Below, one piece after another: positions 1-64,000 of a stretch of 64,000 bases of DNA. The position numbers and the translations under genes were made by a program. The first letter of the stretch is position 1; every line of letters starts with the position of its first letter. The notes under the pieces were generated by a model, which saw only the letters and a list, made by a program, of their open reading frames with translations, did no database searches and was not told the origin of the DNA. The stretch is from assembly GCA_014305025.1 (NCBI GenBank), contig JACRTY010000005.1, forward strand, positions 1 through 64,000, read 5' to 3'. This DNA comes from Candidatus Nyctobacter psychrophilus (lineage in GTDB: Bacteria; Vulcanimicrobiota; Vulcanimicrobiia; Vulcanimicrobiales; Vulcanimicrobiaceae).

Positions 1-115
1 CTCATTGCTTACACTATAGCACAAATCAAGCGGCGAAACCCCGACGGGCTCCTAGACGGGAACGCAAGGCGCGCAATCGATCTGCATGAAGGCGACAGGA
101 TCAATGAACCTGCCT

Positions 116-337
116 TCAAGGCAAGCCCACGACGCCCGCCGCTGCGCTGTCGACGTACGCTACTACGAGCACTCCAGCCGGCGGTGCATAGCGACCCGGA
201 AAGGCGTTCATCTCTTCGTCGAAATGTTCTAGGCAGGCCCGAAACGGAAGCGACGCCGCGTATTCCAAAATTAGTCGGCGTGCGTCTGCGAGCGTAGGAG
301 CGTCTGTAGCGACACGGAGTTCAATCTGTCGGCTCAC
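116..337 (-). pseudogene. GNAT acetyltransferase N-terminal fragment
   Basis: From a GTG at 337 the frame reads like the first half of a GNAT N-acetyltransferase: a beta-strand start (IELRVATDAP), an ARRLILEYAASLPF helix, then a VLVVAYVDSAAAGVVGLP strand pair. It stops before the acetyl-CoA pyrophosphate loop (R/QxxGxG/A) and the catalytic half. The other frames after the stop do not continue the family. I therefore read it as a truncated remnant at the window edge rather than a working enzyme. The longer frame up to 427 adds only unlikely arginine-rich sequence. Confidence 0.4.
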
Positions 338-525
338 CAGCGCCCGTTCACCGACCCCGGCCGCCGATCCGCTCGAACGCGTTGGTGGTCGCGACGAGCA
401 CCTTCGTAAGACCTGCGCGTCGTGCACTTGCGAATAGGGTCATTTGCGGGACAGCGCGACTTGCATGGATGTGGCGTACGCGTCTTCGCTGACGCGGAGA
501 CACCGCCCGAGCCTCGAAAAATTTG

Positions 526-987
526 TCAATTTACCGCAATGTCGAAGTGCAGCACGTCTTCGCGCTGGCCCAGCTTCGTATAGAGCGCAATGGCAGGGTC
601 ATCGCCATAGTCCGCTTGAACGAAAATGACGTTGGCTCCGCGCTCCTTGCCGATCCGCTTGAGCGAGTGGATCAATGCCGTGGCGATTCCCAAGCGCCGG
701 TGCGCTTCGGTAACGGCAAGATCGTAGATGTAGATTTCCTTGCGCGCTTGTTCAAACTTATCGAGCACATACGCCGCCAGTCCGCCGACGACCAAGCCAT
801 CCTTCAACGCAACGAGCGCAATGAAGTGTTCTCGGCGCAGTAGGTCGGCCAGATAAGTACCATCTGGTCGAGCGCTGTTGTAGGTGTTCACATCTTCAAA
901 GGCTTCGCCGAACATTGTCCGCATAGCTTCCATCAGATGTACGTCATTCGACGAGAGCAGCCGGGTAGTGAACGGATTGGTAGGCAA
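526..987 (-). CDS. AAC(3)-I-like aminoglycoside 3-N-acetyltransferase (GNAT fold)
   Basis: A 153-residue GNAT protein of the usual AAC(3)-I length. It carries the family's diagnostic blocks in order: [47 protein letters not shown] (acetyl-CoA loop) and [19 protein letters not shown] followed by REDVLHFDI near the C terminus. Known members transfer acetyl from acetyl-CoA to the 3-amino group of gentamicin-type aminoglycosides; activity here is inferred from similarity only. The start is a TTG at 987 with a weak ribosome site; the next Met would remove the first strand. It stands alone, with decayed genes on both sides and no integron features. Confidence 0.85.
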
Positions 988-1057
988 CTTTTAACTTTAC
1001 GTGGAGGGATGCGATCGGAAAGGGTCGTTTATAGAACGCGAGGCTGTCGTACGTCAG

Positions 1058-1441
1058 CTACGGGTCGGCAGCCAAGCGCCGCTGAACAACCGATTCGATC
1101 GTATCGCAGCCGTGGTAGGTTTTGTGCACGACCTCGGCGTTCACCCCGACGCCACTTCCGCACTGCTGAGAGGCTACCTCGTGAACATGCAAGACTTTGC
1201 CGACGCGCTCGCGTCTGACGCTTGGAGGAGAGGAGCTGTCGGTAAATTTACTGTTGTGAACGTCCTTGCGCGCAACGAGATGAGCGACGCCGACGATCAT
1301 GACCTGCGCTTTCGCATGCTCCGGGGCTGTTGCTTGACTTCCCGCGGCTGCAGGTGCCGGGCTCGCCTGCGCTGCGGTGGCTGGGCCAGCGAGGGCGACA
1401 AATGAAACTAGGGCAAGTAGCAACGCTTTAGCTACGTCCAT
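1058..1441 (-). pseudogene. Secreted protein with signal peptide, probable truncated DUF5694-like gene
   Basis: From the ATG at 1441 (AAGG five bases upstream) the protein opens with a clear Sec signal peptide: VAKALLLALVSFVALAGPATA, cut near AQA. An Ala/Pro linker follows, then KAQVMIVGVAHLVARKDVHN, which resembles the opening strand of DUF5694/TraB-like proteins. After about residue 65 the sequence no longer looks like that family and ends at 127 residues, where the family is usually well over 200. I infer an old frameshift or replacement of the 3' part. A short genuine secreted protein is the alternative. Confidence 0.35.
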
Positions 1442-1698
1442 AGGCCTTGCAATAGTCTCCCGCACGGTAATTCCCTGCGGCCACCTTGAATCCCGGAACC
1501 GACGGGTTTGAGACACCCTGGATCTGGTCGCTGCCGGAGTGCGAAAGCTGCCTCAGGGGCCGTGAGTCTCCTTAATGCGGGAGCCAGGCAGCGTTTCCGT
1601 CCTAACTCGTGAAACGATGATCCTGTGACATAGAAACGTCCGGTCAGCTAACAAAGTCAACGCGATGGTGCGCGTCGTGGCCGCCGGCAAACCGGCAC

Positions 1699-2310
1699 TC
1701 AACCGCAGCGAATCCCGTTATCCGACATGACGGTAGTAGCTGCCAGGCTCGAGACATCTTCGCGGATCAAACGCGCTCGCGACGAGACGGCGCTTGCGCT
1801 GGTAACGTGGAAATCCGCCCACACGCTCGTTAGAACGAGCCTCGGAATATCTCTGGAAACGATGGAAGCGATGAAGACGAAAGGTACTCCGATGTCGCAG
1901 AGGATTTGTTCGAGCAATTGGACCTTTGAGTGCGCGCCCCGAGCTACTCGGGGCAGTTTCGACGCGATGTAGCGCTCGCGAAGAGACACGGTAAAGACCT
2001 CCAGATTGGTTGGTAATTTACACCGCGAGCGCGGGATTGGCTTCCCTCTTGAAGATCTGCCCAACGCCATTTCGCAAGAAGAACGGGCGCCGTCTTTGCG
2101 GGGCCGCGCCCGCGACGTGCGGCCGGCCGCGAACGCCGCTGGCAGCCGCGCGACTGGCCCGTAATAAAAGACCGCCTTGCGTAAGGCGGCCTTCTCTTCG
2201 GCACGTGTCTTGCGGCGCTTGTCGGTGTGCGCGCCCGCCGGCCGGAGATTCGTGGGCGGCCCGAGCCGCGGTACGTTGACCGGCAGAAGGCGCTTCGTGC
2301 GTTTTCGCAT
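1699..2310 (-). CDS. Hypothetical basic protein (two possible starts)
   Basis: One open frame with two good initiation sites. The ATG at 2310 is preceded by GGAGGA eight bases upstream and opens with a very basic segment (MRKRTKRLLPVNVPRLG), giving 203 residues. A GTG at 1989 in the same frame has GGAGGT at ideal spacing and gives a 96-residue product beginning VSLRERYIASKLPRVARG, with a hydrophobic centre (VPFVFIASIVS). The residues between the two starts are low-complexity and Arg/Ala-rich. Two adjacent small genes joined by a lost stop, or one gene, both fit. I recognise no family. It is divergent from the peptidase gene, with 124 bases for two promoters. Confidence 0.35.
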   Translation of the reverse strand: MRKRTKRLLPVNVPRLGPPTNLRPAGAHTDKRRKTRAEEKAALRKAVFYYGPVARLPAAFAAGRTSRARPRKDGARSSCEMALGRSSRGKPIPRSRCKLPTNLEVFTVSLRERYIASKLPRVARGAHSKVQLLEQILCDIGVPFVFIASIVSRDIPRLVLTSVWADFHVTSASAVSSRARLIREDVSSLAATTVMSDNGIRCG

Positions 2311-2434
2311 CGGCGTATCCTCCGATCCGATGAACGTACGCTCACCGCAGAGCGTTGCATCGGACGGCTCATCGGCAGGCGAATCCAAACCGCGGCGGCA
2401 GGGCGACCCCATATCCGGCGGCAACGCCGCACGC

Positions 2435-3973
2435 ATGAGCGGAATTCGGGCGTTGTTCGCCACGTTGGTTTGCGTTTGTGCCTTCTCGGCGCCTCTCTGT
2501 GCCGCCGACCTGCGCGTTGTGCCGTCACCGGAACCCCCGGCACCGCCGCTGCCCTCAGAAAGACCGACGGTCACGCATCACACCGTCGAGATAAGCGGGC
2601 GCAGGCTGGCGTACACGGCGGCCGCCGGCGTTCTCGTCGTTCGTAATGCGGCCGACAAACCGCTCAGTTCGATGTCATACGTCGCCTACACGCTCGATCA
2701 CGTTCGCGACCCCGCGCACCGTGCCGTCAGCTTCGTGTACAACGGGGGACCCGGCTCATCGACGTTCTTTCTGCACATGGGCGCCTTCGGGCCCAAGCGC
2801 GTCGTGACGTCGAACGCAATGACGACGCCGCCGCCTCCCTACCGGCTGGTCGACAACGAATCGAGTCTTCTCGACGTCAGCGATCTCGTGTTCATCGACG
2901 CACCGGGGACCGGTTACGGGCGTGTCATCGATGGCCACGCCAAAGAGGTCTTCGGCATCGATCAAGATGCTGCGGCTTTCGCCGACTTCATCCAACGCTA
3001 CATCACGCGCAACGAGCGCTGGAACAGTCCGAAATTCTTGATCGGCGAGAGTTATGGGACGACCCGCTCGGCAAACCTGGTCAACGTCCTCCACCAGCGC
3101 GGCATCGATTGCAACGGCGTCGTTTTACTCTCGACGGCGCTCGACTACAAAACGATCATCCCGGCCCCCGACAACGATCTGCCGTTCGTGCTGTTCCTCC
3201 CGTCGGAAGCCGCTGCCGCATGGTACCATCACGCGCTTCCCTCAGCGCATCCCGATATGGCGGCATTTCTGGCCGATGTGCGCCGCTTCGCGCTCGGCGA
3301 ATACACGATGGCACTCGTGCAGGGCGACCGGCTCGATCCCGCCGAGCGCCGGCGCATCACCGCGACGTTGCACGCCGACACGGGTTTGAACCAACGCTAC
3401 ATCGATCTGGCGAACCTGCGCGTCGGTCCCGACTACTTCGAAAAAGAGTTACTGCGCGACCGGCGCCGCACGATCGGCCGGCTCGACGCGCGCTTCCTCG
3501 GCATCGATGCTAATCCCAACGATTCGCAACCCGAATACGACCCCACCGATAGCGCCCTCACCCCCGTCTATACGGTGCTGTTCAACGCGTACACCCGCAC
3601 GGAGCTGCGCTGGAATCCGGCGCTGCCGTACCGGACGAACGACTATGACGAAGTCTTCAAGACGTGGGATTTTCGGCGCGAGAACGGCGGCTTCGAAGGC
3701 AAAGTGCTCGCGCCGGCCGTGACCGAAGATCTACGCCAAGCGCTTTCGCAGAATCCCTCGCTGCGCGTCTTCACTGGGAACGGTTATTTCGATCTGGCGA
3801 CGCCGTTCGCCGGAACGGAATATACCATCGGCCATCTGAGCCTCGACCCGACGTTGCTCGGCCACGTCGAGTTCCACTACTACGACAGCGGACACCTCAT
3901 CTACGAAGACCCCGCGTCGCGCCGCAAACTTTCAGCCGACCTACGCACCTTCATCGGAGGGCTCGCCCGCTAG
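2435..3973 (+). CDS. Secreted S10-family serine carboxypeptidase-like protein
   Basis: A 512-residue exported peptidase of family S10, which removes C-terminal amino acids with a Ser-Asp-His triad. It has an N-terminal signal peptide (IRALFATLVCVCAFSAPLCA), the oxyanion motif YNGGPGSSTFF, the nucleophile in LIGESYGTTR (Ser of GESYG), and the C-terminal DSGHLIYEDP supplying His; the Asp is likely in the FTGNGYFDLATPF region. I chose the ATG at 2435 because it leads directly into the signal peptide; the frame is open further upstream but that part is low-complexity. The gene ends convergently, overlapping the next gene by four bases. Confidence 0.9.
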   Translation: MSGIRALFATLVCVCAFSAPLCAADLRVVPSPEPPAPPLPSERPTVTHHTVEISGRRLAYTAAAGVLVVRNAADKPLSSMSYVAYTLDHVRDPAHRAVSFVYNGGPGSSTFFLHMGAFGPKRVVTSNAMTTPPPPYRLVDNESSLLDVSDLVFIDAPGTGYGRVIDGHAKEVFGIDQDAAAFADFIQRYITRNERWNSPKFLIGESYGTTRSANLVNVLHQRGIDCNGVVLLSTALDYKTIIPAPDNDLPFVLFLPSEAAAAWYHHALPSAHPDMAAFLADVRRFALGEYTMALVQGDRLDPAERRRITATLHADTGLNQRYIDLANLRVGPDYFEKELLRDRRRTIGRLDARFLGIDANPNDSQPEYDPTDSALTPVYTVLFNAYTRTELRWNPALPYRTNDYDEVFKTWDFRRENGGFEGKVLAPAVTEDLRQALSQNPSLRVFTGNGYFDLATPFAGTEYTIGHLSLDPTLLGHVEFHYYDSGHLIYEDPASRRKLSADLRTFIGGLAR

Positions 3974-4473
3974 AATCTGCGCTCGTAAACCATTTCGTCG
4001 CGCTTGGCGACGAAGCCGAGCGACTCGTAGAGGGGACGGCCCATTACCGATGCGCCAAGCGACAGACGGTCCACGCGCAACGTGCGGGCTTCGTCGAGCA
4101 CCAACGCCATCAAGGCGCGCGCGATGCCGCGACGGCGATGTGTCGGCAGCACGTAGACGTCGCGCACGCGGCCATCGACCGCGCCTTGGCTATCCAACCG
4201 TGGCAACGTCGGCAGGATCATCAGAACCGCCGTTGCGACGACATGCTCGCTGTCGCAGGCAACCCACGCGCGCACGTTCGGCTCGGCGCGGGAGAACTCG
4301 CGCGTGAAGTAGGCCGCGCACGAGCGTTCAAATGCCTCGATCGCGTCGCGCGCCTGCGCGCTCCCTTCCGCCCGCATCTGCGCACGCAGTGTGCCGAGCA
4401 CATGCGCGTCGCCAAGCGTGGCGCGGCGGAGCTGCGTACCGCCGGCTGACCATGACGAAGGCCGGTAACTCAT
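3970..4473 (-). CDS. GNAT family N-acetyltransferase
   Basis: A 167-residue GNAT protein. It begins with the usual TQLRRATLGDAHVLGTLRAQM strand-helix, has a central VVATAVLMILP strand, then VRDVYVLPTHRRRGIARALM with the acetyl-CoA loop RRRGIA, and ends with LYESLGFVAKRDEMVY. The substrate cannot be told from sequence. The stop overlaps the stop of the S10 peptidase by four bases (convergent). The ATG at 4473 has no good ribosome site; a start a few residues later is possible. Confidence 0.85.
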   Translation of the reverse strand: MSYRPSSWSAGGTQLRRATLGDAHVLGTLRAQMRAEGSAQARDAIEAFERSCAAYFTREFSRAEPNVRAWVACDSEHVVATAVLMILPTLPRLDSQGAVDGRVRDVYVLPTHRRRGIARALMALVLDEARTLRVDRLSLGASVMGRPLYESLGFVAKRDEMVYERRF

Positions 4474-4532
4474 CTGCGGCGAATCCCCGAGCGTTTACAA
4501 GATACGTAAGAACAAAAGAATCAGGAGTAATC

Positions 4533-6749
4533 GTGCCAGATACCGTCTCTCTCGAGATCGGTGGGCGGACGCTGGTCTTTGAGACCGGTGAGTTGGCGAA
4601 ACAAGCCAACGGAAGCGCCCTCGTTCGCTACGGCGATCAAAATGTCGTCCTCGCCGCCGTCACCGCCTCCGATAAAGCCCGGGAAGGCATCGACTTTTTC
4701 CCGCTGACGTGCGACTTCGAAGAAAAGATGTATGCGGCCGGAAAGATTCCCGGCGGCTACATCAAACGCGAAGGCCGCCCGTCAGAACACGGCGTGCTGT
4801 CGGCTCGACAGATCGATCGTCCGATCCGCCCGCTTTTCCCCGACGGTTTCCGCAACGACGTGCAGATCATCACGACGGTGCTGTCGATCGATTCCGAACT
4901 CGACGCAGACGTGCTGGCGGTGTGCGCGGCGGGTGCGGCGCTTGCCGTATCGGACATTCCGTTTGAGAAAACCGTCGCGGCCGTACGCGTCGGACGCGAC
5001 GAGGCCAAGAACTACATCGTCAATCCGACCTTGCCGCAATATGAGACCGGCGGGATGGACATCGTCGTCGCCGGAACCGCCGACGCCGTCATGATGGTCG
5101 AGGGCGGCGGACACGAGATCTCCGAGGACGATTTTCTCGGCGCCGTGGCTTTCGCCCACGATGCCATCAAGCAAATCGTCGCCTCGATCGACGAACTTGC
5201 GAAGAAAACCGGCAAAGCGAAGCGTTCCTTTCCGCTGCTGGGTCACGATCCCGCACTCAAGGCGTGGGTCGAGAAGACTTTCAAGAAAGACGTGGCCGCC
5301 GCCATGCGCGTCACCGAAAAAGGTGAGCGCAACGGCGCGTTCGCCAAGCTGACGCGCGCCGAAGCGATTGCACGGTGCGGGAAGAAAGACGACGACGTTC
5401 GGACCAAGCTCGAAGACCCCAACAACAAGGACTTCGAGAAGGTCATCAAGGCGATGGAGGAGGAGGAGCTTCGCGTCATGGTCGTCGACGACAAGATTCG
5501 TCCCGACGGCCGCAAGCCCGACGAGATTCGTCCGATTTGGTCGAAGGTTCATTACGTGCCGCGCGTGCACGGTTCGGGCGTGTTCACGCGCGGGCAGACG
5601 CAGGTCTTTTCAGCGGCAACGCTCGGCAGCATCAGCGACGAACAGCGCCTCGACGGCATCATGGCGATTCCCAACAAGCGCTACATGCACTACTATAATT
5701 TCCCGCCTTACTCGACGGGCGAGACCAAACCGATGCGCGCGCCGGGACGCCGCGAGATCGGACATGGGCATCTCGCCGAGCGGGCGCTGGTTCCGGTTCT
5801 GCCGGCGGTGGATGAGTTTCCTTACACGCTGCGCGTCATCAGCGAAGTTCTGGAATCCAACGGGTCTTCATCGATGGCGTCGGTCTGCGGCTCGACCTTG
5901 GCGCTCATGGACGCGGGCGTCCCGATCACCAAGCACGTTGCCGGCGTCGCAATGGGGCTCGTCCTGTCCGGCAAGAAGCACGCGATCCTCACGGACATTC
6001 AAGGGCTTGAAGATTCGCTGGGCGAGATGGATTTCAAGGTCGCCGGCACGGTCGACGGGATCACCGCCATCCAGATGGACATCAAGGTCGCCGGCATCAC
6101 GATCGACATCATGCGCGAAGCGATGACCGAAGCCAAGAAGTCGCGGCTCTTCATCATCGACAAGCTCAAGGAAACGATCGCCGCGCCGCGGACGGAACTC
6201 TCGCAATTCGCGCCACGCATGATCGTGCTGACGATCAACCCCGACAAGATCAAAGACGTGATCGGCCCCGGCGGTAAGATCATCAACAAGATCATCGCCG
6301 ACACGGGCGTCAAGATCGACATCGAAAACGACGGCCGCGTTTTTATCGCGTCACCCGACGGCGAAGGCGCGGACAAAGCGAAGAAGATGGTTGAGGCGCT
6401 CACCAAAGATGTCGAAGTCGGGCAAACCTACATGGGCACCGTTACGCGGCTGATGAACTTCGGCGCGTTCGTCGCGGTGCTGCCGGGCAAAGAGGGGCTC
6501 GTGCACATCAGCCAGCTCGCGCCGCAGCGCGTCGAGAAGGTCGAAGACGTCGTCAAAATCGGGGACGAGATCATGGTCAAGGTCGTCGAGATCGATTCGC
6601 AAGGCCGCATCAACCTCAGCCGCAAGGCCGTGCTTGGCGGAGGCACGGAAAGCGACGACGACTACGCCTCGCGCCCGTCGCGCGGCAACGGCGAATTCCG
6701 CCCCGCCGGCGCGCGCTCCGGTGGCCCGCCACGCCGCCGCCGCGAGTGA
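4533..6749 (+). CDS. pnp: Polyribonucleotide nucleotidyltransferase (PNPase)
   Basis: A 738-residue 3'-to-5' phosphorolytic exoribonuclease that forms a trimer and works in RNA turnover. Domains in order: first RNase PH domain (LEIGGRTLVFETGELAKQA, then REGRPSEHG), the all-helical linker, second catalytic RNase PH domain (SNGSSSMASVCGSTLALMDAG and LEDSLGEMDFKVAGT with the acidic metal ligands), KH domain (VIGPGGKIINKIIADTGVKI), S1 domain (GTVTRLMNFGAFVAVLPGKE) and a short Arg/Gly-rich tail. The start is the GTG at 4533, with AGGAG six bases upstream; the longer frame from 4332 runs through non-coding sequence. Length and all motifs are normal. Confidence 0.97.
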   Translation: MPDTVSLEIGGRTLVFETGELAKQANGSALVRYGDQNVVLAAVTASDKAREGIDFFPLTCDFEEKMYAAGKIPGGYIKREGRPSEHGVLSARQIDRPIRPLFPDGFRNDVQIITTVLSIDSELDADVLAVCAAGAALAVSDIPFEKTVAAVRVGRDEAKNYIVNPTLPQYETGGMDIVVAGTADAVMMVEGGGHEISEDDFLGAVAFAHDAIKQIVASIDELAKKTGKAKRSFPLLGHDPALKAWVEKTFKKDVAAAMRVTEKGERNGAFAKLTRAEAIARCGKKDDDVRTKLEDPNNKDFEKVIKAMEEEELRVMVVDDKIRPDGRKPDEIRPIWSKVHYVPRVHGSGVFTRGQTQVFSAATLGSISDEQRLDGIMAIPNKRYMHYYNFPPYSTGETKPMRAPGRREIGHGHLAERALVPVLPAVDEFPYTLRVISEVLESNGSSSMASVCGSTLALMDAGVPITKHVAGVAMGLVLSGKKHAILTDIQGLEDSLGEMDFKVAGTVDGITAIQMDIKVAGITIDIMREAMTEAKKSRLFIIDKLKETIAAPRTELSQFAPRMIVLTINPDKIKDVIGPGGKIINKIIADTGVKIDIENDGRVFIASPDGEGADKAKKMVEALTKDVEVGQTYMGTVTRLMNFGAFVAVLPGKEGLVHISQLAPQRVEKVEDVVKIGDEIMVKVVEIDSQGRINLSRKAVLGGGTESDDDYASRPSRGNGEFRPAGARSGGPPRRRRE

Positions 6750-6797
6750 AGAACCAGCGCTCCTGAACGAAACCCCACCCATCGAATCGGTCGAGGG

Positions 6798-6820
6798 TCG
6801 GCCTTCAGGCCGATTCTCTT
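6798..6820 (+). terminator. Probable intrinsic terminator after pnp
   Basis: The hairpin TCGGCC-TTCA-GGCCGA is followed by TTCTCTT, 49 bases after the pnp stop. The stem is six G/C-rich pairs and can be lengthened with flanking GAATCGG/CCGATTC pairing. The T-tract is imperfect. Confidence 0.5.
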
Positions 6821-6840
6821 CACGTGTCCGTGCGCTCGGC

Positions 6841-6886
6841 TTGCATCGATACGGCGCCTAATATATACTGGTCACGAAAGGTGACC
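6841..6886 (+). promoter_or_regulatory. Promoter and likely autoregulatory operator of the phd/vapC pair
   Basis: A -35-like TTGCAT (6841-6846) and a -10-like TATACT (6864-6869) are 17 bases apart. Directly after the -10 lies the perfect inverted repeat GGTCAC-GAAAG-GTGACC (6870-6886), which abuts the antitoxin ATG. The repeat contains the ribosome site (AAAGGTG), so protein binding or folding there could control both transcription and translation. Antitoxin autorepression at such palindromes is the general rule for this family; it is inferred here. Confidence 0.55.
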
Positions 6887-7135
6887 ATGAGAAGTCCCAG
6901 CGGCACCCACGCAACAAAGACCATCCCGGCTTCACGTTTCAAGGCTACGTGCCTCGAACTGATGGACCGCGTGCAGCGAGAGCGCGTTACCGTCACGATC
7001 ACAAAACGTGGGAAACCCGTAGCGCGTCTTGTGCCGCCCGACGATGAGCTTGCACCCCTCTTCGGCTCCGGGCCAGTCACCATCCTCGGCGATATCATTG
7101 AGCCGATCGACGAGCAGTGGGAGTCGCAGCGCTGA
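6887..7135 (+). CDS. Phd/YefM-family antitoxin
   Basis: An 82-residue antitoxin. TKTIPASRFKATCLELMDRV forms the Phd-type N-terminal dimerisation and DNA-binding fold, and TVTITKRGKPVARLVP is the signature strand-turn. The acidic tail (IIEPIDEQWE) would wrap the toxin. The ATG at 6887 follows AAAGGTG. The gene overlaps the PIN toxin by 19 bases, typical of translational coupling. The partner is therefore the PIN-domain ribonuclease just downstream. Confidence 0.88.
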   Translation: MRSPSGTHATKTIPASRFKATCLELMDRVQRERVTVTITKRGKPVARLVPPDDELAPLFGSGPVTILGDIIEPIDEQWESQR

Positions 7136-7539
7136 TCTTGCTGGATACCCACGTGGTCCTGTGGTTTCGTTCCGGCGTCAGCCTGCGATCTGAAGCGATG
7201 CGTGCCATCGAGCGTGCGGCGCGGGAACGCGCCATCGCCATCTCGGCCATCAGCGCGTGGGAGATCGGCATGCTCGCAAGCAAGGGTCGAATCATAGTCG
7301 AAGAGTCCCCAGCGGCTTACGTTCGCGCATTGTTCGCCCGGGCCGATATCATGGAGGCGCCGGTCTCCGCCGAGATCGCCGAACTGGCTGCGCGCTTGCC
7401 AGGCGTCTTCCACGGGGACCCGGCAGATCGGATCATCACCGCCACGGCCGCCACGCTCGGGTGCCGTCTCGCGACCAGAGACAAACGCATCCTTGGCTAT
7501 GGGCGATCAACGCGCTTCATCGGCGTCGTCGCGGCGTAA
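7117..7539 (+). CDS. VapC-like PIN-domain ribonuclease toxin
   Basis: A 140-residue PIN-domain protein with the expected acidic metal-binding residues: Asp in LILLDTHVVLW, Glu in ISAWEIGML and Asp in FHGDPADRIITATA, followed by LATRDKRILGYG. PIN toxins cleave RNA (often tRNA or rRNA) when the antitoxin is lost. The GTG start at 7117 lies inside the antitoxin gene. A start at a later leucine codon (LILLDTH) would also keep the fold. Confidence 0.9.
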   Translation: MGVAALILLDTHVVLWFRSGVSLRSEAMRAIERAARERAIAISAISAWEIGMLASKGRIIVEESPAAYVRALFARADIMEAPVSAEIAELAARLPGVFHGDPADRIITATAATLGCRLATRDKRILGYGRSTRFIGVVAA

Positions 7540-7609
7540 GCGGCTCTGCGAAATGCCCATCTACTTTCTCTCACGACTTCTGGCATGAGCCGGAGAAAGA
7601 AGCCCTATC

Positions 7610-8581
7610 GTGCGTCCACCCGTAGCTCGCCGCAGCGCCGTTTCGGTCTCTACTTGCGCGTTCATCTTGGCTTTCATCTCTTCGTTTGCGCACGGCTCGC
7701 CGGCGAGCGCAGCACCGCTTGCGCCGGCACCCGCCATGGCCGAGTCCTTCGACGTCGGCACGCTCCACGTCGACCGCTACGGCAGCGGAAAACCCGCGCT
7801 GATTCTCATCCCGGGACTGGGCAGCGGCCCGTGGAGCTGGTACGGGACGATCGCGCATTTTGAACCGCAGTACACGATCTATGCGCTGACCCTGCCCGGC
7901 TTCGATGGCCGTCCCGCCGCGACCAAGACGCGGCTGTTCGCCACGTTCGCAAACGATTTCAATGCGCTGCTCGATCAGCACAAGATCGAGGGGCCGATCG
8001 TGATGGGGCACAGCCTCGGCGGGACGCTTGCGATCATGCTCGGCGAGCAAGAATCGAACCGGCTCAAGGCGATCATCGCGGTCGATGGACTACCGATCTT
8101 GCCGCCGGCTGTATCCATGTCGCCGGACGAGCGCAAGACCGCTGCGGCTCAGGCGGCAGGGGCGATCGCAAACGCCGACCCGGCGAGCGAACTCGCGTAC
8201 GACCAACAATACATGAGCACGACGGGAACGACCGATCCGGCGCTCGTCGATCCAACCGCGAAACTCGAGGCCACGAGCGACCCCAAAGCCGTCGCAGCCT
8301 GGTTTGTCGAAGACTACACTGCCGATTTACGACCCGATCTGTCGAAGATCACGATCCCACTGCTCGAAATCATGCCGTACTACGCTCCCGATCACACGCA
8401 GTCGGCCCCCAAGTACCTGCAGTACACGCAGCCCCAGAGCGTCGCCTTCTACCAATCGCTGCTCGCCGGCGCACCCCACGTCCAAGTCGTGGCGATTCCC
8501 GACGCCCGGCACTTCGCGATGCTCGACCAGCCGGCAGCGTTCTACGCCGCCGTGGAGAAGTTCATTGCATCGCTGAAGTAA
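7610..8581 (+). CDS. Exported alpha/beta hydrolase
   Basis: A 323-residue alpha/beta-fold hydrolase with an N-terminal signal peptide (CAFILAFISSFAHGSPASA). Family landmarks are the oxyanion turn LILIPGLGSGPWSW, the nucleophile elbow IVMGHSLGGTLA (Ser of GHSLGG), a lid region rich in Asp/Pro, and the C-terminal VVAIPDARHFAMLDQP supplying the catalytic His. The substrate is unknown. The GTG at 7610 is the furthest upstream start that keeps the signal peptide; the ribosome site is weak. Confidence 0.85.
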   Translation: MRPPVARRSAVSVSTCAFILAFISSFAHGSPASAAPLAPAPAMAESFDVGTLHVDRYGSGKPALILIPGLGSGPWSWYGTIAHFEPQYTIYALTLPGFDGRPAATKTRLFATFANDFNALLDQHKIEGPIVMGHSLGGTLAIMLGEQESNRLKAIIAVDGLPILPPAVSMSPDERKTAAAQAAGAIANADPASELAYDQQYMSTTGTTDPALVDPTAKLEATSDPKAVAAWFVEDYTADLRPDLSKITIPLLEIMPYYAPDHTQSAPKYLQYTQPQSVAFYQSLLAGAPHVQVVAIPDARHFAMLDQPAAFYAAVEKFIASLK

Positions 8582-8607
8582 CGCCGCGCACGACGCTGCC
8601 GACTTGG

Positions 8608-10385
8608 TTGTGGCGACCGCTGGCGCTCGCCGCCATCGGGTGCGCGCTCGTCCTCATTGTCGGCGACCTGTTTCACCTGTCGTCCGGCTCGACGCTCGGG
8701 ATGGCGACGACCCCTCTTGGTGGAGGACGATATCTCGTCAACGGTGTCGACAGGGATTCCGCCGCGGCCCGTGCCGGCATCGCGGCCGGTGACCGGATTT
8801 CACTGGTAAACGATCGTTTTTCCGACCGGGAGATCCTATTTTTCCCCGCTACGGCACCGGATACCATCGTTCGGTTAAAAGTGGAATCACAGAACGGGTC
8901 TCGAGCGGCGTTGTTGCGCACGTTCCTGCAGCCGGCTTCGAACCGAGACGTGCTTGCAGCCTACGTCCTCGGGGCCCTGTTTCAGTTCATTCGTATCGTT
9001 TTTGTCGTCGTGGCCGCTCTGATCGTATTTCGACGACCCCAACGCGCCGATGCGCGCGCCCTCGCAGCGTTCCTGATCAGCACTATCTTTGTGGTGGCGC
9101 GCTGGCCCTGGTACAGCGCGACGCTTGCGGGGGTCCTCGACATACTACGTTCGGCGACCGTCGTCTATGGGCTGATGCAGGCGCTGCGTTTCGCGACGAT
9201 CTTCCCGGCGCCGAGCACGCGTGGCATTCGCCGCTTGTTCGAGCACGCAAATCCGTACGCAACCGCTGTGGCGCTGGCGATCGCCGTGTATGCGCCGCTT
9301 ACGACCATCGCTTTGGACGTGGCCTGGTCGCAAGTAACGAACATCGTTTCCGCCCTTTCGATTGTGCTCATCATTTACGTCGTGGCCGGATTAGCCAGCG
9401 GGTTCTTGACCGGCGCGCGAGAGGCACTGCCGGCCGATCGTCAACGGCTTCGTTGGATCGCGTTCTCCATCGGTATCGGTCTGGGCGGCCTATTCGTCGC
9501 GGTCGCACTGCAACAGTTGGGCGCTTCAGAGTTCCTGAAAGCGCCGTTCGTTCTTATCATTGCAGCGATTCCGCTGGGAACCGGATACGCGATTCTCCGG
9601 CACCGCATGCTCGACATCGGTTTCGTCGTCAATCGGGCGCTTGTCTTCGGAATCATCTCCGCGCTCGTCGTCGCGGCGTTCAGTCTGCTAGAGTTTTTGC
9701 TCGGCAAATATTTTACATCTCTGGGACACGTGCAGAGCGCGTTGCTCGAAGCGGTACTCGCACTGGGAATCGGCATTTCTCTGAGCCGTATCCACCAACG
9801 GGTCGACCACGCCGTCGACACGGTCTTCTTTCGCGAACGGCATCGCGCGGAGGCGGCGCTGCGTCGCCTTGCACACGAAGCGCCGAACATCTCCGACCCG
9901 AGCGTGCTCGCGCAACGCCTCGTAGCCGGTGTCTCACGGCACGCGGCCGTTCGGAATGCAGCGCTGTATTTGCAAGGCGAGGGCCGTGACTACGCGTTAA
10001 GGCTTAGTTCCGCGGAGGCCGCTGCCATTTCACTCGAACACGATGACCTGTCGTCGTCAGGCTGCGCACGTTTGCCGAACCGGTCGATCTGGAAGATCTC
10101 ACAACGGAGACGGAGGCCGGTGCGCTGACACACGGATATGCGTTTCCGATGATCGCACGCGGTCAGCTCGTGGGCGTTCTGGCGTGCGGACCGAAGCAGG
10201 ACGGTGAAACGCCGGCGCCCGACGAACGCGCCGTTCTCGCCACCCTCGCCCAGGCGGCGGGCATTGCGTTTGACACGCTGAGAACGAACGCGTTGCGCTC
10301 TGCCGTAGACCGGGCTCTCGAACAGGACGACCTCGGCGTGCTACGTCGCGCGCAAGCGGCCTTCCAGCGGTCGCCTGCGCCATGA
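8608..10385 (+). CDS. PDZ-multi-TM-GAF membrane sensor, interrupted by a frameshift
   Basis: A membrane protein with an N-terminal anchor, then a periplasmic PDZ-like module (YLVNGVDRDSAAARAGIAAGDRI). About eight transmembrane helices follow (for example FQFIRIVFVVVAALIVF, ATAVALAIAVYAPLTTIAL and VFGIISALVVAAFSLLEFLL), then a cytoplasmic GAF-like domain. The first frame ends at 10128 in implausible basic sequence. The correct continuation (RLRTFAEPVDLEDLTTETE, then FPMIARGQLVGVLACG) is in another frame ending at 10385. The break lies between 10044 and 10058, so a one-base change or assembly error restores about 590 residues. No kinase, GGDEF or other output domain follows. The start is a TTG at 8608. 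Confidence 0.7.
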
Positions 10386-10442
10386 GTGGCACACCGCGCC
10401 TTCATCGTGAGAGAACTATGAGCTGACGGGTACGAACCGGGC

Positions 10443-11021
10443 ATGGTTACGTCGCTTACCAACCCACTCGGCCTTGCCCGCATCACCTCGCATTGGTGGG
10501 TGCCGCTGTTGCGCGGCGTCGTGGCGGTCATTTTCGGGGTCGTGATCTTGCTGTATCCGATCTCGTCCATATTCGTGCTCGTCGTGCTGTTCGGCGCGTT
10601 CATGTTCGTCGACGGCATCCTCAACGTCGTCACGGCGTTGCGCTTCGCGCACCCCGACACCGGGCACTGGTGGGCGATCCTCGTCCAGGGCATCGTCGGC
10701 ATCGCAATTGGACTGATCACGTTTTTCTTACCGGGTCTCACGGCCATCACCCTCGGCTTCTTGGTCGGCATCTGGGCGATCATCACCGGCGTCCTCGAGG
10801 TCGTCGCGGCGTTTCGGCTTCGCCGCGACGTGTCGGGCGAAATCTTTCTGTTCATCGCCGGCGTGCTTTCGTTCATCGTCGGGATTTGGCTCGTCGCGTT
10901 CCCGGTCGCAGCGCTGGTTGCGCTCGTGTACCTACTTGCGATCTACGCGATCGTCGGCGGCATCGCACTGATCGTGCTCGCGTTTCGACTGCGAGCACAC
11001 GGCGCTTTGGCACCCACCTAA
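10443..11021 (+). CDS. HdeD/DUF308-family membrane protein
   Basis: A 192-residue protein made of six hydrophobic helices in three similar pairs: PLLRGVVAVIFGVVILLYP, then VVLFGAFMFVDGILNVV; WWAILVQGIVGIAIGLITFF, then LGFLVGIWAIITGVLEVV; FIAGVLSFIVGIWLVAF, then ALVYLLAIYAIVGGIAL. The repeated LRGVxxIxxGxxxxxxP pattern is that of HdeD/DUF308 proteins, known in enterobacteria for acid resistance. The role here is not shown. It has its own start ATG at 10443. Confidence 0.88.
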   Translation: MVTSLTNPLGLARITSHWWVPLLRGVVAVIFGVVILLYPISSIFVLVVLFGAFMFVDGILNVVTALRFAHPDTGHWWAILVQGIVGIAIGLITFFLPGLTAITLGFLVGIWAIITGVLEVVAAFRLRRDVSGEIFLFIAGVLSFIVGIWLVAFPVAALVALVYLLAIYAIVGGIALIVLAFRLRAHGALAPT

Positions 11022-11114
11022 GACAACGTCGCCCGCGCTCCTTTTCTTGCCGGTAGGGCACACCCCAATGCCTGCGGCAGGTAGCAGCCCGCCGTAACCA
11101 CAAGAACCACATGC

Positions 11115-11399
11115 ATGGTGCGACGAACGGCCGGCGTGCGAGAAGCAAAGTCCCGCTTGAGCGAACTCCTTCGCGACGTAAAACGCGGGCGCGAGTGGGT
11201 GATCACGGAGCGGGGAAAGCCAGTCGCGCGGCTCATTCCTGCTTCAAAAGGACCTCTCACGCTCGATGACCGGCTGCGGCGACTCGAGCAAGAAGGACTG
11301 ATTGAGCCCCTATCCGGCGTGAGCATCGAGTTGCCCCCGCTCCCTGCGGTGCCGTCCGGTATTGCTCAGCGTATGCTTCAAGAAGATCGCGACGGCTAA
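11115..11399 (+). CDS. Phd/YefM-family antitoxin
   Basis: A 94-residue antitoxin opening with VREAKSRLSELLRDVKRGRE and the signature WVITERGKPVARLIPASK, then an acidic, toxin-wrapping C terminus. It is 14 bases upstream of a PIN-domain gene. An ATG four bases earlier (11111) is out of frame. It resembles the antitoxin at 6887 in the signature block only, so the two pairs are not recent copies. Confidence 0.88.
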   Translation: MVRRTAGVREAKSRLSELLRDVKRGREWVITERGKPVARLIPASKGPLTLDDRLRRLEQEGLIEPLSGVSIELPPLPAVPSGIAQRMLQEDRDG

Positions 11400-11413
11400 T
11401 CACGCCTCCCGAC

Positions 11414-11836
11414 TTGCCCACACCAGTCCGTGCGGTCACGTATTGGGACGCTTCGGCGCTCTTATCCGCATTGCTCCCGGACGATAACAGCGACGAAGCG
11501 CGGAAGCACGCTGAAGCGAGCGACGTGCGTTTTTACTCATCGCTTGCATGGGCCGAGACGCTCGCCGTCATGGCCCGAATGGAACGCCAAGGCACCCTCA
11601 CTCCCGAGGGCAGCAACGCGGCGTACGCAGCGCTGACAAGCGACCGTTGGCGCCCGACGACGATTTCACCACGCTGGGACACCGTGCGTCGCCTCGGCCG
11701 CTCCTGGCCTCTGCGTGGGGCGGACCTCTGGCATCTCGCCGCCGCTAAACGCCTTCAGGAAGAACTACCGACGTTGCGCCTCCTGTCGTTCGATCGCCGT
11801 TTGTTATCGGCGGCGCACGGCGAAGGCTTGGCATAG
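11414..11836 (+). CDS. PIN-domain ribonuclease toxin
   Basis: A 140-residue PIN protein: Asp in AVTYWDASALLSALLP, Glu in SSLAWAETLAVMARM, Asp in PLRGADLWHLAAAKRL, then LRLLSFDRRLLSAAHGEGL. The order and spacing of the acidic residues are those of VapC-like nucleases. The start is a TTG at 11414; a GTG at 11432 is the alternative. The stop is two bases before the UbiD start, so this toxin-antitoxin pair sits directly in front of the quinone operon and may be co-transcribed with it. Confidence 0.87.
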   Translation: MPTPVRAVTYWDASALLSALLPDDNSDEARKHAEASDVRFYSSLAWAETLAVMARMERQGTLTPEGSNAAYAALTSDRWRPTTISPRWDTVRRLGRSWPLRGADLWHLAAAKRLQEELPTLRLLSFDRRLLSAAHGEGLA

Positions 11837-11837
11837 C

Positions 11838-13406
11838 GTGGCCTTCGATTCGCTTAGGGAATTTGTCGGGGCGCTGCGGCGAGCGGGCGAACTTATCGAG
11901 ATACGGGCGCGGGTCAGCCCGCGGCTAGAAATCGCGGAGATCAGCGATCGTGTCGTAAAAGCGGGCGGCCCAGCGTTGCTGTTCACCAACGTTGAAGGCT
12001 CGGCGTATCCCGTGCTCCTGAATCAGTTCGGCACCGAGAAACGGATGGCGCTTGCGTTCGGAGCGGCCAATCTCGAAGAAGTCGCCCGACGCGTGCGCAA
12101 CGCGGTCCGCCTCAACGTCCCCTCTACCGTCAATGGTAAGGTCGCGAAGTTATTTTCCATCGGTTCTGCCGCGTTCGCCGTCCCCCGTACCGTGAAGAGG
12201 GCGGCATGCCAGGAAATCGTCGAGTCCGACGTCGATCTCATGAAACTGCCCGTGCTGACGACGTGGCCGCTCGATGCCGGACCGTTCATCACGCTGCCGC
12301 TCGTCTTCACCAAAGATCCCGAAAGCGGACAGCAGAACGTCGGCATGTACCGGCTGCAACGCTACGATGCGACGACGACCGGCATGCATTGGCAAAAACA
12401 TAAACAGGGTCGCGCCCATGCGGCCAAATGGGGCCGCCGCGTTCCGGTTGCGGTCGCAATCGGCGCCGATCCCGCGATCACCTATGCGGCGACCGCGCCG
12501 TTGCCGCCGATCGTCGACGAAATTGCGCTCGCAGGATTCTTGCGCGGGCGCAATGTGCGCATGGTGTGCTGCAAGACGATCGATTTGAAGGTTCCGGCGG
12601 ACGCCGAGTTCATTCTGGAAGGTTACGTCGACAACGACGACCTGCGCGTCGAAGGGCCCTTCGGCGACCATACGGGCGTGTACAGCCTGGCCGACGAGTA
12701 CCCGACCTTTCACGTGCAGTGCATCACGCGCCGGCGGGAACCCATCTATGCGGCGACCGTCGTGGGCAAACCGCCGATGGAAGACGCGTGGCTCGGCAAG
12801 GCGACGGAACGACTCTTCTTGCCGCTCTTGCAGATGGTCGTGCCCGAGATCGTCGATTACAATTTGCCGGTCGAGGGTGGCTTTCATAATCTGTGCATCG
12901 TGTCGGTCAAGAAGTCGTATCCCGGGCAAGCCAAAAAGGTAATGAATGCGCTCTGGGGGCTCGGCCACATGCTGATGCTGACGCGCACCTTGCTCGTGGT
13001 CGATGACGACGTCGACGTGCACGACGTGCGCGCGGTGGCGTGGTTCACGCTCAACAACGTCGATCCGTCGCGCGATCTGGTCGTGATGCCGGGTCCGGTC
13101 GACGATCTCGATCACAGCGGTTCGCATCTCGTCTCACTCGGACATAAGCTCGGCATCGATGCGACCCGGAAGCGCGCTGATGAAGGTTACGAGCGCACGT
13201 GGCCCCCGGAAATCATCATGGACGCGCAGACGCGCGCGCTGGTCACCCGGCGGTGGAACGAGTACGGGCTCTCCCGTATGGCCACACGCGCCGACGCGTG
13301 GTCGGGCCAGGGCGAGCGCGCACTGGCGCGGCTGCTCGGTTCCGTTGCGGAAAACAGCGCAGGAAGCCGCACGCCCACGGTGCGGTCGGGCAACGATGAG
13401 CGTTAG
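11838..13406 (+). CDS. ubiD: UbiD-family prenylated-FMN decarboxylase
   Basis: A 522-residue UbiD-type decarboxylase, which uses prenylated FMN to remove a carboxylate from aromatic acids. It matches the family across its length: SLREFVGALRRAGELIEI at the start, ALLFTNVEGS, GMYRLQRYD, the cofactor and catalytic region EGPFGDHTGVYSLADEYP, and LVSLGHKLGIDATRK near the end. Paired with the UbiA-type gene it most likely acts in menaquinone synthesis (the futalosine route uses a UbiD/UbiA pair), but a UbiX partner is not visible. The start is the GTG at 11838; the 41 upstream codons overlap the PIN gene and are not UbiD-like. Confidence 0.92.
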   Translation: MAFDSLREFVGALRRAGELIEIRARVSPRLEIAEISDRVVKAGGPALLFTNVEGSAYPVLLNQFGTEKRMALAFGAANLEEVARRVRNAVRLNVPSTVNGKVAKLFSIGSAAFAVPRTVKRAACQEIVESDVDLMKLPVLTTWPLDAGPFITLPLVFTKDPESGQQNVGMYRLQRYDATTTGMHWQKHKQGRAHAAKWGRRVPVAVAIGADPAITYAATAPLPPIVDEIALAGFLRGRNVRMVCCKTIDLKVPADAEFILEGYVDNDDLRVEGPFGDHTGVYSLADEYPTFHVQCITRRREPIYAATVVGKPPMEDAWLGKATERLFLPLLQMVVPEIVDYNLPVEGGFHNLCIVSVKKSYPGQAKKVMNALWGLGHMLMLTRTLLVVDDDVDVHDVRAVAWFTLNNVDPSRDLVVMPGPVDDLDHSGSHLVSLGHKLGIDATRKRADEGYERTWPPEIIMDAQTRALVTRRWNEYGLSRMATRADAWSGQGERALARLLGSVAENSAGSRTPTVRSGNDER

Positions 13407-14277
13407 CCGCGCGCGCTCGTCCGCCGCCCTGCTCGCGCTCGTGCTGCGCGAGATTCGCGTCGCGCACACGCTGTTCGCGCTGCCGTTCGCGTACGCCGGT
13501 GCGGTGCTGGCGGCGCGCGGCCTGCCCACCGTCTACCAAACCGTCTGGATAACGGTGGCCGTGCTGGGGGCCCGCACCGCAGCGATGGCGGCCAATCGCT
13601 ATTTCGACCGCGACATCGATGCCCGCAATCCGCGCACGGCCAGACGCGCGCTGGCCAACGGCTCCCTGGCACCCGCTACCATGCTCATTACCACGGTACT
13701 CGGTCTCGCAGTGCTCGTCATCGCCGCCGCCGCGCTCAACCCGCTGTGCGTGCGGTTGTTGCCACTGGCGGCCTTGGGCATCGTCGCCTATCCCTTTTGC
13801 AAACGCTACACGTGGGGCGTCCACTTCGTGCTCGGCGCGGTCGACGGATTGGCGCCGCTGGGCGCTTACATCGCCGTCAGCGGAACGGTTGCGTGGCCGG
13901 CGGCTCTCATGTTTGTGGCGGTGACCGTGTGGGTCGCGGGCTTCGACATCATCTATGCGCTGATGGACCGCGAGGTGGACGTGGCGCAGAATCTGCGTTC
14001 CATTCCCGCGCGCTTCGGCGTCCGCAGCGGCCGCGTGATGCCGCTCGCGTTGCACCTACTCATGGCGGCGCTGCTCGCCGGCGCAGGCGTGCTGAGCGCG
14101 GTCGGTCCGCTTTACTACGCAGGCGTTTGCGCTGCACTGGGCCTGACCCTCTACGAAAATCGGCTGTTCGCTTCGGCAAAGAACCTCTTCGTGCTCAACG
14201 AAGACGTCTTCGTGGCAAATATGGTCTTTTCGATCGCCTTCATGGTGACGACGTACGGTGGTTTCGCATGGCGCTGA
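13396..14277 (+). CDS. ubiA: UbiA-family membrane prenyltransferase
   Basis: A 293-residue integral membrane prenyltransferase with about eight helices. Both metal-pyrophosphate motifs are present: ANRYFDRDIDARNPRTARRA (NxxxDxxxD) and YALMDREVDVAQNLRSIPAR (DxxxDxxxD). It would attach a polyprenyl chain to an aromatic ring precursor, consistent with the UbiD gene it overlaps by 11 bases. The start ATG at 13396 lies inside ubiD. Length and motif spacing are typical of the UbiA-like enzymes found in menaquinone pathways. Confidence 0.93.
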   Translation: MSVSRARSSAALLALVLREIRVAHTLFALPFAYAGAVLAARGLPTVYQTVWITVAVLGARTAAMAANRYFDRDIDARNPRTARRALANGSLAPATMLITTVLGLAVLVIAAAALNPLCVRLLPLAALGIVAYPFCKRYTWGVHFVLGAVDGLAPLGAYIAVSGTVAWPAALMFVAVTVWVAGFDIIYALMDREVDVAQNLRSIPARFGVRSGRVMPLALHLLMAALLAGAGVLSAVGPLYYAGVCAALGLTLYENRLFASAKNLFVLNEDVFVANMVFSIAFMVTTYGGFAWR

Positions 14278-15443
14278 CGCGACGCGAACTCCTCGCGTCC
14301 GCGGGCGCACTGCTCGGCGCAGCAGCGTCGACCCGCCCGGCGCTCGCCGTGTACGGCGATACGCCGCTCGGCGGTACGATCACCCTCGGCGTCGTCGCGC
14401 CGTTCACCGGCGACGAAACGCGCTTAGGCGAACAGATCGGCAACGGCGTGCGCGCGGCGATCGACGACACCAACGCGCGGCGCGGCGCGCTCGATCGTCT
14501 CTACGCAATGCGCACCTTCGACGATCAAAATCTGCTCGCGTCCGGCTTGGTGAACGCCGAATTCGCCTGTGACGATCCGACGATCGTTGCCGTCATCGGC
14601 CACCTGAGCGGACGGATCACCGAAGCCGCGCTGCAGACGTACGTCAACAATAAAATGCCCGTGATCTGTCCGGCCTCGACGTACGACCGGCTCACGGCGC
14701 ACGGCTACGGCAACATCGTCCGGCTCGCCACCAAAGATTCCGTTGAGGGACGCTTGGCGGCGCACTACGTGCGCGACACGGTGAAACCCAAGGCCGCCGT
14801 CGTGCTGACGCAGGACGGCGACTACGGGCCCGACGTCGCCGACGGTTTTCAAGAAGAGATGCTCGGCGACAAGATCAAGTCGACCGAATTACAGTTCGCG
14901 TGGGAGAAGCCGAACTTCGCCGCGGTGGCGAAACGGACGCTTGAGGCAGCGCCGGACGTCATCTTCCTGGCGGGCTTGACGAAGGACATGGGCCCGATCG
15001 TGCCGCTGCTGCGCGCCGGGGGTTATGCCGGACCGTTGTTCGGCTCGCAAGGTTTCTTCGATGCGCAGACGATCGACAAGTACGGTCCAAACGTCAACGG
15101 CTTGACGATCTCGACGTCGATGCCACCGCTGACCTTAGCCCCCGGGGCGTTTCGCATCAAAAACGACTTCGAGCGCAAGTACGGCCCGATGACGCCCATC
15201 TCGACGTTCTCCTACGCCGCCGCGCAGATCGTGATCGAGATCGTCCGGCGGACGGGTGCGAACGACCGGCTTGCGGTCGAACGCGCGCTCAACACGACCT
15301 CGACGTATGATACCGTGATCGGGCCGATCACGTTCGCCAACAACGGCGACCCGCAGAACCCGAACGTCTACTTCTACAGGGTCACGAACGGTGCATGGAA
15401 ATACGTCGGGTCTGCGTATCCGAGCAGTTACGTCGTGAAGTGA
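14268..15443 (+). CDS. Type I periplasmic binding protein (LivJ/LivK-like)
   Basis: A 391-residue exported ligand-binding protein. The N terminus LTRRELLASAGALLGAAAS has a twin-arginine-like signal, cut after RPALA. The mature part opens with ITLGVVAPFTGDETRLGEQI, then VIGHLSGRITEAALQ, PVICPASTYDRLT and AAVVLTQDGDYGPDVADGF, all typical of branched-chain amino acid/amide receptors. It overlaps ubiA by ten bases, so it is co-expressed with the quinone genes. No permease or ATPase of the Liv type follows. The minus-strand ABC genes next door are of a different class and regulated separately. Confidence 0.88.
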   Translation: MALTRRELLASAGALLGAAASTRPALAVYGDTPLGGTITLGVVAPFTGDETRLGEQIGNGVRAAIDDTNARRGALDRLYAMRTFDDQNLLASGLVNAEFACDDPTIVAVIGHLSGRITEAALQTYVNNKMPVICPASTYDRLTAHGYGNIVRLATKDSVEGRLAAHYVRDTVKPKAAVVLTQDGDYGPDVADGFQEEMLGDKIKSTELQFAWEKPNFAAVAKRTLEAAPDVIFLAGLTKDMGPIVPLLRAGGYAGPLFGSQGFFDAQTIDKYGPNVNGLTISTSMPPLTLAPGAFRIKNDFERKYGPMTPISTFSYAAAQIVIEIVRRTGANDRLAVERALNTTSTYDTVIGPITFANNGDPQNPNVYFYRVTNGAWKYVGSAYPSSYVVK

Positions 15444-15543
15444 CCGGCTCGGGCGCATCGTCGACGTCGTCTTCGAGCGCGAAGGAGACGCGCAGGCGCC
15501 AGGCGCCGAGCACAATGGAGAAATTCGATCCGAGATAACGCAT
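15382..15543 (-). CDS. Small ORF (53 aa) at the end of the GntR-ABC operon
   Basis: Three bases after the permease stop, an ATG at 15543 is preceded by GGAGGT at good spacing; the ribosome site overlaps the permease stop. It encodes 53 residues starting MRYLGSNFSIVLGAWRLRVS and then an acidic run (LEDDVDDAPEPV). The last 62 bases run antisense through the end of the binding-protein gene. No family is recognised. The ribosome site and position favour translation, but the overlap argues for caution. Confidence 0.35.
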   Translation of the reverse strand: MRYLGSNFSIVLGAWRLRVSFALEDDVDDAPEPVTSRRNCSDTQTRRISMHRS

Positions 15544-15546
15544 CGG

Positions 15547-16377
15547 TTAGACCTCCACGCGGTTCCAGTTGATAACGGCAATCGCACAAGCGGCGATGCC
15601 CAGACCCCATGCGAGCGCTACTACTCCGAACGTCGCGAGGGCCGGTGTCCACGTAAAGGCCCATCGGCTGTTGTTGACGCCGAGATAGCGAAGGGGATCG
15701 AGGAGCCACAGCACACCCGCGGCTGCGTTGAGTTGCGGCAGCGGCGTTTGTGTCAGCGACGGAACGATCACGAACGCGATCCAGAGCGCGGCAACGATGC
15801 CGCCGGGTCCTCCTTGCGTCCACGCCGTCGACGCCTGCATCCAACCGTACAACAAAAGGATCCCGCCGAGCGCGACGATGACGGTCGGCGTCGGCGGGAC
15901 GATCCGTCCCAGTGAGCCGACGACCGCGAACGGAATCAGGGCGAGGACGGTTGCGATGAGGTACATCGCGCCGATAGACGCCAGATCGACGGCGAAGAAC
16001 TTCAGCGCCAAGCGTGTCCTGGAGAGCGGCTTCGTAAACGCGAGGTGGAGCGACTGCGCCTGCGCATGCAAGCTCGTGTACACGCCGATGCTGAAAATGA
16101 AAGCAATCAACGTTCCGAAACCAAGAAACGCATCGAGCGGGGTTGTGGTGCCGCGAAGCTGATCGTGCACGAAGACAGCCAAGGGTATGCTATGCGATGT
16201 GTCGCTTCCCGAGGCCCAGCCGATCGCTCGGCAACCATGCATGACGCCGGCCGCGTCGATCTTTGCATAACAGTGACCGGATTGCAGCAGCACGATGACG
16301 AGCAAGTCCAGCGCCGCCAGTACCGCCGCAAAGATCGCCAGCCGCTTACGGGCGCGCAGCCATTCAACGTAGATCAC
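15547..16377 (-). CDS. ABC transporter permease (ABC-2 type)
   Basis: A 276-residue membrane protein with six predicted helices: LAIFAAVLAALDLLVIVLLQ, LDAFLGFGTLIAFIFSIGVY, VDLASIGAMYLIATVLALIP, VALGGILLLYGWMQA, IVAALWIAFVIVPSL and LATFGVVALAWGLGIAACAI. LAFTKPLSRTRLALKFFAVD after the second helix is the short amphipathic segment typical of ABC-2 exporters. Its ATG overlaps the ATPase stop by four bases, so the two proteins are made together. The transported substrate is unknown. Confidence 0.85.
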   Translation of the reverse strand: MIYVEWLRARKRLAIFAAVLAALDLLVIVLLQSGHCYAKIDAAGVMHGCRAIGWASGSDTSHSIPLAVFVHDQLRGTTTPLDAFLGFGTLIAFIFSIGVYTSLHAQAQSLHLAFTKPLSRTRLALKFFAVDLASIGAMYLIATVLALIPFAVVGSLGRIVPPTPTVIVALGGILLLYGWMQASTAWTQGGPGGIVAALWIAFVIVPSLTQTPLPQLNAAAGVLWLLDPLRYLGVNNSRWAFTWTPALATFGVVALAWGLGIAACAIAVINWNRVEV

Positions 16378-17279
16378 GATTCCACTCCGATCGGCGGTGC
16401 AGCGCCGTCCTCACCGACGGCGCCGAGAAAGATGTCTTCGAGCGTCAGGTCGACGACGTCGAGTGAACGCGGCTGCAGCGCGGCGACCCTGCCCGCGATG
16501 CGCTCGCTCTCGCCGTCGGTGTAGAGGCGCACGATGCGGCCGCCACGCTCGATGCGGCGCACGTTCGGATCGTGGGCGAGTTCCGGCATCTCGGGCACCA
16601 GCGCATCGAACGCAGCGATGACGATTTTCTCATCGCCCTTGAGCGTGTCGATGTCGCCCGCCAGTACGAGTTTGCCCTCGCGCAACACGGCGATCCGATC
16701 GGCGGCGCGTTCAACTTGTCCGATCTGATGCGATGAGAACAAGACACCCGCTCCGCCCGCCGCCGCGTCGATGATCAAATCCAGCACGGTCCGTTGGAAG
16801 ATCGGATCCAAACCGCTGGCCGGCTCGTCGAGCACGAGCACGCGCGGACGGATCGCGAAGGCAAGCACCAGCGCCAGCGCGGTATGCTGGCCTTTGGACA
16901 GCCGCCGCACGAGCTTCTTCGGCGGCAGCTTGAAAGTCGCAAGTAGTTCCCGAGCCCGCGCAGCATCGTACTTGCGATACGCGCGCCGCGCCATCTCGAG
17001 ATGCTGCTCGACGGTCATCCATTCGTAGAGCGCACTCTTTTCCGGCACGTACGCCAGATAGTCGAACGTACCGGGCTGCAGCGGAGCGCCTTCGATGGTG
17101 ACGCTGCCCGACGTCGCCCGCGCAAGGCCGAGCAGGCACTTGAACGTCGTCGACTTGCCCGAGCCGTTGGGGCCAAGCAAACCGCACACGCTCGCGGGCT
17201 CGACGTCGACCGAGAGGTCGTCCACGGCCGTGAACGAGCCGTAGCGTTTGGTAAGGTGCTTAATCGAAAGCGCGGTCAC
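16374..17279 (-). CDS. ABC transporter ATP-binding protein
   Basis: A 301-residue ATPase. Walker A is GPNGSGKST (residues 36-44), the signature is RLSKGQHTALALVLA, Walker B is VLVLDEPASGLDP, the H-loop is SSHQ, and a C-terminal extension follows. It energises the adjacent permease. The signature has SKGQ rather than SGGQ, which is common in this subfamily. The stop overlaps the permease start, and the start overlaps the GntR stop (four bases each), making a tight operon. Confidence 0.93.
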   Translation of the reverse strand: MTALSIKHLTKRYGSFTAVDDLSVDVEPASVCGLLGPNGSGKSTTFKCLLGLARATSGSVTIEGAPLQPGTFDYLAYVPEKSALYEWMTVEQHLEMARRAYRKYDAARARELLATFKLPPKKLVRRLSKGQHTALALVLAFAIRPRVLVLDEPASGLDPIFQRTVLDLIIDAAAGGAGVLFSSHQIGQVERAADRIAVLREGKLVLAGDIDTLKGDEKIVIAAFDALVPEMPELAHDPNVRRIERGGRIVRLYTDGESERIAGRVAALQPRSLDVVDLTLEDIFLGAVGEDGAAPPIGVES

Positions 17280-17686
17280 GCTCGCTCCTGTTCGTCGTGC
17301 GGAAACCAGTGGTCCAGCGCGCGCTCGATGAGCGCGGTGACGGTTCGCCGGTCGAGGCCGAAGCTGCGCGCCGCGCGCAGGGCATCGGCAAGTTCCTTTT
17401 CGGCGGCGTCGTGCGCCGCGCGCCGCGAATCCGTCTGTGCGTTGCCGGCCGGGACGAATGAGCCGCGTCCGGGACTCGTTTCGATGACGTGTTCGCGTTC
17501 GAGGTCGCGGTAAGCGCGGGCAATCGTATTGGGATTGACCGTCAGACCCAGGGCCAGCGATTTGACCGTCGGCAACTGCTCGCCGGGCGCAAGCGTTCCC
17601 AGAGCGATCGCCCGCTTCACCTGCTCGATGACTTGCAGGTAGATGGGGACCCCGCTACGGGGATCGACGCGGAACATCGTGGACAC
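17276..17686 (-). CDS. GntR-family (YtrA-type) transcriptional regulator
   Basis: A 136-residue regulator with a GntR winged helix at the N terminus: VPIYLQVIEQVKRAIALGTL, PGEQLPTVKSLALGLTVNPN and TIARAYRDLEREHVIETSPG. Only a short helical C-terminal part follows, the hallmark of the YtrA subfamily, whose members usually repress their own ABC-transporter operon. It is the first of three overlapping genes (regulator, ATPase, permease). The palindromic element at 17891-17935 is its likely operator. Confidence 0.92.
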   Translation of the reverse strand: MSTMFRVDPRSGVPIYLQVIEQVKRAIALGTLAPGEQLPTVKSLALGLTVNPNTIARAYRDLEREHVIETSPGRGSFVPAGNAQTDSRRAAHDAAEKELADALRAARSFGLDRRTVTALIERALDHWFPHDEQERA

Positions 17687-17733
17687 GTCGCTCGGTCGTT
17701 CGCCGGCGCTTCGTCGCTGCGGGCTTGCCGGCT

Positions 17734-17868
17734 TTAGAGCCGGACGCCCCAGCCGTTGAACAGGCGCTCGGGCGTGCGTGGCGCGGGGATGACGGTCGGA
17801 CGGTGGATGGTGAGGTCGGCGCTATCGAGGTGGGGGTTCGTGCTGGGATTGCGATACGGGCGGTTCAT
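17734..17868 (-). CDS. Leader small ORF (44 aa) of the GntR-ABC operon
   Basis: The ATG at 17868 has AGGAG six bases upstream and is about 40 bases after the predicted promoter. It encodes 44 residues starting MNRPYRNPSTNPHLDSADLT and ending GWGVRL. The sequence is polar and Pro/Asn/Arg-rich with no membrane segment. A CCGGCT-CTAA-AGCCGG hairpin includes its stop codon, 48 bases before the GntR start. It may be a real small protein or a leader peptide that couples translation to the regulator. No family is recognised. Confidence 0.5.
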   Translation of the reverse strand: MNRPYRNPSTNPHLDSADLTIHRPTVIPAPRTPERLFNGWGVRL

Positions 17869-17890
17869 CGTGTTCTCCTAATGTGCTGGC

Positions 17891-17935
17891 GTACTATCGT
17901 ACTAGTACAATAGCGCTAATAGTACAACCTGTCAA
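17891..17935 (-). promoter_or_regulatory. Promoter and palindromic operator of the GntR-ABC operon
   Basis: Read on the minus strand, a perfect -35 TTGACA (17935-17930) is 17 bases from a -10 TATTGT (17912-17907). Palindromes overlap it: GTACTAGTAC (17899-17908) straddles the downstream edge of the -10, and outer arms GTACTAT (17891-17897) and ATAGTAC (17919-17925) are inverted copies around the same centre. A regulator dimer here would block polymerase. YtrA-type GntR proteins are known to bind such long-spaced inverted repeats; the match to this regulator is inferred from position. Confidence 0.7.
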
Positions 17936-17983
17936 CCACCCTTTGAGAAAAGGTCGCGCCCCTGCGGGAGTTAACTTTGCCCC

Positions 17984-19420
17984 ATGGCCAAGCAGCAGGC
18001 GGCAAAGAGCCCGCCCGGCGCCCCTGCGGCCGCGGCGGCGGCGCGTTCCGCTGCACAACGGCAGGAGCACCGCGACGGCGAGTCCGACGGTTCCCGCGAA
18101 GGCGACGGTTTGCGCGGCAGCGACCTCTTCACCGGCCGCGACAGTCTTCGTGTAGCCGGCGAAGGCCGAGCATTGTGGCTGTGCGCACTAGCGGCGCCGC
18201 TTACGATCGCGCTGGTCGGCGCGTTTCTCGAAAGTGTCACGTTCTCGGGCTTCGTGCTCTTGATCGTCGCCGGCATGGTGTTCGTCTCCGTCGGCCGCGG
18301 GCGGCTGCTGGGTTCGAGCATCCGCATCGACGGCCGTCAGATGCCCGAAATTCAAGAGCTGGTCCATACGCTGGCGGCGCGGCTACGCATCGCGCCGCCG
18401 CAGATTTTCGTGCGCGACGATCTGTTTCTGGCCACGACGGCAGTCGGCATCGGGGAGCCGTACGCGCTCGTGCTGTCGAGCCAATACGTCGATCACCTCC
18501 GGCGCGGCGAACTCGGCTTCCTGATCGCGCGCGAACTCGCCCACATCGCCGCCGGCCATACGCGCCTCGCGTCACTGCTCTCCGCGTCCGGGCGCGAAAA
18601 TCCCGTGGTGGCGCTCGTCTTCGGAGCCTGGCTACGACGAACCGAGTACACCGCTGATCGCGTCGGCCTCCTATGCTGCGATGGCTTGGAGGAAGCGCTC
18701 GGCGGCATCTCGATCGCGACCTTTCACGCCATCGGACGGCGCGTCGACATGGAAGCGCTGGCGGAACAACGCCGCGAACTCGACGCCGAACCGACGCTGC
18801 GCATCGGCGAATGGAGCGCGGCCATTCCGTATGCAACCAACCGTTTGAGCGCTCTGCGCGACTTCGCGGCCTCTCCGCTCGCCGCAACCTGGCGCGCGAA
18901 ACTCGACGGGTTGCGCGCGCAGCCGCCCGTTGCGCGGCAAGCCCCCGCGTCGTCGACGGTGCGTCGCCGTGACTGTGCGGGTTTCTGGCGCCGCAGCGTG
19001 GCGCTGGCCATTGACTTGATCATCATTGCCGCGATTCTTAAAACCGGGGCGGGCGCCGCCGTCACCGAGAGCGCCAAAGGGGTGTCGGCCGCCCACGCCA
19101 CGCCGATACTAAAAGCGGTGATGCAACATTTGCCGCTGGTCCAAGCCGGCACGGCCGTGCTCGTAAGCCTGTTCGTCTACTTCTTTTACAGCGCGGTGCT
19201 CGTGGGAGTGGCGGGCCAGACGCTGGGCATGCTGATCTTCGAGCTGCGCGTCGTGACCACGCGTTTTGCCCACCCGTCACTCGGGCAGAGCGCTTGGCGC
19301 TCCGTCCTGGGACTGGGTTCGGCGCTCACGGCGGCCGCGCTCCTGGGATGCTTCTTCCGCATCCAGCCGCACGACCGGCTCTCCGGCACGCGCGTCGTGC
19401 AGGGCCGACGAACAGCCTGA
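17984..19420 (+). CDS. M48-like membrane protein fused to an RDD domain, degenerate zinc motif
   Basis: A 478-residue membrane protein. A polar N-terminal 60 residues are followed by two helices (LWLCALAAPLTIALVGAFLE and VLLIVAGMVFVSVGRG). Next is an M48/Ste24-type peptidase core, then an RDD domain (CAGFWRRSVALAIDLIIIAA; VGVAGQTLGMLIFELRVV). The normal HExxH zinc site reads R183-E-L-A-H187, so the first His is Arg. The downstream Glu ligand is kept (RTEYTADRVGLL, Glu221). Either the enzyme is inactive or zinc is bound differently. The stop shares one base with the start of the next gene. Confidence 0.8.
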   Translation: MAKQQAAKSPPGAPAAAAAARSAAQRQEHRDGESDGSREGDGLRGSDLFTGRDSLRVAGEGRALWLCALAAPLTIALVGAFLESVTFSGFVLLIVAGMVFVSVGRGRLLGSSIRIDGRQMPEIQELVHTLAARLRIAPPQIFVRDDLFLATTAVGIGEPYALVLSSQYVDHLRRGELGFLIARELAHIAAGHTRLASLLSASGRENPVVALVFGAWLRRTEYTADRVGLLCCDGLEEALGGISIATFHAIGRRVDMEALAEQRRELDAEPTLRIGEWSAAIPYATNRLSALRDFAASPLAATWRAKLDGLRAQPPVARQAPASSTVRRRDCAGFWRRSVALAIDLIIIAAILKTGAGAAVTESAKGVSAAHATPILKAVMQHLPLVQAGTAVLVSLFVYFFYSAVLVGVAGQTLGMLIFELRVVTTRFAHPSLGQSAWRSVLGLGSALTAAALLGCFFRIQPHDRLSGTRVVQGRRTA

Positions 19421-21492
19421 TGCCCAAGGTCCGCCCCACGGACGACTATCGCACGATCTTCGTCCGCCACCCGCAGCCGATGTGGATTTTCGATCTCGCG
19501 AGCCTGCGCTTTCTCGCCGTCAATGAGGCCGCTTGCCGTGCGTACGGTTATTCACCGCAACGGTTTCTGACGATGAGCGTGACCGATATCCGGCCGCACG
19601 AAGACAACGAGCGGCTGGCCGAACATTTGAACGCTCTGCGTCGCGCGCACGTACCGACGACCGCGCAAACGCTGTGGCGTCACCGCCGCGCCGACGGCAG
19701 CATCTTCTATGCCGACATCATGTCGAGCGGCACCGTCTTCCGCGGGAAAAACGCACGGATCGTGCTCGCAATCGACGCGACGGCGCGGCTGGCGGTCTCG
19801 CGAGCACTGGGCGAAAGCCGGGCCGCCCTCGCCGAGGCGCAAGAACTCGCACACCTGGGAAGTTTCGAAACCGATCTCGCGTCGGGTGAAACGCGCTGGT
19901 CGACGGAACTCTATCGCATCGTCGGCGTCGATCCGGCGCTCGAAGGACCAACGCTGCTTTATCAATTCGATCACCCCGACGATGTCGTCACGATCGGACG
20001 CGAGGTCGACCGCGCGCGCCGCGAGGGCGGGTCGTATACGATCGAGCATCGTCTGTGCACGCGGGACGGCCGTGAGCGCTACGTCTACGAACGGGGTCAA
20101 TTCTTCCATGAAGGCGGTCAGCCGCGCCGGCTGATCGGCGCGATCCTCGACATCACCGAACGCAAGCACGCCGAAGAACGGCTGCGTTTCCTCGCCCATC
20201 ACGACGTTCTCACGGGGCTGCCCAACCGCACGCTGCTCGCCGAGCGACTCGCCGCCGCAGTTCGCCGGGCCGCTGTGACCGCAGAGCCGGTCGTCGTCTT
20301 TTTCGTCGACATCGATCGCTTCAAGTCAATCAACGACACGATTTCGCACGCGGCCGGAGATCACGTCTTGCGTGAACTCGCGGCACGCCTCTCGGGAACG
20401 GTGCGCGACGACGCGATGGTGGCACGTCCCGGCGGGGATGAATTCGCGATCGTGTTCGCGGGCAACGAAGACGACGCGCTGGCGCTTGCGGAACGCTTGT
20501 GTGCGGCGCTCGCGCAGCCCGTCCCCTATCGCGATTCCGCGCTCTGCGTCTCGGGCAGCATCGGTCTCGCGCTCTACCCGCGCGACGGCGCGACGCCGGA
20601 CGAACTCTTGCGTAGCGCCGACGCGGCGATGTATGCGGCCAAAGCACGCGGCGGTAACGCCGTCGCGGTCTACGTTCCCGAACTCCACACCCGCGCGCTG
20701 CACGAAGTCGAACTGGAACGCACCCTGCGGCGCGAGATCGAACGTGAAGCGATCGGCATCATCTACCAGCCGATCGTCGATGCGCAAACTTCCTTACCGG
20801 TCGGGTGCGAAGCGCTGTTGCGTTTCGAGAGTGACGGCCGCGCGATCGCACCGGCCGAATTCGTGCCGCTGGCCGAGGCGACGGGATTGATCGTTCCGCT
20901 CGGCGAGTTCGTGCTTTCGCGCGCCTGCGCCGAAGCCAAGCGCCTCGTGCTCTCGGGTCACTCCGCGCTTTCGATGTGCGTCAATATCTCGGCGCGTCAG
21001 ATCCATGACGTGAACTTCATCGAAAGCGTACGGGGTGCCCTCGAGCGTACAGGTCTGGAACCACGGCACTTGCAGCTCGAGATCACCGAGAGTGCGTACG
21101 TCGGCGCCGAAGCCGTGGTCGACAACGTAAAGGCGCTGGCGAGTCTGGGCGTCGGGCTGTCGATCGACGACTTCGGCACGGGCTACTCATCGCTCGGTTA
21201 TCTCAAACGGTTGCCGGTCGACACGCTGAAGATCGATCGCTCGTTCGTGGCCGACATCCTGATCGACATGGCCGATCAAGCGATCGTACGCGCGATCGTC
21301 GCCGTCGCCCAAAACCTGGGGTTACGCACCGTCGCCGAAGGCGTCGAGACGCGCGAACAAGCCGCCTACCTGCAGCAGATAGGCTGCGAACGATTGCAAG
21401 GCTACTACTTCGCGCGCCCGCTCGCGCCCGAAGCGCTACACGCGTATTTCGACCGTCCGGTAAGCGCCGAACGGGGAGCGTGGACGGCGTAA
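19420..21492 (+). CDS. PAS-PAS-GGDEF-EAL cyclic-di-GMP signalling protein
   Basis: A 690-residue soluble protein. PAS 1 starts at IFVRHPQPMWIFDLASLRFL and PAS 2 (with PAC) at AQELAHLGSFETDL. The GGDEF domain has an intact GGDEF at 338-342 and the EAL domain an intact EALLRFE (EAL 464-466), plus NISARQ, ITESAYV, DDFGTGYSSL and KIDRSFV. Diguanylate cyclase and phosphodiesterase activity are both plausible. The product-inhibition site that should read RxxD is RDDA (329-332). The ATG at 19420 shares its first base with the previous stop, so it is co-translated with the M48/RDD gene. Confidence 0.93.
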   Translation: MPKVRPTDDYRTIFVRHPQPMWIFDLASLRFLAVNEAACRAYGYSPQRFLTMSVTDIRPHEDNERLAEHLNALRRAHVPTTAQTLWRHRRADGSIFYADIMSSGTVFRGKNARIVLAIDATARLAVSRALGESRAALAEAQELAHLGSFETDLASGETRWSTELYRIVGVDPALEGPTLLYQFDHPDDVVTIGREVDRARREGGSYTIEHRLCTRDGRERYVYERGQFFHEGGQPRRLIGAILDITERKHAEERLRFLAHHDVLTGLPNRTLLAERLAAAVRRAAVTAEPVVVFFVDIDRFKSINDTISHAAGDHVLRELAARLSGTVRDDAMVARPGGDEFAIVFAGNEDDALALAERLCAALAQPVPYRDSALCVSGSIGLALYPRDGATPDELLRSADAAMYAAKARGGNAVAVYVPELHTRALHEVELERTLRREIEREAIGIIYQPIVDAQTSLPVGCEALLRFESDGRAIAPAEFVPLAEATGLIVPLGEFVLSRACAEAKRLVLSGHSALSMCVNISARQIHDVNFIESVRGALERTGLEPRHLQLEITESAYVGAEAVVDNVKALASLGVGLSIDDFGTGYSSLGYLKRLPVDTLKIDRSFVADILIDMADQAIVRAIVAVAQNLGLRTVAEGVETREQAAYLQQIGCERLQGYYFARPLAPEALHAYFDRPVSAERGAWTA

Positions 21493-21529
21493 ACTTCTAC
21501 GGTGGGCTGCCGCGCGGATGTCCTTAAAC

Positions 21530-21814
21530 TTAAATCGTGACGTCGTCCGGAAAGGTCTCGCCATCGGAAACCTTCTTTCGCGGACGCCCACCCTTGGCGC
21601 CGTTTGCCCGTACTGCAGCCAGTTTGGCGGGCGTGCGAGCGCGGCCACCGGCGCGTTGCCCCGCATTGAGGCCTAAGACGTCGCGCAGAAGACCCGCAAC
21701 CGAAATATGCGCGTCGAGCGTATCGAATGCGATTGCATCGCCTCCAGGCGTCAGCGTGACATCGATGAGTTTTCCTTTCGGGGCGTTACATAGTTCATCG
21801 ATGGATTGTGTTAT
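21530..21814 (-). CDS. Small hypothetical protein without a visible standard start
   Basis: An open frame with strong coding character: SIDELCNAPKGKLIDVTLTP, then FDTLDAHISVAGLLRDVLGL, then ARTPAKLAAVRANGAKGGRP and an acidic end. The RANGAKGGRPRK block recurs in many small DNA-associated or antitoxin-like proteins. No ATG, GTG or TTG lies in frame between residue 1 of this segment and the imuA promoter region. Either the start is a rare codon, or the 5' end was lost when the imuA promoter side was rearranged. Function unknown. Confidence 0.45.
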   Translation of the reverse strand: MTQSIDELCNAPKGKLIDVTLTPGGDAIAFDTLDAHISVAGLLRDVLGLNAGQRAGGRARTPAKLAAVRANGAKGGRPRKKVSDGETFPDDVTI

Positions 21815-21855
21815 ACAAAAGAAGTTAGGTTTGCAATCCTGAAACGACTTGTGGC

Positions 21856-21884
21856 TTGACTTACGAACGTATGTTCGATTAGCA
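21856..21884 (+). promoter_or_regulatory. imuA promoter with LexA (SOS) box
   Basis: -35 TTGACT (21856-21861), then a 17-base spacer holding CGAACGTATGTTCG (21864-21877), then a -10-like TTAGCA (21879-21884). The 14-mer is the CGAAC-N4-GTTCG type of LexA box known from Gram-positive and several other phyla. The start codon follows ten bases after the -10, leaving almost no leader and no ribosome site. Confidence 0.8.
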
Positions 21885-21894
21885 TAGCGTTCCC

Positions 21895-22695
21895 ATGTCG
21901 GCCGTTCCTCCCTTCGCTGTACGCCGGGCTGCCTTTGCCGGGCTGCGGGCGGCGCTTGGGGCAGAGCAGCGGAGCGCTTCGCCCCAGGCGTTTACGCTGG
22001 CGGAAAAAAGCGTCGTGCGTTCGGGACTGGGCACGCTCGACGCCGCGCTCGGAGGAGGGTTTCCGCGGGGAGCGGTAGCGACGCTCGAGGGCGCGGCCGG
22101 GTCCGGAAGGTCCGCAGTGGCCGCTCGGCTGCTCGCCACCGCGACGGCGAACGGCGGCCTCGGGGCGCTCATTGAAACGCCTGCCGGCTCTGAGGGTGCA
22201 TTCTATCCGCCGGCGCTGGCGGCGGCGGGAGTCGATCTCGGCCGGCTGCTGATCGTGCACGCGAACGGCGTAAGCGACGTTGCGCGCGCGGCCGACATCG
22301 TGCTCCGTTCGGCTGCTTTCGGAGTCGTCGTCATTCCGATGATCGGGCTGCAGGCAACGGCTTGGACGCGCTTGGTGAGCCTAACACACCGCGCGAATGC
22401 CGTCTTCGTCGTGCTCGGGGAGTCGGCGTCCAACGAACTGCGTTATTTCGCCTCCCTGCGCGTTCACGTTCGAGCGGCAAGCGTACGCGTTGCAGGCAGC
22501 GGGGGACTCTTTTGCACGCTCGCGGGCATCGGCAGCGAAGCTACGGTTCTTAAGCATAAGCGTGCGGCGCCCGGTAAAGCGGCGTGTTTTGTTTGCACGA
22601 CGTTCGAAACGGGAGCACCGCTCGCCGCCGTACGGGAACGCCCCTGCCTTCCGGCCGTGCATGGGTCCGGAAACAGGGCTCGGATCGCGCGCTGA
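21895..22695 (+). CDS. imuA: ImuA-like RecA-fold SOS mutagenesis protein
   Basis: A 266-residue RecA-fold protein. The opening helix leads to VVRSGLGTLDAALGGGFPRG and a Walker-A-like GAAGSGRSA; LGALIETPAG, LLIVHANGVSDVARAADIVL and VVVIPMIGLQ follow. Size and layout match ImuA/ImuA', which works with ImuB and DnaE2 in translesion synthesis. The last 60 residues are Arg/Ala-rich and may bind partners. The LexA box directly upstream, shared with imuB and dnaE2, supports the call. A methyltransferase gene, not imuB, comes next. Confidence 0.8.
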   Translation: MSAVPPFAVRRAAFAGLRAALGAEQRSASPQAFTLAEKSVVRSGLGTLDAALGGGFPRGAVATLEGAAGSGRSAVAARLLATATANGGLGALIETPAGSEGAFYPPALAAAGVDLGRLLIVHANGVSDVARAADIVLRSAAFGVVVIPMIGLQATAWTRLVSLTHRANAVFVVLGESASNELRYFASLRVHVRAASVRVAGSGGLFCTLAGIGSEATVLKHKRAAPGKAACFVCTTFETGAPLAAVRERPCLPAVHGSGNRARIAR

Positions 22696-22736
22696 CAACG
22701 CTGCAATTACCGCACGGCGAACCCCGAGAGGATACG

Positions 22737-23402
22737 ATGCGTAAGAATCCCGCTTCCTCCGCAAAACTTCACCTCTTGCCGTTGGCCGATCTTCGTAAGA
22801 CCGGGCCCGTTGACGAAGCGGACTGGAATTACCGGCCGCTCCTGAGCTTCGTTTCGCGGCGCCGCTTTAGGCTGGTGCTCGATCTTCTCGGGCCGGCACC
22901 CCCGGGCGATCTGCTCGAAATCGGCTATGGGAGCGGCGTCTTCGCGCTCGAACTCGCACGCCGCAGTAAACGGCTGTGGGGCATCGACATCCATCCTTTC
23001 CCGGCCGAGGTGATGCAGACGCTCAAACGCCACGGCGTCGCCGCGCGGTTGACCACGGGCTCGATCGAGAAGACGGATTATCCCGATCGGGCGTTCGATT
23101 GCGCCGTCGCGGTGAGCGCGCTGGAGTTCGTCGCCGACCTCGATGCCGCGTGCCGAGAACTGTGCCGCATTCTCAAACCCGGCGCCAATCTCGTGATCGC
23201 CGCTCCGCAATCTTCACCCATTCTCGATGCGCTGCTGTTCGCGGCCACCCGCGAACGGGCCGGCGAAAACTACGAGGGCCGGCGTGAACGGTTGCTGCCG
23301 GCTCTGGAACGGTATTTTGTGATCGAGCGCTCCACGATGTTTCCCAAATGGGCGCCCCTGGCGATCTATCGCGCCTTTCGCCTACGTCCCCGCTTCGAAT
23401 AA
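22737..23402 (+). CDS. Class I SAM-dependent methyltransferase
   Basis: A 221-residue methyltransferase. Motif I is DLLEIGYGSGVFALELA, the acidic strand-2 end is LWGIDIHPF, then LTTGSIEKTDYPDRAFDCAV (motif II region), CRELCRILKPGANLVIAAP (motif III) and a C-terminal LPALERYFVIERSTMFP. It resembles small-molecule or lipid methyltransferases of the UbiE/Methyltransf_11 type; the substrate is unknown. The ATG at 22737 has GAGAGGA upstream. It lies between imuA and imuB and is probably read through from the imuA promoter, since only 41 bases separate it from imuA. Confidence 0.88.
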   Translation: MRKNPASSAKLHLLPLADLRKTGPVDEADWNYRPLLSFVSRRRFRLVLDLLGPAPPGDLLEIGYGSGVFALELARRSKRLWGIDIHPFPAEVMQTLKRHGVAARLTTGSIEKTDYPDRAFDCAVAVSALEFVADLDAACRELCRILKPGANLVIAAPQSSPILDALLFAATRERAGENYEGRRERLLPALERYFVIERSTMFPKWAPLAIYRAFRLRPRFE

Positions 23403-23428
23403 GGACGCACCGGTAAGGACGCACCGGC
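23401..23428 (+). repeat. 14-bp tandem duplication at a stop codon
   Basis: TAAGGACGCACCGG occurs twice in direct succession. The first copy shares the last bases of the methyltransferase, including its stop. A small hairpin (GGCCCA/TGGGCC) follows within 20 bases and may end transcription ahead of the imuB promoter. Confidence 0.8.
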
Positions 23429-23465
23429 CCACCCCGCTGGGCCGCGCTTAGGTCCAAAGGCCGCA

Positions 23466-23494
23466 TTGACTACGAACATACGTTCGTATACGAT
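23466..23494 (+). promoter_or_regulatory. imuB promoter with LexA (SOS) box
   Basis: -35 TTGACT (23466-23471), a 17-base spacer with CGAACATACGTTCG (23473-23486), and -10 TACGAT (23489-23494). The box is the exact reverse complement of the imuA box. The ATG at 23503 lies eight bases after the -10, so the mRNA would be leaderless or nearly so. Confidence 0.82.
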
Positions 23495-23502
23495 GCCTTC
23501 CC

Positions 23503-24843
23503 ATGCCGATCGCCTGTGCGTTCGTTCCCGCCTTCGGCATCGCGGCCGGCGATGCTTCCGCCGAGCACCGTCGGCTCTGGGAACGTGCCCTCGAGGCGCT
23601 CGATGCAGCCTCGCCGCTGGTCGAAGATGCGGGCGAGGGCACGGCGCTGCTCGAGATGCGCGGCATTGCGGGCGACGAACGGGCCTGGCTGCGCAGCGTG
23701 CGGGAAGCGTTCACGCGCGACGACGCGCTGCGCGGGCTGCCGCTGCGGGTGGCGCTGGGGCCGAATCCCTTCGTCGCGCGCGTCGCTGCTCGCGTGCACG
23801 ACGGCACGGTCGTACGCGAGGGCGAAGAACGCCGGTTCGTCGCGCCTCTGCCGCTGCGGCTGCTGGAACTCGAGCGCGACACGCTCGCGCGGCTGGAACT
23901 CTTGGGCATCCGCACGTTCGGCGAACTGGCCGCCCTTCCGCACGGTCCGTTCGTGCGTCGTTTCGGACCGGCCGCCGCGCGTTGGCACACAAGGGCTTGC
24001 GGACATGACGACGCGCCGCTCGTTCCGCGCGCGCGCCGCGTCAGCGTCGAGCATGCGCTGGCCGGTGAAGGGAGCGCCGAGCGTGAGGACCAGCTCCTGT
24101 TCGCGCTCCGCACGCTCGTTGCCCGGGTTGCGGAAGATGTTGCTTTTGTGGGCAAACGCTGCGGCGCACTTCGGCTCGAACTCGAATGCGAAGACGGCGA
24201 CATTCACGTCCTCGCGACCGCGCTGGCGCAGCCGACGGCGCAAAGCGCAACGATGTTCGATCTGTTGCGCGCGCGCCTCGACGGCACGGTGCTGCGGTCG
24301 CCGGTCACCGGCCTCCGTTTGCGCGCGGACCGGCTGGAAGAAGGTGGGATGGAACTCTCGCTGTTCGCCGGACGCGATCCGGATCCGGAAATCGTGGCCA
24401 TCGCGCTCGCGCGGTTGGCAGCCGCGCTCGGCGACGAGGTGGCGCTGCGCGCGCGCATCGTGGCCGGTAATCACGACCGAGCGCGGCTCGCCTATGAGCC
24501 GTTCACCGCCGAGCGGGTGGCGCGTACGACGCGCGCCGCGCTGGTTGCACCGGCGTCGCTCGCTTCCGAGAGCGCAACGCTTGCATATCGCATCGTACCG
24601 CCGCGTCGGGTCGACGTGCGCATACGGCACGGGCGGCCGGCCTTCGTCGATTCCCACGCCGTGCTGGAATGCGCGGGCCCGTGGCGCGTCGATGAAGCAT
24701 GGTGGGGCTCGGCACTCGGTGCCCTCGCCCGGGGCTCGGCACGGATGATGCAGGATGCCTACGACGTTTTGCTCGCCGACGGCGCGCTGTGCCGCATCGT
24801 CGCCGAACGCGGCCGCTGGTACGTGAGCGGGACGTACGATTAG
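23503..24843 (+). CDS. imuB: ImuB-like (inactive Y-family polymerase homologue)
   Basis: A 446-residue protein of the ImuB group, Y-family polymerase relatives without catalytic acidic residues that bridge ImuA and DnaE2 at the clamp. It starts directly with IACAFVPAFGIAAGDAS. It keeps the Y-family helix-hairpin-helix block (LARLELLGIRTFGELAALPH, then VRRFGPAAARWHTRACGHDD), the little-finger-like middle and the C-terminal RIVAERGRWYVSGTYD typical of ImuB. No catalytic DxD/SxDE motif is visible. The start is fixed by the SOS promoter eight bases upstream. Confidence 0.85.
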   Translation: MPIACAFVPAFGIAAGDASAEHRRLWERALEALDAASPLVEDAGEGTALLEMRGIAGDERAWLRSVREAFTRDDALRGLPLRVALGPNPFVARVAARVHDGTVVREGEERRFVAPLPLRLLELERDTLARLELLGIRTFGELAALPHGPFVRRFGPAAARWHTRACGHDDAPLVPRARRVSVEHALAGEGSAEREDQLLFALRTLVARVAEDVAFVGKRCGALRLELECEDGDIHVLATALAQPTAQSATMFDLLRARLDGTVLRSPVTGLRLRADRLEEGGMELSLFAGRDPDPEIVAIALARLAAALGDEVALRARIVAGNHDRARLAYEPFTAERVARTTRAALVAPASLASESATLAYRIVPPRRVDVRIRHGRPAFVDSHAVLECAGPWRVDEAWWGSALGALARGSARMMQDAYDVLLADGALCRIVAERGRWYVSGTYD

Positions 24844-24852
24844 CACGGGTCG

Positions 24853-25164
24853 ATGCTGCTTACTTGCTCAGAACGCGAGCGCGTTTTCCGCGAGCGCCAA
24901 AACGATACATCAAGACCGCTTGCCGCCGGCAAGGATCCGAAGTCGACCCGAGCCGGCGAACTCGGCGAAGGCAAGCCCGTAACGATCGGGGCCGACGACT
25001 CGCTCGATGAAGCGCTGCAGACGATGACCGATCACAAGGTCCGCCGCCTGCCCGTGATCGACGGCCACCAACTCGTCGGCGTGCTCAGCCAAGCCGATCT
25101 GGCAAAGACCATGCCGCCGGAGAAAGCCGGCCGGCTGCTGGCGGCAATTTCTTCGGATAACTAA
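24853..25164 (+). CDS. CBS-domain protein, N-terminally truncated
   Basis: A 103-residue frame that contains one good CBS motif: KPVTIGADDSLDEALQTMTD, HKVRRLPVIDGHQLVGVLSQ. Before it comes only the end of another (RPLAAGKDPKSTRAGEL, which aligns with the tail of a first CBS repeat). Normal members carry a CBS pair (about 140 residues) that binds adenine nucleotides. The missing first half, replaced by implausible MLLTCSERERVF sequence just after imuB, points to a 5' deletion. No clear ribosome site. Confidence 0.6.
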   Translation: MLLTCSERERVFRERQNDTSRPLAAGKDPKSTRAGELGEGKPVTIGADDSLDEALQTMTDHKVRRLPVIDGHQLVGVLSQADLAKTMPPEKAGRLLAAISSDN

Positions 25165-25227
25165 AGCGGCGTTCGGAGTGGCGGCCAAGCGTCGTTGCGC
25201 CCACGTGATTGGGGAACGGAGACCGGT

Positions 25228-25824
25228 ATGAAACAACGGATGGTAACCGCCTCGGTCGCCGGAGCAGCGCTGGCGACGGGCGGCGTCATGCTCGGCCGCA
25301 CGGCACGTCGAACCTTTGCCGGAGAACCTTCGACGAAGGTCATTCCTTATAAGCGCGGCGCACGCATCGACGAATACGTGACGATCGCGCGCTCGCCGGC
25401 CGACGTGTATGCCGCATGGCGCGACCTCGAAAGCCTGCCGCTCGTCATGCCCAACGTGCAACGCGTCGAATCGAAGGATGGCCAGTCGCACTCGCGGTGG
25501 ACGGCGACGGGACCCGGCGGCAAATCGATCTCATGGGACGCCGAAATCTTCGAAGACGTTCCGGGTGAGCGCATCGCGTGGCGCGCGGACCGTGCGCCGG
25601 TTAAGCACGCCGGCACCGTTCGGTTCATTCCGGCCCCCGGCGGTCGCGGGACCGAGCTTCGCGTCGAGATCGAATACCTGCCGCCGGGCGGGTTCCTCGG
25701 CGTTTTCGGCGTGAAAGCCGCGCGCGCGTCGTCGCAGCACTTCGTCGCACTGGACTTACGCCGCTTCAAGTCGGTCATGGAAGCCGGCGATGTCGCACTC
25801 AACGGAACGGATGTAACGCAATGA
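25228..25824 (+). CDS. SRPBCC-family membrane-anchored protein
   Basis: A 198-residue protein with an N-terminal anchor (TASVAGAALATGGVMLG) and an SRPBCC (polyketide cyclase/START-like) fold: IDEYVTIARSPADVYAAWRD, PLVMPNVQRVE, WDAEIFEDVPGERIAWRADR and GRGTELRVEIEYLPPGG. This is the pattern of 'cyclase/dehydrase' proteins with an unknown small ligand. The ATG at 25228 is preceded by GGAGA. Its stop overlaps the dehydrogenase start by four bases, a pairing often seen for these two families. Confidence 0.88.
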   Translation: MKQRMVTASVAGAALATGGVMLGRTARRTFAGEPSTKVIPYKRGARIDEYVTIARSPADVYAAWRDLESLPLVMPNVQRVESKDGQSHSRWTATGPGGKSISWDAEIFEDVPGERIAWRADRAPVKHAGTVRFIPAPGGRGTELRVEIEYLPPGGFLGVFGVKAARASSQHFVALDLRRFKSVMEAGDVALNGTDVTQ

Positions 25825-26993
25825 ACGCTTTGGTCTATCACGGTCCGCGCAACGTCCGCGTCGACGACGTCCCTGAGCCGACGATGCTCGCCCCGACCGA
25901 TGCCATCGTACGAATCACGTCGACTGCAATCTGCGGTTCGGACTTGCACCTCTACAACGGCTACATCCCGACCGTCAAGCACGGCGACATCTTGGGTCAC
26001 GAGTTCATGGGCGTGGTCGAGTCCGTCGGCGATGCGGTGAAGAACGTGCGCGTCGGCGACCGCGTGGTCGTGCCGTTCACCATCGCGTGCGGCGGCTGCA
26101 ACAACTGCAAAGCCGGCTTCACGTCGCTGTGCGACAACTCCAATCCCAACCAAGATACCGCCAACATCGTGACGGGACACTCGCCGAGCGGATTGTACGG
26201 ATACTCGCACGCGTTCGGCGGTTACCCCGGCGGTCAGGCGCAATACGTGCGCGTGGTGTTCGCCGATGCGAACGCCTTCAAGGTCCCCGATGGGCTGACC
26301 GACGAGCAAGTCTTGTTTCTGACCGACATCTTCCCGACGGGCTATCAGGCCGTCGAGCAGTGCGACATCAAGCCGGGCGACGTCGTCGCAATTTGGGGCT
26401 GCGGTCCGGTCGGCTTGTTCGCGATCCAAAGCGCATTCTTACTCGGTGCTTCCAAAGTGCTCGCCATGGATCGCCTGCCGGACCGCCTCGAACGCGCACA
26501 AGGTTTCGGGGCCGAACCCATTCATTTTGAAAAGGACGACGTCCTCAAGGAGCTCAATCGGCGCACCGCCGGCCGCGGCCCCGATGCCGTCATCGACTGC
26601 GTCGGCATGGAAGCGCACGGCGCCACGATCGACGCCATGCTCGATAAGGTGAAGCAAGTCGCGAAGTTGACCCTCGACCGCACGCACGTCGTGCGGCAGG
26701 CGATCTACACGTGTGCCAAGGGTGGCGCCGTTTCGATCCCCGGCGTGTACGTCGGCTTCGTCGACATGTTTCCGCTCGGGTCGCTATTCGCGAAGGGCTT
26801 GCGCCTACGCACCGGACAGACGAACGTGCACCGTTACCTGCCGACGTTGCTCGACTACATCGCGAGCGGCAAGGTCAAACCCCAGGACATCATCACGCAC
26901 CGCTTCGGCCTCACCGAAGCCGCCGACGCGTACAAGATGTTCGTCGACAAGTCCGACGACGTGCAGAAGATCGTGCTGGACCCGGCGGCATAA
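25821..26993 (+). CDS. Zinc-dependent alcohol/formaldehyde dehydrogenase-like protein
   Basis: A 390-residue medium-chain dehydrogenase. Catalytic zinc residues are in AICGSDLHLYNG and GHEFMGVVESVG. The structural zinc loop has four Cys (CGGCNNCKAGFTSLC). The Rossmann motif is AIWGCGPVGLFAIQSAFLLG with an acidic NAD-selecting residue in VLAMDRLPDR. The long insert after the zinc loop and the length resemble glutathione-independent formaldehyde dehydrogenases. The true substrate is not shown. It is coupled to the SRPBCC gene upstream. Confidence 0.92.
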   Translation: MNALVYHGPRNVRVDDVPEPTMLAPTDAIVRITSTAICGSDLHLYNGYIPTVKHGDILGHEFMGVVESVGDAVKNVRVGDRVVVPFTIACGGCNNCKAGFTSLCDNSNPNQDTANIVTGHSPSGLYGYSHAFGGYPGGQAQYVRVVFADANAFKVPDGLTDEQVLFLTDIFPTGYQAVEQCDIKPGDVVAIWGCGPVGLFAIQSAFLLGASKVLAMDRLPDRLERAQGFGAEPIHFEKDDVLKELNRRTAGRGPDAVIDCVGMEAHGATIDAMLDKVKQVAKLTLDRTHVVRQAIYTCAKGGAVSIPGVYVGFVDMFPLGSLFAKGLRLRTGQTNVHRYLPTLLDYIASGKVKPQDIITHRFGLTEAADAYKMFVDKSDDVQKIVLDPAA

Positions 26994-27032
26994 AACAGAA
27001 CGACCTCACCACCCAGGCTGAGGCTAGACTCA

Positions 27033-27560
27033 TTATGGGGTTAGGTCGGGGTACCATACGTGGAACGGCAAGCGCGGCGCGTTCTCGGAGAGCCGCGGGG
27101 CATGATCGAACCACGCCAACTCTTCGCCAAGCCACCGCGTTCCCGTGCTCTCCGCGCTAGAACGGCAGGCAACGCCCGCAAGTCCCGCGTTTCGAGCACG
27201 CCTTCCGATCGGTCGGCAACGTTCGTATCCGATGCCGTACGGATATGTCGAAGGTAAGCGTAAGCCGCGCAAGCCCAAGTCCGTAACGACGTCCAATGTG
27301 CGACTAAGGGGTACATCAAGGCTGATGAGTATCGGTCTGCGATCGAGCTGCAGGTCGAACAATCCGATCGCGCGACCGCGATGCTGCCACCTTGCATTGG
27401 CTGCCGCAACGTCGAGCGTGCGATTCAAATAAAGCGCGCCGAACTCAGTCGGCGGATTCCAGCGGCCGCCTGCCACCTTTGAAAACGATGTATCGAGCGG
27501 ATTTGTCCACTCGGGCTTCGCAACCCGAAGATAGGTGCCGCCGCGCCCAATAACGCGCAT
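27033..27560 (-). CDS. RES-domain toxin (NAD-degrading type)
   Basis: A 175-residue RES-domain protein: GGTYLRVAKPEWTNPLDTSF, then GGRWNPPTEFGALYLN (RES arginine and tyrosine region) and LAGVACRSSAES (serine region). RES toxins of the Xre-RES family deplete NAD+. The glutamate normally found after the YLN strand is not obvious (VAAANARW), so activity is uncertain. It shares one base with the upstream antitoxin gene. Confidence 0.8.
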   Translation of the reverse strand: MRVIGRGGTYLRVAKPEWTNPLDTSFSKVAGGRWNPPTEFGALYLNRTLDVAAANARWQHRGRAIGLFDLQLDRRPILISLDVPLSRTLDVVTDLGLRGLRLPSTYPYGIGYERCRPIGRRARNAGLAGVACRSSAESTGTRWLGEELAWFDHAPRLSENAPRLPFHVWYPDLTP

Positions 27561-27916
27561 CAGCCGCCGTAGGCAAAGAGTCGATGAAGGTAGGCGTAGA
27601 CCGCCTCGGCCCCTTCATTACGGATCGTTTGCAGAATCGTCCGATCGTCGAGCCACGCATCCGACGTCCGAACGATCTCAGGGATCCTGGAGGAAATCAC
27701 TTCGCGCTGCAAGGCAAGGGCGAGGTCATGGACCCGTTCGACGCTAGCTTGCCGCGATTGTGGGATGCCATGTTCGCGCCAACCAATCACAGACGTTCGC
27801 TGGACGTTGAATAAATCGGCTAACTCCGCCTCGCTCAGACCAAAGATGCTGCGAATGGCCGTAAGGATGGCGCTCGCCTTTGAATCGAGAGTTTTCACCT
27901 CCCCATGATACTGCAC
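27560..27916 (-). CDS. Xre/MbcA/ParS-type antitoxin
   Basis: A 118-residue antitoxin with a helix-turn-helix (LSEAELADLFNVQRTSVIGW) and a C-terminal ParS-like toxin-binding domain (SSRIPEIVRTSDAWLDDRTI, then AVYAYLHRLFAYGG). Its stop overlaps the RES toxin start, the usual gene order for this system. It sits between the dehydrogenase operon and the dnaE2 promoter, on the opposite strand. Confidence 0.82.
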   Translation of the reverse strand: MQYHGEVKTLDSKASAILTAIRSIFGLSEAELADLFNVQRTSVIGWREHGIPQSRQASVERVHDLALALQREVISSRIPEIVRTSDAWLDDRTILQTIRNEGAEAVYAYLHRLFAYGG

Positions 27917-27980
27917 TGTGTCGGAGCCATCAAGGAGCCTACATGCTGGTAATCATTTGAGCATCACCGCTTCAATTCCA

Positions 27981-28009
27981 TTGACTACGAACGCATGTTC
28001 GCTTACGCT
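27981..28009 (+). promoter_or_regulatory. dnaE2 promoter with LexA (SOS) box
   Basis: -35 TTGACT (27981-27986), a 17-base spacer containing CGAACGCATGTTCG (27988-28001), and -10-like TACGCT (28004-28009). The ATG is eight bases further on, at 28018, with no ribosome site: the same architecture as imuA and imuB. Confidence 0.8.
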
Positions 28010-28017
28010 AGCGCCCC

Positions 28018-31000
28018 ATGCCTGCTGCGGGTTATGCCGAGTTGCACTGCCGGTCGAATTTCTCGTTTCTCCAGGGGGCTTCGCATCCTGAGGAGTTAGT
28101 CGAGCGGGCTGCTGCGCTTGAGCTCCATGCGCTGGCACTGACCGATCGGGACGGTGTTTACGGTGCCGTGCGGTTTGCAAAGCATGCGAAGGCCACCAAG
28201 GTCGGGGCGATCGTCGGGTGCGAGCTGACGCTCGATCTGCCCGAGCTGCGGCCCAAGCGTCGGCGTACGTTGACGGCCCAAGAGTCGGCGCGGCTGCCGC
28301 GCATCGTGTTGCTCGCCGAGGACGAGGGCGGCTACGCAAACCTAATGCGCGCGATCTCGGCGGCCCAACTGCGCGGCAAGAAGCGCGACGCGCGTTTACG
28401 GTTGAGCGATCTCGCCGGAAAAGCCAAGGGGCTCATTGCGCTCTCCGGCTCAGCGCATGGATACGCCGAGGAGGCGCTCCTGCGCGACGACCGTGCGACC
28501 GCGCATGAGCGTTACGCGCTGCTGAGAGATGTCTTTCCCGGTGCCTTCTTCATCGAATTGCAACATCACTTACGGAACGACGATGCGCGACTCGTACACG
28601 CGCAACTGGCACTCGCCCAAGTACTCGGTTTGCCGTCTGTCGCGACCAACGGCGTAGCCTATGCGGGCCCCGACGACGCCGCGCTCTGCGACGTGCTGAC
28701 ATGCGTACGTTGCTGCACGAACTTGGCGAATGCCGGCACGCTGCTGCTTCCCAATCATGAATTCTACCTGAAGAGTCCTGCGCAAATGCAGCGCATCTTT
28801 GCGCCGTATCCGCAAGCGCTGCGCAACACGCTGGCGATCGCGGAACGCTGCCGGTTTCGGCTCAACAAACTCGCCGGACAATTTCCGCTCTTTCCGATTC
28901 CGCCCGAAGAGTCGAGCACGCATTCGTACCTGCGCACGCTCGTCATGGCCGGCGCGCGCCAACGGTACGGCCAGCCGCTGGAATCGAAGGTCGAACGGCA
29001 GCTCGAATACGAGCTCGGCATCATCGCGCGCATGGACCTCGCGGGATATTTTCTCGTCGTCTGGGACATCGCGCGCGCCGCTGCGGAACTCGGCGTTCTC
29101 TGCCAGGGGCGCGGGTCCGCTGCCAACTCGGCCGTTTGCTATGCGCTCGGCATCACTGCCGTCGACCCAATCGGCATGAATTTGCTCTTCGAACGTTTTC
29201 TCTCCGAAGAGCGCAATGAAATTCCCGACATCGACATCGATTTCGCGCATCAAGATCGCGAAAAGGTGATCCAGTACGTGTACGACCGGTACGATCGCGA
29301 ACATGCCGCGATGACGGCCGAGGTCATCACGTACGGGACGCGCTCCGCCATCCGCGACGTCGGCAAAGCACTTGGGCTGTCGCTCGCGCACATCGATGCG
29401 ATCGCCAGGGAATACGATGCGACCGAATCGCTGGCCGGCGTCGGCACGGCAGGCAAGGAGTCGAGCGAAACCGGCACGGTCAACAAAACCGACACACACG
29501 ACGGAACACCGGACGGCAAACCCGACGCACCACAACAGATCGGGGAAGCGACCGGCGCGTTACTGCTCGCGCTCTGCCGGCGGATCGACGGTTTTCCGCG
29601 CCACATGGGCATTCATTCGGGCGGCATGGTGATCACGCGCGACCCGCTCGTGCAGGTGGCGCCGGTCGAATGGGCTTCGATGCGTGATCGCACGATCGTG
29701 CAGTGGGACAAAGACGACCTAGCCGACCTCGGGCTCATCAAGATCGACTTGTTGGGCCTGGGGATGCTGTCGCTGCTGCGCGACGCGTTCGCGCTGCACC
29801 GGCGCCGCTATGGTGACGCGCGGGCACCGCTGTCGCTCGGAACGATTCCGCCCGACGACGCAGCCACGTACGCCATGCTCCAGCGTGCCGACTCGATCGG
29901 CACGTTCCAAATCGAATCACGCGCGCAACAGTCGATGCTCCCACGCATGAAGCCCGCGTGCTTTTACGATCTGGTCATGCAGGTTGCGATCATTCGACCG
30001 GGGCCGATTCAAGGCGACATGATTCACCCGTTCCTGCGCCGGCGTAGCGGCCTGGAACCCGTAACGTATCCGCATCTTAAACTAAAGCCCGTGCTCGAAC
30101 GAACGCTCGGCGTGCCGCTGTTCCAAGAACAAGGCATGCGCATGGCCATTGAAGCCGCGGGATTCTCGCCGGGCCAAGCCGATACGCTGCGGCGTGCAAT
30201 GGGACACAAACGTTCGCGCCAGCGCATGGCCGAGATTTACCCGAAGCTCGTCGAAGGCATGGTCGAAAACGGCATCGACCGCGCAGCCGCGCAGCAGCTC
30301 TACCACATGCTCGAAGGTTTCGCCGACTACGGTTTTCCCGAGTCGCACGCCGCGAGCTTCGCGCTGCTCTCCTACGCGTCGTCGTACGTCAAGTGCCATG
30401 AGCCGGCGATCTTTTTGGCGGCGATTCTCAACGTGCAGCCGATGGGCTTCTATTCGACCGAAGTGCTCGTCAACGACGCGCGCCGCCACGGCGTCGTCGT
30501 CAAACCCGTCGCCGTGAACGCAAGCGAATTCTGGAGCTTCGTCGACGATGACGGTGCGACGCGCTTGGGCTTTCACGTCATCCGCGGGCTCGGTGAAGGG
30601 CAGCGCGAGCAGCTCGAAGCGGGCTTGCGCGGCGGGGCGTTCAGCGATCTCGGCGAGTTCGCCGCCCGAACGCAACTGGGGAAGGAGGCGCTCGAAAATC
30701 TCGCCGTCGCCGGTGCATTCGCGCCGTGGTTCGCCACGCGCCGTGATGCGATGTGGGCCTTGCGCGCGCTCGACGAACGCGAGGCGCGCGGAGAACTCGG
30801 CCGCGGCATGGAGATCGACGACGAGCCGCAGCCGGCCTTCGCGCCCCTCTCGCCGCGCGAAATAACGACCTTCGACGTCTGGGGAACGGGCGTGACGACC
30901 GGTCCGCAACCGATCGCGCACTTCCGCGCCGAACTCGACCGGCAGCGCGTCCTCGCCGCCGAGCGCCTACCGGCGATGCCGAACCATCTCGTTTGCAAGG

Positions 31001-31269
31001 TCGGCGGGATGGTGATCACGCGGCAGCGTCCCGGCACGGCCAAAGGCTTCGTCTTCCTCACGCTCGAGGATGAGACGGGCCTGGTCAACGTCATCGTCAA
31101 CCCCGCCGTTTATGAATGCAACCGCCGCGTCATCCGCACTTCGACCGCGCTCATCATCGAAGGCATCCTGCAAAAGGATCAGGGCTGCATCGACGTGCTC
31201 GCCAAGCGTTTTTGGCCGCTTGAAACGCACGACACGTTTACGGGAATACACGCGCGAAACTTTCGGTGA
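28018..31269 (+). CDS. dnaE2: Error-prone DNA polymerase III alpha subunit (DnaE2/ImuC)
   Basis: A 1083-residue C-family polymerase for SOS translesion synthesis. The PHP domain starts YAELHCRSNFSFLQGASHPE. Palm motifs are CQGRGSAANSAVCYALGI and the acidic NEIPDIDIDFAHQDREKV. The fingers, HhH and OB fold follow ([36 protein letters not shown]) and the protein ends in IHARNFR. Residues about 471-509 are a low-complexity Thr/Gly/Asp/Lys insert not typical of DnaE2. The start is fixed by the SOS promoter. Parts of its 3' end recur as fragments at 35.5 and 36.9-37.5 kb. Confidence 0.97.
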   Translation: MPAAGYAELHCRSNFSFLQGASHPEELVERAAALELHALALTDRDGVYGAVRFAKHAKATKVGAIVGCELTLDLPELRPKRRRTLTAQESARLPRIVLLAEDEGGYANLMRAISAAQLRGKKRDARLRLSDLAGKAKGLIALSGSAHGYAEEALLRDDRATAHERYALLRDVFPGAFFIELQHHLRNDDARLVHAQLALAQVLGLPSVATNGVAYAGPDDAALCDVLTCVRCCTNLANAGTLLLPNHEFYLKSPAQMQRIFAPYPQALRNTLAIAERCRFRLNKLAGQFPLFPIPPEESSTHSYLRTLVMAGARQRYGQPLESKVERQLEYELGIIARMDLAGYFLVVWDIARAAAELGVLCQGRGSAANSAVCYALGITAVDPIGMNLLFERFLSEERNEIPDIDIDFAHQDREKVIQYVYDRYDREHAAMTAEVITYGTRSAIRDVGKALGLSLAHIDAIAREYDATESLAGVGTAGKESSETGTVNKTDTHDGTPDGKPDAPQQIGEATGALLLALCRRIDGFPRHMGIHSGGMVITRDPLVQVAPVEWASMRDRTIVQWDKDDLADLGLIKIDLLGLGMLSLLRDAFALHRRRYGDARAPLSLGTIPPDDAATYAMLQRADSIGTFQIESRAQQSMLPRMKPACFYDLVMQVAIIRPGPIQGDMIHPFLRRRSGLEPVTYPHLKLKPVLERTLGVPLFQEQGMRMAIEAAGFSPGQADTLRRAMGHKRSRQRMAEIYPKLVEGMVENGIDRAAAQQLYHMLEGFADYGFPESHAASFALLSYASSYVKCHEPAIFLAAILNVQPMGFYSTEVLVNDARRHGVVVKPVAVNASEFWSFVDDDGATRLGFHVIRGLGEGQREQLEAGLRGGAFSDLGEFAARTQLGKEALENLAVAGAFAPWFATRRDAMWALRALDEREARGELGRGMEIDDEPQPAFAPLSPREITTFDVWGTGVTTGPQPIAHFRAELDRQRVLAAERLPAMPNHLVCKVGGMVITRQRPGTAKGFVFLTLEDETGLVNVIVNPAVYECNRRVIRTSTALIIEGILQKDQGCIDVLAKRFWPLETHDTFTGIHARNFR

Positions 31270-31303
31270 TAGAGCGGCAGACGCTATCCATCTCTACGTT
31301 GAT

Positions 31304-31510
31304 ATGAGCAAGGCGTTCCGTTACAATGTTGACGTGACGCCGAGACTTCCCGGCAACCTTGAAGACGCAAGGCACACGTTGCAGCGCATGGCCGAGCGCC
31401 GTATCGCATGGGCAGAGATTGTCGCAGTCGTCGAGAATCCCCAACGCGTCATGCAAGGGCACTCGGACAGGAAAAGCACTTCTATGGCGTTGTGGCAGCC
31501 GTCGCCTTCG
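31304..31510 (+). pseudogene. DUF4258-like toxin remnant, frameshifted
   Basis: From the ATG at 31304 the frame reads RHTLQRMAERRIAWAEIVAV, then VENPQRVMQGHS, the DUF4258 (RelE-like) N-terminal pattern. The continuation QEKHFYGVVAAVAFARVRVQ is in another frame, so there is a shift near 31465. After 31510 the sequence switches to a copied antitoxin segment. The gene is broken and its 3' end replaced. Confidence 0.55.
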
Positions 31511-31590
31511 CTCGGGTACGAGTCCAGGACCGAATCTGCGGCGCATGCCGCGTCGACGCTCTCATCCTCTCGTTTCGGCATACGCCTAGT
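31510..31590 (-). repeat. Copy of the 5' end of the Phd antitoxin gene at 36.3 kb
   Basis: About 80 bases align with 36255-36335, covering the start codon region and the first 15 or so codons of the antitoxin. Both read MRASTRHAP on the minus strand, then QIRSWT here and RIQSWT there. The rest of the gene is absent. The fragment fuses onto the DUF4258 remnant. Confidence 0.75.
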
Positions 31591-31710
31591 TTAGAACAGG
31601 ACCGGAACGATGTCGAAGCCCGCGGTGACGAAAGTGGAACGTCGTGCCGCCCTCTATCTTGATCCGGCCAGAGCTCCAGAAAACCACCGTTTTCGCTCGC
31701 TCCCCCGAAA

Positions 31711-32007
31711 TCAAATCGTGAGCGGTACCCCTTCGCGCGGCACGGGCTTGATCTTTGCGAACTTCTTTGCAAGCGCGCGATCGTGCTCCACATGCCAGAC
31801 GTCCCACGTTGCCTGCAGTCGCATCCAAAACTCGGCTGAGACCCCCAGAGCGCGCTCGAGCCGCTTCGCCATCTCCGGGGTGAGAGAGCGCCGTCCGCGG
31901 ACGAACGTGTTGAGGTTGCCGCGCGAGATTCCGATGCGATCGGCGAAGTCTGCCTGCGTGATCCCGAGCGGTTCCAGAAACTCGAACGCGAGCATCTCGC
32001 CGGGCAT
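31711..32007 (-). CDS. higA: HigA-type XRE antitoxin
   Basis: A 98-residue HigA/VapI antitoxin: MLAFEFLEPLGITQADFADR, IGISRGNLNTFVRGRRSLTP, MAKRLERALGVSAEFWMRLQ, then a C-terminal VWHVEHD helix. The ATG at 32007 has GGAG upstream. Its HigB toxin should precede it, but only the last 35 codons remain (32019-32126). It may now act as an orphan regulator. Confidence 0.9.
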   Translation of the reverse strand: MPGEMLAFEFLEPLGITQADFADRIGISRGNLNTFVRGRRSLTPEMAKRLERALGVSAEFWMRLQATWDVWHVEHDRALAKKFAKIKPVPREGVPLTI

Positions 32008-32018
32008 GGTTGTGCTCC

Positions 32019-32126
32019 TTAGTGGTAGTCGTTAATCTCGATGCGCTGTGGACCATGCTCATTCCACAGAAAGCAGATGCGGTATTGACGATTGATACGG
32101 ATGCTGTACTGTCCGGCGCGGTCGCC
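32019..32126 (-). pseudogene. HigB toxin C-terminal remnant
   Basis: The frame reads GDRAGQYSIRINRQYRICFL, then WNEHGPQRIEINDYH and stop, the canonical HigB/RelE-like C terminus. An in-frame TAG at 32127-32129 lies immediately before this segment, and the first two-thirds of the toxin are missing. The stop is 11 bases before higA, the normal HigB-HigA spacing. Confidence 0.75.
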
Positions 32127-32215
32127 CTAACCGAACGGCGACGTGCAACATTTTCGACAGAACACAAGAAGAGCGATGGGAATTCTCGTGCCGTCCGATT
32201 GGCGCTGCGTGCTTG

Positions 32216-32677
32216 TCATGCTTCATCCTCTAGGAGAGCCGCCACGTCGCGTAAATCACTCGGGCGTCCACTCGCGCGTTTGTTGGCGATGTAATCGTCC
32301 CGGGAAATCACAAACACGGGAACGTCGGCGTAGAAAGACCGTTGTCGTGCTTCCCACGCATCGCCGAAGACGACGCCCGAGATGTCGTTTAAGACATCTA
32401 CCCGAATCGGCTCGGTTCCGATTTGAAAAACGCAGTCCGGATCGCAAAAGTCGGCTTCGTTGATGCCGCCGAGCGAAGCGCCGAAACGAGCGAGCGCCCG
32501 AAAAACCCGGCCCGGATTTTCGCCTGCCGGATCGACCCAGACATCAAGGTCCTTTGTGTATCGGGGTCGCCCGTAATGCGCCAAAGCGAAGCCGCCGATG
32601 ATGAGGTACCTAACGCCCTCGTCGTTGAAGAGCGACAACAGTTCTCTGAAGTCGCCGCTGCTCCTCAGGGATTCCAT
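32216..32677 (-). CDS. Nucleotidyltransferase-fold protein (MNT/AbiEii-like)
   Basis: A 153-residue protein with the DNA-polymerase-beta nucleotidyltransferase core: YLIIGGFALAHYGRPRYTKD gives the GG motif and DLDVWVDP the paired aspartates. PIRVDVLNDISGV would hold the third acidic residue, and the C terminus is VISRDDYIANKRASGRPSDL, a pattern seen in small toxin-like or DUF6036-type proteins. It overlaps the small gene upstream by 68 bases, which suggests a two-gene toxin-antitoxin-like unit. Target unknown. Confidence 0.8.
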   Translation of the reverse strand: MESLRSSGDFRELLSLFNDEGVRYLIIGGFALAHYGRPRYTKDLDVWVDPAGENPGRVFRALARFGASLGGINEADFCDPDCVFQIGTEPIRVDVLNDISGVVFGDAWEARQRSFYADVPVFVISRDDYIANKRASGRPSDLRDVAALLEDEA

Positions 32678-32834
32678 GTATGTCCATCCAAGCGACCGTC
32701 AGTGCCCAAAGATCGGAGAATCTTTGGGAAGGAGAGGCACGACGCCACTGTTCACGGTCGAGCCGGTCTGCCTCCGCCTTAAGGAGTTTCCTGAGCGCGA
32801 CGGTACGTCCACGCGTTTCTTCCTGCGGCGGCAT
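32610..32834 (-). CDS. Small protein paired with the nucleotidyltransferase
   Basis: A 74-residue basic protein: ALRKLLKAEADRLDREQWRR, ASPSQRFSDLWALTVAWMDI, EEQRRLQRTVVALQR. Short proteins of this pattern (WRxxSPxxRxxxLWxLTxxW and RLQRxVxxxxR) commonly precede MNT-type nucleotidyltransferases. It is probably the antitoxin or partner. The overlap with the next gene fits translational coupling. Confidence 0.7.
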   Translation of the reverse strand: MPPQEETRGRTVALRKLLKAEADRLDREQWRRASPSQRFSDLWALTVAWMDIHGIPEEQRRLQRTVVALQRRGR

Positions 32835-32857
32835 CGTATCACGAGTTTCGGGATCGC

Positions 32858-33458
32858 TCAGTCAATAACCCGGTACGTGCGGCTCCGCCGAATCCGCGCT
32901 GTTGGAGGAGCCGTACGCCGACGTGCCCGAGTATCTGCTGCGATGCCGCTTCCCAAGGCCGGCGAGAGCGCGATCCCGTGCGTGTGCTCAATGTCTTTGA
33001 AGATTTCGCGCACGATCGGGTCGGCGGTCGGGCTGGCATGACCGTGCAGTTTGTGCTGCTGCGCGATCGCCACGAGCCGCCGACGGACCGTCGAGACTTT
33101 CCGCTTACCGGCGAGTTCGACCAAGTACAAGGCGACGGCTTGCGGAGCCGCCGGAAGCTCCAGCTCAGCGTTGTTGACGCGCATCCCGTATTCGACGGCG
33201 ATGCGCAGCGCAAGTTCGAGACCCGCAGCGAAGCTCGAGTTGACCAAACTCCGCTTCGAACCACGCGCCCACGCGAGCCAAGTATGGAGCGACTTGTGCG
33301 CGTTCAGCTTCGAGGTTCGGTTCCGATGCGGGGTCCGTCGACTCGAGCAGGATCTTGCCGCCGTTGCGCAATAGAACTTCTTTCGCGCAGATCGGCGGTG
33401 CTGGGTCTAACTGCGAAGCCGGGTCAACGGAGCTCGGGCGATTGCGGCGCTTGGCCAT
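32858..33458 (-). pseudogene. Tyrosine recombinase remnant
   Basis: Two frames together give the N-terminal part of a phage-type integrase. The leader starts at 33458 (MAKRRNRPSSVD ... YLARVGAWFEAEF). After a frameshift near 33247 comes the SAM-like core-binding domain: LPAAPQAVALYLVELAGKRK, VSTVRRRLVAIAQQHKLHGH, DPIVREIFKDIEHTHGIA. The catalytic domain with R...HxxR...Y is absent and the tail from about 32950 is meaningless. This is a trace of a lost mobile element. Confidence 0.75.
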
Positions 33459-33934
33459 CAGGATTGAACCTTCGGCATCACCGTATCTCCGGTGACGATG
33501 CCCGCCGCACGAAGCGCTTGAAGAAACGCGTCCAGCGAAGCGACCCTGATCCTCTGGGCTTGGAGCGCATTCACTAAGTTATCGTCGAGGAGATCGCGAT
33601 CGAACGTCACGAGATATTCCGCTGCGCCGATGCGCGCCGTTTCAAGGAACATGTCATCGTTGCGATCGCGACACCCTTGCGGGACACCAGACAGCTCAAC
33701 GAGCTCCGCGGTACGCGCCAAAAACAGACCAAACTCGAGAACGTCGGCAGGCGGCAGGTGATGCATCGGACGCATCAAGACTTCAATATTCTCGTGCAGA
33801 ATATCCCGGCTCGTCACGATCTGAACATGTCCGTTCAGGCATGCCCGCAATATAAGCCTTGAGGCCGACGTTCCGCTTTGTGAGCGAAATGCACTCACCC
33901 AGACCGTCGTATCGAAGACCGCGCGTAATGGCAC
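33458..33934 (-). CDS. PIN-domain toxin (PIN_3 type)
   Basis: A 158-residue PIN protein of the 'putative toxin component' family: AVFDTTVWVSAFRSQSGTS (Asp8), SRDILHENIEVLMRP (Glu), CRDRNDDMFLETARIG (paired Asp) and YLVTFDRDLLDD. It lies five bases after a ribbon-helix-helix antitoxin gene. The last base of its stop is the first base of the recombinase remnant, so that junction may be a recombination edge. Confidence 0.88.
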   Translation of the reverse strand: MPLRAVFDTTVWVSAFRSQSGTSASRLILRACLNGHVQIVTSRDILHENIEVLMRPMHHLPPADVLEFGLFLARTAELVELSGVPQGCRDRNDDMFLETARIGAAEYLVTFDRDLLDDNLVNALQAQRIRVASLDAFLQALRAAGIVTGDTVMPKVQS

Positions 33935-33939
33935 CCGAA

Positions 33940-34230
33940 CTAGGCGCGGGCGTGACGCTTCTTCTCGGTCGCATCCCGTCGAGTACGCCTCACCGCTTGC
34001 ACTTCTGCCATTATTTCCTTGCCGGAAAGTTCGGGGAGCTTCCGCGCGCGGGCGCGCTCGAGCATCGCCTCAATCTCCGCCGGCCAGTCGACCTTCCCGA
34101 CCTGCGCGGCAAGCATCACGTCAACAGCTTCGCGAATCTTCTCGGAGACGGTCGTGCCTGAGGCCACAGCGAGCAGCTTCAGAGCTTTCATCGCGTTGTC
34201 GTCGAGATAGATACTGGTCCTACGATGCAT
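33940..34230 (-). CDS. Ribbon-helix-helix antitoxin
   Basis: A 96-residue CopG-like antitoxin: RRTSIYLDDNAMKALKLLAV is the beta-ribbon and first helix, ASGTTVSEKIREAVDVMLAA the second helix, and the rest is a charged toxin-binding tail. I chose the ATG at 34230 because GGAGG lies four bases upstream and the RHH strand begins at once. An ATG at 34260 would add ten residues of no pattern. Confidence 0.85.
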   Translation of the reverse strand: MHRRTSIYLDDNAMKALKLLAVASGTTVSEKIREAVDVMLAAQVGKVDWPAEIEAMLERARARKLPELSGKEIMAEVQAVRRTRRDATEKKRHARA

Positions 34231-34367
34231 GCCGCCTCCACAATGCATCATAGCATACATATGCCGCTAATTCCAAGGTTAGGCCCTACCTACCGCGCAG
34301 AACGTCACGTCGAACCCGTAGCCATGGGCAGCACGGACCCGGGAGTGGTCGACGCAGCTGTAGTCGT

Positions 34368-35159
34368 TTAGACGACTTTGAATACAGCTGCCGTCCCGCG
34401 TCGGTCGGTTGATCCTTCGGCCATGAACACGCCGTTTTCTTCGGGTCGGAAAGCCAGCTCCCCGACGACACTCACTCTTCGCATCAGTTGCTCTACAAAT
34501 ACGTCGTCGTCGCGCCCGTGTTCAAAGTCGGCGAGATGTGCATCGACGGGCGACAAAGAGACACCGATGTGAGGACCGGCGACATCAATCATTGGCTGAC
34601 CGAACTGAACCGATGAATACGGCGCAACGGGGCTCCATCGATCTCGAGACGTTGTGCCGCCAGCGCGACTAACAACCATGGCTTCGATCTCAGCAGAACC
34701 TAATCGATCATTTCGTCGATCGCGCCTAACCGGAAAGATATGATTCGGTAACACCTCGTGAGGCTTCACGGGGCTTGCCGGAATCCTGATCACCGCGAAT
34801 TGCGGCCTTTCTGCCATGTTCAACGATGTTGGGAAACGTGCGATCTCAAAACGAATGCCAGGCCGCACCAAGTCGACGATTGTACTATCGAGACGCAAGA
34901 GCGCCTTATCGCCTAGATCGAGCGTCCGCGGAGTCGGAGTCAGCTGACCATTAGTCCTATCCGGGTCGACGAACCCAACGACGACGACACCGCCGTAGGC
35001 GTTCGCAAAAGCGCAGCAAGTCTCAACTATGCTCTCGAGCTTCCCCGATAACGTTTCCTTGAAGTCGACCCGTTGTGTCTCGACCGCCGACGCCTCGATC
35101 CAGGCGAATGCATCCGCATACGCGGTGGCTGAAAGGTCTGCCGTGTGCAGGTCGACCAT
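34368..35159 (-). CDS. AlbA_2/Schlafen-like ATP-binding domain protein
   Basis: A 263-residue protein whose N-terminal half is an AlbA_2 (Schlafen AAA-like) domain: ETQRVDFKETLSGKLESIVE, CCAFANAYGGVVVVGFVDPD, with a later IPASPVKPHEVLP segment and PVRRDRRNDRLGSAEIEAM. The C-terminal half (VDAHLADFEHGRDDDVFVEQ) is unfamiliar. AlbA_2 proteins occur in transcription regulators and in some defence genes; nothing here decides the role. It stands alone next to toxin-antitoxin modules. Confidence 0.7.
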   Translation of the reverse strand: MVDLHTADLSATAYADAFAWIEASAVETQRVDFKETLSGKLESIVETCCAFANAYGGVVVVGFVDPDRTNGQLTPTPRTLDLGDKALLRLDSTIVDLVRPGIRFEIARFPTSLNMAERPQFAVIRIPASPVKPHEVLPNHIFPVRRDRRNDRLGSAEIEAMVVSRAGGTTSRDRWSPVAPYSSVQFGQPMIDVAGPHIGVSLSPVDAHLADFEHGRDDDVFVEQLMRRVSVVGELAFRPEENGVFMAEGSTDRRGTAAVFKVV

Positions 35160-35319
35160 TCGACTCTAATATCTGTTCCGTGGATTCGGCAACGATGCGT
35201 CACATAAGCAATCGAAGCCACGGTGGTCGCTCCCGCTTACGTAGCGTCGCGATGATTTCGCGGATGCCGCGCTGAAGTACGCGAGCGAGTTTTCGCCGGT
35301 GGACCTCTGTGCGCCGTTG

Positions 35320-35640
35320 ACGCGCTGGGGCCGCGTCAAGTCGGCAAATCGACGCTCGCCAAGATCGCGGCACAGACGGCTCCTGGAGACCCGATTCGGA
35401 TCCCGGCCGCCGACGGCGGCACTGGAGGCGTGGTCACGCGCTACCTCACTCTCGACGACGCCAATGTGCGGGCCGCGGCAACCGAAGATCCGCAAGCGTT
35501 CCTCGAGCACGAAACGGGCCTGGTCAACGTCATCGTCAACCCGCCGCTTACGGATGCAATAGACCGAGCAATACGGGGCGGCTATCCGGAGGCCGTTTCG
35601 CGCGAATGGCGAGCGCTCCAGGGATTAAAGACGCGAGCAC
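35320..35640 (+). pseudogene. AAA_14/DUF4143 ATPase remnant with internal replacement
   Basis: Pieces of one family appear in order: LGPRQVGKSTLAKIAAQTAP (Walker A), RYLTLDDANVRAAATEDPQA (the family's TLDD block), FLEH, and after a foreign insert AIRGGYPEAVSREWRAL (the family's RGGYPE block). Between FLEH and RGGYPE about 300-400 residues are normally present. Here only a short dnaE2-derived stretch ([10 protein letters not shown]) links them. The gene is dead. Confidence 0.7.
35502..35545 (+). repeat. dnaE2-derived patch inside the AAA_14 remnant
   Basis: Over about 28 bases the sequence matches 31075-31102 of dnaE2 (coding [10 protein letters not shown]). The left edge coincides with CTCGAG, present at both places, which suggests microhomology-mediated joining. 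Confidence 0.8.
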
Positions 35641-36034
35641 CGGATCGGACGAAGTCTCCTTCGTTGCGGGTTACGACCGCAAGGCCGTAAGAAAGCGCCG
35701 TCGCCGCGATGATGGCATCGAGGATGGGAAGCGTGCCGCCTGCTTTTTCCGCGCTCGTTCGCAACTCACCCCAACGAAGTGCGACGTCGCCATCGAACGA
35801 CAAGATTCGGTTCCTGAAGCCGCTCAGAAGGTCCGCGGCTAACCAGCGTTCGAGACGACGCCGCTTCGTTCCATCGGCGAGTAGAGCAATGCCGCGCTGC
35901 ACCTCTCCAATCGTTACGGCGCTCAGATAAAGAACGTCGAGGTCCATTTCCGCGACCCATGAAGTCACCCCAGCGTCCGGCGAATCTCTTCCAAGTTCCG
36001 ACACGACGCATGTATCGAGCAGGAAACCGCTCAA
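35582..36034 (-). CDS. vapC: VapC PIN-domain toxin
   Basis: A 150-residue classical VapC: FLLDTCVVSELGRDSPDAGV (Asp), YLSAVTIGEVQRGIALLADG (Glu), GTLPILDAIIAATALSYGLA (Asp) and VVTRNEGDFVRSGARVFNPW. It is the expected partner of the Phd antitoxin, whose stop overlaps its start by four bases. It looks intact although it is surrounded by gene debris. Confidence 0.92.
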   Translation of the reverse strand: MSGFLLDTCVVSELGRDSPDAGVTSWVAEMDLDVLYLSAVTIGEVQRGIALLADGTKRRRLERWLAADLLSGFRNRILSFDGDVALRWGELRTSAEKAGGTLPILDAIIAATALSYGLAVVTRNEGDFVRSGARVFNPWSARHSRETASG

Positions 36035-36306
36035 AATATAAGCGCGGCCGGTCCCTCGTCACGGCTTCGCTCCAGATCGAGCGAAGCTCCGCGTAATGGA
36101 GCGAACAGCTCGAGAGCCGTCTTGCGCGGCTTCGTCGCAGCGCGGTATGTCGCTTCATCGACGAGGACGACGGCTTCTCGACCACCCCGCGTAATGCGCT
36201 GAGGTTGACCATCAAGGGCGCTCTGAACGACGCTGCTCAATTTCGCTTTCGCTTCGGTAAGAGTCCAGGACTGAATCCGCGGCGCATGCCGCGTCGACGC
36301 TCTCAT
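36031..36306 (-). CDS. Phd/YefM-family antitoxin
   Basis: A 91-residue antitoxin: IQSWTLTEAKAKLSSVVQSA, then PQRITRGGREAVVLVDEATY (Phd signature), and an acidic C terminus. The start is the ATG at 36306. The frame remains open upstream to 36699, but that part is debris from other genes. Its first codons and promoter side also occur as an 80-base copy at 31510-31590. Confidence 0.88.
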   Translation of the reverse strand: MRASTRHAPRIQSWTLTEAKAKLSSVVQSALDGQPQRITRGGREAVVLVDEATYRAATKPRKTALELFAPLRGASLDLERSRDEGPAALIF

Positions 36307-36325
36307 GCTCTCATTTTCGGTATAC

Positions 36326-36339
36326 GGACTAGTCAGTCC
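36326..36339. promoter_or_regulatory. Inverted repeat upstream of the Phd/VapC pair
   Basis: GGACT-AGTC-AGTCC, 20 bases from the antitoxin ATG, is a possible autoregulatory operator. It is not preserved in the partial copy at 31590. Confidence 0.4.
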
Positions 36340-36447
36340 TGGTCTTGAGGGCCGCTGCCGAAGGCGCCAGAGTCGATCGGCTTTAAAGCGCAGGCGGTGA
36401 AGACAACCGACGAGAAGCCGGGCGTCCGCCCAGGTCGCGGTGATGCG

Positions 36448-36633
36448 CGATTGCGTGTCACTTTCGTTGGGCAAAGCGGCGCCGCAGCAGGTGGTGCCGA
36501 GCGCAGCATGCAGCTGCTGCTTTCGCACTTGCCGCCGCGCTTTGACATCAGCGTCATCCTCTTCGAAGACGGCGCTTACGTGACGAGTTGCGCGAACGCG
36601 GCTTTCGAGTCGAGATCGTCCCGCACTAGATCC
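36448..36633 (+). pseudogene. GT4 glycosyltransferase N-terminal fragment
   Basis: The segment reads VTFVGQSGAAAGGAERSMQL, then ILFEDGAYV; after a one-base shift DELRERGFRVEIVPH follows in another frame. This is the first 65 or so residues of a GT4 enzyme, clearly related to but not identical with the gene at 59017-60147 (VTQTGASLGGAEHSLLL, LFEDGAYAERLRKEGF). It ends at the border of the fkbH fragment. Confidence 0.75.
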
Positions 36634-36685
36634 CGACGCGAAGGCGGTGGCAACGCGAACGATTGCCGCTTGCCGACCGCTGGTA

Positions 36686-36889
36686 TCGTCAACGAACACG
36701 AGCGAGTCTAACCCAATGTTGAGCTCACGCGCTTCTGGCGCAGATTAGTAACCTTATCGTCACAATTGATGGCGCATTGCGACAAAGTGCTCGGGGCGCA
36801 GTAGGCTACCGGATGCCTTTACAAGACTTCGTAGGCGTCCGCGTCGTATTTTCGAGTCCAGCGCCAATCGGATGCCGCGATTGTAAAGG
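36686..36889 (-). pseudogene. fkbH fragment
   Basis: About 200 bases align with 38978-39184 inside the fkbH-like gene on the same strand. Matching residues include FVDD, LLRPEHFVAMR and LYNRGI. Several substitutions and small indels break the frame. It joins directly to a dnaE2 fragment at 36890. Confidence 0.85.
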
Positions 36890-36890
36890 G

Positions 36891-37016
36891 TGCCGAACCA
36901 TCTCGTCTGCAAGGTTGGCGGTATGGTCATCACCCGGCGGCGTCCCGACACGGCCAAAGGATTCATTTTCCGCAAGCTTGAGGACGAGAGGCGCCTGGTC
37001 AACGTCAACGTCAACG
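36891..37016 (+). repeat. dnaE2 3' fragment, copy A
   Basis: Matches dnaE2 from about 30977 to 31102 (OB-fold region, [18 protein letters not shown]). At the right end, where dnaE2 has GTCAACGTCATCGTCAAC, the copy carries a GTCAAC hexamer repeated three times. That looks like slippage. Confidence 0.88.
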
Positions 37017-37023
37017 TCACCGT

Positions 37024-37494
37024 CGCCGCGGCGTTGAGATCGACGACGAACCTCAGCCGGCCTTCGCACCCCTCTCGCCACGCGAAACGACGACCTTCGA
37101 CGTCTGGGGAACGGGCGTAACGACCGGTCCGCAACCGATCGCGCATTTCCGTTCTGAACTCGACCAGCAGCGCGTGCTCGCCGCCGAGCGGCTAACGGCG
37201 ATGCCGAACCATCTCGTCTGCAAGGTCGGCCGGTATGATCATCACCCGGCAGCGCGCCGGCACGGCCAAAGGTTTCGTCTTCCTGACACTCCAGGACGAA
37301 GCGGGCCTGGTCAACGTCATCGTCAACCCCCCATCTACGAACGCAACCGCCGCGTCATCCGAGTCTCGACCGCGCTGATTATCGAAGGCGTCCTGCAAAA
37401 GGATCAGGGTTGCATCGATCTGCTGGCCAAGCGTTTTTGGTTACTCGAAACGCATGAAACCCTCGACGGCATCCACGCCCGCAATTTTCGCTTA
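37024..37494 (+). pseudogene. dnaE2 3' fragment, copy B
   Basis: About 470 bases match dnaE2 30799-31267, the last 150 or so codons to within one codon of the end (IHARNFR). The frame is broken by small indels, for example near 37232 and 37330. With copy A it makes a partial tandem in which the 30977-31102 segment is present twice. Divergence is visible but modest. Confidence 0.9.
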
Positions 37495-37526
37495 ACAATT
37501 TCCCGGTCAAAGATGACAAACCAGAG

Positions 37527-38000
37527 CTAAGCATACGTTTTGCCGGGGGGAACCGCACGCGCCGGCATGGGCACCATGGTCGCGCCTGGAGGAACATCGC
37601 GATTGACGATCGCGCCTGCGGCAATCACGGCGCCTTTGCCAATCACGATTCCGCCTCGGTTATTACCCAAGATTATCGCGTAGGCGCCAATGACGCAATC
37701 GTCCTCGATTACGATCGGCGACGCGGACCGTTCTGACGTTTCAGCAGCGATTGTCACATGGTGAAAGATCTTCACACGACGCCCGATTCTGACGTTCGGG
37801 TGAATGGCGCAACCGAAACCAAAATGGACGAGTTCGAGATCGTCCTCAATTTCACACTGATAGCAAAGTATCGCTTTGTACACCAAGAAAGTGATTGTCT
37901 TGAGTAATACCGCTGCAGGCCTATTGCCGGAGTGGTATGCCTTGCTGCTCAGGTACCACAGGTGCTCGGCTGCTACCATGCGTTTGAGCCGCCTTAGCAC
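37527..38000 (-). CDS. Hexapeptide-repeat acyltransferase (CysE/serine acetyltransferase-like)
   Basis: A 157-residue left-handed beta-helix acyltransferase. An N-terminal helical part is followed by hexapeptide repeats: IHPNVRIGRRVKIFHHVTIA, PIVIEDDCVIGAYAIILGNN, GIVIGKGAVIAAGAIVNRDV, then PPGATMVPMPARAV. The His in FHHVTI is the usual catalytic position. It follows the carrier protein with a one-base overlap. In this setting it may move an acyl or glyceryl group onto a sugar rather than make O-acetylserine. Confidence 0.87.
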   Translation of the reverse strand: MLRRLKRMVAAEHLWYLSSKAYHSGNRPAAVLLKTITFLVYKAILCYQCEIEDDLELVHFGFGCAIHPNVRIGRRVKIFHHVTIAAETSERSASPIVIEDDCVIGAYAIILGNNRGGIVIGKGAVIAAGAIVNRDVPPGATMVPMPARAVPPGKTYA

Positions 38001-38236
38001 TAAGCTAAACCTTTTCCGATGAGCGATTGGTAAATCTTCTGAAAACTGTCAAGAGTAACCAGCTCCTGGTCCGAAAATTCGATCCCGAATTCCGATTCGA
38101 TGGTCGTCGCCAAGACGATAGATCGCAGAGAATCCCACTCCGCCGTATTTTTCGTCGTCATGCTTTCGTCAATCATCCCGCGATCTGTTTCGAAGACATC
38201 CGCAAATAAGGCCCTTAACCGGTCTTTTAAACCCAT
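38000..38236 (-). CDS. Acyl carrier protein
   Basis: A 78-residue carrier protein: LRALFADVFETDRGMIDESM, then AEWDSLRSIVLATTIESEFG, with the phosphopantetheine Ser in DSL, then IEFSDQELVTLDSFQKIYQS. It lies between the fkbH-like gene (18 bases upstream) and the acyltransferase, and is most likely the dedicated carrier for the FkbH product. Confidence 0.93.
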   Translation of the reverse strand: MGLKDRLRALFADVFETDRGMIDESMTTKNTAEWDSLRSIVLATTIESEFGIEFSDQELVTLDSFQKIYQSLIGKGLA

Positions 38237-38254
38237 GGGTCTCCCTAACTCATT

Positions 38255-40075
38255 CTATATGTCGGCGCTGGCTTCGACGAACCAATCTGGAACAGCAATC
38301 GCAGCTGTCGTATCAAGCTCCCACGCGGTTTCGCCGCGCTTCACGAACCCTAACGCACCGTAAAAGTCGGCGGCCACCGCGTTCTTTGCAGTCGGGATGA
38401 ATTCGCCTACGAGCCTTCTTGCGCCGCGTTCCCTCGCATCGTCGGCGACCTTACTCAAGAAGGCCTGCTCTACGCCGCGTCCGATCACGCGGCAGCTCAG
38501 GAGATAGCTGTCGATCGTGCAAATCGCGCCGTCGTCGCGAGTCAAAGCGACCGCAACGAGGCCGGCTCGAGAAAACTTATCTTCCAGCTCGGCGTAATAC
38601 ACGCGCCATGACGGATCTGCCAACATCGCCGTGATATCGCTTTCCGAATAACGACGCGTGGTCAAATTGAACTGGTTCGTTTTCTGGGTAAGCTGCGCGA
38701 TGCGGGGGACGTGAAAGGCATCCCCTTTGTGCACCGCAATTTTAAGACCCAGTGATCGAAGGTAGTCGCCCATAGAGCCCGCCGATGTCCTTAGTTCTAT
38801 ACGCGCGGACTCGGCGCGATACAGTTCGCTACGCCGCCGATCTTCCTCGCTCAAGGTGAGCGTATCGAAAGAGTCGATACCTCGGATTATACCGGCGTAA
38901 CGACTGGGATCAGCTGGAAGCTCGACCGTCTCGACTTGCGGCAGCGCGTCGCGTACATATTCGCACTCGAAAGGATTGTCGTCAACGAACACGAGCGAGT
39001 CTAGCCCAATATTGAGCTCGGCCGCGATCTGCCGCAAGTTGCTAACTTTATCTTCCCAGTTGATGCGCATGGCCACGAAGTGTTCGGGGCGAAGAAGGCT
39101 ATCGGGATGCCTTTGAAAGACTTCGTACGCATCGGCGTGATTATTTTTCGAGTTCAGCGCCAGTAGGATGCCGCGATTGTAAAGGTCCAGAATGGCTGCC
39201 TGCATTTCGACAAAAGCGGACCCCGGATTTGTCGTCCCGAGTTTGATCCCTGACAATCCGTCTTCTCCAACGACGCCGCCCCAAAGCGTATTGTCGCAGT
39301 CAAGCACAAGGCACTTCTTGTTCTTGCCTTTCAGCGCTCGGGCCAATTTAACATATTCGCGGGCGATGTCCCGTTGAAAAGACGCTTTATATGGCGCACG
39401 GCCGACATGCCAATATCGATCATCGATCGCATTCTCATAGCCGACGCGAGAGACCAAGCGCTCCACATCGATGATGAAGGCTCCGCTGACTTGCGATACG
39501 ATTTCACGCAGACGCCTGTTCATAGCCCGTAACGTTTCCGTTTGGCCGCCCGACATTTGAGCATCCAATAGGCCATACGCGGGTAAGTGTATCATCTCAA
39601 AATTATGGACCGCTATGAGGGCGGTCGAACGATCGCGAATTGCCCGGATGAACGTCTCGATAGTTGTTAGGCTATTGTGAACGAGCGTAGCGAGATCGTG
39701 GGCTTTCAGAGAGGTAAATTGCTGCACTAAAGCCGGCGCTAGAGAATGAAGGCGTAGAGCGACGGCGATTATGTCTGGGCTCGCTGCGAAGAGCGTACTC
39801 TTCTTATCGAACACCACGTCCTGTCCGTTATCGAACCCCTCCATGTGCACGGATGCCCTAAGTCCGGCGCGCGCCGCCTCAACCACGATGTGAGGCTGGA
39901 TGGTCGGTTCCAGCGTTATGTTACGCAAGATCGCGAAGCGGACGAGCGGCCCATCATTAGAAACTGATGAGATTCGCTTGGCGGCCCCTATCAGTCGCGC
40001 GGGGCTATCATTGGCAGCTAGGTCGCGCAAAATATTTTGCACGGTCATCGTGTCGTCAGTTGCTTGAAGCGTCAT
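38255..40075 (-). CDS. FkbH-like HAD-IIIC/GNAT protein
   Basis: A 606-residue FkbH-type protein. An N-terminal SGNH-like region (IAVHNFEMIHLPAYGLLDAQ) precedes the HAD-IIIC domain (KCLVLDCDNTLWGGVVGEDG, LLALNSKNNHADAYEV, LVFVDDNPFECEYVRD) and a C-terminal GNAT-like region (YLLSCRVIGRGVEQAFL). FkbH proteins load D-glyceryl from 1,3-bisphosphoglycerate onto a carrier protein. The carrier and acyltransferase genes follow directly, giving a three-gene acylation unit. A degenerate fragment of this gene lies at 36.7 kb. Confidence 0.92.
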   Translation of the reverse strand: MTLQATDDTMTVQNILRDLAANDSPARLIGAAKRISSVSNDGPLVRFAILRNITLEPTIQPHIVVEAARAGLRASVHMEGFDNGQDVVFDKKSTLFAASPDIIAVALRLHSLAPALVQQFTSLKAHDLATLVHNSLTTIETFIRAIRDRSTALIAVHNFEMIHLPAYGLLDAQMSGGQTETLRAMNRRLREIVSQVSGAFIIDVERLVSRVGYENAIDDRYWHVGRAPYKASFQRDIAREYVKLARALKGKNKKCLVLDCDNTLWGGVVGEDGLSGIKLGTTNPGSAFVEMQAAILDLYNRGILLALNSKNNHADAYEVFQRHPDSLLRPEHFVAMRINWEDKVSNLRQIAAELNIGLDSLVFVDDNPFECEYVRDALPQVETVELPADPSRYAGIIRGIDSFDTLTLSEEDRRRSELYRAESARIELRTSAGSMGDYLRSLGLKIAVHKGDAFHVPRIAQLTQKTNQFNLTTRRYSESDITAMLADPSWRVYYAELEDKFSRAGLVAVALTRDDGAICTIDSYLLSCRVIGRGVEQAFLSKVADDARERGARRLVGEFIPTAKNAVAADFYGALGFVKRGETAWELDTTAAIAVPDWFVEASADI

Positions 40076-41127
40076 TTGAAAGCTCGTTCGTGTCTTGACT
40101 CGGTAACGTCATACTCGACGCGGAAGTTTGTCAAGTGGTCTGACACCGGAGCGAAAAGTTAGTGTGATTCACGCTCCGCGTTGTCATTGGTTGGTTGATT
40201 CGCTCATACGCTTGCGGCAGCGTAACGCCCCATGGCTCGCCCCATAGTCGATGGGGATGTGCTCGCAAGCCGGCGTCGCTTGCATCACGATTACCGGAGT
40301 GGCATTGTAGTTTGCAGAAGATGTGTTGAATAGCACTTCCCCGCTCGGAGCGATCCAAAGCAATCGCGGAAGGTGGCGCTGCGGTAATCTGGCTTAAAGT
40401 TCGATTAGAACAGGCCGCGGTTCTGCATGCGGCCGCCGTGAGAATCGGCGACGGCAAGGTTCTCAAGCATCAGTCCGGCTGCGTCATCTCACAGCCTTGA
40501 TCGGCGAACACTGCGGCTTCCTCCGGTAGCGATGTTCTCGCGCCTGAGACTTGCGCGATGTTGCCCGCGACGCTTGAGATCGATGACTTCTTCATAGGCG
40601 CCGTCGCCGCGCGGCTCCAGAGACGTGCTTTTGCAGCGCGGAGAGAAAAAGCGTTGCGAGCTTGGCTCATTCACGCGGAAATGGGAACATTCACGGCACC
40701 TCGAACTGTCCCGCATTGTGAGCGAAGCGGCACGACGAACTGTGGATGAGCGGTACTCGCCGTCTCAACGCAGGCGGACGCTCGAATTTTGTACTTGCCG
40801 CCTTTCGCGACTAGCGCGCCGCCCGTTGAAGTTCCGCTAGACTCCCCGGATGCCAAATCGGGCGCAGCCCTTATGAGCCATCGGTCGTCGCGGCATTGCA
40901 TGCGTTCGAATTCCCCGGAGGTCACTTATGGAAGCGGAGTATCTGGAGCGAGGGAAGCACTTCGGCCCCCATGCCCCGTTCGTCCCTTGTTGTAAGACCT
41001 AAATCGTGGTCTCTTTAGGTGCACGGTTGCCGTGCGAAGTAGGCTGGCTCGTGCTAACTCCGGCAGCCTTGCCAAGCGCTTGCATGCAAAGCTACTTTAG
41101 CAGCCAGTGGGCGGGGGGTGAGGTCGC
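40076..41127. other. 1-kb region without a convincing gene
   Basis: No frame gives a recognisable or well-started protein. The left part (40131-40180) reads on the minus strand as VNHTNFSLRCQTT and looks like the end of a decayed insertion sequence, perhaps IS21-type; that is weak. At 40926 a short 24-codon ORF (MEAEYLERGKHFGPHAPFV...) has an ideal GGAGGT site but ends at once, so it may be a decapitated gene start. The region also holds the promoters for fkbH and the GT2 gene. Confidence 0.5.
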
Positions 41128-42114
41128 ATGTGGGGCACTGAAAACCAGAAAATATGCGACGTAGGTTTGCTTCGAGACAGATCAGACGTGGGTGACGAGG
41201 AAATCGACGGAAGGTACCGTTTTTCGGTCTGCATTTGTACGCGCAACAGACCTGACGATCTTACGGTCGCGCTCAGCTCAATCGCTCACTCCCGATATCC
41301 GGTGTGGCAGACGGTCGTTTCCGATGATAGTACCGACGATCACACGGCCACGCTGGTCACGCGCAACTATCCCGGAGTAACCTTTATCGAAGGGCCGCGT
41401 CGCGGCCTGAGTGCAAATCGAAATGCCGCCGCCGCGGCGGCCACAGGAACACACGTGGTCTTCATCGACGATGACGCCGCGCTGGGGCAAACGTATCTCG
41501 AAGAGATCGCGAAGCGATTCGATACAACGCCTTCTGCGCGACGAGAGAAGACCATCGTCTCCGGCATTGAACGGTTGCGCGGCAACCTCGTGTACCCAAA
41601 CGATATCAGCTTCGTCGGGTTTCAATCGAAGCGTTACGAACCCGGGCATCCGCTTCGTACATTTATCATCAATGCGACCGCATTTCCCATCGGGCTTCTC
41701 CGGCTACAGGGCTTCGATGAAAATCTCGTCTACGGATCGGACGAAGTCGACTTCGCGGTTCGTTCCGTCGCTTGCGGCTTTGAGATCGTGCTGGCACCCG
41801 CGGCCGTCAACGACCACTATAGTTCGGCTATACACCGCGAAGAATACGAATCGTTTTGTGCCGCCTCGCGGATGTACACGACCTTCAAACGATACTGGTA
41901 CATCGAACGCAAGCCGCTACACGCCATCTTGTACGCATTCGTCGGGCCGATTCACTTCATCGCTAGCGCGATGCGGGCCGGAAATCCTGCGGCTCTGAAG
42001 GGCCTCGTGCCAAGTATGCGCGTCGCGCTCGGGTACCTGAAGCGATATCGGTCCGCTAAGACCGACATGCCGGTGCTCAACACGCGACCTGGGGAACCGT
42101 CGAGAAGCCGCTGA
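41128..42114 (+). CDS. GT2-family glycosyltransferase
   Basis: A 328-residue GT-A enzyme: FSVCICTRNRPDDLTVALSS, TVVSDDSTDDHTATLV, GPRRGLSANRNAAAAAATGT, VVFIDDDAALGQTYLEEIA (DxD metal site), FDENLVYGSDEVDFAVRSVA, and a hydrophobic C-terminal stretch (LHAILYAFVGPIHFIASAMR) that may touch the membrane. It probably adds a sugar to a lipid-linked repeat unit. The ATG at 41128 has GTGAGG upstream; starting at MW or later would not change the domain. Confidence 0.9.
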   Translation: MWGTENQKICDVGLLRDRSDVGDEEIDGRYRFSVCICTRNRPDDLTVALSSIAHSRYPVWQTVVSDDSTDDHTATLVTRNYPGVTFIEGPRRGLSANRNAAAAAATGTHVVFIDDDAALGQTYLEEIAKRFDTTPSARREKTIVSGIERLRGNLVYPNDISFVGFQSKRYEPGHPLRTFIINATAFPIGLLRLQGFDENLVYGSDEVDFAVRSVACGFEIVLAPAAVNDHYSSAIHREEYESFCAASRMYTTFKRYWYIERKPLHAILYAFVGPIHFIASAMRAGNPAALKGLVPSMRVALGYLKRYRSAKTDMPVLNTRPGEPSRSR

Positions 42115-42414
42115 TTCGTGCTGCCGGCCGCGGCTGCCCCCACGCGGGCGGGCCGAGATTCGATCGGTGAGCCCCGGAACCTGGCCGCACGCCGCTGCCG
42201 CGTTGATTCGGAACGTCGCGGCTTGCTCGCACTGTCCGACCGGCAGCTAGTGTGATCGACTTGCGAGAGGATAGCCCCGCCCAGAGCGCGCACGGAGGGG
42301 GGAGCGCCCTCCAGGCGGCGCCGAGCCCGACCGTTTGTGTGTGGGCTTATTCATGCGCGGTGCCGATGTAGCAAATATGGCTTACCGCACCGACGATATC
42401 GGAGAACCCCGACG
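42115..42414. other. Intergenic region before the PAPS genes
   Basis: 300 bases with no supported gene. It contains G/C-rich self-complementary stretches (for example GGAGGG...CCCTCC near 42295-42312) that could form a terminator-like hairpin after the GT2 gene, but no T-tract. No riboswitch that I can recognise. Confidence 0.4.
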
Positions 42415-43215
42415 ATGACGATGGACCTCCTCGACGAACTCGAGGCGCGCTCGGTTGCGATCTTGCGCGAGGCGTATTTTCGTGTCTCGCCCCTCTGCAT
42501 GTTGTGGTCGATGGGCAAAGACAGCACCGCACTCTTGTGGTTGGCACGCAAGGCGTTTTTCGGCAGCGTCCCATTCCCGGTCGTCCTGCTCGATACCGGA
42601 ATGGAGCTACCGGAAGTCTACGAGTTCCGGGACGCAATCGCCCAAGAGTGGAACCTCGAGCTGCATAACGAGGACTGCCCTCCTGAGTCGGAGATCGACC
42701 CGACGTTACCGCCCGCCACGCGCGCTGCGGCCAGAAAAACGGCCGGACTGCGGGCGCTCGTCGAGCGCCACGGTTACCGTGGGGTAATCGCCGGTATTCG
42801 GCGCGACGAACAGGCCACGCGCGCAAAGGAGCGGGTCTTCAGTCCCCGCGCGGCAGACGGCTCGTGGGACGTCGTGCGGCAACCTCCCGAGCTTTGGGAC
42901 GTCTACCACACGGAGATTCCGGACGGGGCGCACCTGCGCATCCACCCGCTGCTCCATTGGACGGAAACCGACATCTGGCGCTACACGCAGCGTGAGAACA
43001 TCCCGATCGTGCCGCTCTATCTCGCGCGCAACGGTAAGCGCTACCGTTCGCTTGGCGAGAAGAACATCACGGTTCCCATCGACTCCGACGCGGCCACGAT
43101 CGACGAGATCATTGCCGAGCTCGTGTCGACGAAATCTCCCGAGCGCGCCGGCCGGATCATGGATCATGAAAGCGAAGACGCGTTCGAACGGCTCCGTACC
43201 GGAGGATACATGTAA
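42415..43215 (+). CDS. cysD: Sulfate adenylyltransferase subunit 2
   Basis: A 266-residue CysD, the ATP-pyrophosphatase subunit that makes adenylyl sulfate from ATP and sulfate. The PP-loop is [76 protein letters not shown] and [20 protein letters not shown] follow. The ATG at 42415 has GGAGA nine bases upstream. Its stop shares a base with the start of cysNC, so the two subunits are made together. Confidence 0.96.
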
Positions 43216-45077
43216 TGCCAAAGCCACAATTGCGGGTCGTGACGGTCGGGCACGTCGATCACGGAAAATCAACCCTGATCGGACGGCTGCTTCACGATAC
43301 GGGAAACCTTCTCGACGGTAAAGCCGACGAGTTGCGCGCGATCAGTGAACGGCGCGGCGTTCCGTTCGAATGGTCGTTCGTACTCGATGCACTGCAAAGT
43401 GAACGAGACCAAGCGATTACGATCGACACGACCCGAATCTGGATGCACCTCGGCGAGCGCGAAATCGTCCTGATTGACGCGCCGGGACATGAAGAGTTCC
43501 TACGCAACATGGTGACCGGCGCCTCCGACGCCGACGCAGCGCTGCTTGTCGTCGACGCTGCCGAAGGTGTCAGCGAGCAGACGCGGCGCCATGCGTTGCT
43601 TCTCGAACTCATCGGTATCCGGCAAGTCGTTGTCGCGATCAACAAGATGGATCGGGTGGGGCACAAGCGCAACGCGTATGAGGCTGTGCGTGCAGAACTG
43701 GAACCGTTGCTGGCCCGCATCGGTGTTGCTCCGACTGCGGTGGTGCCGATCGCCGCGCGCGATGGCGACAACATCGCGGCACAATCGAAAGCCATGCCCT
43801 GGTATACCGGTCCGACCATCGTCGAGACGTTGGCGGCGATGGAGCCGATCCGGCGACACGATGGCGCAGAGTTGCGTATGGCCGTGCAAGGCGTCGTCCG
43901 CCGCGGCACTGACAGAATCGTTGTCGGACGCATCGAAGCCGGGTCGCTCGGCGTCGGGGACGAGGTCGTCCTTTCGCCCGGCGCTCGCATCGCCCGCGTC
44001 AAGTCCCTCGAATCGTGGCCGGGCCCTGCGAAAGGCCGGGCGCAGGCCGGGGAATCGGTCGGCTTCACGCTCGATCTGCCGCTGTTCATCGAACGGGGCG
44101 ATATCGTCAGCAATGCCGCCGCCATGCCTGGGTCGACGACGCTGTTCCGAGCTCGGCTTTTGTGGCTCGGGCGGCGTCCACTCGAAGTGCGCGATCGCTT
44201 GCGCATGCGTATCGGCACCCGCCTCGCACACGTCCAGGTCGAAGCCCTGGAGCGTGGAGTCGACATCACCACGCTCGAGCCCCACGACGCTACGAACGCT
44301 CAACGGAACGACGTGGCCGAGGTCGTTTTCCGCAGCCGAGAATCTCTCGCGCTCGATACGATCGACGAGCATCCGGGACTCGCCCGTCTCATCCTCATCG
44401 ATGGTCTCGAGATCGTTGCCGGAGGGACGATCCTAGCGAGTTTTCCAAGCACCGATCCGAGCCACATCGTCCCAGTGGGCCATCTCCTCAATCGAGAAGC
44501 GCGCGCCGCCCGCAACGGGCATTGCGGCGCCGTCATTTGGATGACGGGGCTTCCCGCTGCGGGTAAATCAACGATTGCGATGCAGCTTGAAAGGCGCCTA
44601 CACGAACGCGGCGTGCAAAGCTACGTGCTCGACGGTGACAACCTGCGCACCGGGCTCTGCCGCGATCTGGGGTTCTCCGATCGCGACCGCAGCGAAAACA
44701 TCCGGCGCGTTGGCGAGGTTGCGACCCTGTTCGGGGACGCGGGCCAGGTCGCGATCGCGGCTTTCATCTCGCCCAGCCGCGCCGATCGTGACGTCGCTCG
44801 ACGTTCGGCCGGTGATCTCTTCCACGAAGTGTTCGTCAAAGCCGACGTTTCCGTCTGCGAGGCACGCGATCCCAAGGGCCACTACGCCCAAGCGCGCGCC
44901 GGCGAAATCCCCGGTTTTACGGGAATCACCGGCGAATACGAAGAGCCGCTGGCGCCGAATCTCGTCCTCGATACCGAACACTTGTCGCTGGACGATGCCG
45001 TATCGACGCTCTTCCACTATGTCATGGAGCAGATCATCGCCGTGCCCTCGCCCGCCCGATCATTTGCAGTCCATTGA
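43215..45077 (+). CDS. cysNC: Sulfate adenylyltransferase subunit 1 / adenylylsulfate kinase fusion
   Basis: A 620-residue bifunctional protein. The N-terminal CysN GTPase has [20 protein letters not shown] (G1), [20 protein letters not shown] (G3), NKMD (G4) and EF-Tu-like beta barrels. The C-terminal CysC kinase has [55 protein letters not shown]. With CysD it makes PAPS, the sulfate donor for sulfotransferases. No PAPS reductase or sulfite reductase is nearby. With the two sulfotransferases beside it, this argues for sulfation rather than cysteine synthesis. Confidence 0.96.
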
Positions 45078-45096
45078 GACGGAGCTCGGAATCTCC

Positions 45097-45987
45097 ATGA
45101 CGCCCGGCCCTGACTATGCCGGAGAGAACCTGCTGTTTGTAGCCGGCTGTCCGCGCAGCGGCACGACGTGGGTTCAGCGATTGCTGTCGTGCCATCCCGC
45201 GATCCATACCGGTCAAGAAACTCACATCTTCAACCATTATCTGATGCCCGTCGAAACGGCATGGCGCCGAAGCAAAGCCGGCAGCCCTCGTGGAGTTGGA
45301 CTGGCGGGTTACTTCAGCGACGAGCAGTTTCACCAAGTCTTGAAGTCATTTCTCGTTTCGCTTCTCTCTCCGCTCGTGGCGCCGCTTGCACCAGGAGAGT
45401 TTTTTCTCGAGAAGACGCCGTCCAACGCGCTTTTCATGCCGGAGATTACGGGCTTCTTGCCGGCCGCCCGCATCATCCACGTGCTGCGGGATCCGCGGGA
45501 CGTCGTGGCCTCGTTGCTTGCAGCCTCGCGCTCATGGGGTCGGCGTTGGGCCCCTCGTAACGCCCGCCGAGCCATCACGACTTGGAAAGAACATGTCGGC
45601 GGAGTGCGCGAAGCGAGCCGCAATTTGCCCCCATCGCAGTTCATGGAGATCCGCTACGAAGACCTGCATGCCGATCCGGAGCGCGTCCTGCGCAGCTGCA
45701 TCACGTTCCTCGGTCTCGAGTGGTCCGACGAGCAATTGAGGTCGGCTATCAGCGCGAACGAGCCGGAAAAGGCGGTGACGGAGAACGGCGGGACGCCGAT
45801 CCCGATCGGCGGCGAATTGGGCGCGCGGTTCGGCGGCATGGCCAAAGAACCGAAAGGCTTCATTCGTAAGGCAAAAGTGGGGAGCTGGAAGCAGGACCTC
45901 AACCCCGCCGACAAGTTTTGGATATGGATGCTCGCTCGCAAACAGATGACGGCGAACGGATATCCATGGCGATCTGCGCCGAAATGA
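45097..45987 (+). CDS. PAPS-dependent sulfotransferase
   Basis: A 296-residue sulfotransferase. The 5'-phosphosulfate loop is FVAGCPRSGTTWVQRLLSCH and the 3'-phosphate-binding block is ARIIHVLRDPRDVVASLLAA, with SRSWGRRWAP next to it; MEIRYEDLHADPERVLRSCI and a C-terminal GKVGSW-like segment (KAKVGSWKQDLNPAD) complete the set. It would transfer sulfate from PAPS to a hydroxyl, here most likely on a sugar. It lies 19 bases after cysNC, with GGAG in front of the ATG at 45097, so donor synthesis and use are in one operon. Confidence 0.93.
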   Translation: MTPGPDYAGENLLFVAGCPRSGTTWVQRLLSCHPAIHTGQETHIFNHYLMPVETAWRRSKAGSPRGVGLAGYFSDEQFHQVLKSFLVSLLSPLVAPLAPGEFFLEKTPSNALFMPEITGFLPAARIIHVLRDPRDVVASLLAASRSWGRRWAPRNARRAITTWKEHVGGVREASRNLPPSQFMEIRYEDLHADPERVLRSCITFLGLEWSDEQLRSAISANEPEKAVTENGGTPIPIGGELGARFGGMAKEPKGFIRKAKVGSWKQDLNPADKFWIWMLARKQMTANGYPWRSAPK

Positions 45988-46064
45988 CCCCACTTCGGCG
46001 ACGATGATCCGGTGGACCGCGCAGAGGTTTCGCGGCCGCGTTTTTCTTCTAAATGAACTCGTAG

Positions 46065-47441
46065 ATGGCTAATCGGAGTCGCACCGACTGGTTGCGGTGG
46101 CGTCTACGCTGGGTTTTTGAAGCGCGCTCCGCCGGGGCAGCCGTCATGCATACCTTGGCAGCGCAGTTTGGCGTACTGGGCGTCAATCTCGCGACGGGGC
46201 TCATCATTGCCCGTGAGCTCGCGCCAAAAGGCCGGGGCGAACAGGCGGCGATGACGCTCTGGCCGGCGGTGCTAGCCAGCCTTTTATCGTTCGGGTTGCC
46301 CGTCGCGCTTCGCTACTACGCTGCGCGCGACCGGGCACGAAGTTCGGAACTACTCGGCGTTGCGCTCATCTACGCCGCGCTTCTCGGTTTTGTGGCCACG
46401 TTCGCCGGCATCGTCTTTGTTCCGCATTGGCTATCGCACTACAACGTTCACGTCATCCGGTTTACGCAATGGCTGATGCTTCTCTCGCCGCCGTTCTTGG
46501 TCGCCCGCATATTGCAGTCGTTCCTCGAAGCGCGCGGCGACTTCCGGCAATCGAACTTCATTCTGTACATGCCACCCGCCGGGACGCTCGTGACGCTCCT
46601 CGCGCTCATCGGCTTCCATCGGCTCAACCCGTACACGAGCTCCCTCGCGTATGTGATTCCGACGGTCTTGCTAACCGTCTGGCGCTTGATCGCGCTGCGG
46701 CGCTTCATTCGTTTCCGATTGCCGGACTTCGCCGAAGCAACGCGGCGCCTTTTCACGTACGGCTTCGGCGCATACGGGATCAACATACTGAACACGTTCG
46801 CGGCGCAGATCGATCAAGCGCTCGTCGTCAAGTTCTTATCGCCGGCCGACCTAGGAGCGTATACGGTTGCCCTGACCATCGGGCGGTTGCCTTCGACCAT
46901 CGCGCAGGCTCTGGTTGTCGTGCTACTGCCGCGCGCTACGGCGCTCGAGTTCGATGCTGCGCTCACTCTCGTCGCTCGCGCGGCGCGCGTGAACTTGGTC
47001 GGGACAGCCGTGGCGTCGACGGTGCTGGCACTCGTCGTGCCAACCGCCTTGCCATTTCTGTATGGCCACGCCTTCAGCATCTCGGTGGGGGTCGCGGAGA
47101 TTCTCCTCTTACAGGTCGTTATTAGCTCGACGACGAGCGTGCTCGCCCAATCATTTCTAGCCACCGGTCGGCCAGTGTTCCTAACGATTCTTCAAGCCTT
47201 GGGGTTGGGCACCGCGGTTCCGTTCCTGCTGATGTTGATCCCGCGCTTCGGGTTGATAGGAGCGGCACTTGCGTTGCTCGCTTCAACACTGGTGCGCTTG
47301 GCCTTCATGATGGTGAGCTATCCGCTCTTCCTCAAGCGCCCCCCGCCGAGCCTCGTCCTGCGAACCGATGACATCCGGTTCGTGCGCGAAAGTCTGCGTG
47401 GCGGGCGAAGGGCGCCGCTTCCGCAAGAGGCAGAAATCTAG
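46065..47441 (+). CDS. Polysaccharide flippase (Wzx/MOP superfamily)
   Basis: A 458-residue membrane protein with about 12 helices. It begins HTLAAQFGVLGVNLATGLII, then LWPAVLASLLSFGLPVALRY, and in the middle YGFGAYGINILNTFAAQIDQ followed by LSPADLGAYTVALTIGRLPS, the pattern of MOP lipid-linked oligosaccharide flippases. It likely moves undecaprenyl-linked repeat units across the inner membrane. It follows the sulfotransferase by 77 bases and faces the second sulfotransferase gene tail to tail. Confidence 0.92.
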   Translation: MANRSRTDWLRWRLRWVFEARSAGAAVMHTLAAQFGVLGVNLATGLIIARELAPKGRGEQAAMTLWPAVLASLLSFGLPVALRYYAARDRARSSELLGVALIYAALLGFVATFAGIVFVPHWLSHYNVHVIRFTQWLMLLSPPFLVARILQSFLEARGDFRQSNFILYMPPAGTLVTLLALIGFHRLNPYTSSLAYVIPTVLLTVWRLIALRRFIRFRLPDFAEATRRLFTYGFGAYGINILNTFAAQIDQALVVKFLSPADLGAYTVALTIGRLPSTIAQALVVVLLPRATALEFDAALTLVARAARVNLVGTAVASTVLALVVPTALPFLYGHAFSISVGVAEILLLQVVISSTTSVLAQSFLATGRPVFLTILQALGLGTAVPFLLMLIPRFGLIGAALALLASTLVRLAFMMVSYPLFLKRPPPSLVLRTDDIRFVRESLRGGRRAPLPQEAEI

Positions 47442-47449
47442 CGGCGAGC

Positions 47450-48274
47450 TTACCGAAAAAGATAGCCCGTCTCCGCGCTGCCGAACTCTTCGTCGATTTC
47501 ATGAATGCGCGGCACGCGCTCATACGTCTCCGCCGAATTTACTCTCGTCTTAGTTGGGTTGAGTATCCGCAAGGCATTGCGATGCAACGACGACCTGCGA
47601 AACGGACGCCCCGTGATAAACGCAATTACTTCCCCTAAGGCAAGGAGCCGCTGCTCCACCGATCCGTCTCCAAAGACATCCTCGTACCACAAGGTCATGT
47701 AGGGCAGCCCGCTTTCATCGAGCCGACGCTTTACGCTGACCGATGCGGCATGCTCATCGGCCAGCTCTTGCCGAATTGCCGCCTTGTCGAGCGGCTCGTA
47801 ACGATGGTCCAAGACTTTTCCGCGGTTATTGCGCAGTTGCCAGACACCAGTCTGTTGCCCCATGAGCAGGGACACCGCACGCTGCAAAGCGTTTCTTCGA
47901 TTCAAGAGCACGACCCGGCTCGCTGCCGATGTCAAAAGGTGGTCGTCAATCGAGTGTTCTTGAAATACCGAGCGATCGGATCGTACGACGTGTTTGAAGC
48001 CGTTGTAACGATGCCACAGCCGGTCTACGTCACGTTGCAGCGACGGTAAATCGGGGATTTTTCCCTTCAAGCGGTGTGCGTTGAACGGCTCGCCGGGCGC
48101 AGTGCATATCCCGGCGTAACAGTCTAGGGCTTGGCGTAGAGACGTGCTGCCGGTCCGAGCGCATGCGTAGATGAGAAAGTGGTAACTTCTGTCGCGACGA
48201 TAGCTTCGGTACCCTTCGTCGATGCGGCGCAGGGCTTGTCTTCCATAACGGAGTGCTCGGCGTGGTGTGATCAA
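47450..48274 (-). CDS. Stf0-like sulfotransferase
   Basis: A 274-residue sulfotransferase of a different subfamily from the one at 45.1 kb: FLIYACARTGSTSLRQALDC (5' phosphosulfate loop), YNGFKHVVRSDRSVFQ, VVLLNRRNALQRAVSLLMGQ (3' phosphate-binding Arg/Ser region) and YMTLWYEDVFGDGSVEQRLL. Stf0-type enzymes sulfate carbohydrate hydroxyls, as in mycobacterial sulfolipid. The TTG at 48274 follows AGAGGTG at ideal spacing. The frame is open further upstream, but that part is not family-like. Confidence 0.88.
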   Translation of the reverse strand: MITPRRALRYGRQALRRIDEGYRSYRRDRSYHFLIYACARTGSTSLRQALDCYAGICTAPGEPFNAHRLKGKIPDLPSLQRDVDRLWHRYNGFKHVVRSDRSVFQEHSIDDHLLTSAASRVVLLNRRNALQRAVSLLMGQQTGVWQLRNNRGKVLDHRYEPLDKAAIRQELADEHAASVSVKRRLDESGLPYMTLWYEDVFGDGSVEQRLLALGEVIAFITGRPFRRSSLHRNALRILNPTKTRVNSAETYERVPRIHEIDEEFGSAETGYLFR

Positions 48275-48610
48275 GCTCACCTCTTTTGTGCCTGAATGAG
48301 ATAGCGTACGGTGCCCGGAGAACCGGCTCCTCGACGTAATCGCCTTCATCCAAGTAGTCGGCGGCCCCACTCTGACTACTCCTGAGATCGAGACGGCGCT
48401 CCGCAGGAAGTAAAGGCCGACGCATCAGCGGACGAAGGTACATAGTGCTCAGTCACAGCCCGTACTGCTCCCCGCCACCGAGCCGGGGATACAGGTCACA
48501 CCGTTTCTTCGCGATGCTGGGGGCCCTAATCCCCAGCGCGCGGGCCGCCGAGACCATCATCAGGCTTCCCCTCATTGCCGAAAAAGGCGCCATAGTCAGG
48601 GAGAATTTGA
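48275..48610. other. Divergent intergenic region, sulfotransferase / glycosidase 1
   Basis: 336 bases between divergent genes, expected to hold both promoters. No gene is supported. GGGAGA seven bases before the ATG at 48611 is the ribosome site for the glycosidase. Confidence 0.5.
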
Positions 48611-50785
48611 ATGGCTCGGTGTTCTAAGACCAAGTTGCTGACCTATTTTGCTGCAGGTGTGGCAACGCTGTTGAGCGCGTGTTCCGGAAGTCCGCAGGCC
48701 GGTGCACCGCTTCTTCCGACGTCAGGCTCGAACGAAATGCCCGCGCAGGCGCAGGTTGCCGGCTCGCCCGCATCGCGTTCAGCGACGTCCGGTCAACACG
48801 TCGCCGTCTCGGCGACGACGCCTCCCAGCTATACGAGTGCGGTGCTGTCGGCCAATCCCCTCGCCTACTATCCGCTTGACGATGGCAGCACCACGCTGAC
48901 GGACGCGGCGGCGCATCACATCAACGGGGTTTATGGAAGCCTTGACTCTGCCAGCGGTCCAGGCCTGAGGCTCAACGCGACTGCATCAGAATCGTTACCT
49001 GGGGGCAGCAAATACGGCTACGATAGAAGCAAGTTCGATCAGGTCCCACAAAACGCGCAATTGGAGCCTGCAAGTACGCTCAGTGTCGAAGCATGGCTTC
49101 GAGTTGGCGGTGCCAACACGTCGGGAACAAACGTCTCGGTCGTCGCTTATGGAGGACCTAACTCCGGCGGTGAGCCGTACCTCTTAGCGCTCACGCCGAG
49201 CAACCAAGTCCAGTGGAGTATACTTGGTGCCGGCGCCACGGCAGGTACGGTGGCTGGGAAGACAGCGCTATCTCCCAACGTGCCGCATCACGTTGTCGCC
49301 ACGTACGACGGCGCCACGCTCCAAATTTACGTAGATGGAAATCTTGACGGCAGCGGAGCCGCTCGTGGACCGATAACCTATGGCCGGCAGCGGTTGCATC
49401 CGGGGCTCTCCATTGGCGGTGCTCTTAACAGCCGCACCGCAACGTTGGCCGGTGACCTGTCGGACGTTGCAATTTATGGAAGCACGCTGCCCGCATCTAC
49501 GATCCTAACGCACTATCAACTAGGGACTACGGCCGGGACGCCTCAACCCACGCCTTCGCCGACACCTCAGTCGACACTCCCCCCGGGCGTGACATTGACG
49601 AGTGAGACGCCAAAGACCGCGTTCGCCTTCAGCGACTCATTTGGTGCCAACTCGGTTTTCGGTGACTACCAAGCGTACGGTTCGCAGTTTTCTACGCTTG
49701 GGCCAATGCTAGATTCGGGGTCGATCCGGCACCTCCGGGATGGTAATGCGGCAGTTCTTCCCGGCATCTATTACCTCCCGATGTTTCAAAATCTTTGCCA
49801 GAACGGGATTCGTCACTCCGTGGCCTTCCCGATAAAGACTACGACCGCTTCTGGGATTATTGCGGCGATCAACCAGTACAGTCCGCAATGCATCGATTTC
49901 GTCGAACCGCAGAACGAGATGGATGCGCTCGCCGGGTACGGAAAGAAAGATTCTAACTGGCCCAAGGAGATCGTCGCCGAGCAGACCCTGCTGTACAATA
50001 CGATGAAGAGCGTGCCCGCATTCGCTAACATCACGGTGCTCGGCCCCGCTCTATCCAATCCCGCAAATTACAGTCTACTCGGGAATCTCGACGCGATCTC
50101 GGACGCCGGAAACTCGCACAGCGCCATGTGTGACGCTAATCCGGGATCGACGTTCTACGGTACACTGGGTCACCGAGTCAGCGTCGTAAAGGCTTCATGG
50201 CCGACAAAGCCGGTCTGGGTGACCGAGACCGACTACAACGACAATTCGTCCAACGGCGGCCATTGTGCTGTACCGGATGACGTCATGGCGAAGTACGTCG
50301 CGCGAACGCAAACGGAGCGATTCAATCTCGGCGAACCAAGAATCTACTGGTTTTCGCTCAAAGACAGGCCCCAGGTTATAGCAGGCGACGAGGGACTGCT
50401 CCGGTCGAATAATTCTCCGAAGCCCGCGTACATAGAGATGACGAACCTAATGCAGGTCGTCGGTGATGCGACTAGCAGTACCCCACAGCCGATCAATTGG
50501 GCCCTGGTTGGGAGCGCAACCATTCATCACACGCTGCTCCAAAAAAGCGACGGCACGTACGAGTTATTGCTGTGGAACGAGGTCCCATCTTGGGACACAA
50601 GAAGGCACGTTGAGATGCCGGTCTCGTCGCAAAGCGCGACCGTGTATCTGCAGCAGACCATCGGTACGGCAACATACTATACGTTCAACGCTTCAAATCA
50701 GATGGTGCCAATGTCAGTCAATCAACGTGGCGGAGGCTTCACGATCCCCGTCAGCGACAACATCTCCGTACTCGATTTCAAGTAA
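48611..50785 (+). CDS. LamG-containing glycosidase-like lipoprotein (paralogue 1)
   Basis: A 724-residue exported protein. It has a lipoprotein signal (YFAAGVATLLSACSGS, lipobox LLSAC) and a Ser/Thr/Pro linker. A LamG/concanavalin-like domain follows (residues about 75-305; AYYPLDDGSTTLTDAAAHHI, HHVVATYDGATLQIYVDGNL), then a Pro/Thr spacer and a TIM-barrel region from about 325. The barrel has clan GH-A-style acids: Glu436 in FVEPQNEMDAL and Glu539 in VWVTETDYN. A C-terminal beta domain ends VSDNISVLDFK. It probably cleaves a glycan; I cannot assign a GH family. It is the only one of the three paralogues with the LamG part. Confidence 0.8.
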   Translation: MARCSKTKLLTYFAAGVATLLSACSGSPQAGAPLLPTSGSNEMPAQAQVAGSPASRSATSGQHVAVSATTPPSYTSAVLSANPLAYYPLDDGSTTLTDAAAHHINGVYGSLDSASGPGLRLNATASESLPGGSKYGYDRSKFDQVPQNAQLEPASTLSVEAWLRVGGANTSGTNVSVVAYGGPNSGGEPYLLALTPSNQVQWSILGAGATAGTVAGKTALSPNVPHHVVATYDGATLQIYVDGNLDGSGAARGPITYGRQRLHPGLSIGGALNSRTATLAGDLSDVAIYGSTLPASTILTHYQLGTTAGTPQPTPSPTPQSTLPPGVTLTSETPKTAFAFSDSFGANSVFGDYQAYGSQFSTLGPMLDSGSIRHLRDGNAAVLPGIYYLPMFQNLCQNGIRHSVAFPIKTTTASGIIAAINQYSPQCIDFVEPQNEMDALAGYGKKDSNWPKEIVAEQTLLYNTMKSVPAFANITVLGPALSNPANYSLLGNLDAISDAGNSHSAMCDANPGSTFYGTLGHRVSVVKASWPTKPVWVTETDYNDNSSNGGHCAVPDDVMAKYVARTQTERFNLGEPRIYWFSLKDRPQVIAGDEGLLRSNNSPKPAYIEMTNLMQVVGDATSSTPQPINWALVGSATIHHTLLQKSDGTYELLLWNEVPSWDTRRHVEMPVSSQSATVYLQQTIGTATYYTFNASNQMVPMSVNQRGGGFTIPVSDNISVLDFK
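50054..50603 (+). repeat. 550-bp tract identical to 51868-52417
   Basis: Every base from 50054 to 50603 equals the base 1814 positions downstream in the second glycosidase gene. The sequences on both sides are similar but visibly diverged, with silent and coding changes. The tract covers the catalytic nucleophile region. Confidence 0.95.
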
Positions 50786-50806
50786 ATCGAACAAGGGGTT
50801 TTGCAT

Positions 50807-50844
50807 CCGCAAGGGTCGGTACTCGCCGGCCCTTGCGGTTTTTT
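50807..50844 (+). terminator. Intrinsic terminator after glycosidase 1
   Basis: CCGCAAGGG pairs perfectly with CCCTTGCGG across a 14-base loop and is followed by six T. It lies 22 bases after the stop. Between here and the next start (51238) I see no other supported gene. Confidence 0.92.
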
Positions 50845-51237
50845 GCGCGGTAGGGTTGCACTTTTGCACCGCTAGAGCGCTTAGACGTGCGCAGCGAAAC
50901 ACGTGTTGGACAGCGCGCCCTTTCTAGCTACAGCACGTTCGCTCATGTAAGCGGTCTAGCGGCCGCCCGGCTCACCGTTGCAATCCTATTTGGGATCGTG
51001 TAGCCTGCTATGCGCCGAAGGCGGACCCGCCCGGGGCACTAGAGGAATCGCCAAAAAATACTAGCCTGTGGAGTAGTTGGAATGGCGAGCGCGTTCACGC
51101 GTGGTCATCGCCTACTTCACCCTAGCGGAGCTGACCGAACATGTTGGATGTTCCACATGCGGCTTTGCTTTTGCCCAAAAGCCCCTAAGATGCAGACGTC
51201 GTTGTCTGTGATCGACACTAGATGGATTGAGGTTCTC

Positions 51238-52599
51238 ATGAGAGCTCAAGTCGAAGCCGCCGTACTACAGCGTTGTCGACGCCCCGTCATTGCTGCCGCT
51301 GTCCTCGCGTTAACGTTCGCAGGACTGCCGCGAACGTCGGCCGCTCAGCAGCGATCCCCACTTTGGGGGGGTGCGGCCATCCAACAAACGTTGCCGCAAG
51401 GTGTTAAGTTCCGCACCGAGACGCCGAAAAGCGCGTTCGCCTTCAGCGACTCATACGGTGCCAACTCGGTTTTCGGGGACTACCAAGCGTACGGGTCGCA
51501 GTTTTCTACACTTGGGCCAATGCTAAATTCGGGGTCGATCCGGCACCTGCGGGATGGTAATGCAGCAGTGCTCCCCGGCATCTATTACCTCCCGATGTTC
51601 AAAAGTCTGTGCAATCACGGGACACGCCATTCGGTCGTTTTTCCCATCAAGACTACGACCGCTGCTTCGATTATTTCGGGGATCAACCAGTACGGGGCGC
51701 AATGCATCGATTTCGTCGAACCGCAGAACGAGATGGACGCGCTCGCAGGGTATGGGAGTAAAGATCCTAACTGGCCGAAGAAGATCATTGCCGAGCAGAC
51801 CCTGCTATACCATACGATGAAGAGCGTGCCCGCGTTCTCTAACATCACCGTGCTCGGCCCTGCTCTTTCCAATCCCGCAAATTACAGTCTACTCGGGAAT
51901 CTCGACGCGATCTCGGACGCCGGAAACTCGCACAGCGCCATGTGTGACGCTAATCCGGGATCGACGTTCTACGGTACACTGGGTCACCGAGTCAGCGTCG
52001 TAAAGGCTTCATGGCCGACAAAGCCGGTCTGGGTGACCGAGACCGACTACAACGACAATTCGTCCAACGGCGGCCATTGTGCTGTACCGGATGACGTCAT
52101 GGCGAAGTACGTCGCGCGAACGCAAACGGAGCGATTCAATCTCGGCGAACCAAGAATCTACTGGTTTTCGCTCAAAGACAGGCCCCAGGTTATAGCAGGC
52201 GACGAGGGACTGCTCCGGTCGAATAATTCTCCGAAGCCCGCGTACATAGAGATGACGAACCTAATGCAGGTCGTCGGTGATGCGACTAGCAGTACCCCAC
52301 AGCCGATCAATTGGGCCCTGGTTGGGAGCGCAACCATTCATCACACGCTGCTCCAAAAAAGCGACGGCACGTACGAGTTATTGCTGTGGAACGAGGTCCC
52401 ATCTTGGGACACAAGAACGCACGTTAAGATATCAGTCCCAGTACAAAGCGCGACCGTCCATCTTCCGCCGAGTATTGGCACGGCTACGTACTACACGTTC
52501 AACACCTCGTATCAGATGGTGCGAACGCCGGTCACTCAACGCGGAAGCAGCTTCACGATTCCCGTCAGCGACAACATCTCCGTTCTCGACTTTAAGTAG
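51238..52599 (+). CDS. Secreted glycosidase-like protein (paralogue 2)
   Basis: A 453-residue paralogue of the gene at 48.6 kb without the LamG domain. It has a Sec signal (VIAAAVLALTFAGLPRTSAA), then the same barrel: FRTETPKSAFAFSDSYGANS, Glu165 in FVEPQNEMDAL, Glu268 in VWVTETDYN, and the end VSDNISVLDFK. I chose the ATG at 51238 because GAGG precedes it and the signal peptide follows; the frame from 51082 adds 52 unlikely residues. A 550-bp part is identical in DNA to paralogue 1. Confidence 0.82.
   Translation: MRAQVEAAVLQRCRRPVIAAAVLALTFAGLPRTSAAQQRSPLWGGAAIQQTLPQGVKFRTETPKSAFAFSDSYGANSVFGDYQAYGSQFSTLGPMLNSGSIRHLRDGNAAVLPGIYYLPMFKSLCNHGTRHSVVFPIKTTTAASIISGINQYGAQCIDFVEPQNEMDALAGYGSKDPNWPKKIIAEQTLLYHTMKSVPAFSNITVLGPALSNPANYSLLGNLDAISDAGNSHSAMCDANPGSTFYGTLGHRVSVVKASWPTKPVWVTETDYNDNSSNGGHCAVPDDVMAKYVARTQTERFNLGEPRIYWFSLKDRPQVIAGDEGLLRSNNSPKPAYIEMTNLMQVVGDATSSTPQPINWALVGSATIHHTLLQKSDGTYELLLWNEVPSWDTRTHVKISVPVQSATVHLPPSIGTATYYTFNTSYQMVRTPVTQRGSSFTIPVSDNISVLDFK
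51868..52417 (+). repeat. 550-bp tract identical to 50054-50603
   Basis: Partner of the tract in paralogue 1. The borders are abrupt: the base before it (T against A) and the base after it (C against G) differ, and substitutions are frequent beyond. Confidence 0.95.
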
Positions 52600-52625
52600 A
52601 TCGAACGGCAGCCCTCTAGGTCGTG

Positions 52626-52660
52626 CCAAAGCCGCCGGGCGTTCCGCTCGGCGGCTTTGG
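52626..52660 (+). terminator. Hairpin terminator after glycosidase 2
   Basis: CCAAAGCCGCCG pairs with CGGCGGCTTTGG over 12 perfect pairs with an 11-base loop, 26 bases after the stop. The T-tract is poor on the plus strand (TCAAG), so it may work together with Rho or mainly protect the mRNA end. Confidence 0.65.
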
Positions 52661-52866
52661 TCAAGCTGGCGCTCGGCGACGTTTTTTCATTGTACTCTCA
52701 CGCAATCAACGTAACTCGTAGCTTATCATGAATCGTTGTATTGACTCAAGTCTGTCACGGGGTGCTGGCGTCCTCAGCACGAACACAATATGCTCGTGCC
52801 TTCCTGTAAACGGAGCTGTGGTCGAGTTAAACGGCTATTTTAATGAGTAATGAAAGAAAGGTTGAT

Positions 52867-54204
52867 ATGGTCGGACTGAAGCGCTGGACTATTCCAGCCA
52901 CGGCTACACTGGGGATTGCACTTACGGCCTTGAGCTTGGCGCGAATGTCGGCGGCTGACACATTTCCGGGCCAGGGTTTCCCGCCGCCTTCGGCTCGAGA
53001 TCCGATATTAGCCGTCCATAGCTCCGACTCGTTTGTCGACTCGTGGGGAGTCGATACTCACTTTAGTTTTCGCAATACTCCGTATCAAACCGCCCAAAGT
53101 CAGGAACTGCAGTCTCTCCGCGCAATTGGCGTCCGTCACATACGGGATGGCTCCCCCAATCCACGACCGGAACACTTGCAGATATACAATGACCTGTGTC
53201 GCGACGGCATTCACCACAGCGCAGCGTTTAACGTCGGTGTCTCCGCATCAAAAATGGCCGCCACTCTCAATCTTTTCGGGCCTTCATGCATCGATTTCGT
53301 CGAGCCTCAGAACGAATACGATAACAGACGCAATCCTGATTGGGCAACCGACATTTTCGACGAACAAACGACGCTGTACCACCTTATTAAATCAACTCCC
53401 GCCTTCCGTAATATCGTCGTCCTCGGCCCGGCATTGTCTAGCATCGCGCGGTTCGGACTCCTCAAAAATCTCGATAACATCGAAGATGCGGCTAATCTGC
53501 ATGATGCGTCGTGCGATGGCAATCCGGGCACGCATTACTACGGTTCACTCGCCAGGCACATCAGCAGGGTTCGTCTAGCGACAAAGATCCGTCCGATCTG
53601 GGTGACCGAAGCCGCGTACGGCGACGCGACGCTTGACAGTGGCTTGCCCCAGGCGAACCATTGCGGCCTGCCGGATTCAGTGATTGCGCGTTACGTCCCG
53701 CGCAGCCAAGCGGAACGCTTCAACCTCGGCGAACAGCGTATCTACTGGTATGAATTTTCCGATCAGCCGCGCGATAAAACTGGGGCCGGAGCCGAGGGAT
53801 TCGTCGACCAGAACGGTATGCCGAAACCGCAGTACTTCGCGGTGCAATCCCTCATCAAGCTATTGGCCGACCCCGGCCACCCATTTACGCCGCGTCAGCC
53901 GACGCTGAATGTTTCTTCTGGAAGCGCCGCTGTGCATACGCTACTGCTCCAGAAACATGACGGCTCGTATTACCTTATGCTCTGGCAAGAGGTTCCGTCC
54001 TGGGATGTCAAGGGGCACGTCGTGTTGTCGCCCCCGCCGGTCGACGTTCGGTTAAGCATGTCGCCGACAGTGAACTCGGCGGACTATTACCAGTACGACT
54101 CTGGATGGCGGTTCGTGCAGAAACCGGTGCAAGTGCACAATGGTATCGTTACGGTTCCGATCACGGACAGCATTTCGGTCTTAAGGTTTACGCCCGCGGG
54201 CTAG
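52867..54204 (+). CDS. Secreted glycosidase-like protein (paralogue 3, diverged)
   Basis: A 445-residue third member of the family. Its signal peptide is ATATLGIALTALSLARMSAA. The barrel is clearly homologous but diverged: LQSLRAIGVRHIRDGSPNPR, Glu150 in FVEPQNEYDN, Glu248 in IWVTEAAYGD, YWYEFSDQPRD and the end TDSISVLRFTPAG. The ATG at 52867 has AAAGG seven bases upstream; one at 52843 has no ribosome site. Its 3' end overlaps the GT2 gene on the other strand by 17 bases. Confidence 0.8.
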   Translation: MVGLKRWTIPATATLGIALTALSLARMSAADTFPGQGFPPPSARDPILAVHSSDSFVDSWGVDTHFSFRNTPYQTAQSQELQSLRAIGVRHIRDGSPNPRPEHLQIYNDLCRDGIHHSAAFNVGVSASKMAATLNLFGPSCIDFVEPQNEYDNRRNPDWATDIFDEQTTLYHLIKSTPAFRNIVVLGPALSSIARFGLLKNLDNIEDAANLHDASCDGNPGTHYYGSLARHISRVRLATKIRPIWVTEAAYGDATLDSGLPQANHCGLPDSVIARYVPRSQAERFNLGEQRIYWYEFSDQPRDKTGAGAEGFVDQNGMPKPQYFAVQSLIKLLADPGHPFTPRQPTLNVSSGSAAVHTLLLQKHDGSYYLMLWQEVPSWDVKGHVVLSPPPVDVRLSMSPTVNSADYYQYDSGWRFVQKPVQVHNGIVTVPITDSISVLRFTPAG

Positions 54205-55153
54205 TCGTTGCCTGATTCGATAAATCGCGCCAGGCGTCCACGAATCCCATCATGGTGGCCACCGTCTTCGAGCCCGTGACGCCCCGGCTTGCGTAGGGCA
54301 GGAACCTGGCATACTGCAGAAGTCCGGGCGCCGCACTCGTTCCGATGCCAAGCGCCCATAATCCATACACAAATCGTTCCGGCAGAGTGAGATGTTGCAT
54401 CCGAATGAGCGACTCGTTGTAGGCCATATTTCTCTGAGCTAAGGGATTGTACGAGTTCCGCTGATCTTCGTCGAAACGGGTTGCGACGTAGTGCTCGACC
54501 AGTATATTCGGATCGTAGAGCAACTTCCAGCCTTGGAGCCGAAGCTGCAAACCGAGAGAGATCTCCCAGTGGACTTGCGCACCGGTGCCGCGAAGACGCT
54601 CATCGAAGCGAATCGCACGAACGAGCGATGTGCGGTACGAACCATTGACGCCCTTCAAGACGTCGACGTAACGGGGCGGTCCAGCACCTAAGTGATGGAG
54701 CCCCGTTACGCGACCAAATTTCGGAACAATGCCGACGACAGCACGCTCACCAGTTACGAGATGGTCCCCGTGGTGGACGTTGTCGCGGCCTCCGACGCCT
54801 GCCACCTCCGGATGCTCAGCAAATGCCTGAGCGATGCGTGCGCACCAATCGGGGTGCGGTGCTGCATCGTCATCCGTGATTGCAACGACCTCTCCGGCAG
54901 CTATCTCGATGCCGGCGTTGAGTGCCTGAACCTGTCCACTGACCGTTACACTTGCTACGGACACCGGGACGGGGGTGGCCGTCAAGCCCTTGAGATAGCT
55001 CCACGTTTCGCTATCCTCGGGCCTGGCCACAACGACGATTTCCAAGGGCTTACGATCCTGTCCGAAGAGCGCCTCCATACACCGACGCAGATCGTTGACC
55101 CGGCGATATGTTGGAACGAGAGCGCTGACGGTCGGAAGCGCGAAGGAAGGCAT
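54188..55153 (-). CDS. GT2-family glycosyltransferase
   Basis: A 321-residue GT-A enzyme: SALVPTYRRVNDLRRCMEAL, IVVVARPEDSETW, GQVQALNAGIEIAAGEVVAI, TDDDAAPHPDWCARIA (DxD), VNGSYRTSLVRAIRFDERLR and WEISLGLQLRLQGWKLLYDP. Its C terminus contains a hydrophobic stretch (ERFVYGLWALGIGTSAAPGL). It is convergent with paralogue 3. It differs from the GT2 at 41.1 kb and likely adds another sugar of the same polymer. Confidence 0.9.
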   Translation of the reverse strand: MPSFALPTVSALVPTYRRVNDLRRCMEALFGQDRKPLEIVVVARPEDSETWSYLKGLTATPVPVSVASVTVSGQVQALNAGIEIAAGEVVAITDDDAAPHPDWCARIAQAFAEHPEVAGVGGRDNVHHGDHLVTGERAVVGIVPKFGRVTGLHHLGAGPPRYVDVLKGVNGSYRTSLVRAIRFDERLRGTGAQVHWEISLGLQLRLQGWKLLYDPNILVEHYVATRFDEDQRNSYNPLAQRNMAYNESLIRMQHLTLPERFVYGLWALGIGTSAAPGLLQYARFLPYASRGVTGSKTVATMMGFVDAWRDLSNQATTSPRA

Positions 55154-55457
55154 CGCACGCTCGACGGTTCTACGAAGTGACGAAAAGCCTTGGTTTCCCC
55201 GAAATCAGGGGTAAACGCGGATACTGAGGCCTCTTGCGCATCCCACGAGCGACATTCGGCCCTTCCCCGGAGTTACCGAATTATGGCCTCCTAAGCGTAG
55301 GACCCCTTCGTCCGGCGTCCCACGGACTGCAAGGTGAAGGCGTCCTCGGCACTACACGAGTCGAAGCGGCCCCGGCGTAAAAGGTGCCCTTCCGAAGAGC
55401 ACAATTGCGACCGATGATACACTCGATACGGCCCTTCTTACCCACCTGGAGATTCGC
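55154..55457. other. Divergent intergenic region
   Basis: 304 bases between the minus-strand GT2 and the plus-strand decarboxylase. No gene supported. GGAGATTCGC places a ribosome site directly before the GTG at 55458; promoters for both directions are expected but not distinct to me. Confidence 0.5.
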
Positions 55458-56432
55458 GTGCTAAACGTCGTTACCGGCGGTGCCGGCTTCCTAGGGAGTC
55501 ACCTGGTCGACGCCCTGTTGAGCGCCGGCGAGGAGGTTCTCATCATCGATGACCTGTCGACCGGGACTTTGCGGAATGTCGAATCGGCCATCCAAAGTGG
55601 CAAAGCGGTTTTCCTGTATCTGGACGTTGCTCGTCCGCTCGAGGTTCTGCGCGGTCCAATCATGGAAGCCGTGCGGGATAGAGTGATCGGCCGCATATTT
55701 CATCTCGCGTCTCCCGCAAGTCCGGAAGCATATGGCGCACACCCGTGGGAAACCCTCGCCGTCAACGCGGTCGGAACGATGTCGCTAATTGAGCTCGCGC
55801 TGGAGCACTCGGCACGCTTCGTGTATTCATCCACGTCTGAAATCTACGGTGACCCTCTTGTGCATCCGCAACCGGAGACGTATTTCGGCAACGTCGATCC
55901 GATCGGCCCTCGATCGTGCTACGACGAGGGCAAGCGTTTCGGTGAGGCCGCCGTCGCCGCGGCGGTCCGTACACGAGGTCTCGATGCGCGCATCGTGCGT
56001 TTTTTCAACTGTTACGGCCCGCGCATGGAGATCGGCGACGGACGCCTCATTCCGGCGTTGATGCAGGCCACACTGGAGGGCCGACCCCTCCCGATTCAAG
56101 GCACGGGCAAGCAGACTCGTTCCATGACGTACGTCGACGATGCGATCGAGTTGTTGATCGGGGTCGTCAGCCTTGAGATGGCGACACTGCAACCCGTCAA
56201 TATCGGCAACGATGACGAACGTAGCGTCGAGGAGATTGCCAAAGCGGTGGCTCTCGTCAGCAGCAGTCCCCTCGAGTTTCAGCACCTCCCGGCGCGCGAA
56301 AACGATCCCCAACGTCGCCGCCCTGATCTGGCGGTCGCCCGCAGGCTGGGTTGGTCGCCGACGACGACACTTGAAGTCGGCCTGCGCAAGACGCTGGAGT
56401 GGTTCGCCGGGGAGCGGATGCAGTTCGCATGA
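55458..56432 (+). CDS. UDP-glucuronate decarboxylase-like NAD-dependent SDR enzyme
   Basis: A 324-residue extended SDR. The NAD motif is VVTGGAGFLGSHLVDALLSA, then IIDDLSTG, HLASPASPEAYGAHPWETLA, FVYSSTSEIYGDPLVHPQPE, GNVDPIGPRSCYDEGKRFGE (catalytic Tyr-x3-Lys in the form YDEGK) and NCYGPRMEIGDGRLIPALMQ. The SPEAY and GPRSCYDEGKR blocks are those of UDP-xylose synthase, which makes UDP-xylose from UDP-glucuronate. This suggests xylose or a derivative in the polymer. The start is GTG at 55458. Confidence 0.88.
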   Translation: MLNVVTGGAGFLGSHLVDALLSAGEEVLIIDDLSTGTLRNVESAIQSGKAVFLYLDVARPLEVLRGPIMEAVRDRVIGRIFHLASPASPEAYGAHPWETLAVNAVGTMSLIELALEHSARFVYSSTSEIYGDPLVHPQPETYFGNVDPIGPRSCYDEGKRFGEAAVAAAVRTRGLDARIVRFFNCYGPRMEIGDGRLIPALMQATLEGRPLPIQGTGKQTRSMTYVDDAIELLIGVVSLEMATLQPVNIGNDDERSVEEIAKAVALVSSSPLEFQHLPARENDPQRRRPDLAVARRLGWSPTTTLEVGLRKTLEWFAGERMQFA

Positions 56433-57934
56433 TTACCGCCTCCAAAGCGCTGACTCCAACGTCGCACGCACCCTCTGAAACGCCGGCGATTTCGGGTGCT
56501 GCGCGGCGCGAAAAAGTTTACATCTGGATCATCGTCGCAGCCTGGGCGTTTGTACCCGAAGTTCGCCGCGTCGCGGACTGGATAGCCGGCACAGGGTCGT
56601 TTCAGGTTATTAACCTTATTCCGTTAATCTTGATGTTGCCGCTATTTTGGCAAGCGCTGAAGAGACGGCGGTATGGCGGCCATATGAATTTCGTCTTAGG
56701 AGCGTGGGCAATATCATTCGGCTACGCCCTTTTTGTGGCCCTCTCGTCAGGAAACCTATTTCCCGCTTTCTACGATTTGGCATTGTTCTGTATCCCGACG
56801 TTAGCCGGACTCTGGGTGATCAACGCGTCGCTGCGTCGTCACGAACTGTTCGAAGTTTTGACGACCGCTTCGCTGACGATCGCTACTATCGTGAGTTTGT
56901 ACGGCCTGTACCAGTACGCGCGTCCCACTCCATGGGACGTAGCTTGGGTGCATAATTCGGACCTGACGTCGATCGGTGTTGCAGCACCCTTCCAGCTTCG
57001 CATCTTTGCGACATTGAACTCACCGGGGACGCTCGCGGCCTTTTTAGTATTCGCCATTCTAACGCCGTTGCACCGAGTAACGACAAGACGGTGGTTGATG
57101 CTTCCGCTGCTGCTCTGTACATTTGCGCTAGGCTTCTCGCTGGTACGCACGTCATATCTCGCCGTCGCGCTTGGCACGATCGTCTACTGCGTGTTTTGTA
57201 CGCAGCGACGTCAGCTCATTGGGGTCGGAAGCGTTTTCGCAGTGATTGTCCTCCTGGTGGGCATCGGGCTACCGTTCATCTACGGCAGCGAATCGGGTGC
57301 GACGAATCTGTTGACGTCACGCTTAAGTACGCTCGGCGATGTTCAGAACGACCCTTCGGCGATCGCCCGAGCAAACGAGACTAAGAACGCTTTCAATCAA
57401 GCAATTGAAGAGCCGCTGGGACAGGGATTGGGCACGGTCGGGACCTCGACGAAGCTGTCCACCTCCGGCAGAAGTACCGTGCTCGACAACGGCTATCTCT
57501 CCCGCTGGCTCGAGCTGGGGTCTGTCGGTTTTGCCGCTTACCTCGTCGCCCTCGTGGCGGCGCTGCTGTTCTCCGTACACCGCTGGGTCCAGGCGCGGCG
57601 CTTCGGAGACCCCGCTGAACAAATCGACCTCATTGCCACGGCAATTGCGGTGCAGGTTGCACTCATGGGAGCCGAACTCGGTGAGGACGCGCATCTTGCG
57701 GTCCTTGGCGTTTACTTTTGGTTGATGGTCGGTTTAGCTCTTAAAGGAGCGGCCCGACGGCCGCACGTCCCGGTCCCTTCAACCATGCGCACTCGAGCAG
57801 CAAGCTGGGCGCCGGCAGAAAGATCGCCTGACGGACCTAGGTCGGCTGCCGGCCGGAACCATGGGCCACTACTGGGTGCGATGCGCGACCGGCATAATTT
57901 CACCGTAGAGTCGCTCCAAAGACTTCGTCATTAG
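56429..57934 (+). CDS. O-antigen ligase/polymerase-like membrane protein (Wzy/WaaL)
   Basis: A 501-residue protein with about 11 helices: VYIWIIVAAWAFVPEVRRVA, MNFVLGAWAISFGYALFVAL and LPLLLCTFALGFSLVRTSYL (the Wzy_C-type loop with Arg). A periplasmic loop contains NAFNQAIEEPLGQGLGTVG and STVLDNGYLSRWLELGSVGF, typical of O-antigen ligase/polymerases. It would join repeat units in the periplasm. Its ATG overlaps the decarboxylase stop by four bases. The last 66 bases overlap the convergent GT4 gene. Confidence 0.88.
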   Translation: MITASKALTPTSHAPSETPAISGAARREKVYIWIIVAAWAFVPEVRRVADWIAGTGSFQVINLIPLILMLPLFWQALKRRRYGGHMNFVLGAWAISFGYALFVALSSGNLFPAFYDLALFCIPTLAGLWVINASLRRHELFEVLTTASLTIATIVSLYGLYQYARPTPWDVAWVHNSDLTSIGVAAPFQLRIFATLNSPGTLAAFLVFAILTPLHRVTTRRWLMLPLLLCTFALGFSLVRTSYLAVALGTIVYCVFCTQRRQLIGVGSVFAVIVLLVGIGLPFIYGSESGATNLLTSRLSTLGDVQNDPSAIARANETKNAFNQAIEEPLGQGLGTVGTSTKLSTSGRSTVLDNGYLSRWLELGSVGFAAYLVALVAALLFSVHRWVQARRFGDPAEQIDLIATAIAVQVALMGAELGEDAHLAVLGVYFWLMVGLALKGAARRPHVPVPSTMRTRAASWAPAERSPDGPRSAAGRNHGPLLGAMRDRHNFTVESLQRLRH

Positions 57935-59020
57935 GAGGCGCTCAAACTGGGCACTGACCCGCTCGCGCCCCGCATACCCGCTCCGAGCACGGAGTTCCGG
58001 GTCGTCCAGCAACCGTCCGGCGAGGATCGCCCCCGCTTCCCAATCGCCGTACGGAAACATCCATTCGCTTTTGCGCCCCAGGACGTCAACTGTTCCCGTG
58101 ACTCGCGTTGCGACGACCGGTATCGCCATCGCCAGCGCTTCGGCCGTTGCGTAGCCGAACGACTCGAACCGCGCCGTCGACACGATTACGTCCGCTGCAG
58201 CGACATAGGGGCGAACGTCTGCAACCCACCCGGGCATCGCAAGCGCACCTTCCAAACCGGCACGACGCATTTCAGCGAGCACGGCACCGCTTAACTCGCC
58301 GTCCCCGATGAGGAGACCGCTAACGTCAGGACGGGTTCGCCGCACTCGCTCGAGCAACCGAAGAAAGCCAAGCGGATCCTTCTGCGGGACGAAACGTCCG
58401 ATGGCGGCGATGATATGGTTCCCTCCGAGCCCAAGCTCACGGCGCGCCGAAGAACGGTCGCGGGGCGCGAAGCGCGAGATGTCGATCGTCGGAGGGATAA
58501 CGCGAACGTTGCTTCTTGACGCAAGACCAAAGCGGATGATATCTTCTCGCTCGCTTTCCGAGACTGCAACGAAGGTTCGGGTAGCATGAGCTAGGACGCG
58601 CTCGATTGCGAGATAGCGACGCCCGAGGTCGATGGAAAGCGCGTGAGGAGAATACAAGACGGGAGGGGCGCGCCACGATGAGAGCCGAGCAAGCCGCGCG
58701 ATTGCGCCGGCTTTCGATGAGTGTGCGTGCAAGATGTCGGGCTTGAAGGTAGCGATGATGCGACGAAGGTGAAGCACCGCGCGCAAATCCGGCACGGGCT
58801 TCACTTGCCTCGTCATCGGAAGCGGGAAGAGTGCCCACCCGGACTGCAACATCGCGCTACGCAGCTCATTGAATGCGCTGTCCGATCGTTCCGACGCGTA
58901 GGCTAATCCTTGCGACAGCCCGCTGTTACTCGTCGCCTCGCACAGGTCGTGCAGGTAACGGCGCGTTCCGCCGAGCGTCGCTTCGAGGACATGCAGAACG
59001 CGGGGTGCGTGTTGCGTCAG
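57869..59020 (-). CDS. GT4-family glycosyltransferase with a probable CTG start
   Basis: A 383-residue GT-B enzyme if translation begins at CTG 59020. The first ATG (58852) would remove the N-terminal Rossmann half. Upstream of it the frame is open for 56 codons and reads TQHAPRVLHVLEATLGGTRR, then YLHDLCEAT, the proper GT4 opening with its GG loop. CTG overlaps the previous stop as CTGA, exactly as ATGA does elsewhere. C-terminal features: IIAAIGRFVPQKDPLGFLRL, GLLIGDGELSGAVLAEM and the donor site ARFESFGYATAEALAMAIPV (ExFGxxxxE). Confidence 0.85.
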   Translation of the reverse strand: MTQHAPRVLHVLEATLGGTRRYLHDLCEATSNSGLSQGLAYASERSDSAFNELRSAMLQSGWALFPLPMTRQVKPVPDLRAVLHLRRIIATFKPDILHAHSSKAGAIARLARLSSWRAPPVLYSPHALSIDLGRRYLAIERVLAHATRTFVAVSESEREDIIRFGLASRSNVRVIPPTIDISRFAPRDRSSARRELGLGGNHIIAAIGRFVPQKDPLGFLRLLERVRRTRPDVSGLLIGDGELSGAVLAEMRRAGLEGALAMPGWVADVRPYVAAADVIVSTARFESFGYATAEALAMAIPVVATRVTGTVDVLGRKSEWMFPYGDWEAGAILAGRLLDDPELRARSGYAGRERVSAQFERLLMTKSLERLYGEIMPVAHRTQ

Positions 59021-60147
59021 CGACTCCGGGCCGCAAGCGTAAGGACCTCGGCGACGCGACGGGCGTGCGTCGCCGGATCAAACCGCGATGCTGCCGTTCG
59101 AGCGGCTTCGCCGGCCCGTCGTCTCAGCGGAGCGTCCTGGAGATACTCGAGCACGGCTTCTGCGAATGCCCCCTCGTCGCCGCTGCGTACGAGCCGCCCG
59201 CTGATCCTGTCCTCGATGATGTCCGATGCGCCGCCGTCGTCGAATGTGACCGTTGGAACGCCCGCCAACGCTGCTTCGGCAGTGGTGCGGCCAAACGGTT
59301 CGCGGTCCGAGCAGTTACAGTGCACGTCTAGTGCTGCGTAGGCGATGCGTGGGTCTTCTTGCCATGGCAGAAAATGAACGCGGTCCACGATTCCAAGCGA
59401 GCGCGCCAGCGCGCGCAGCTCAGGCACGAAGTCCGCATCGCGAAAGCGAGCCTCTCCAACCACGGCGATCGTGATCGGGATTTCCCGGTTGACCCGTGCA
59501 GCGATCCTTAAGAAGCGATCGTGGCCCTTCCAACGGTTGATGCGGCCAACGATCCCTATAACGAGGCCGGCTTCGAGGCCGAGCGCCTTGCGCGCAACGT
59601 CGCGTTCGGGGAGGTCGTTGTACGCCGCGACGTCGATGGGGTTAGCGATCGTTTCGGTGGGACCACCCGGGTACCAAGCGGCAACGGCGTGCGAACAGGC
59701 TATCCGTTTCGATGCGAGGGTTCGCGCGTCCAGCGCGAGTGCGAACCGTCCCAAGCCGGGCAAAAAATCGCGAAAGTGCATGACGACGGGCACACCGGCG
59801 ATTCTCGCTGCAAGCCCGGCTAGAAAGTGTGCCTTGATGCTGTTCGTGTGCACGACGTCAGGTGCCGCGGCTGCGATGCGGCGCCGCGTCCGAGAAACGG
59901 CCTGAAAAATATGCTTTGCGGACTGCGGCCGTAACAGATTTTCACGCCGCACGGCGAGCAGTTCCGCCGGCATCTCGACGACGTCAACGGGAAAACCCTC
60001 CTTGCGTAAGCGCTCCGCATACGCGCCATCCTCGAAGAGCAGCACGCTTGATTGCACATCGTCGGTTAGATGCTGCAACAGCAACAGCAAGCTGTGCTCG
60101 GCGCCTCCCAGCGAAGCGCCGGTTTGAGTAACGAAGAGGACGCGCAT
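59017..60147 (-). CDS. GT4-family glycosyltransferase
   Basis: A 376-residue GT-B enzyme: VLFVTQTGASLGGAEHSLLL, PDVVHTNSIKAHFLAGLAAR, IACSHAVAAWYPGG, VIGIVGRINRWKGHDRFLRI and HCNCSDREPFGRTTAEAALA (EPFGRxxxE donor-nucleotide site). I chose the ATG at 60147 over the TTG at 60159 because TTGAGGCG is then its ribosome site. It lies 12 bases after the previous gene and overlaps the next start. A degenerate relative of its 5' end sits at 36.4 kb. Confidence 0.92.
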   Translation of the reverse strand: MRVLFVTQTGASLGGAEHSLLLLLQHLTDDVQSSVLLFEDGAYAERLRKEGFPVDVVEMPAELLAVRRENLLRPQSAKHIFQAVSRTRRRIAAAAPDVVHTNSIKAHFLAGLAARIAGVPVVMHFRDFLPGLGRFALALDARTLASKRIACSHAVAAWYPGGPTETIANPIDVAAYNDLPERDVARKALGLEAGLVIGIVGRINRWKGHDRFLRIAARVNREIPITIAVVGEARFRDADFVPELRALARSLGIVDRVHFLPWQEDPRIAYAALDVHCNCSDREPFGRTTAEAALAGVPTVTFDDGGASDIIEDRISGRLVRSGDEGAFAEAVLEYLQDAPLRRRAGEAARTAASRFDPATHARRVAEVLTLAARSR

Positions 60148-60159
60148 GTAACGCCTCAA

Positions 60160-61215
60160 TTAATCCGAACCGCTGTTTTGCACTTTGTTCGGCGCAACTC
60201 GCACGCGCTGATAAATGCGTTCGTACGAAGCACAAACCGCGTCCCAATCGTAGACTGCAGCGCGGCGAAGACCTCCTTCCGCCAAGCGTTGCCGTGCGTT
60301 CTCGCGCTCCAACAGCATCACGATGTTCTCCCCGAATTTTTCATCGTCACTGACGATCCCATACTTGCCGCATTGTAGGACCTCAAGGGCGCCGGCGTTC
60401 GCCGTCGCGACCACGGCCGTCCCCGCAGCCATCGCCTCGATGTACGGGACACCGAAACCTTCGTAACTACTGGGTGAGGCAAATACCCAAGCCTTTCGAA
60501 ACAGCCTGGCCAACACATCGTCGGACACGCGTCCGAACGAGACGATACCCTCGCCCTCAACAGAGTCGGGAGAAACCACCCATAACTCCGCTTGCGGTAC
60601 GTGCTGCCTGATGTGTGTCATGAACAAGGTGACGAGAAGGGAGCCTCTCTTGCGACCTTGGAGTCCGCCAACGAACAGGATGCTGGGCACGGCCGACTTC
60701 TGTCCAGGTCGAAACTGCGTTAGATCGACGCCGTTCGGCACGACCTCATCAATGCATGAAATGCTCCGGCGCGTCGCTTCGGATACAGCGACGTTGTATC
60801 GCGCGACGCGTGCGCCGAGTGCTTCTAAGGGAATGATGACTTGGTAGAACGCCTTCCGCCGAATGGTACGCGCATTTTTTGCCTCATCCTTGGCGGAGCC
60901 GTGAAACGTTCGTACCTGCGACGGCCAACGCCATAGCAGATAGTTGTCACCGTGACAATGGATGACGTCGAAACCCCTAAAGTCCGTCAGTGCGAGATGC
61001 GCCGCTTGGCTAAAGGGGTACACCTGCACATGCACGGGCCGGATGAAGGGGAACGTCCTCACTCTATAGCGGCAGTCTGGTGCCGAAGGACTCATTGTGA
61101 ACATCGTCACATCGTGACCGCGACGAACGAGATTGTTTGCCAAGCGGTGGGCTTGAAGCGGTACCCCAGCCTGCTGGGTGCTCGGAAGCAAAGCGTTCGC
61201 CATCGCGATTCGCAT
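60160..61215 (-). CDS. GT4-family glycosyltransferase
   Basis: A 351-residue GT-B enzyme: MRIAMANALLPSTQQAGVPL, HRLANNLVRRGHDVTMFTMS, FDVIHCHGDNYLLWRWPSQV, ILFVGGLQGRKRGSLLVTLF and FASPSSYEGFGVPYIEAMAA (EGFGxPxxE site). First gene of a three-gene minus-strand operon of GT4 enzymes. The ATG at 61215 starts the Rossmann strand; a GTG seven codons upstream is possible. Confidence 0.92.
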   Translation of the reverse strand: MRIAMANALLPSTQQAGVPLQAHRLANNLVRRGHDVTMFTMSPSAPDCRYRVRTFPFIRPVHVQVYPFSQAAHLALTDFRGFDVIHCHGDNYLLWRWPSQVRTFHGSAKDEAKNARTIRRKAFYQVIIPLEALGARVARYNVAVSEATRRSISCIDEVVPNGVDLTQFRPGQKSAVPSILFVGGLQGRKRGSLLVTLFMTHIRQHVPQAELWVVSPDSVEGEGIVSFGRVSDDVLARLFRKAWVFASPSSYEGFGVPYIEAMAAGTAVVATANAGALEVLQCGKYGIVSDDEKFGENIVMLLERENARQRLAEGGLRRAAVYDWDAVCASYERIYQRVRVAPNKVQNSGSD

Positions 61216-61333
61216 GTCAGTACCGCGCCACCACACGAGGGCTATCGGCGCAATCTACAGAAATTCCTCGGCACCACGGCGTCACGACGAATCCGCTTCG
61301 GTGATGCTTCATCCCAGGAGTACTAAGCTTCCG

Positions 61334-63220
61334 ATGTGCGGTATCGTCGGCTACGTTGCAAAACAATCGGCTGCTCTGCGCGAGAGGCTCCCTTCCGCAT
61401 TGCGCCTGCTCGATCATCGTGGACCCGACGACTTTGGTACCGAAATGTTTCAATCAGCATGTTGGGAGGCGGGGCTCGGCGCCACGCGACTCGCGATCGT
61501 CGACTTATCCGCAGCCGGTCACATGCCGATGAAGGTTCCCGATGGAAGCTGCGGTATCGTTTTCAACGGCGAAGTTTATAACACGACCGTGCTCCGCGAA
61601 CGCCTGGTAGCACGCGGCAAACGATTTCGGTCGAAGACGGACACCGAGGTCGTGCTCCACGGTTTGACGGTCGACGGGCCCGCGTTCCTCGACGAGATCG
61701 ACGGGATGTATGCTCTCGCGTTCTGGGACGGGCGGGAAGACGGAAATCTCTTGCTGGCGCGGGACCGCTTCGGCGAGAAGCCACTCTTCATAACCGAGCT
61801 TCCGTCCGGAGATATCGTCTTCGGCTCCGAACTGCGGCCTGTACTACACCTGCTCGGGCAAACGCCCGAAATCGACATCTTCGCGCTGCAACACATCGTC
61901 CAATGGGGCTATCCGCCGTCCAACCAATCAGTCTTCCGCGGCATCCAAAAACTTCGACCGGGGCACTGGCGGCAATACGGTTCAACGCGCGCGTCCGGCC
62001 GGCTGGGCGAGCTCTCCTCCACGCCCCAGATCGATGAGGTGCGTACCGTTCGCGAAGCTTCGAAGATGGTGTGGGGCGCGCTCGAGCAGAGCGTTCAGGA
62101 GCGCATGATCGCCGACGTACCGGTCGGCGTGTTTCTTTCCGGAGGAATCGACTCGGCGGCCGTCGCCGCGATCGCGGCGCGCGCTCTCCCTGGCGGAACG
62201 CGCTTGAACACCTACACCGTCGGATACCCGGGATCGGAATTCTCCGAACTCGATGGAGCCCAGCGTGTCGCAGCCCACCTGGGAACACGCCATCATCCTA
62301 TTCCGCTCGGCGAATCGCACCTTCGCGCCATGCCCTTCATCGCCGCTGCCCTCGGCGAACCCGTAGGAGACCCGGCCGCGCTTCCGACGTATTTCTTATC
62401 GGTCGCTGCGCGGTCGTCTTCGATCGTGCTCTTAACGGGGGAAGGCTCCGACGAAGTGCTGTTCGGCTACCCGCGATACGTGCTGCACGACGTCGCGGAC
62501 TCGATTGCGCGCGGGAACCGTCTATCGCAGCTCTTCGCCCATCTGCCGGTTCGGCAGTTCGCCAAACTGCGAGATGCCGGTTTGAGCGTGGCCGAGCGCG
62601 AGCAGAGATGGAAGGGACGCGGCACCGATCTTTTCGGCTTTGGACCGACGCCGGTGCGAGACGGGGATTCCGCTTTTGCGCCGATGGCCAATGGATCGCC
62701 TGAGGAAGCCGCGCGCTACGCGCGACGTGACGACGTTCGGCGGTGGATGCCCGAAAGCGTTCTCGCGCGCGTCGACCGGATGACGATGGCGGCGTCCATC
62801 GAAGCGCGCGCACCGTTTCTCGCAAACGGCGTGGTGCGGCTCGGAGCGAATCTGCGCGATTCGACCTTACGGCGTTTTCCTTACGGCAAGATCGCGCTGC
62901 GAACCGCGCTGAGCAGTGTTTATGGAATACCAAAAGCGTGGGGCATGAAACGCCCCTTCGCCGTTCCGATCATCGACTGGCTCTCGGGGCCGCTCGTCGA
63001 AATCCGGGACGACACGTTCTTCCGCGGACGGCTGGCGCAGCGAGGTTGGTTTGGCGCGGCAGCCCTGCAAGGCGTCGGCGAAGCGGTTCTCGCGCGGGAT
63101 CAATCGTACGCGCATCTTGCCTGGACGCTGGTCGTCGTCGAGTTGTGGGCGCGGGCATACCTCGATGCTGAATGGCCTGAGTCACCGGCGCCGCCGATGA
63201 GCAGCTTATCGCTGCGTTGA
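61334..63220 (+). CDS. asnB: Asparagine synthetase (glutamine-hydrolysing)-like amidotransferase
   Basis: A 628-residue AsnB-type enzyme. The class II glutaminase domain begins MCGIVGYVAKQSAALRERLP with the catalytic Cys2, then LDHRGPDDFGTEMF, GIVFNGEVYNTTVLRERLVA and LLARDRFGEKPLFITELPSG. The synthetase domain has the PP-loop GVFLSGGIDSAAVAAIAARA, LLTGEGSDEVLFGYPRYVL and RMTMAASIEARAPFLANGVV. Such homologues are common in exopolysaccharide clusters, where they are thought to amidate sugar acids. The start at 61334 is set by Cys2; upstream frame is spurious. Confidence 0.93.
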   Translation: MCGIVGYVAKQSAALRERLPSALRLLDHRGPDDFGTEMFQSACWEAGLGATRLAIVDLSAAGHMPMKVPDGSCGIVFNGEVYNTTVLRERLVARGKRFRSKTDTEVVLHGLTVDGPAFLDEIDGMYALAFWDGREDGNLLLARDRFGEKPLFITELPSGDIVFGSELRPVLHLLGQTPEIDIFALQHIVQWGYPPSNQSVFRGIQKLRPGHWRQYGSTRASGRLGELSSTPQIDEVRTVREASKMVWGALEQSVQERMIADVPVGVFLSGGIDSAAVAAIAARALPGGTRLNTYTVGYPGSEFSELDGAQRVAAHLGTRHHPIPLGESHLRAMPFIAAALGEPVGDPAALPTYFLSVAARSSSIVLLTGEGSDEVLFGYPRYVLHDVADSIARGNRLSQLFAHLPVRQFAKLRDAGLSVAEREQRWKGRGTDLFGFGPTPVRDGDSAFAPMANGSPEEAARYARRDDVRRWMPESVLARVDRMTMAASIEARAPFLANGVVRLGANLRDSTLRRFPYGKIALRTALSSVYGIPKAWGMKRPFAVPIIDWLSGPLVEIRDDTFFRGRLAQRGWFGAAALQGVGEAVLARDQSYAHLAWTLVVVELWARAYLDAEWPESPAPPMSSLSLR

Positions 63221-64000
63221 AAGGGCGGTTCGGGCCCGGCGAGATTTCTCAGGTCGTTGGTGCGATCGACTTCCCCCCGTCGACCGGGGGAATTCAGCAG
63301 TATGTGTCACGGATGTGGGGTGACGGAACCGTCGGAGCGGTGACGGTTTTCGCGCCGCGAGCCGTCGGTAGTGAACGTTTCGATGCTGCGTTTCCCGGCA
63401 CCGTAAAGCGATTTGCGTCTGGACCCGGAATTGGTTTCGCGCGGTACCTCTCGCGGATCATAACTGAATTGCCGCGGTGGCTTCCGGGCAATCACCTCTT
63501 CCACGTGACGAACGTCTTGTTGGCGCCGGCCTTCGTGCCATACCTACCACTGTTGCGGGGTCGTCTCGTCGCGTGGACGCACGCACTGGAAATGACACAT
63601 CCAAAACTGCAAGTTCCGATCTCGCTACTGCTTCGCGGTGCTGTCCGGGTCGTGACGGTGAGCGAGTATAGTCGCGGTTTGGCGCTGGAGCGGGGCGCGC
63701 GCGCTGAAAGAACCCTGACAATCAGCGCCGGCGGCGACGACCTATACCGCCGCTTCGAAAACCCCTCGCGTACGGCGTTTCGAGCGCGTTTGGGAATCGC
63801 TTCGGATGAATTCGCCATCTTAACGACGGGTCGGCTCTCGTCGATCAATCGTTACAAGGGATACGATCGCGCGATTCAGGTTGCCGAGCTACTCATGAAG
63901 CGTCGACGACGCTTTCGGTGGGTCGTGATCGGTGGCGGCGATGACCTCGAGTTCTATCGCACAAACGTGACACGCACAGGGCTTGGCACGTACATGCAAT
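63217..64000 (+). CDS. GT4-family glycosyltransferase, 3' end beyond the window
   Basis: Open to the window edge. The N terminus reads ISQVVGAIDFPPSTGGIQQY (GT4 opening with GG), then VTVFAPRAVGSERFD, HVTNVLLAPAFVPYLPLLRG, VVTVSEYSRGLALERGARAE, LTTGRLSSINRYKGYDRAIQ and VVIGGGDDLEFY. The likely start is a TTG at 63217 that overlaps the asnB stop (TTGA). No ATG lies in frame before the first conserved strand. About the first 260 residues are present. Confidence 0.85.
   Translation, partial: MKGRFGPGEISQVVGAIDFPPSTGGIQQYVSRMWGDGTVGAVTVFAPRAVGSERFDAAFPGTVKRFASGPGIGFARYLSRIITELPRWLPGNHLFHVTNVLLAPAFVPYLPLLRGRLVAWTHALEMTHPKLQVPISLLLRGAVRVVTVSEYSRGLALERGARAERTLTISAGGDDLYRRFENPSRTAFRARLGIASDEFAILTTGRLSSINRYKGYDRAIQVAELLMKRRRRFRWVVIGGGDDLEFYRTNVTRTGLGTYMQ

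Follow-up and report, generated by a model that had tools for sequence, protein, structure and literature searches.

Most accounts of sulfated polysaccharides come from algae, animals and cyanobacteria, and from a small number of other bacteria. Among the closest described systems, the xss cluster of Synechocystis PCC 6803 makes synechan, whose sulfated nature was shown chemically (PMC8205485). It is a Wzx/Wzy exopolysaccharide (EPS) cluster with eight glycosyltransferases and two sulfotransferases of distinct subfamilies; the text of this eLife paper names no PAPS-synthesis genes, and states that bacterial sulfated polysaccharides are made exclusively by cyanobacteria (PMC8205485). The nodP2Q2 surface-polysaccharide cluster of Sinorhizobium meliloti (SMb212xx) carries three sulfotransferases, and a sulfated polysaccharide has been proposed as its product (PMC5498481). 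The nodPQ-dependent sulfated surface polysaccharides of Mesorhizobium loti are mentioned in the same paper through a citation (PMC5498481).

The locus described here lies in a 64,000-nucleotide stretch (the window) and in the adjoining part of the same contig (C46), in the draft genome of an uncultured bacterium of the family Vulcanimicrobiaceae. Its phylum, Vulcanimicrobiota in the present NCBI taxonomy and formerly Eremiobacterota, has been met chiefly in soil and other habitats on land, and a search of open-licence papers under the former name turned up none that deals with its sulfation. Like the S. meliloti cluster, the locus has CysD/CysNC-type PAPS synthesis beside several sulfotransferases, glycosyltransferases and Wzx-type export (PMC5498481), and like xss it is a Wzx/Wzy EPS cluster (PMC8205485). 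It differs from synechan in that its product is predicted from the genes, and from the rhizobial nodPQ clusters by the phylum, by the set of sulfotransferases and by the genome, which has no separate assimilatory pathway such as rhizobia possess. Given the rhizobial nodPQ and cyanobacterial synechan precedents, the locus is of a known kind, in a phylum for which no report came up; the unusual part is the apparent family-level link of sulfate activation to sulfotransferases. We propose, with a probability of about 0.77, that the cluster is a Wzx/Wzy-type EPS locus with its own sulfate activation, the PAPS being used to sulfate the repeat unit.

The cysD gene (42415..43215, + strand) encodes the small subunit of sulfate adenylyltransferase (NodP-like; NCBIfam CysD 314 bits, cut-off 195 bits; PP-loop SMGKDS). 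It is followed head to tail, with zero gap (nucleotide 43215 is common to both), by cysNC (43215..45077, +), which encodes an ATP-sulfurylase GTPase fused to an APS kinase (NodQ-like; TIGR02034 339.8 bits, cut-off for CysN 336.1 bits; PF01583 203 bits). Both open reading frames are intact and contiguous in the NodPQ manner, with their catalytic motifs kept; the cysNC translation has intact GTPase and APS-kinase motifs, including GLPAAGKS. The G+C content of the two genes is 63%, native-like. A sulfotransferase gene is linked to the pair (ST1, about 20 bp 3') and CysH is not, the genome having yielded neither CysH nor SIR. These features suggest that cysD-cysNC is a dedicated NodPQ-type PAPS module, PAPS production being predicted from the genes. 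APS synthesis by CysD/CysN and PAPS synthesis by APS kinase are the established chemistry of these families: the CysD and CysN parts would convert sulfate and ATP to APS, which the fused kinase would convert to PAPS.

ST1 (45097..45987, +) is an intact open reading frame encoding a TPST-like PF13469/PF00685 sulfotransferase (PF13469 132 bits, curated cut-off 27 bits; PF00685 83 bits). Its PAPS-binding motifs, CPRSGTTW (5'-PSB) and RDPRDVVAS (3'-PB), are intact, and its closest solved relatives are protein-tyrosine sulfotransferases (TPST; E 2.4e-16). In the alignment with TPST, the Glu of GQET in ST1 matches the second Glu of GEET, the catalytic base of those enzymes; score, both motifs and the TPST-like Glu together are those of a PAPS-dependent PF13469 sulfotransferase. 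In a profile search of the genome, ST1 was the sole PF13469/PF00685 gene. Since this single gene lies directly downstream of cysNC, and both genes of a second sulfotransferase type lie within 25 kb of it, the adjacency of ST1 and cysNC is not a matter of chance.

The first gene of this second type, copy 1 (47450..48370, - strand; the true start may be at about 48274 or later), is convergent with the flippase gene and 8 bp from its stop. Copy 2 lies just outside the window (C46:67332-68159) and is 52% identical to copy 1 in the alignment. Copy 1 scored 21.8 bits against PF09037 (Stf0), just under the cut-off of 22, so that this family name was dropped for it; copy 2 had no Pfam match, and a single-sequence search of solved structures with copy 1 gave none. 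A profile built from six sequences (both copies and four distant relatives; the PF09037 member L105 was excluded) found 9vki, 'LPS sulfotransferase NodH', with E 1.5e-22 over profile positions 4-215 of 246, a relation that covers most of the protein. A single-sequence structure prediction of copy 1 (pLDDT 33) was discarded and redone with seven homologues, giving a model with mean pLDDT 74.5 and pTM 0.73. Its best PDB matches, and its only ones below E 0.001, were chains D, A and C of 1tex (Stf0 of Mycobacterium smegmatis; E 2.3e-4, modest TM 0.36-0.49). Likeness to the NodH/Stf0 type (9vki, 1tex) thus consists of a P-loop RTGS motif, the Glu of an E-x-F motif and a related predicted fold, and the difference from the type proper lies in the Pfam results. 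Because of the sub-cut-off score, the 9vki profile match and the 1tex fold, we call both proteins NodH/Stf0-like and not Pfam Stf0 members. Glu94 of copy 1 shares an alignment column with the E-x-F-N Glu of a true Stf0-family relative, so a catalytic base is probably kept. The sequence-only reading had counted two sulfotransferases, and both were borne out; the total is three, the additional one being copy 2 just beyond the window. Relatives of the NodH/Stf0-like proteins were absent from the 117 other genomes of the phylum that were searched and from the plasmids and viral contigs searched; distant ones were present in 5 of 385 genomes sampled from the class of one alphaproteobacterial genome.

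The surroundings of these genes form an EPS locus. An intact gene for a Wzx-like flippase (46065..47441, +; PF13440 31.8 bits, 458 aa) starts 78 bp after ST1. The order cysD, cysNC, sulfotransferase, Wzx-like flippase, Stf0-like gene had been read correctly from the sequence, coordinates included; the first four are on the + strand and the last is convergent. Upstream of cysD are genes for a GT2 glycosyltransferase (41128..42114, +; PF00535 71.5 bits), an FkbH-like protein of the HAD-IIIC type that is a possible decoration enzyme (38255..40075, -; TIGR01686 311 bits) and an EpsC/CysE-like hexapeptide acetyltransferase (37527..38000, -; Hexapep, with the EpsC model under its cut-off). Relatives of the FkbH-like protein were also seen in loci L039, L185 and L186. 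Downstream are a second GT2 (54188..55153, -; PF13641/PF00535) and three GT4 glycosyltransferases (57869..58852, -, PF13692/PF00534; 59017..60159, -, PF00534 98.7 bits; 60160..61236, -, PF13692 70 bits). Five of the six glycosyltransferases claimed earlier are therefore within the window, and the sixth only begins at its edge. An asparagine-synthase-type amidotransferase (61334..63220, +; PF00733/PF13537) is also inside the cluster.

The UDP-xylose-synthase-like enzyme noted before (55458..56432, +) proved to be a UDP-glucuronate decarboxylase homologue (phmmer E 1.4e-78 to structures of UDP-glucuronate decarboxylase 1, versus 6.2e-40 for the best 4-epimerase). The adjoining PF04932 protein (56399..57934, +; 49.8 bits) had been called an O-antigen ligase; it could be one, and is more likely a Wzy-like polymerase, because the Wzx-like protein and the rest of the set make a Wzx/Wzy system, Wzx and Wzy being identified here through broad families. 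Beyond the window (L137, C46:60001-80000), the cluster reaches C46:73383 and includes the sixth glycosyltransferase, two Acyl_transf_3 proteins, copy 2, a CpsD-type ATPase (weak match), Wzz, the UDP-glucose dehydrogenase Ugd, an initiating transferase (Bac_transf) and a Wza-like Poly_export protein. PF02397, GT2/GT4, PF13440, PF04932, PF02706 and PF02563 were all found over cut-off, as in Wzx/Wzy loci. The presence of both Ugd and a UDP-glucuronate decarboxylase in the cluster makes UDP-xylose or UDP-glucuronate a likely precursor.

Between copy 1 and the second GT2 gene, three tandem genes (48611..54204, +) encode proteins with a common core that has no Pfam match; they are possible polymer-acting enzymes, and LamG (PF13385) was found on the first only. 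Motifs of the 'WVTE' type in this core are suggestive of GH39/PslG-like hydrolases. Two of the three have a common 300-nt block with 87% identity.

The polymer, its synthesis and export, the acceptor sugar and the position of sulfation are inferred from these genes. ST1 and the two NodH/Stf0-like enzymes would sulfate sugars of a lipid-linked repeat unit at the cytoplasmic face; the sulfated unit would then be flipped by Wzx and polymerised by the Wzy-like protein, with Wzz and the Wza-like protein setting length and export. Ugd and the UDP-glucuronate decarboxylase would lead to a polymer containing glucuronate or xylose, which the two acyltransferases and the FkbH-like protein may decorate further.

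The sequence-only reading had noted the absence of APS/PAPS and sulfite reductases from the window, and this extends to the whole genome (3.22 Mb, 93% complete draft). Whole-genome profile searches found CysD as the only PF01507 protein, hence no CysH-type reductase, and neither NIR_SIR (sulfite/nitrite reductase) nor Sat; of 14 control genomes, 14, 11 and 5 were positive for PF01507, NIR_SIR and Sat, respectively. A cell that uses PAPS is expected to need a PAP phosphatase; a CysQ-type enzyme (PF00459) was looked for in the genome and not found. TSUP permeases (PF01925) adjoin cysDNC in ten relative loci, which suggested one as the sulfate importer of the cluster; the candidate was rejected, as the three TSUP genes of the source genome all lie outside the cluster.

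Among 73 genomes of the family, CysD was found in 40, CysH in 16, Sat in 10 and a PF13469/PF00685 protein in 37. CysD or Sat was present in 34 of the 37 sulfotransferase-positive genomes and in 14 of the 36 negative ones (Fisher p 1.5e-6, uncorrected for phylogeny). With one genome per genus, the figures were 16/16 versus 9/22 (p 1e-4, uncorrected for ancestry, with four genomes lacking a listed genus omitted); these association tests disregard genome incompleteness. CysH and sulfotransferases showed no association (p 1.0). Among 37 family members tested for both CysH and NIR_SIR, 12 of the 21 with CysD had neither, and 10 of these 12 had sulfotransferases. In eight genomes (G014, G016 and G020, and G081, G083, G084, G086 and G089 of a sister family), Sat takes the place of CysDN and is no more than 1 kb from a sulfotransferase; an APS-kinase match adjoined Sat in all four such loci examined, the order in G014 being sulfotransferase, Sat, APS kinase. 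At the level of the family, activated sulfate seems to be linked more closely with sulfotransferases than with cysteine synthesis, by way of two unrelated ATP sulfurylases. In the sister family, G083 (C16:239768-268862) and G086 (C52:67305-145601) have about ten PF13469 sulfotransferases each, several of them in arrays next to Sat and APS kinase.

The sequence-only reading had suggested looking for a conserved order cysD-cysNC-sulfotransferase-wzx in relatives. The pair cysD-cysNC was contiguous in 40 of 40 loci from 39 relatives, and nothing more of the order was kept: cysD-cysNC-sulfotransferase-wzx occurred in the source genome only. Pfam-called sulfotransferases lay within 10 kb of cysDNC in G071, G025 and, weakly, G052, and in three Geomonas genomes (another phylum) a PF13469-type match came directly after cysD. 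Nine further relative loci carry near cysDNC a P-loop family, 'HIGTHKTGTTSLQ', that is sulfotransferase-like by motif; it was left out of the sulfotransferase counts because Pfam gave nothing for it, its PDB match was not significant (E 0.25) and it did not match the NodH/Stf0 profile. The pattern named beforehand as contrary to a role in sulfation, cysH beside cysDNC, does occur: cysH lay within 10 kb in 5 of the 40 loci (G007, G008, G018, G045 and G070), and also near cysDNC in Afipia/Xanthobacteraceae and other Alphaproteobacteria. G007 is among the closest relatives of the source CysNC. As cysH adjoins cysDNC in some genomes, the pair is not specific to sulfation and has both fates in different genomes.

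We give an even chance to a broader view, that in Vulcanimicrobiaceae sulfate activation has been largely freed from cysteine synthesis and kept for surface-glycan sulfation, through CysD-CysNC or the non-homologous Sat with APS kinase. If this is true, sulfated surface polymers would be a common trait of Vulcanimicrobiota. With the coherent gene set and the family-wide link, the idea of sulfated EPS beyond marine habitats can be put to a direct test. They also caution against taking cysD/cysNC in such genomes as a sign of cysteine synthesis.

The target of sulfation leaves most room for another explanation. PAPS could serve to sulfate a lipid, a protein or a small molecule, with the EPS genes as mere neighbours, since sulfotransferases of these families also act on such substrates: Stf0 sulfates trehalose, TPST tyrosine and NodH the Nod factor. 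The relation of ST1 to protein-tyrosine sulfotransferases and the resemblance of the second type to NodH and Stf0 (entry 1tex contains trehalose) fit this explanation, as do two large NRPS-like genes directly after the EPS cluster (C46:74376-79948; L137:14376-19948). However, the EPS locus encloses all three sulfotransferase genes, with ST1 flanked by cysNC and the flippase gene and copy 2 beside Wzz-type genes. Cyanobacteria and rhizobia, too, have sulfotransferases in clusters for surface polysaccharides (PMC8205485, PMC5498481). We therefore regard a non-EPS target as unlikely. The polysaccharide target claimed earlier has gained a complete Wzx/Wzy EPS locus around the sulfotransferases, and the target itself is still predicted from this context.

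Ordinary assimilation for cysteine is less probable again, and we consider it quite improbable. At 93% completeness, cysH or a sulfite reductase could have been missed, and the relatives with cysH beside cysDNC show that the pair can serve this pathway; however, the same two functions were absent from the 12 CysD-positive family members above, sulfotransferases go with the makers of APS and not with CysH, and the neighbour of cysNC is a sulfotransferase gene. The absence of CysH, NIR_SIR and Sat and the family-wide association uphold the earlier proposal that PAPS is for sulfation rather than cysteine. It is very improbable that the cluster is a decayed, non-functional island acquired horizontally. 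Parts of it have a G+C content of 54-57% versus 64% upstream, the tail of dnaE2 is duplicated at its left flank, and the NodH/Stf0-like genes are rare, as the search of the phylum showed; against decay, the genes for EPS, PAPS and the sulfotransferases have complete open reading frames that retain their catalytic motifs, and cysD and cysNC have the native-like composition given above. The EPS locus with its own sulfate activation is thus the reading that we retain.

The left flank of the EPS island looks rearranged. The 3' end of a dnaE2-like gene (30800-31265) is repeated about 6.2 kb downstream (36891-37490) with 71-91% identity, and a short fragment apparently derived from fkbH (ORF 36760-37146) lies beside the duplicated tail. 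Between dnaE2 and the island (32216-36034), small open reading frames resemble, by eye, remnants of nucleotidyltransferase/PIN-domain toxin-antitoxin genes.
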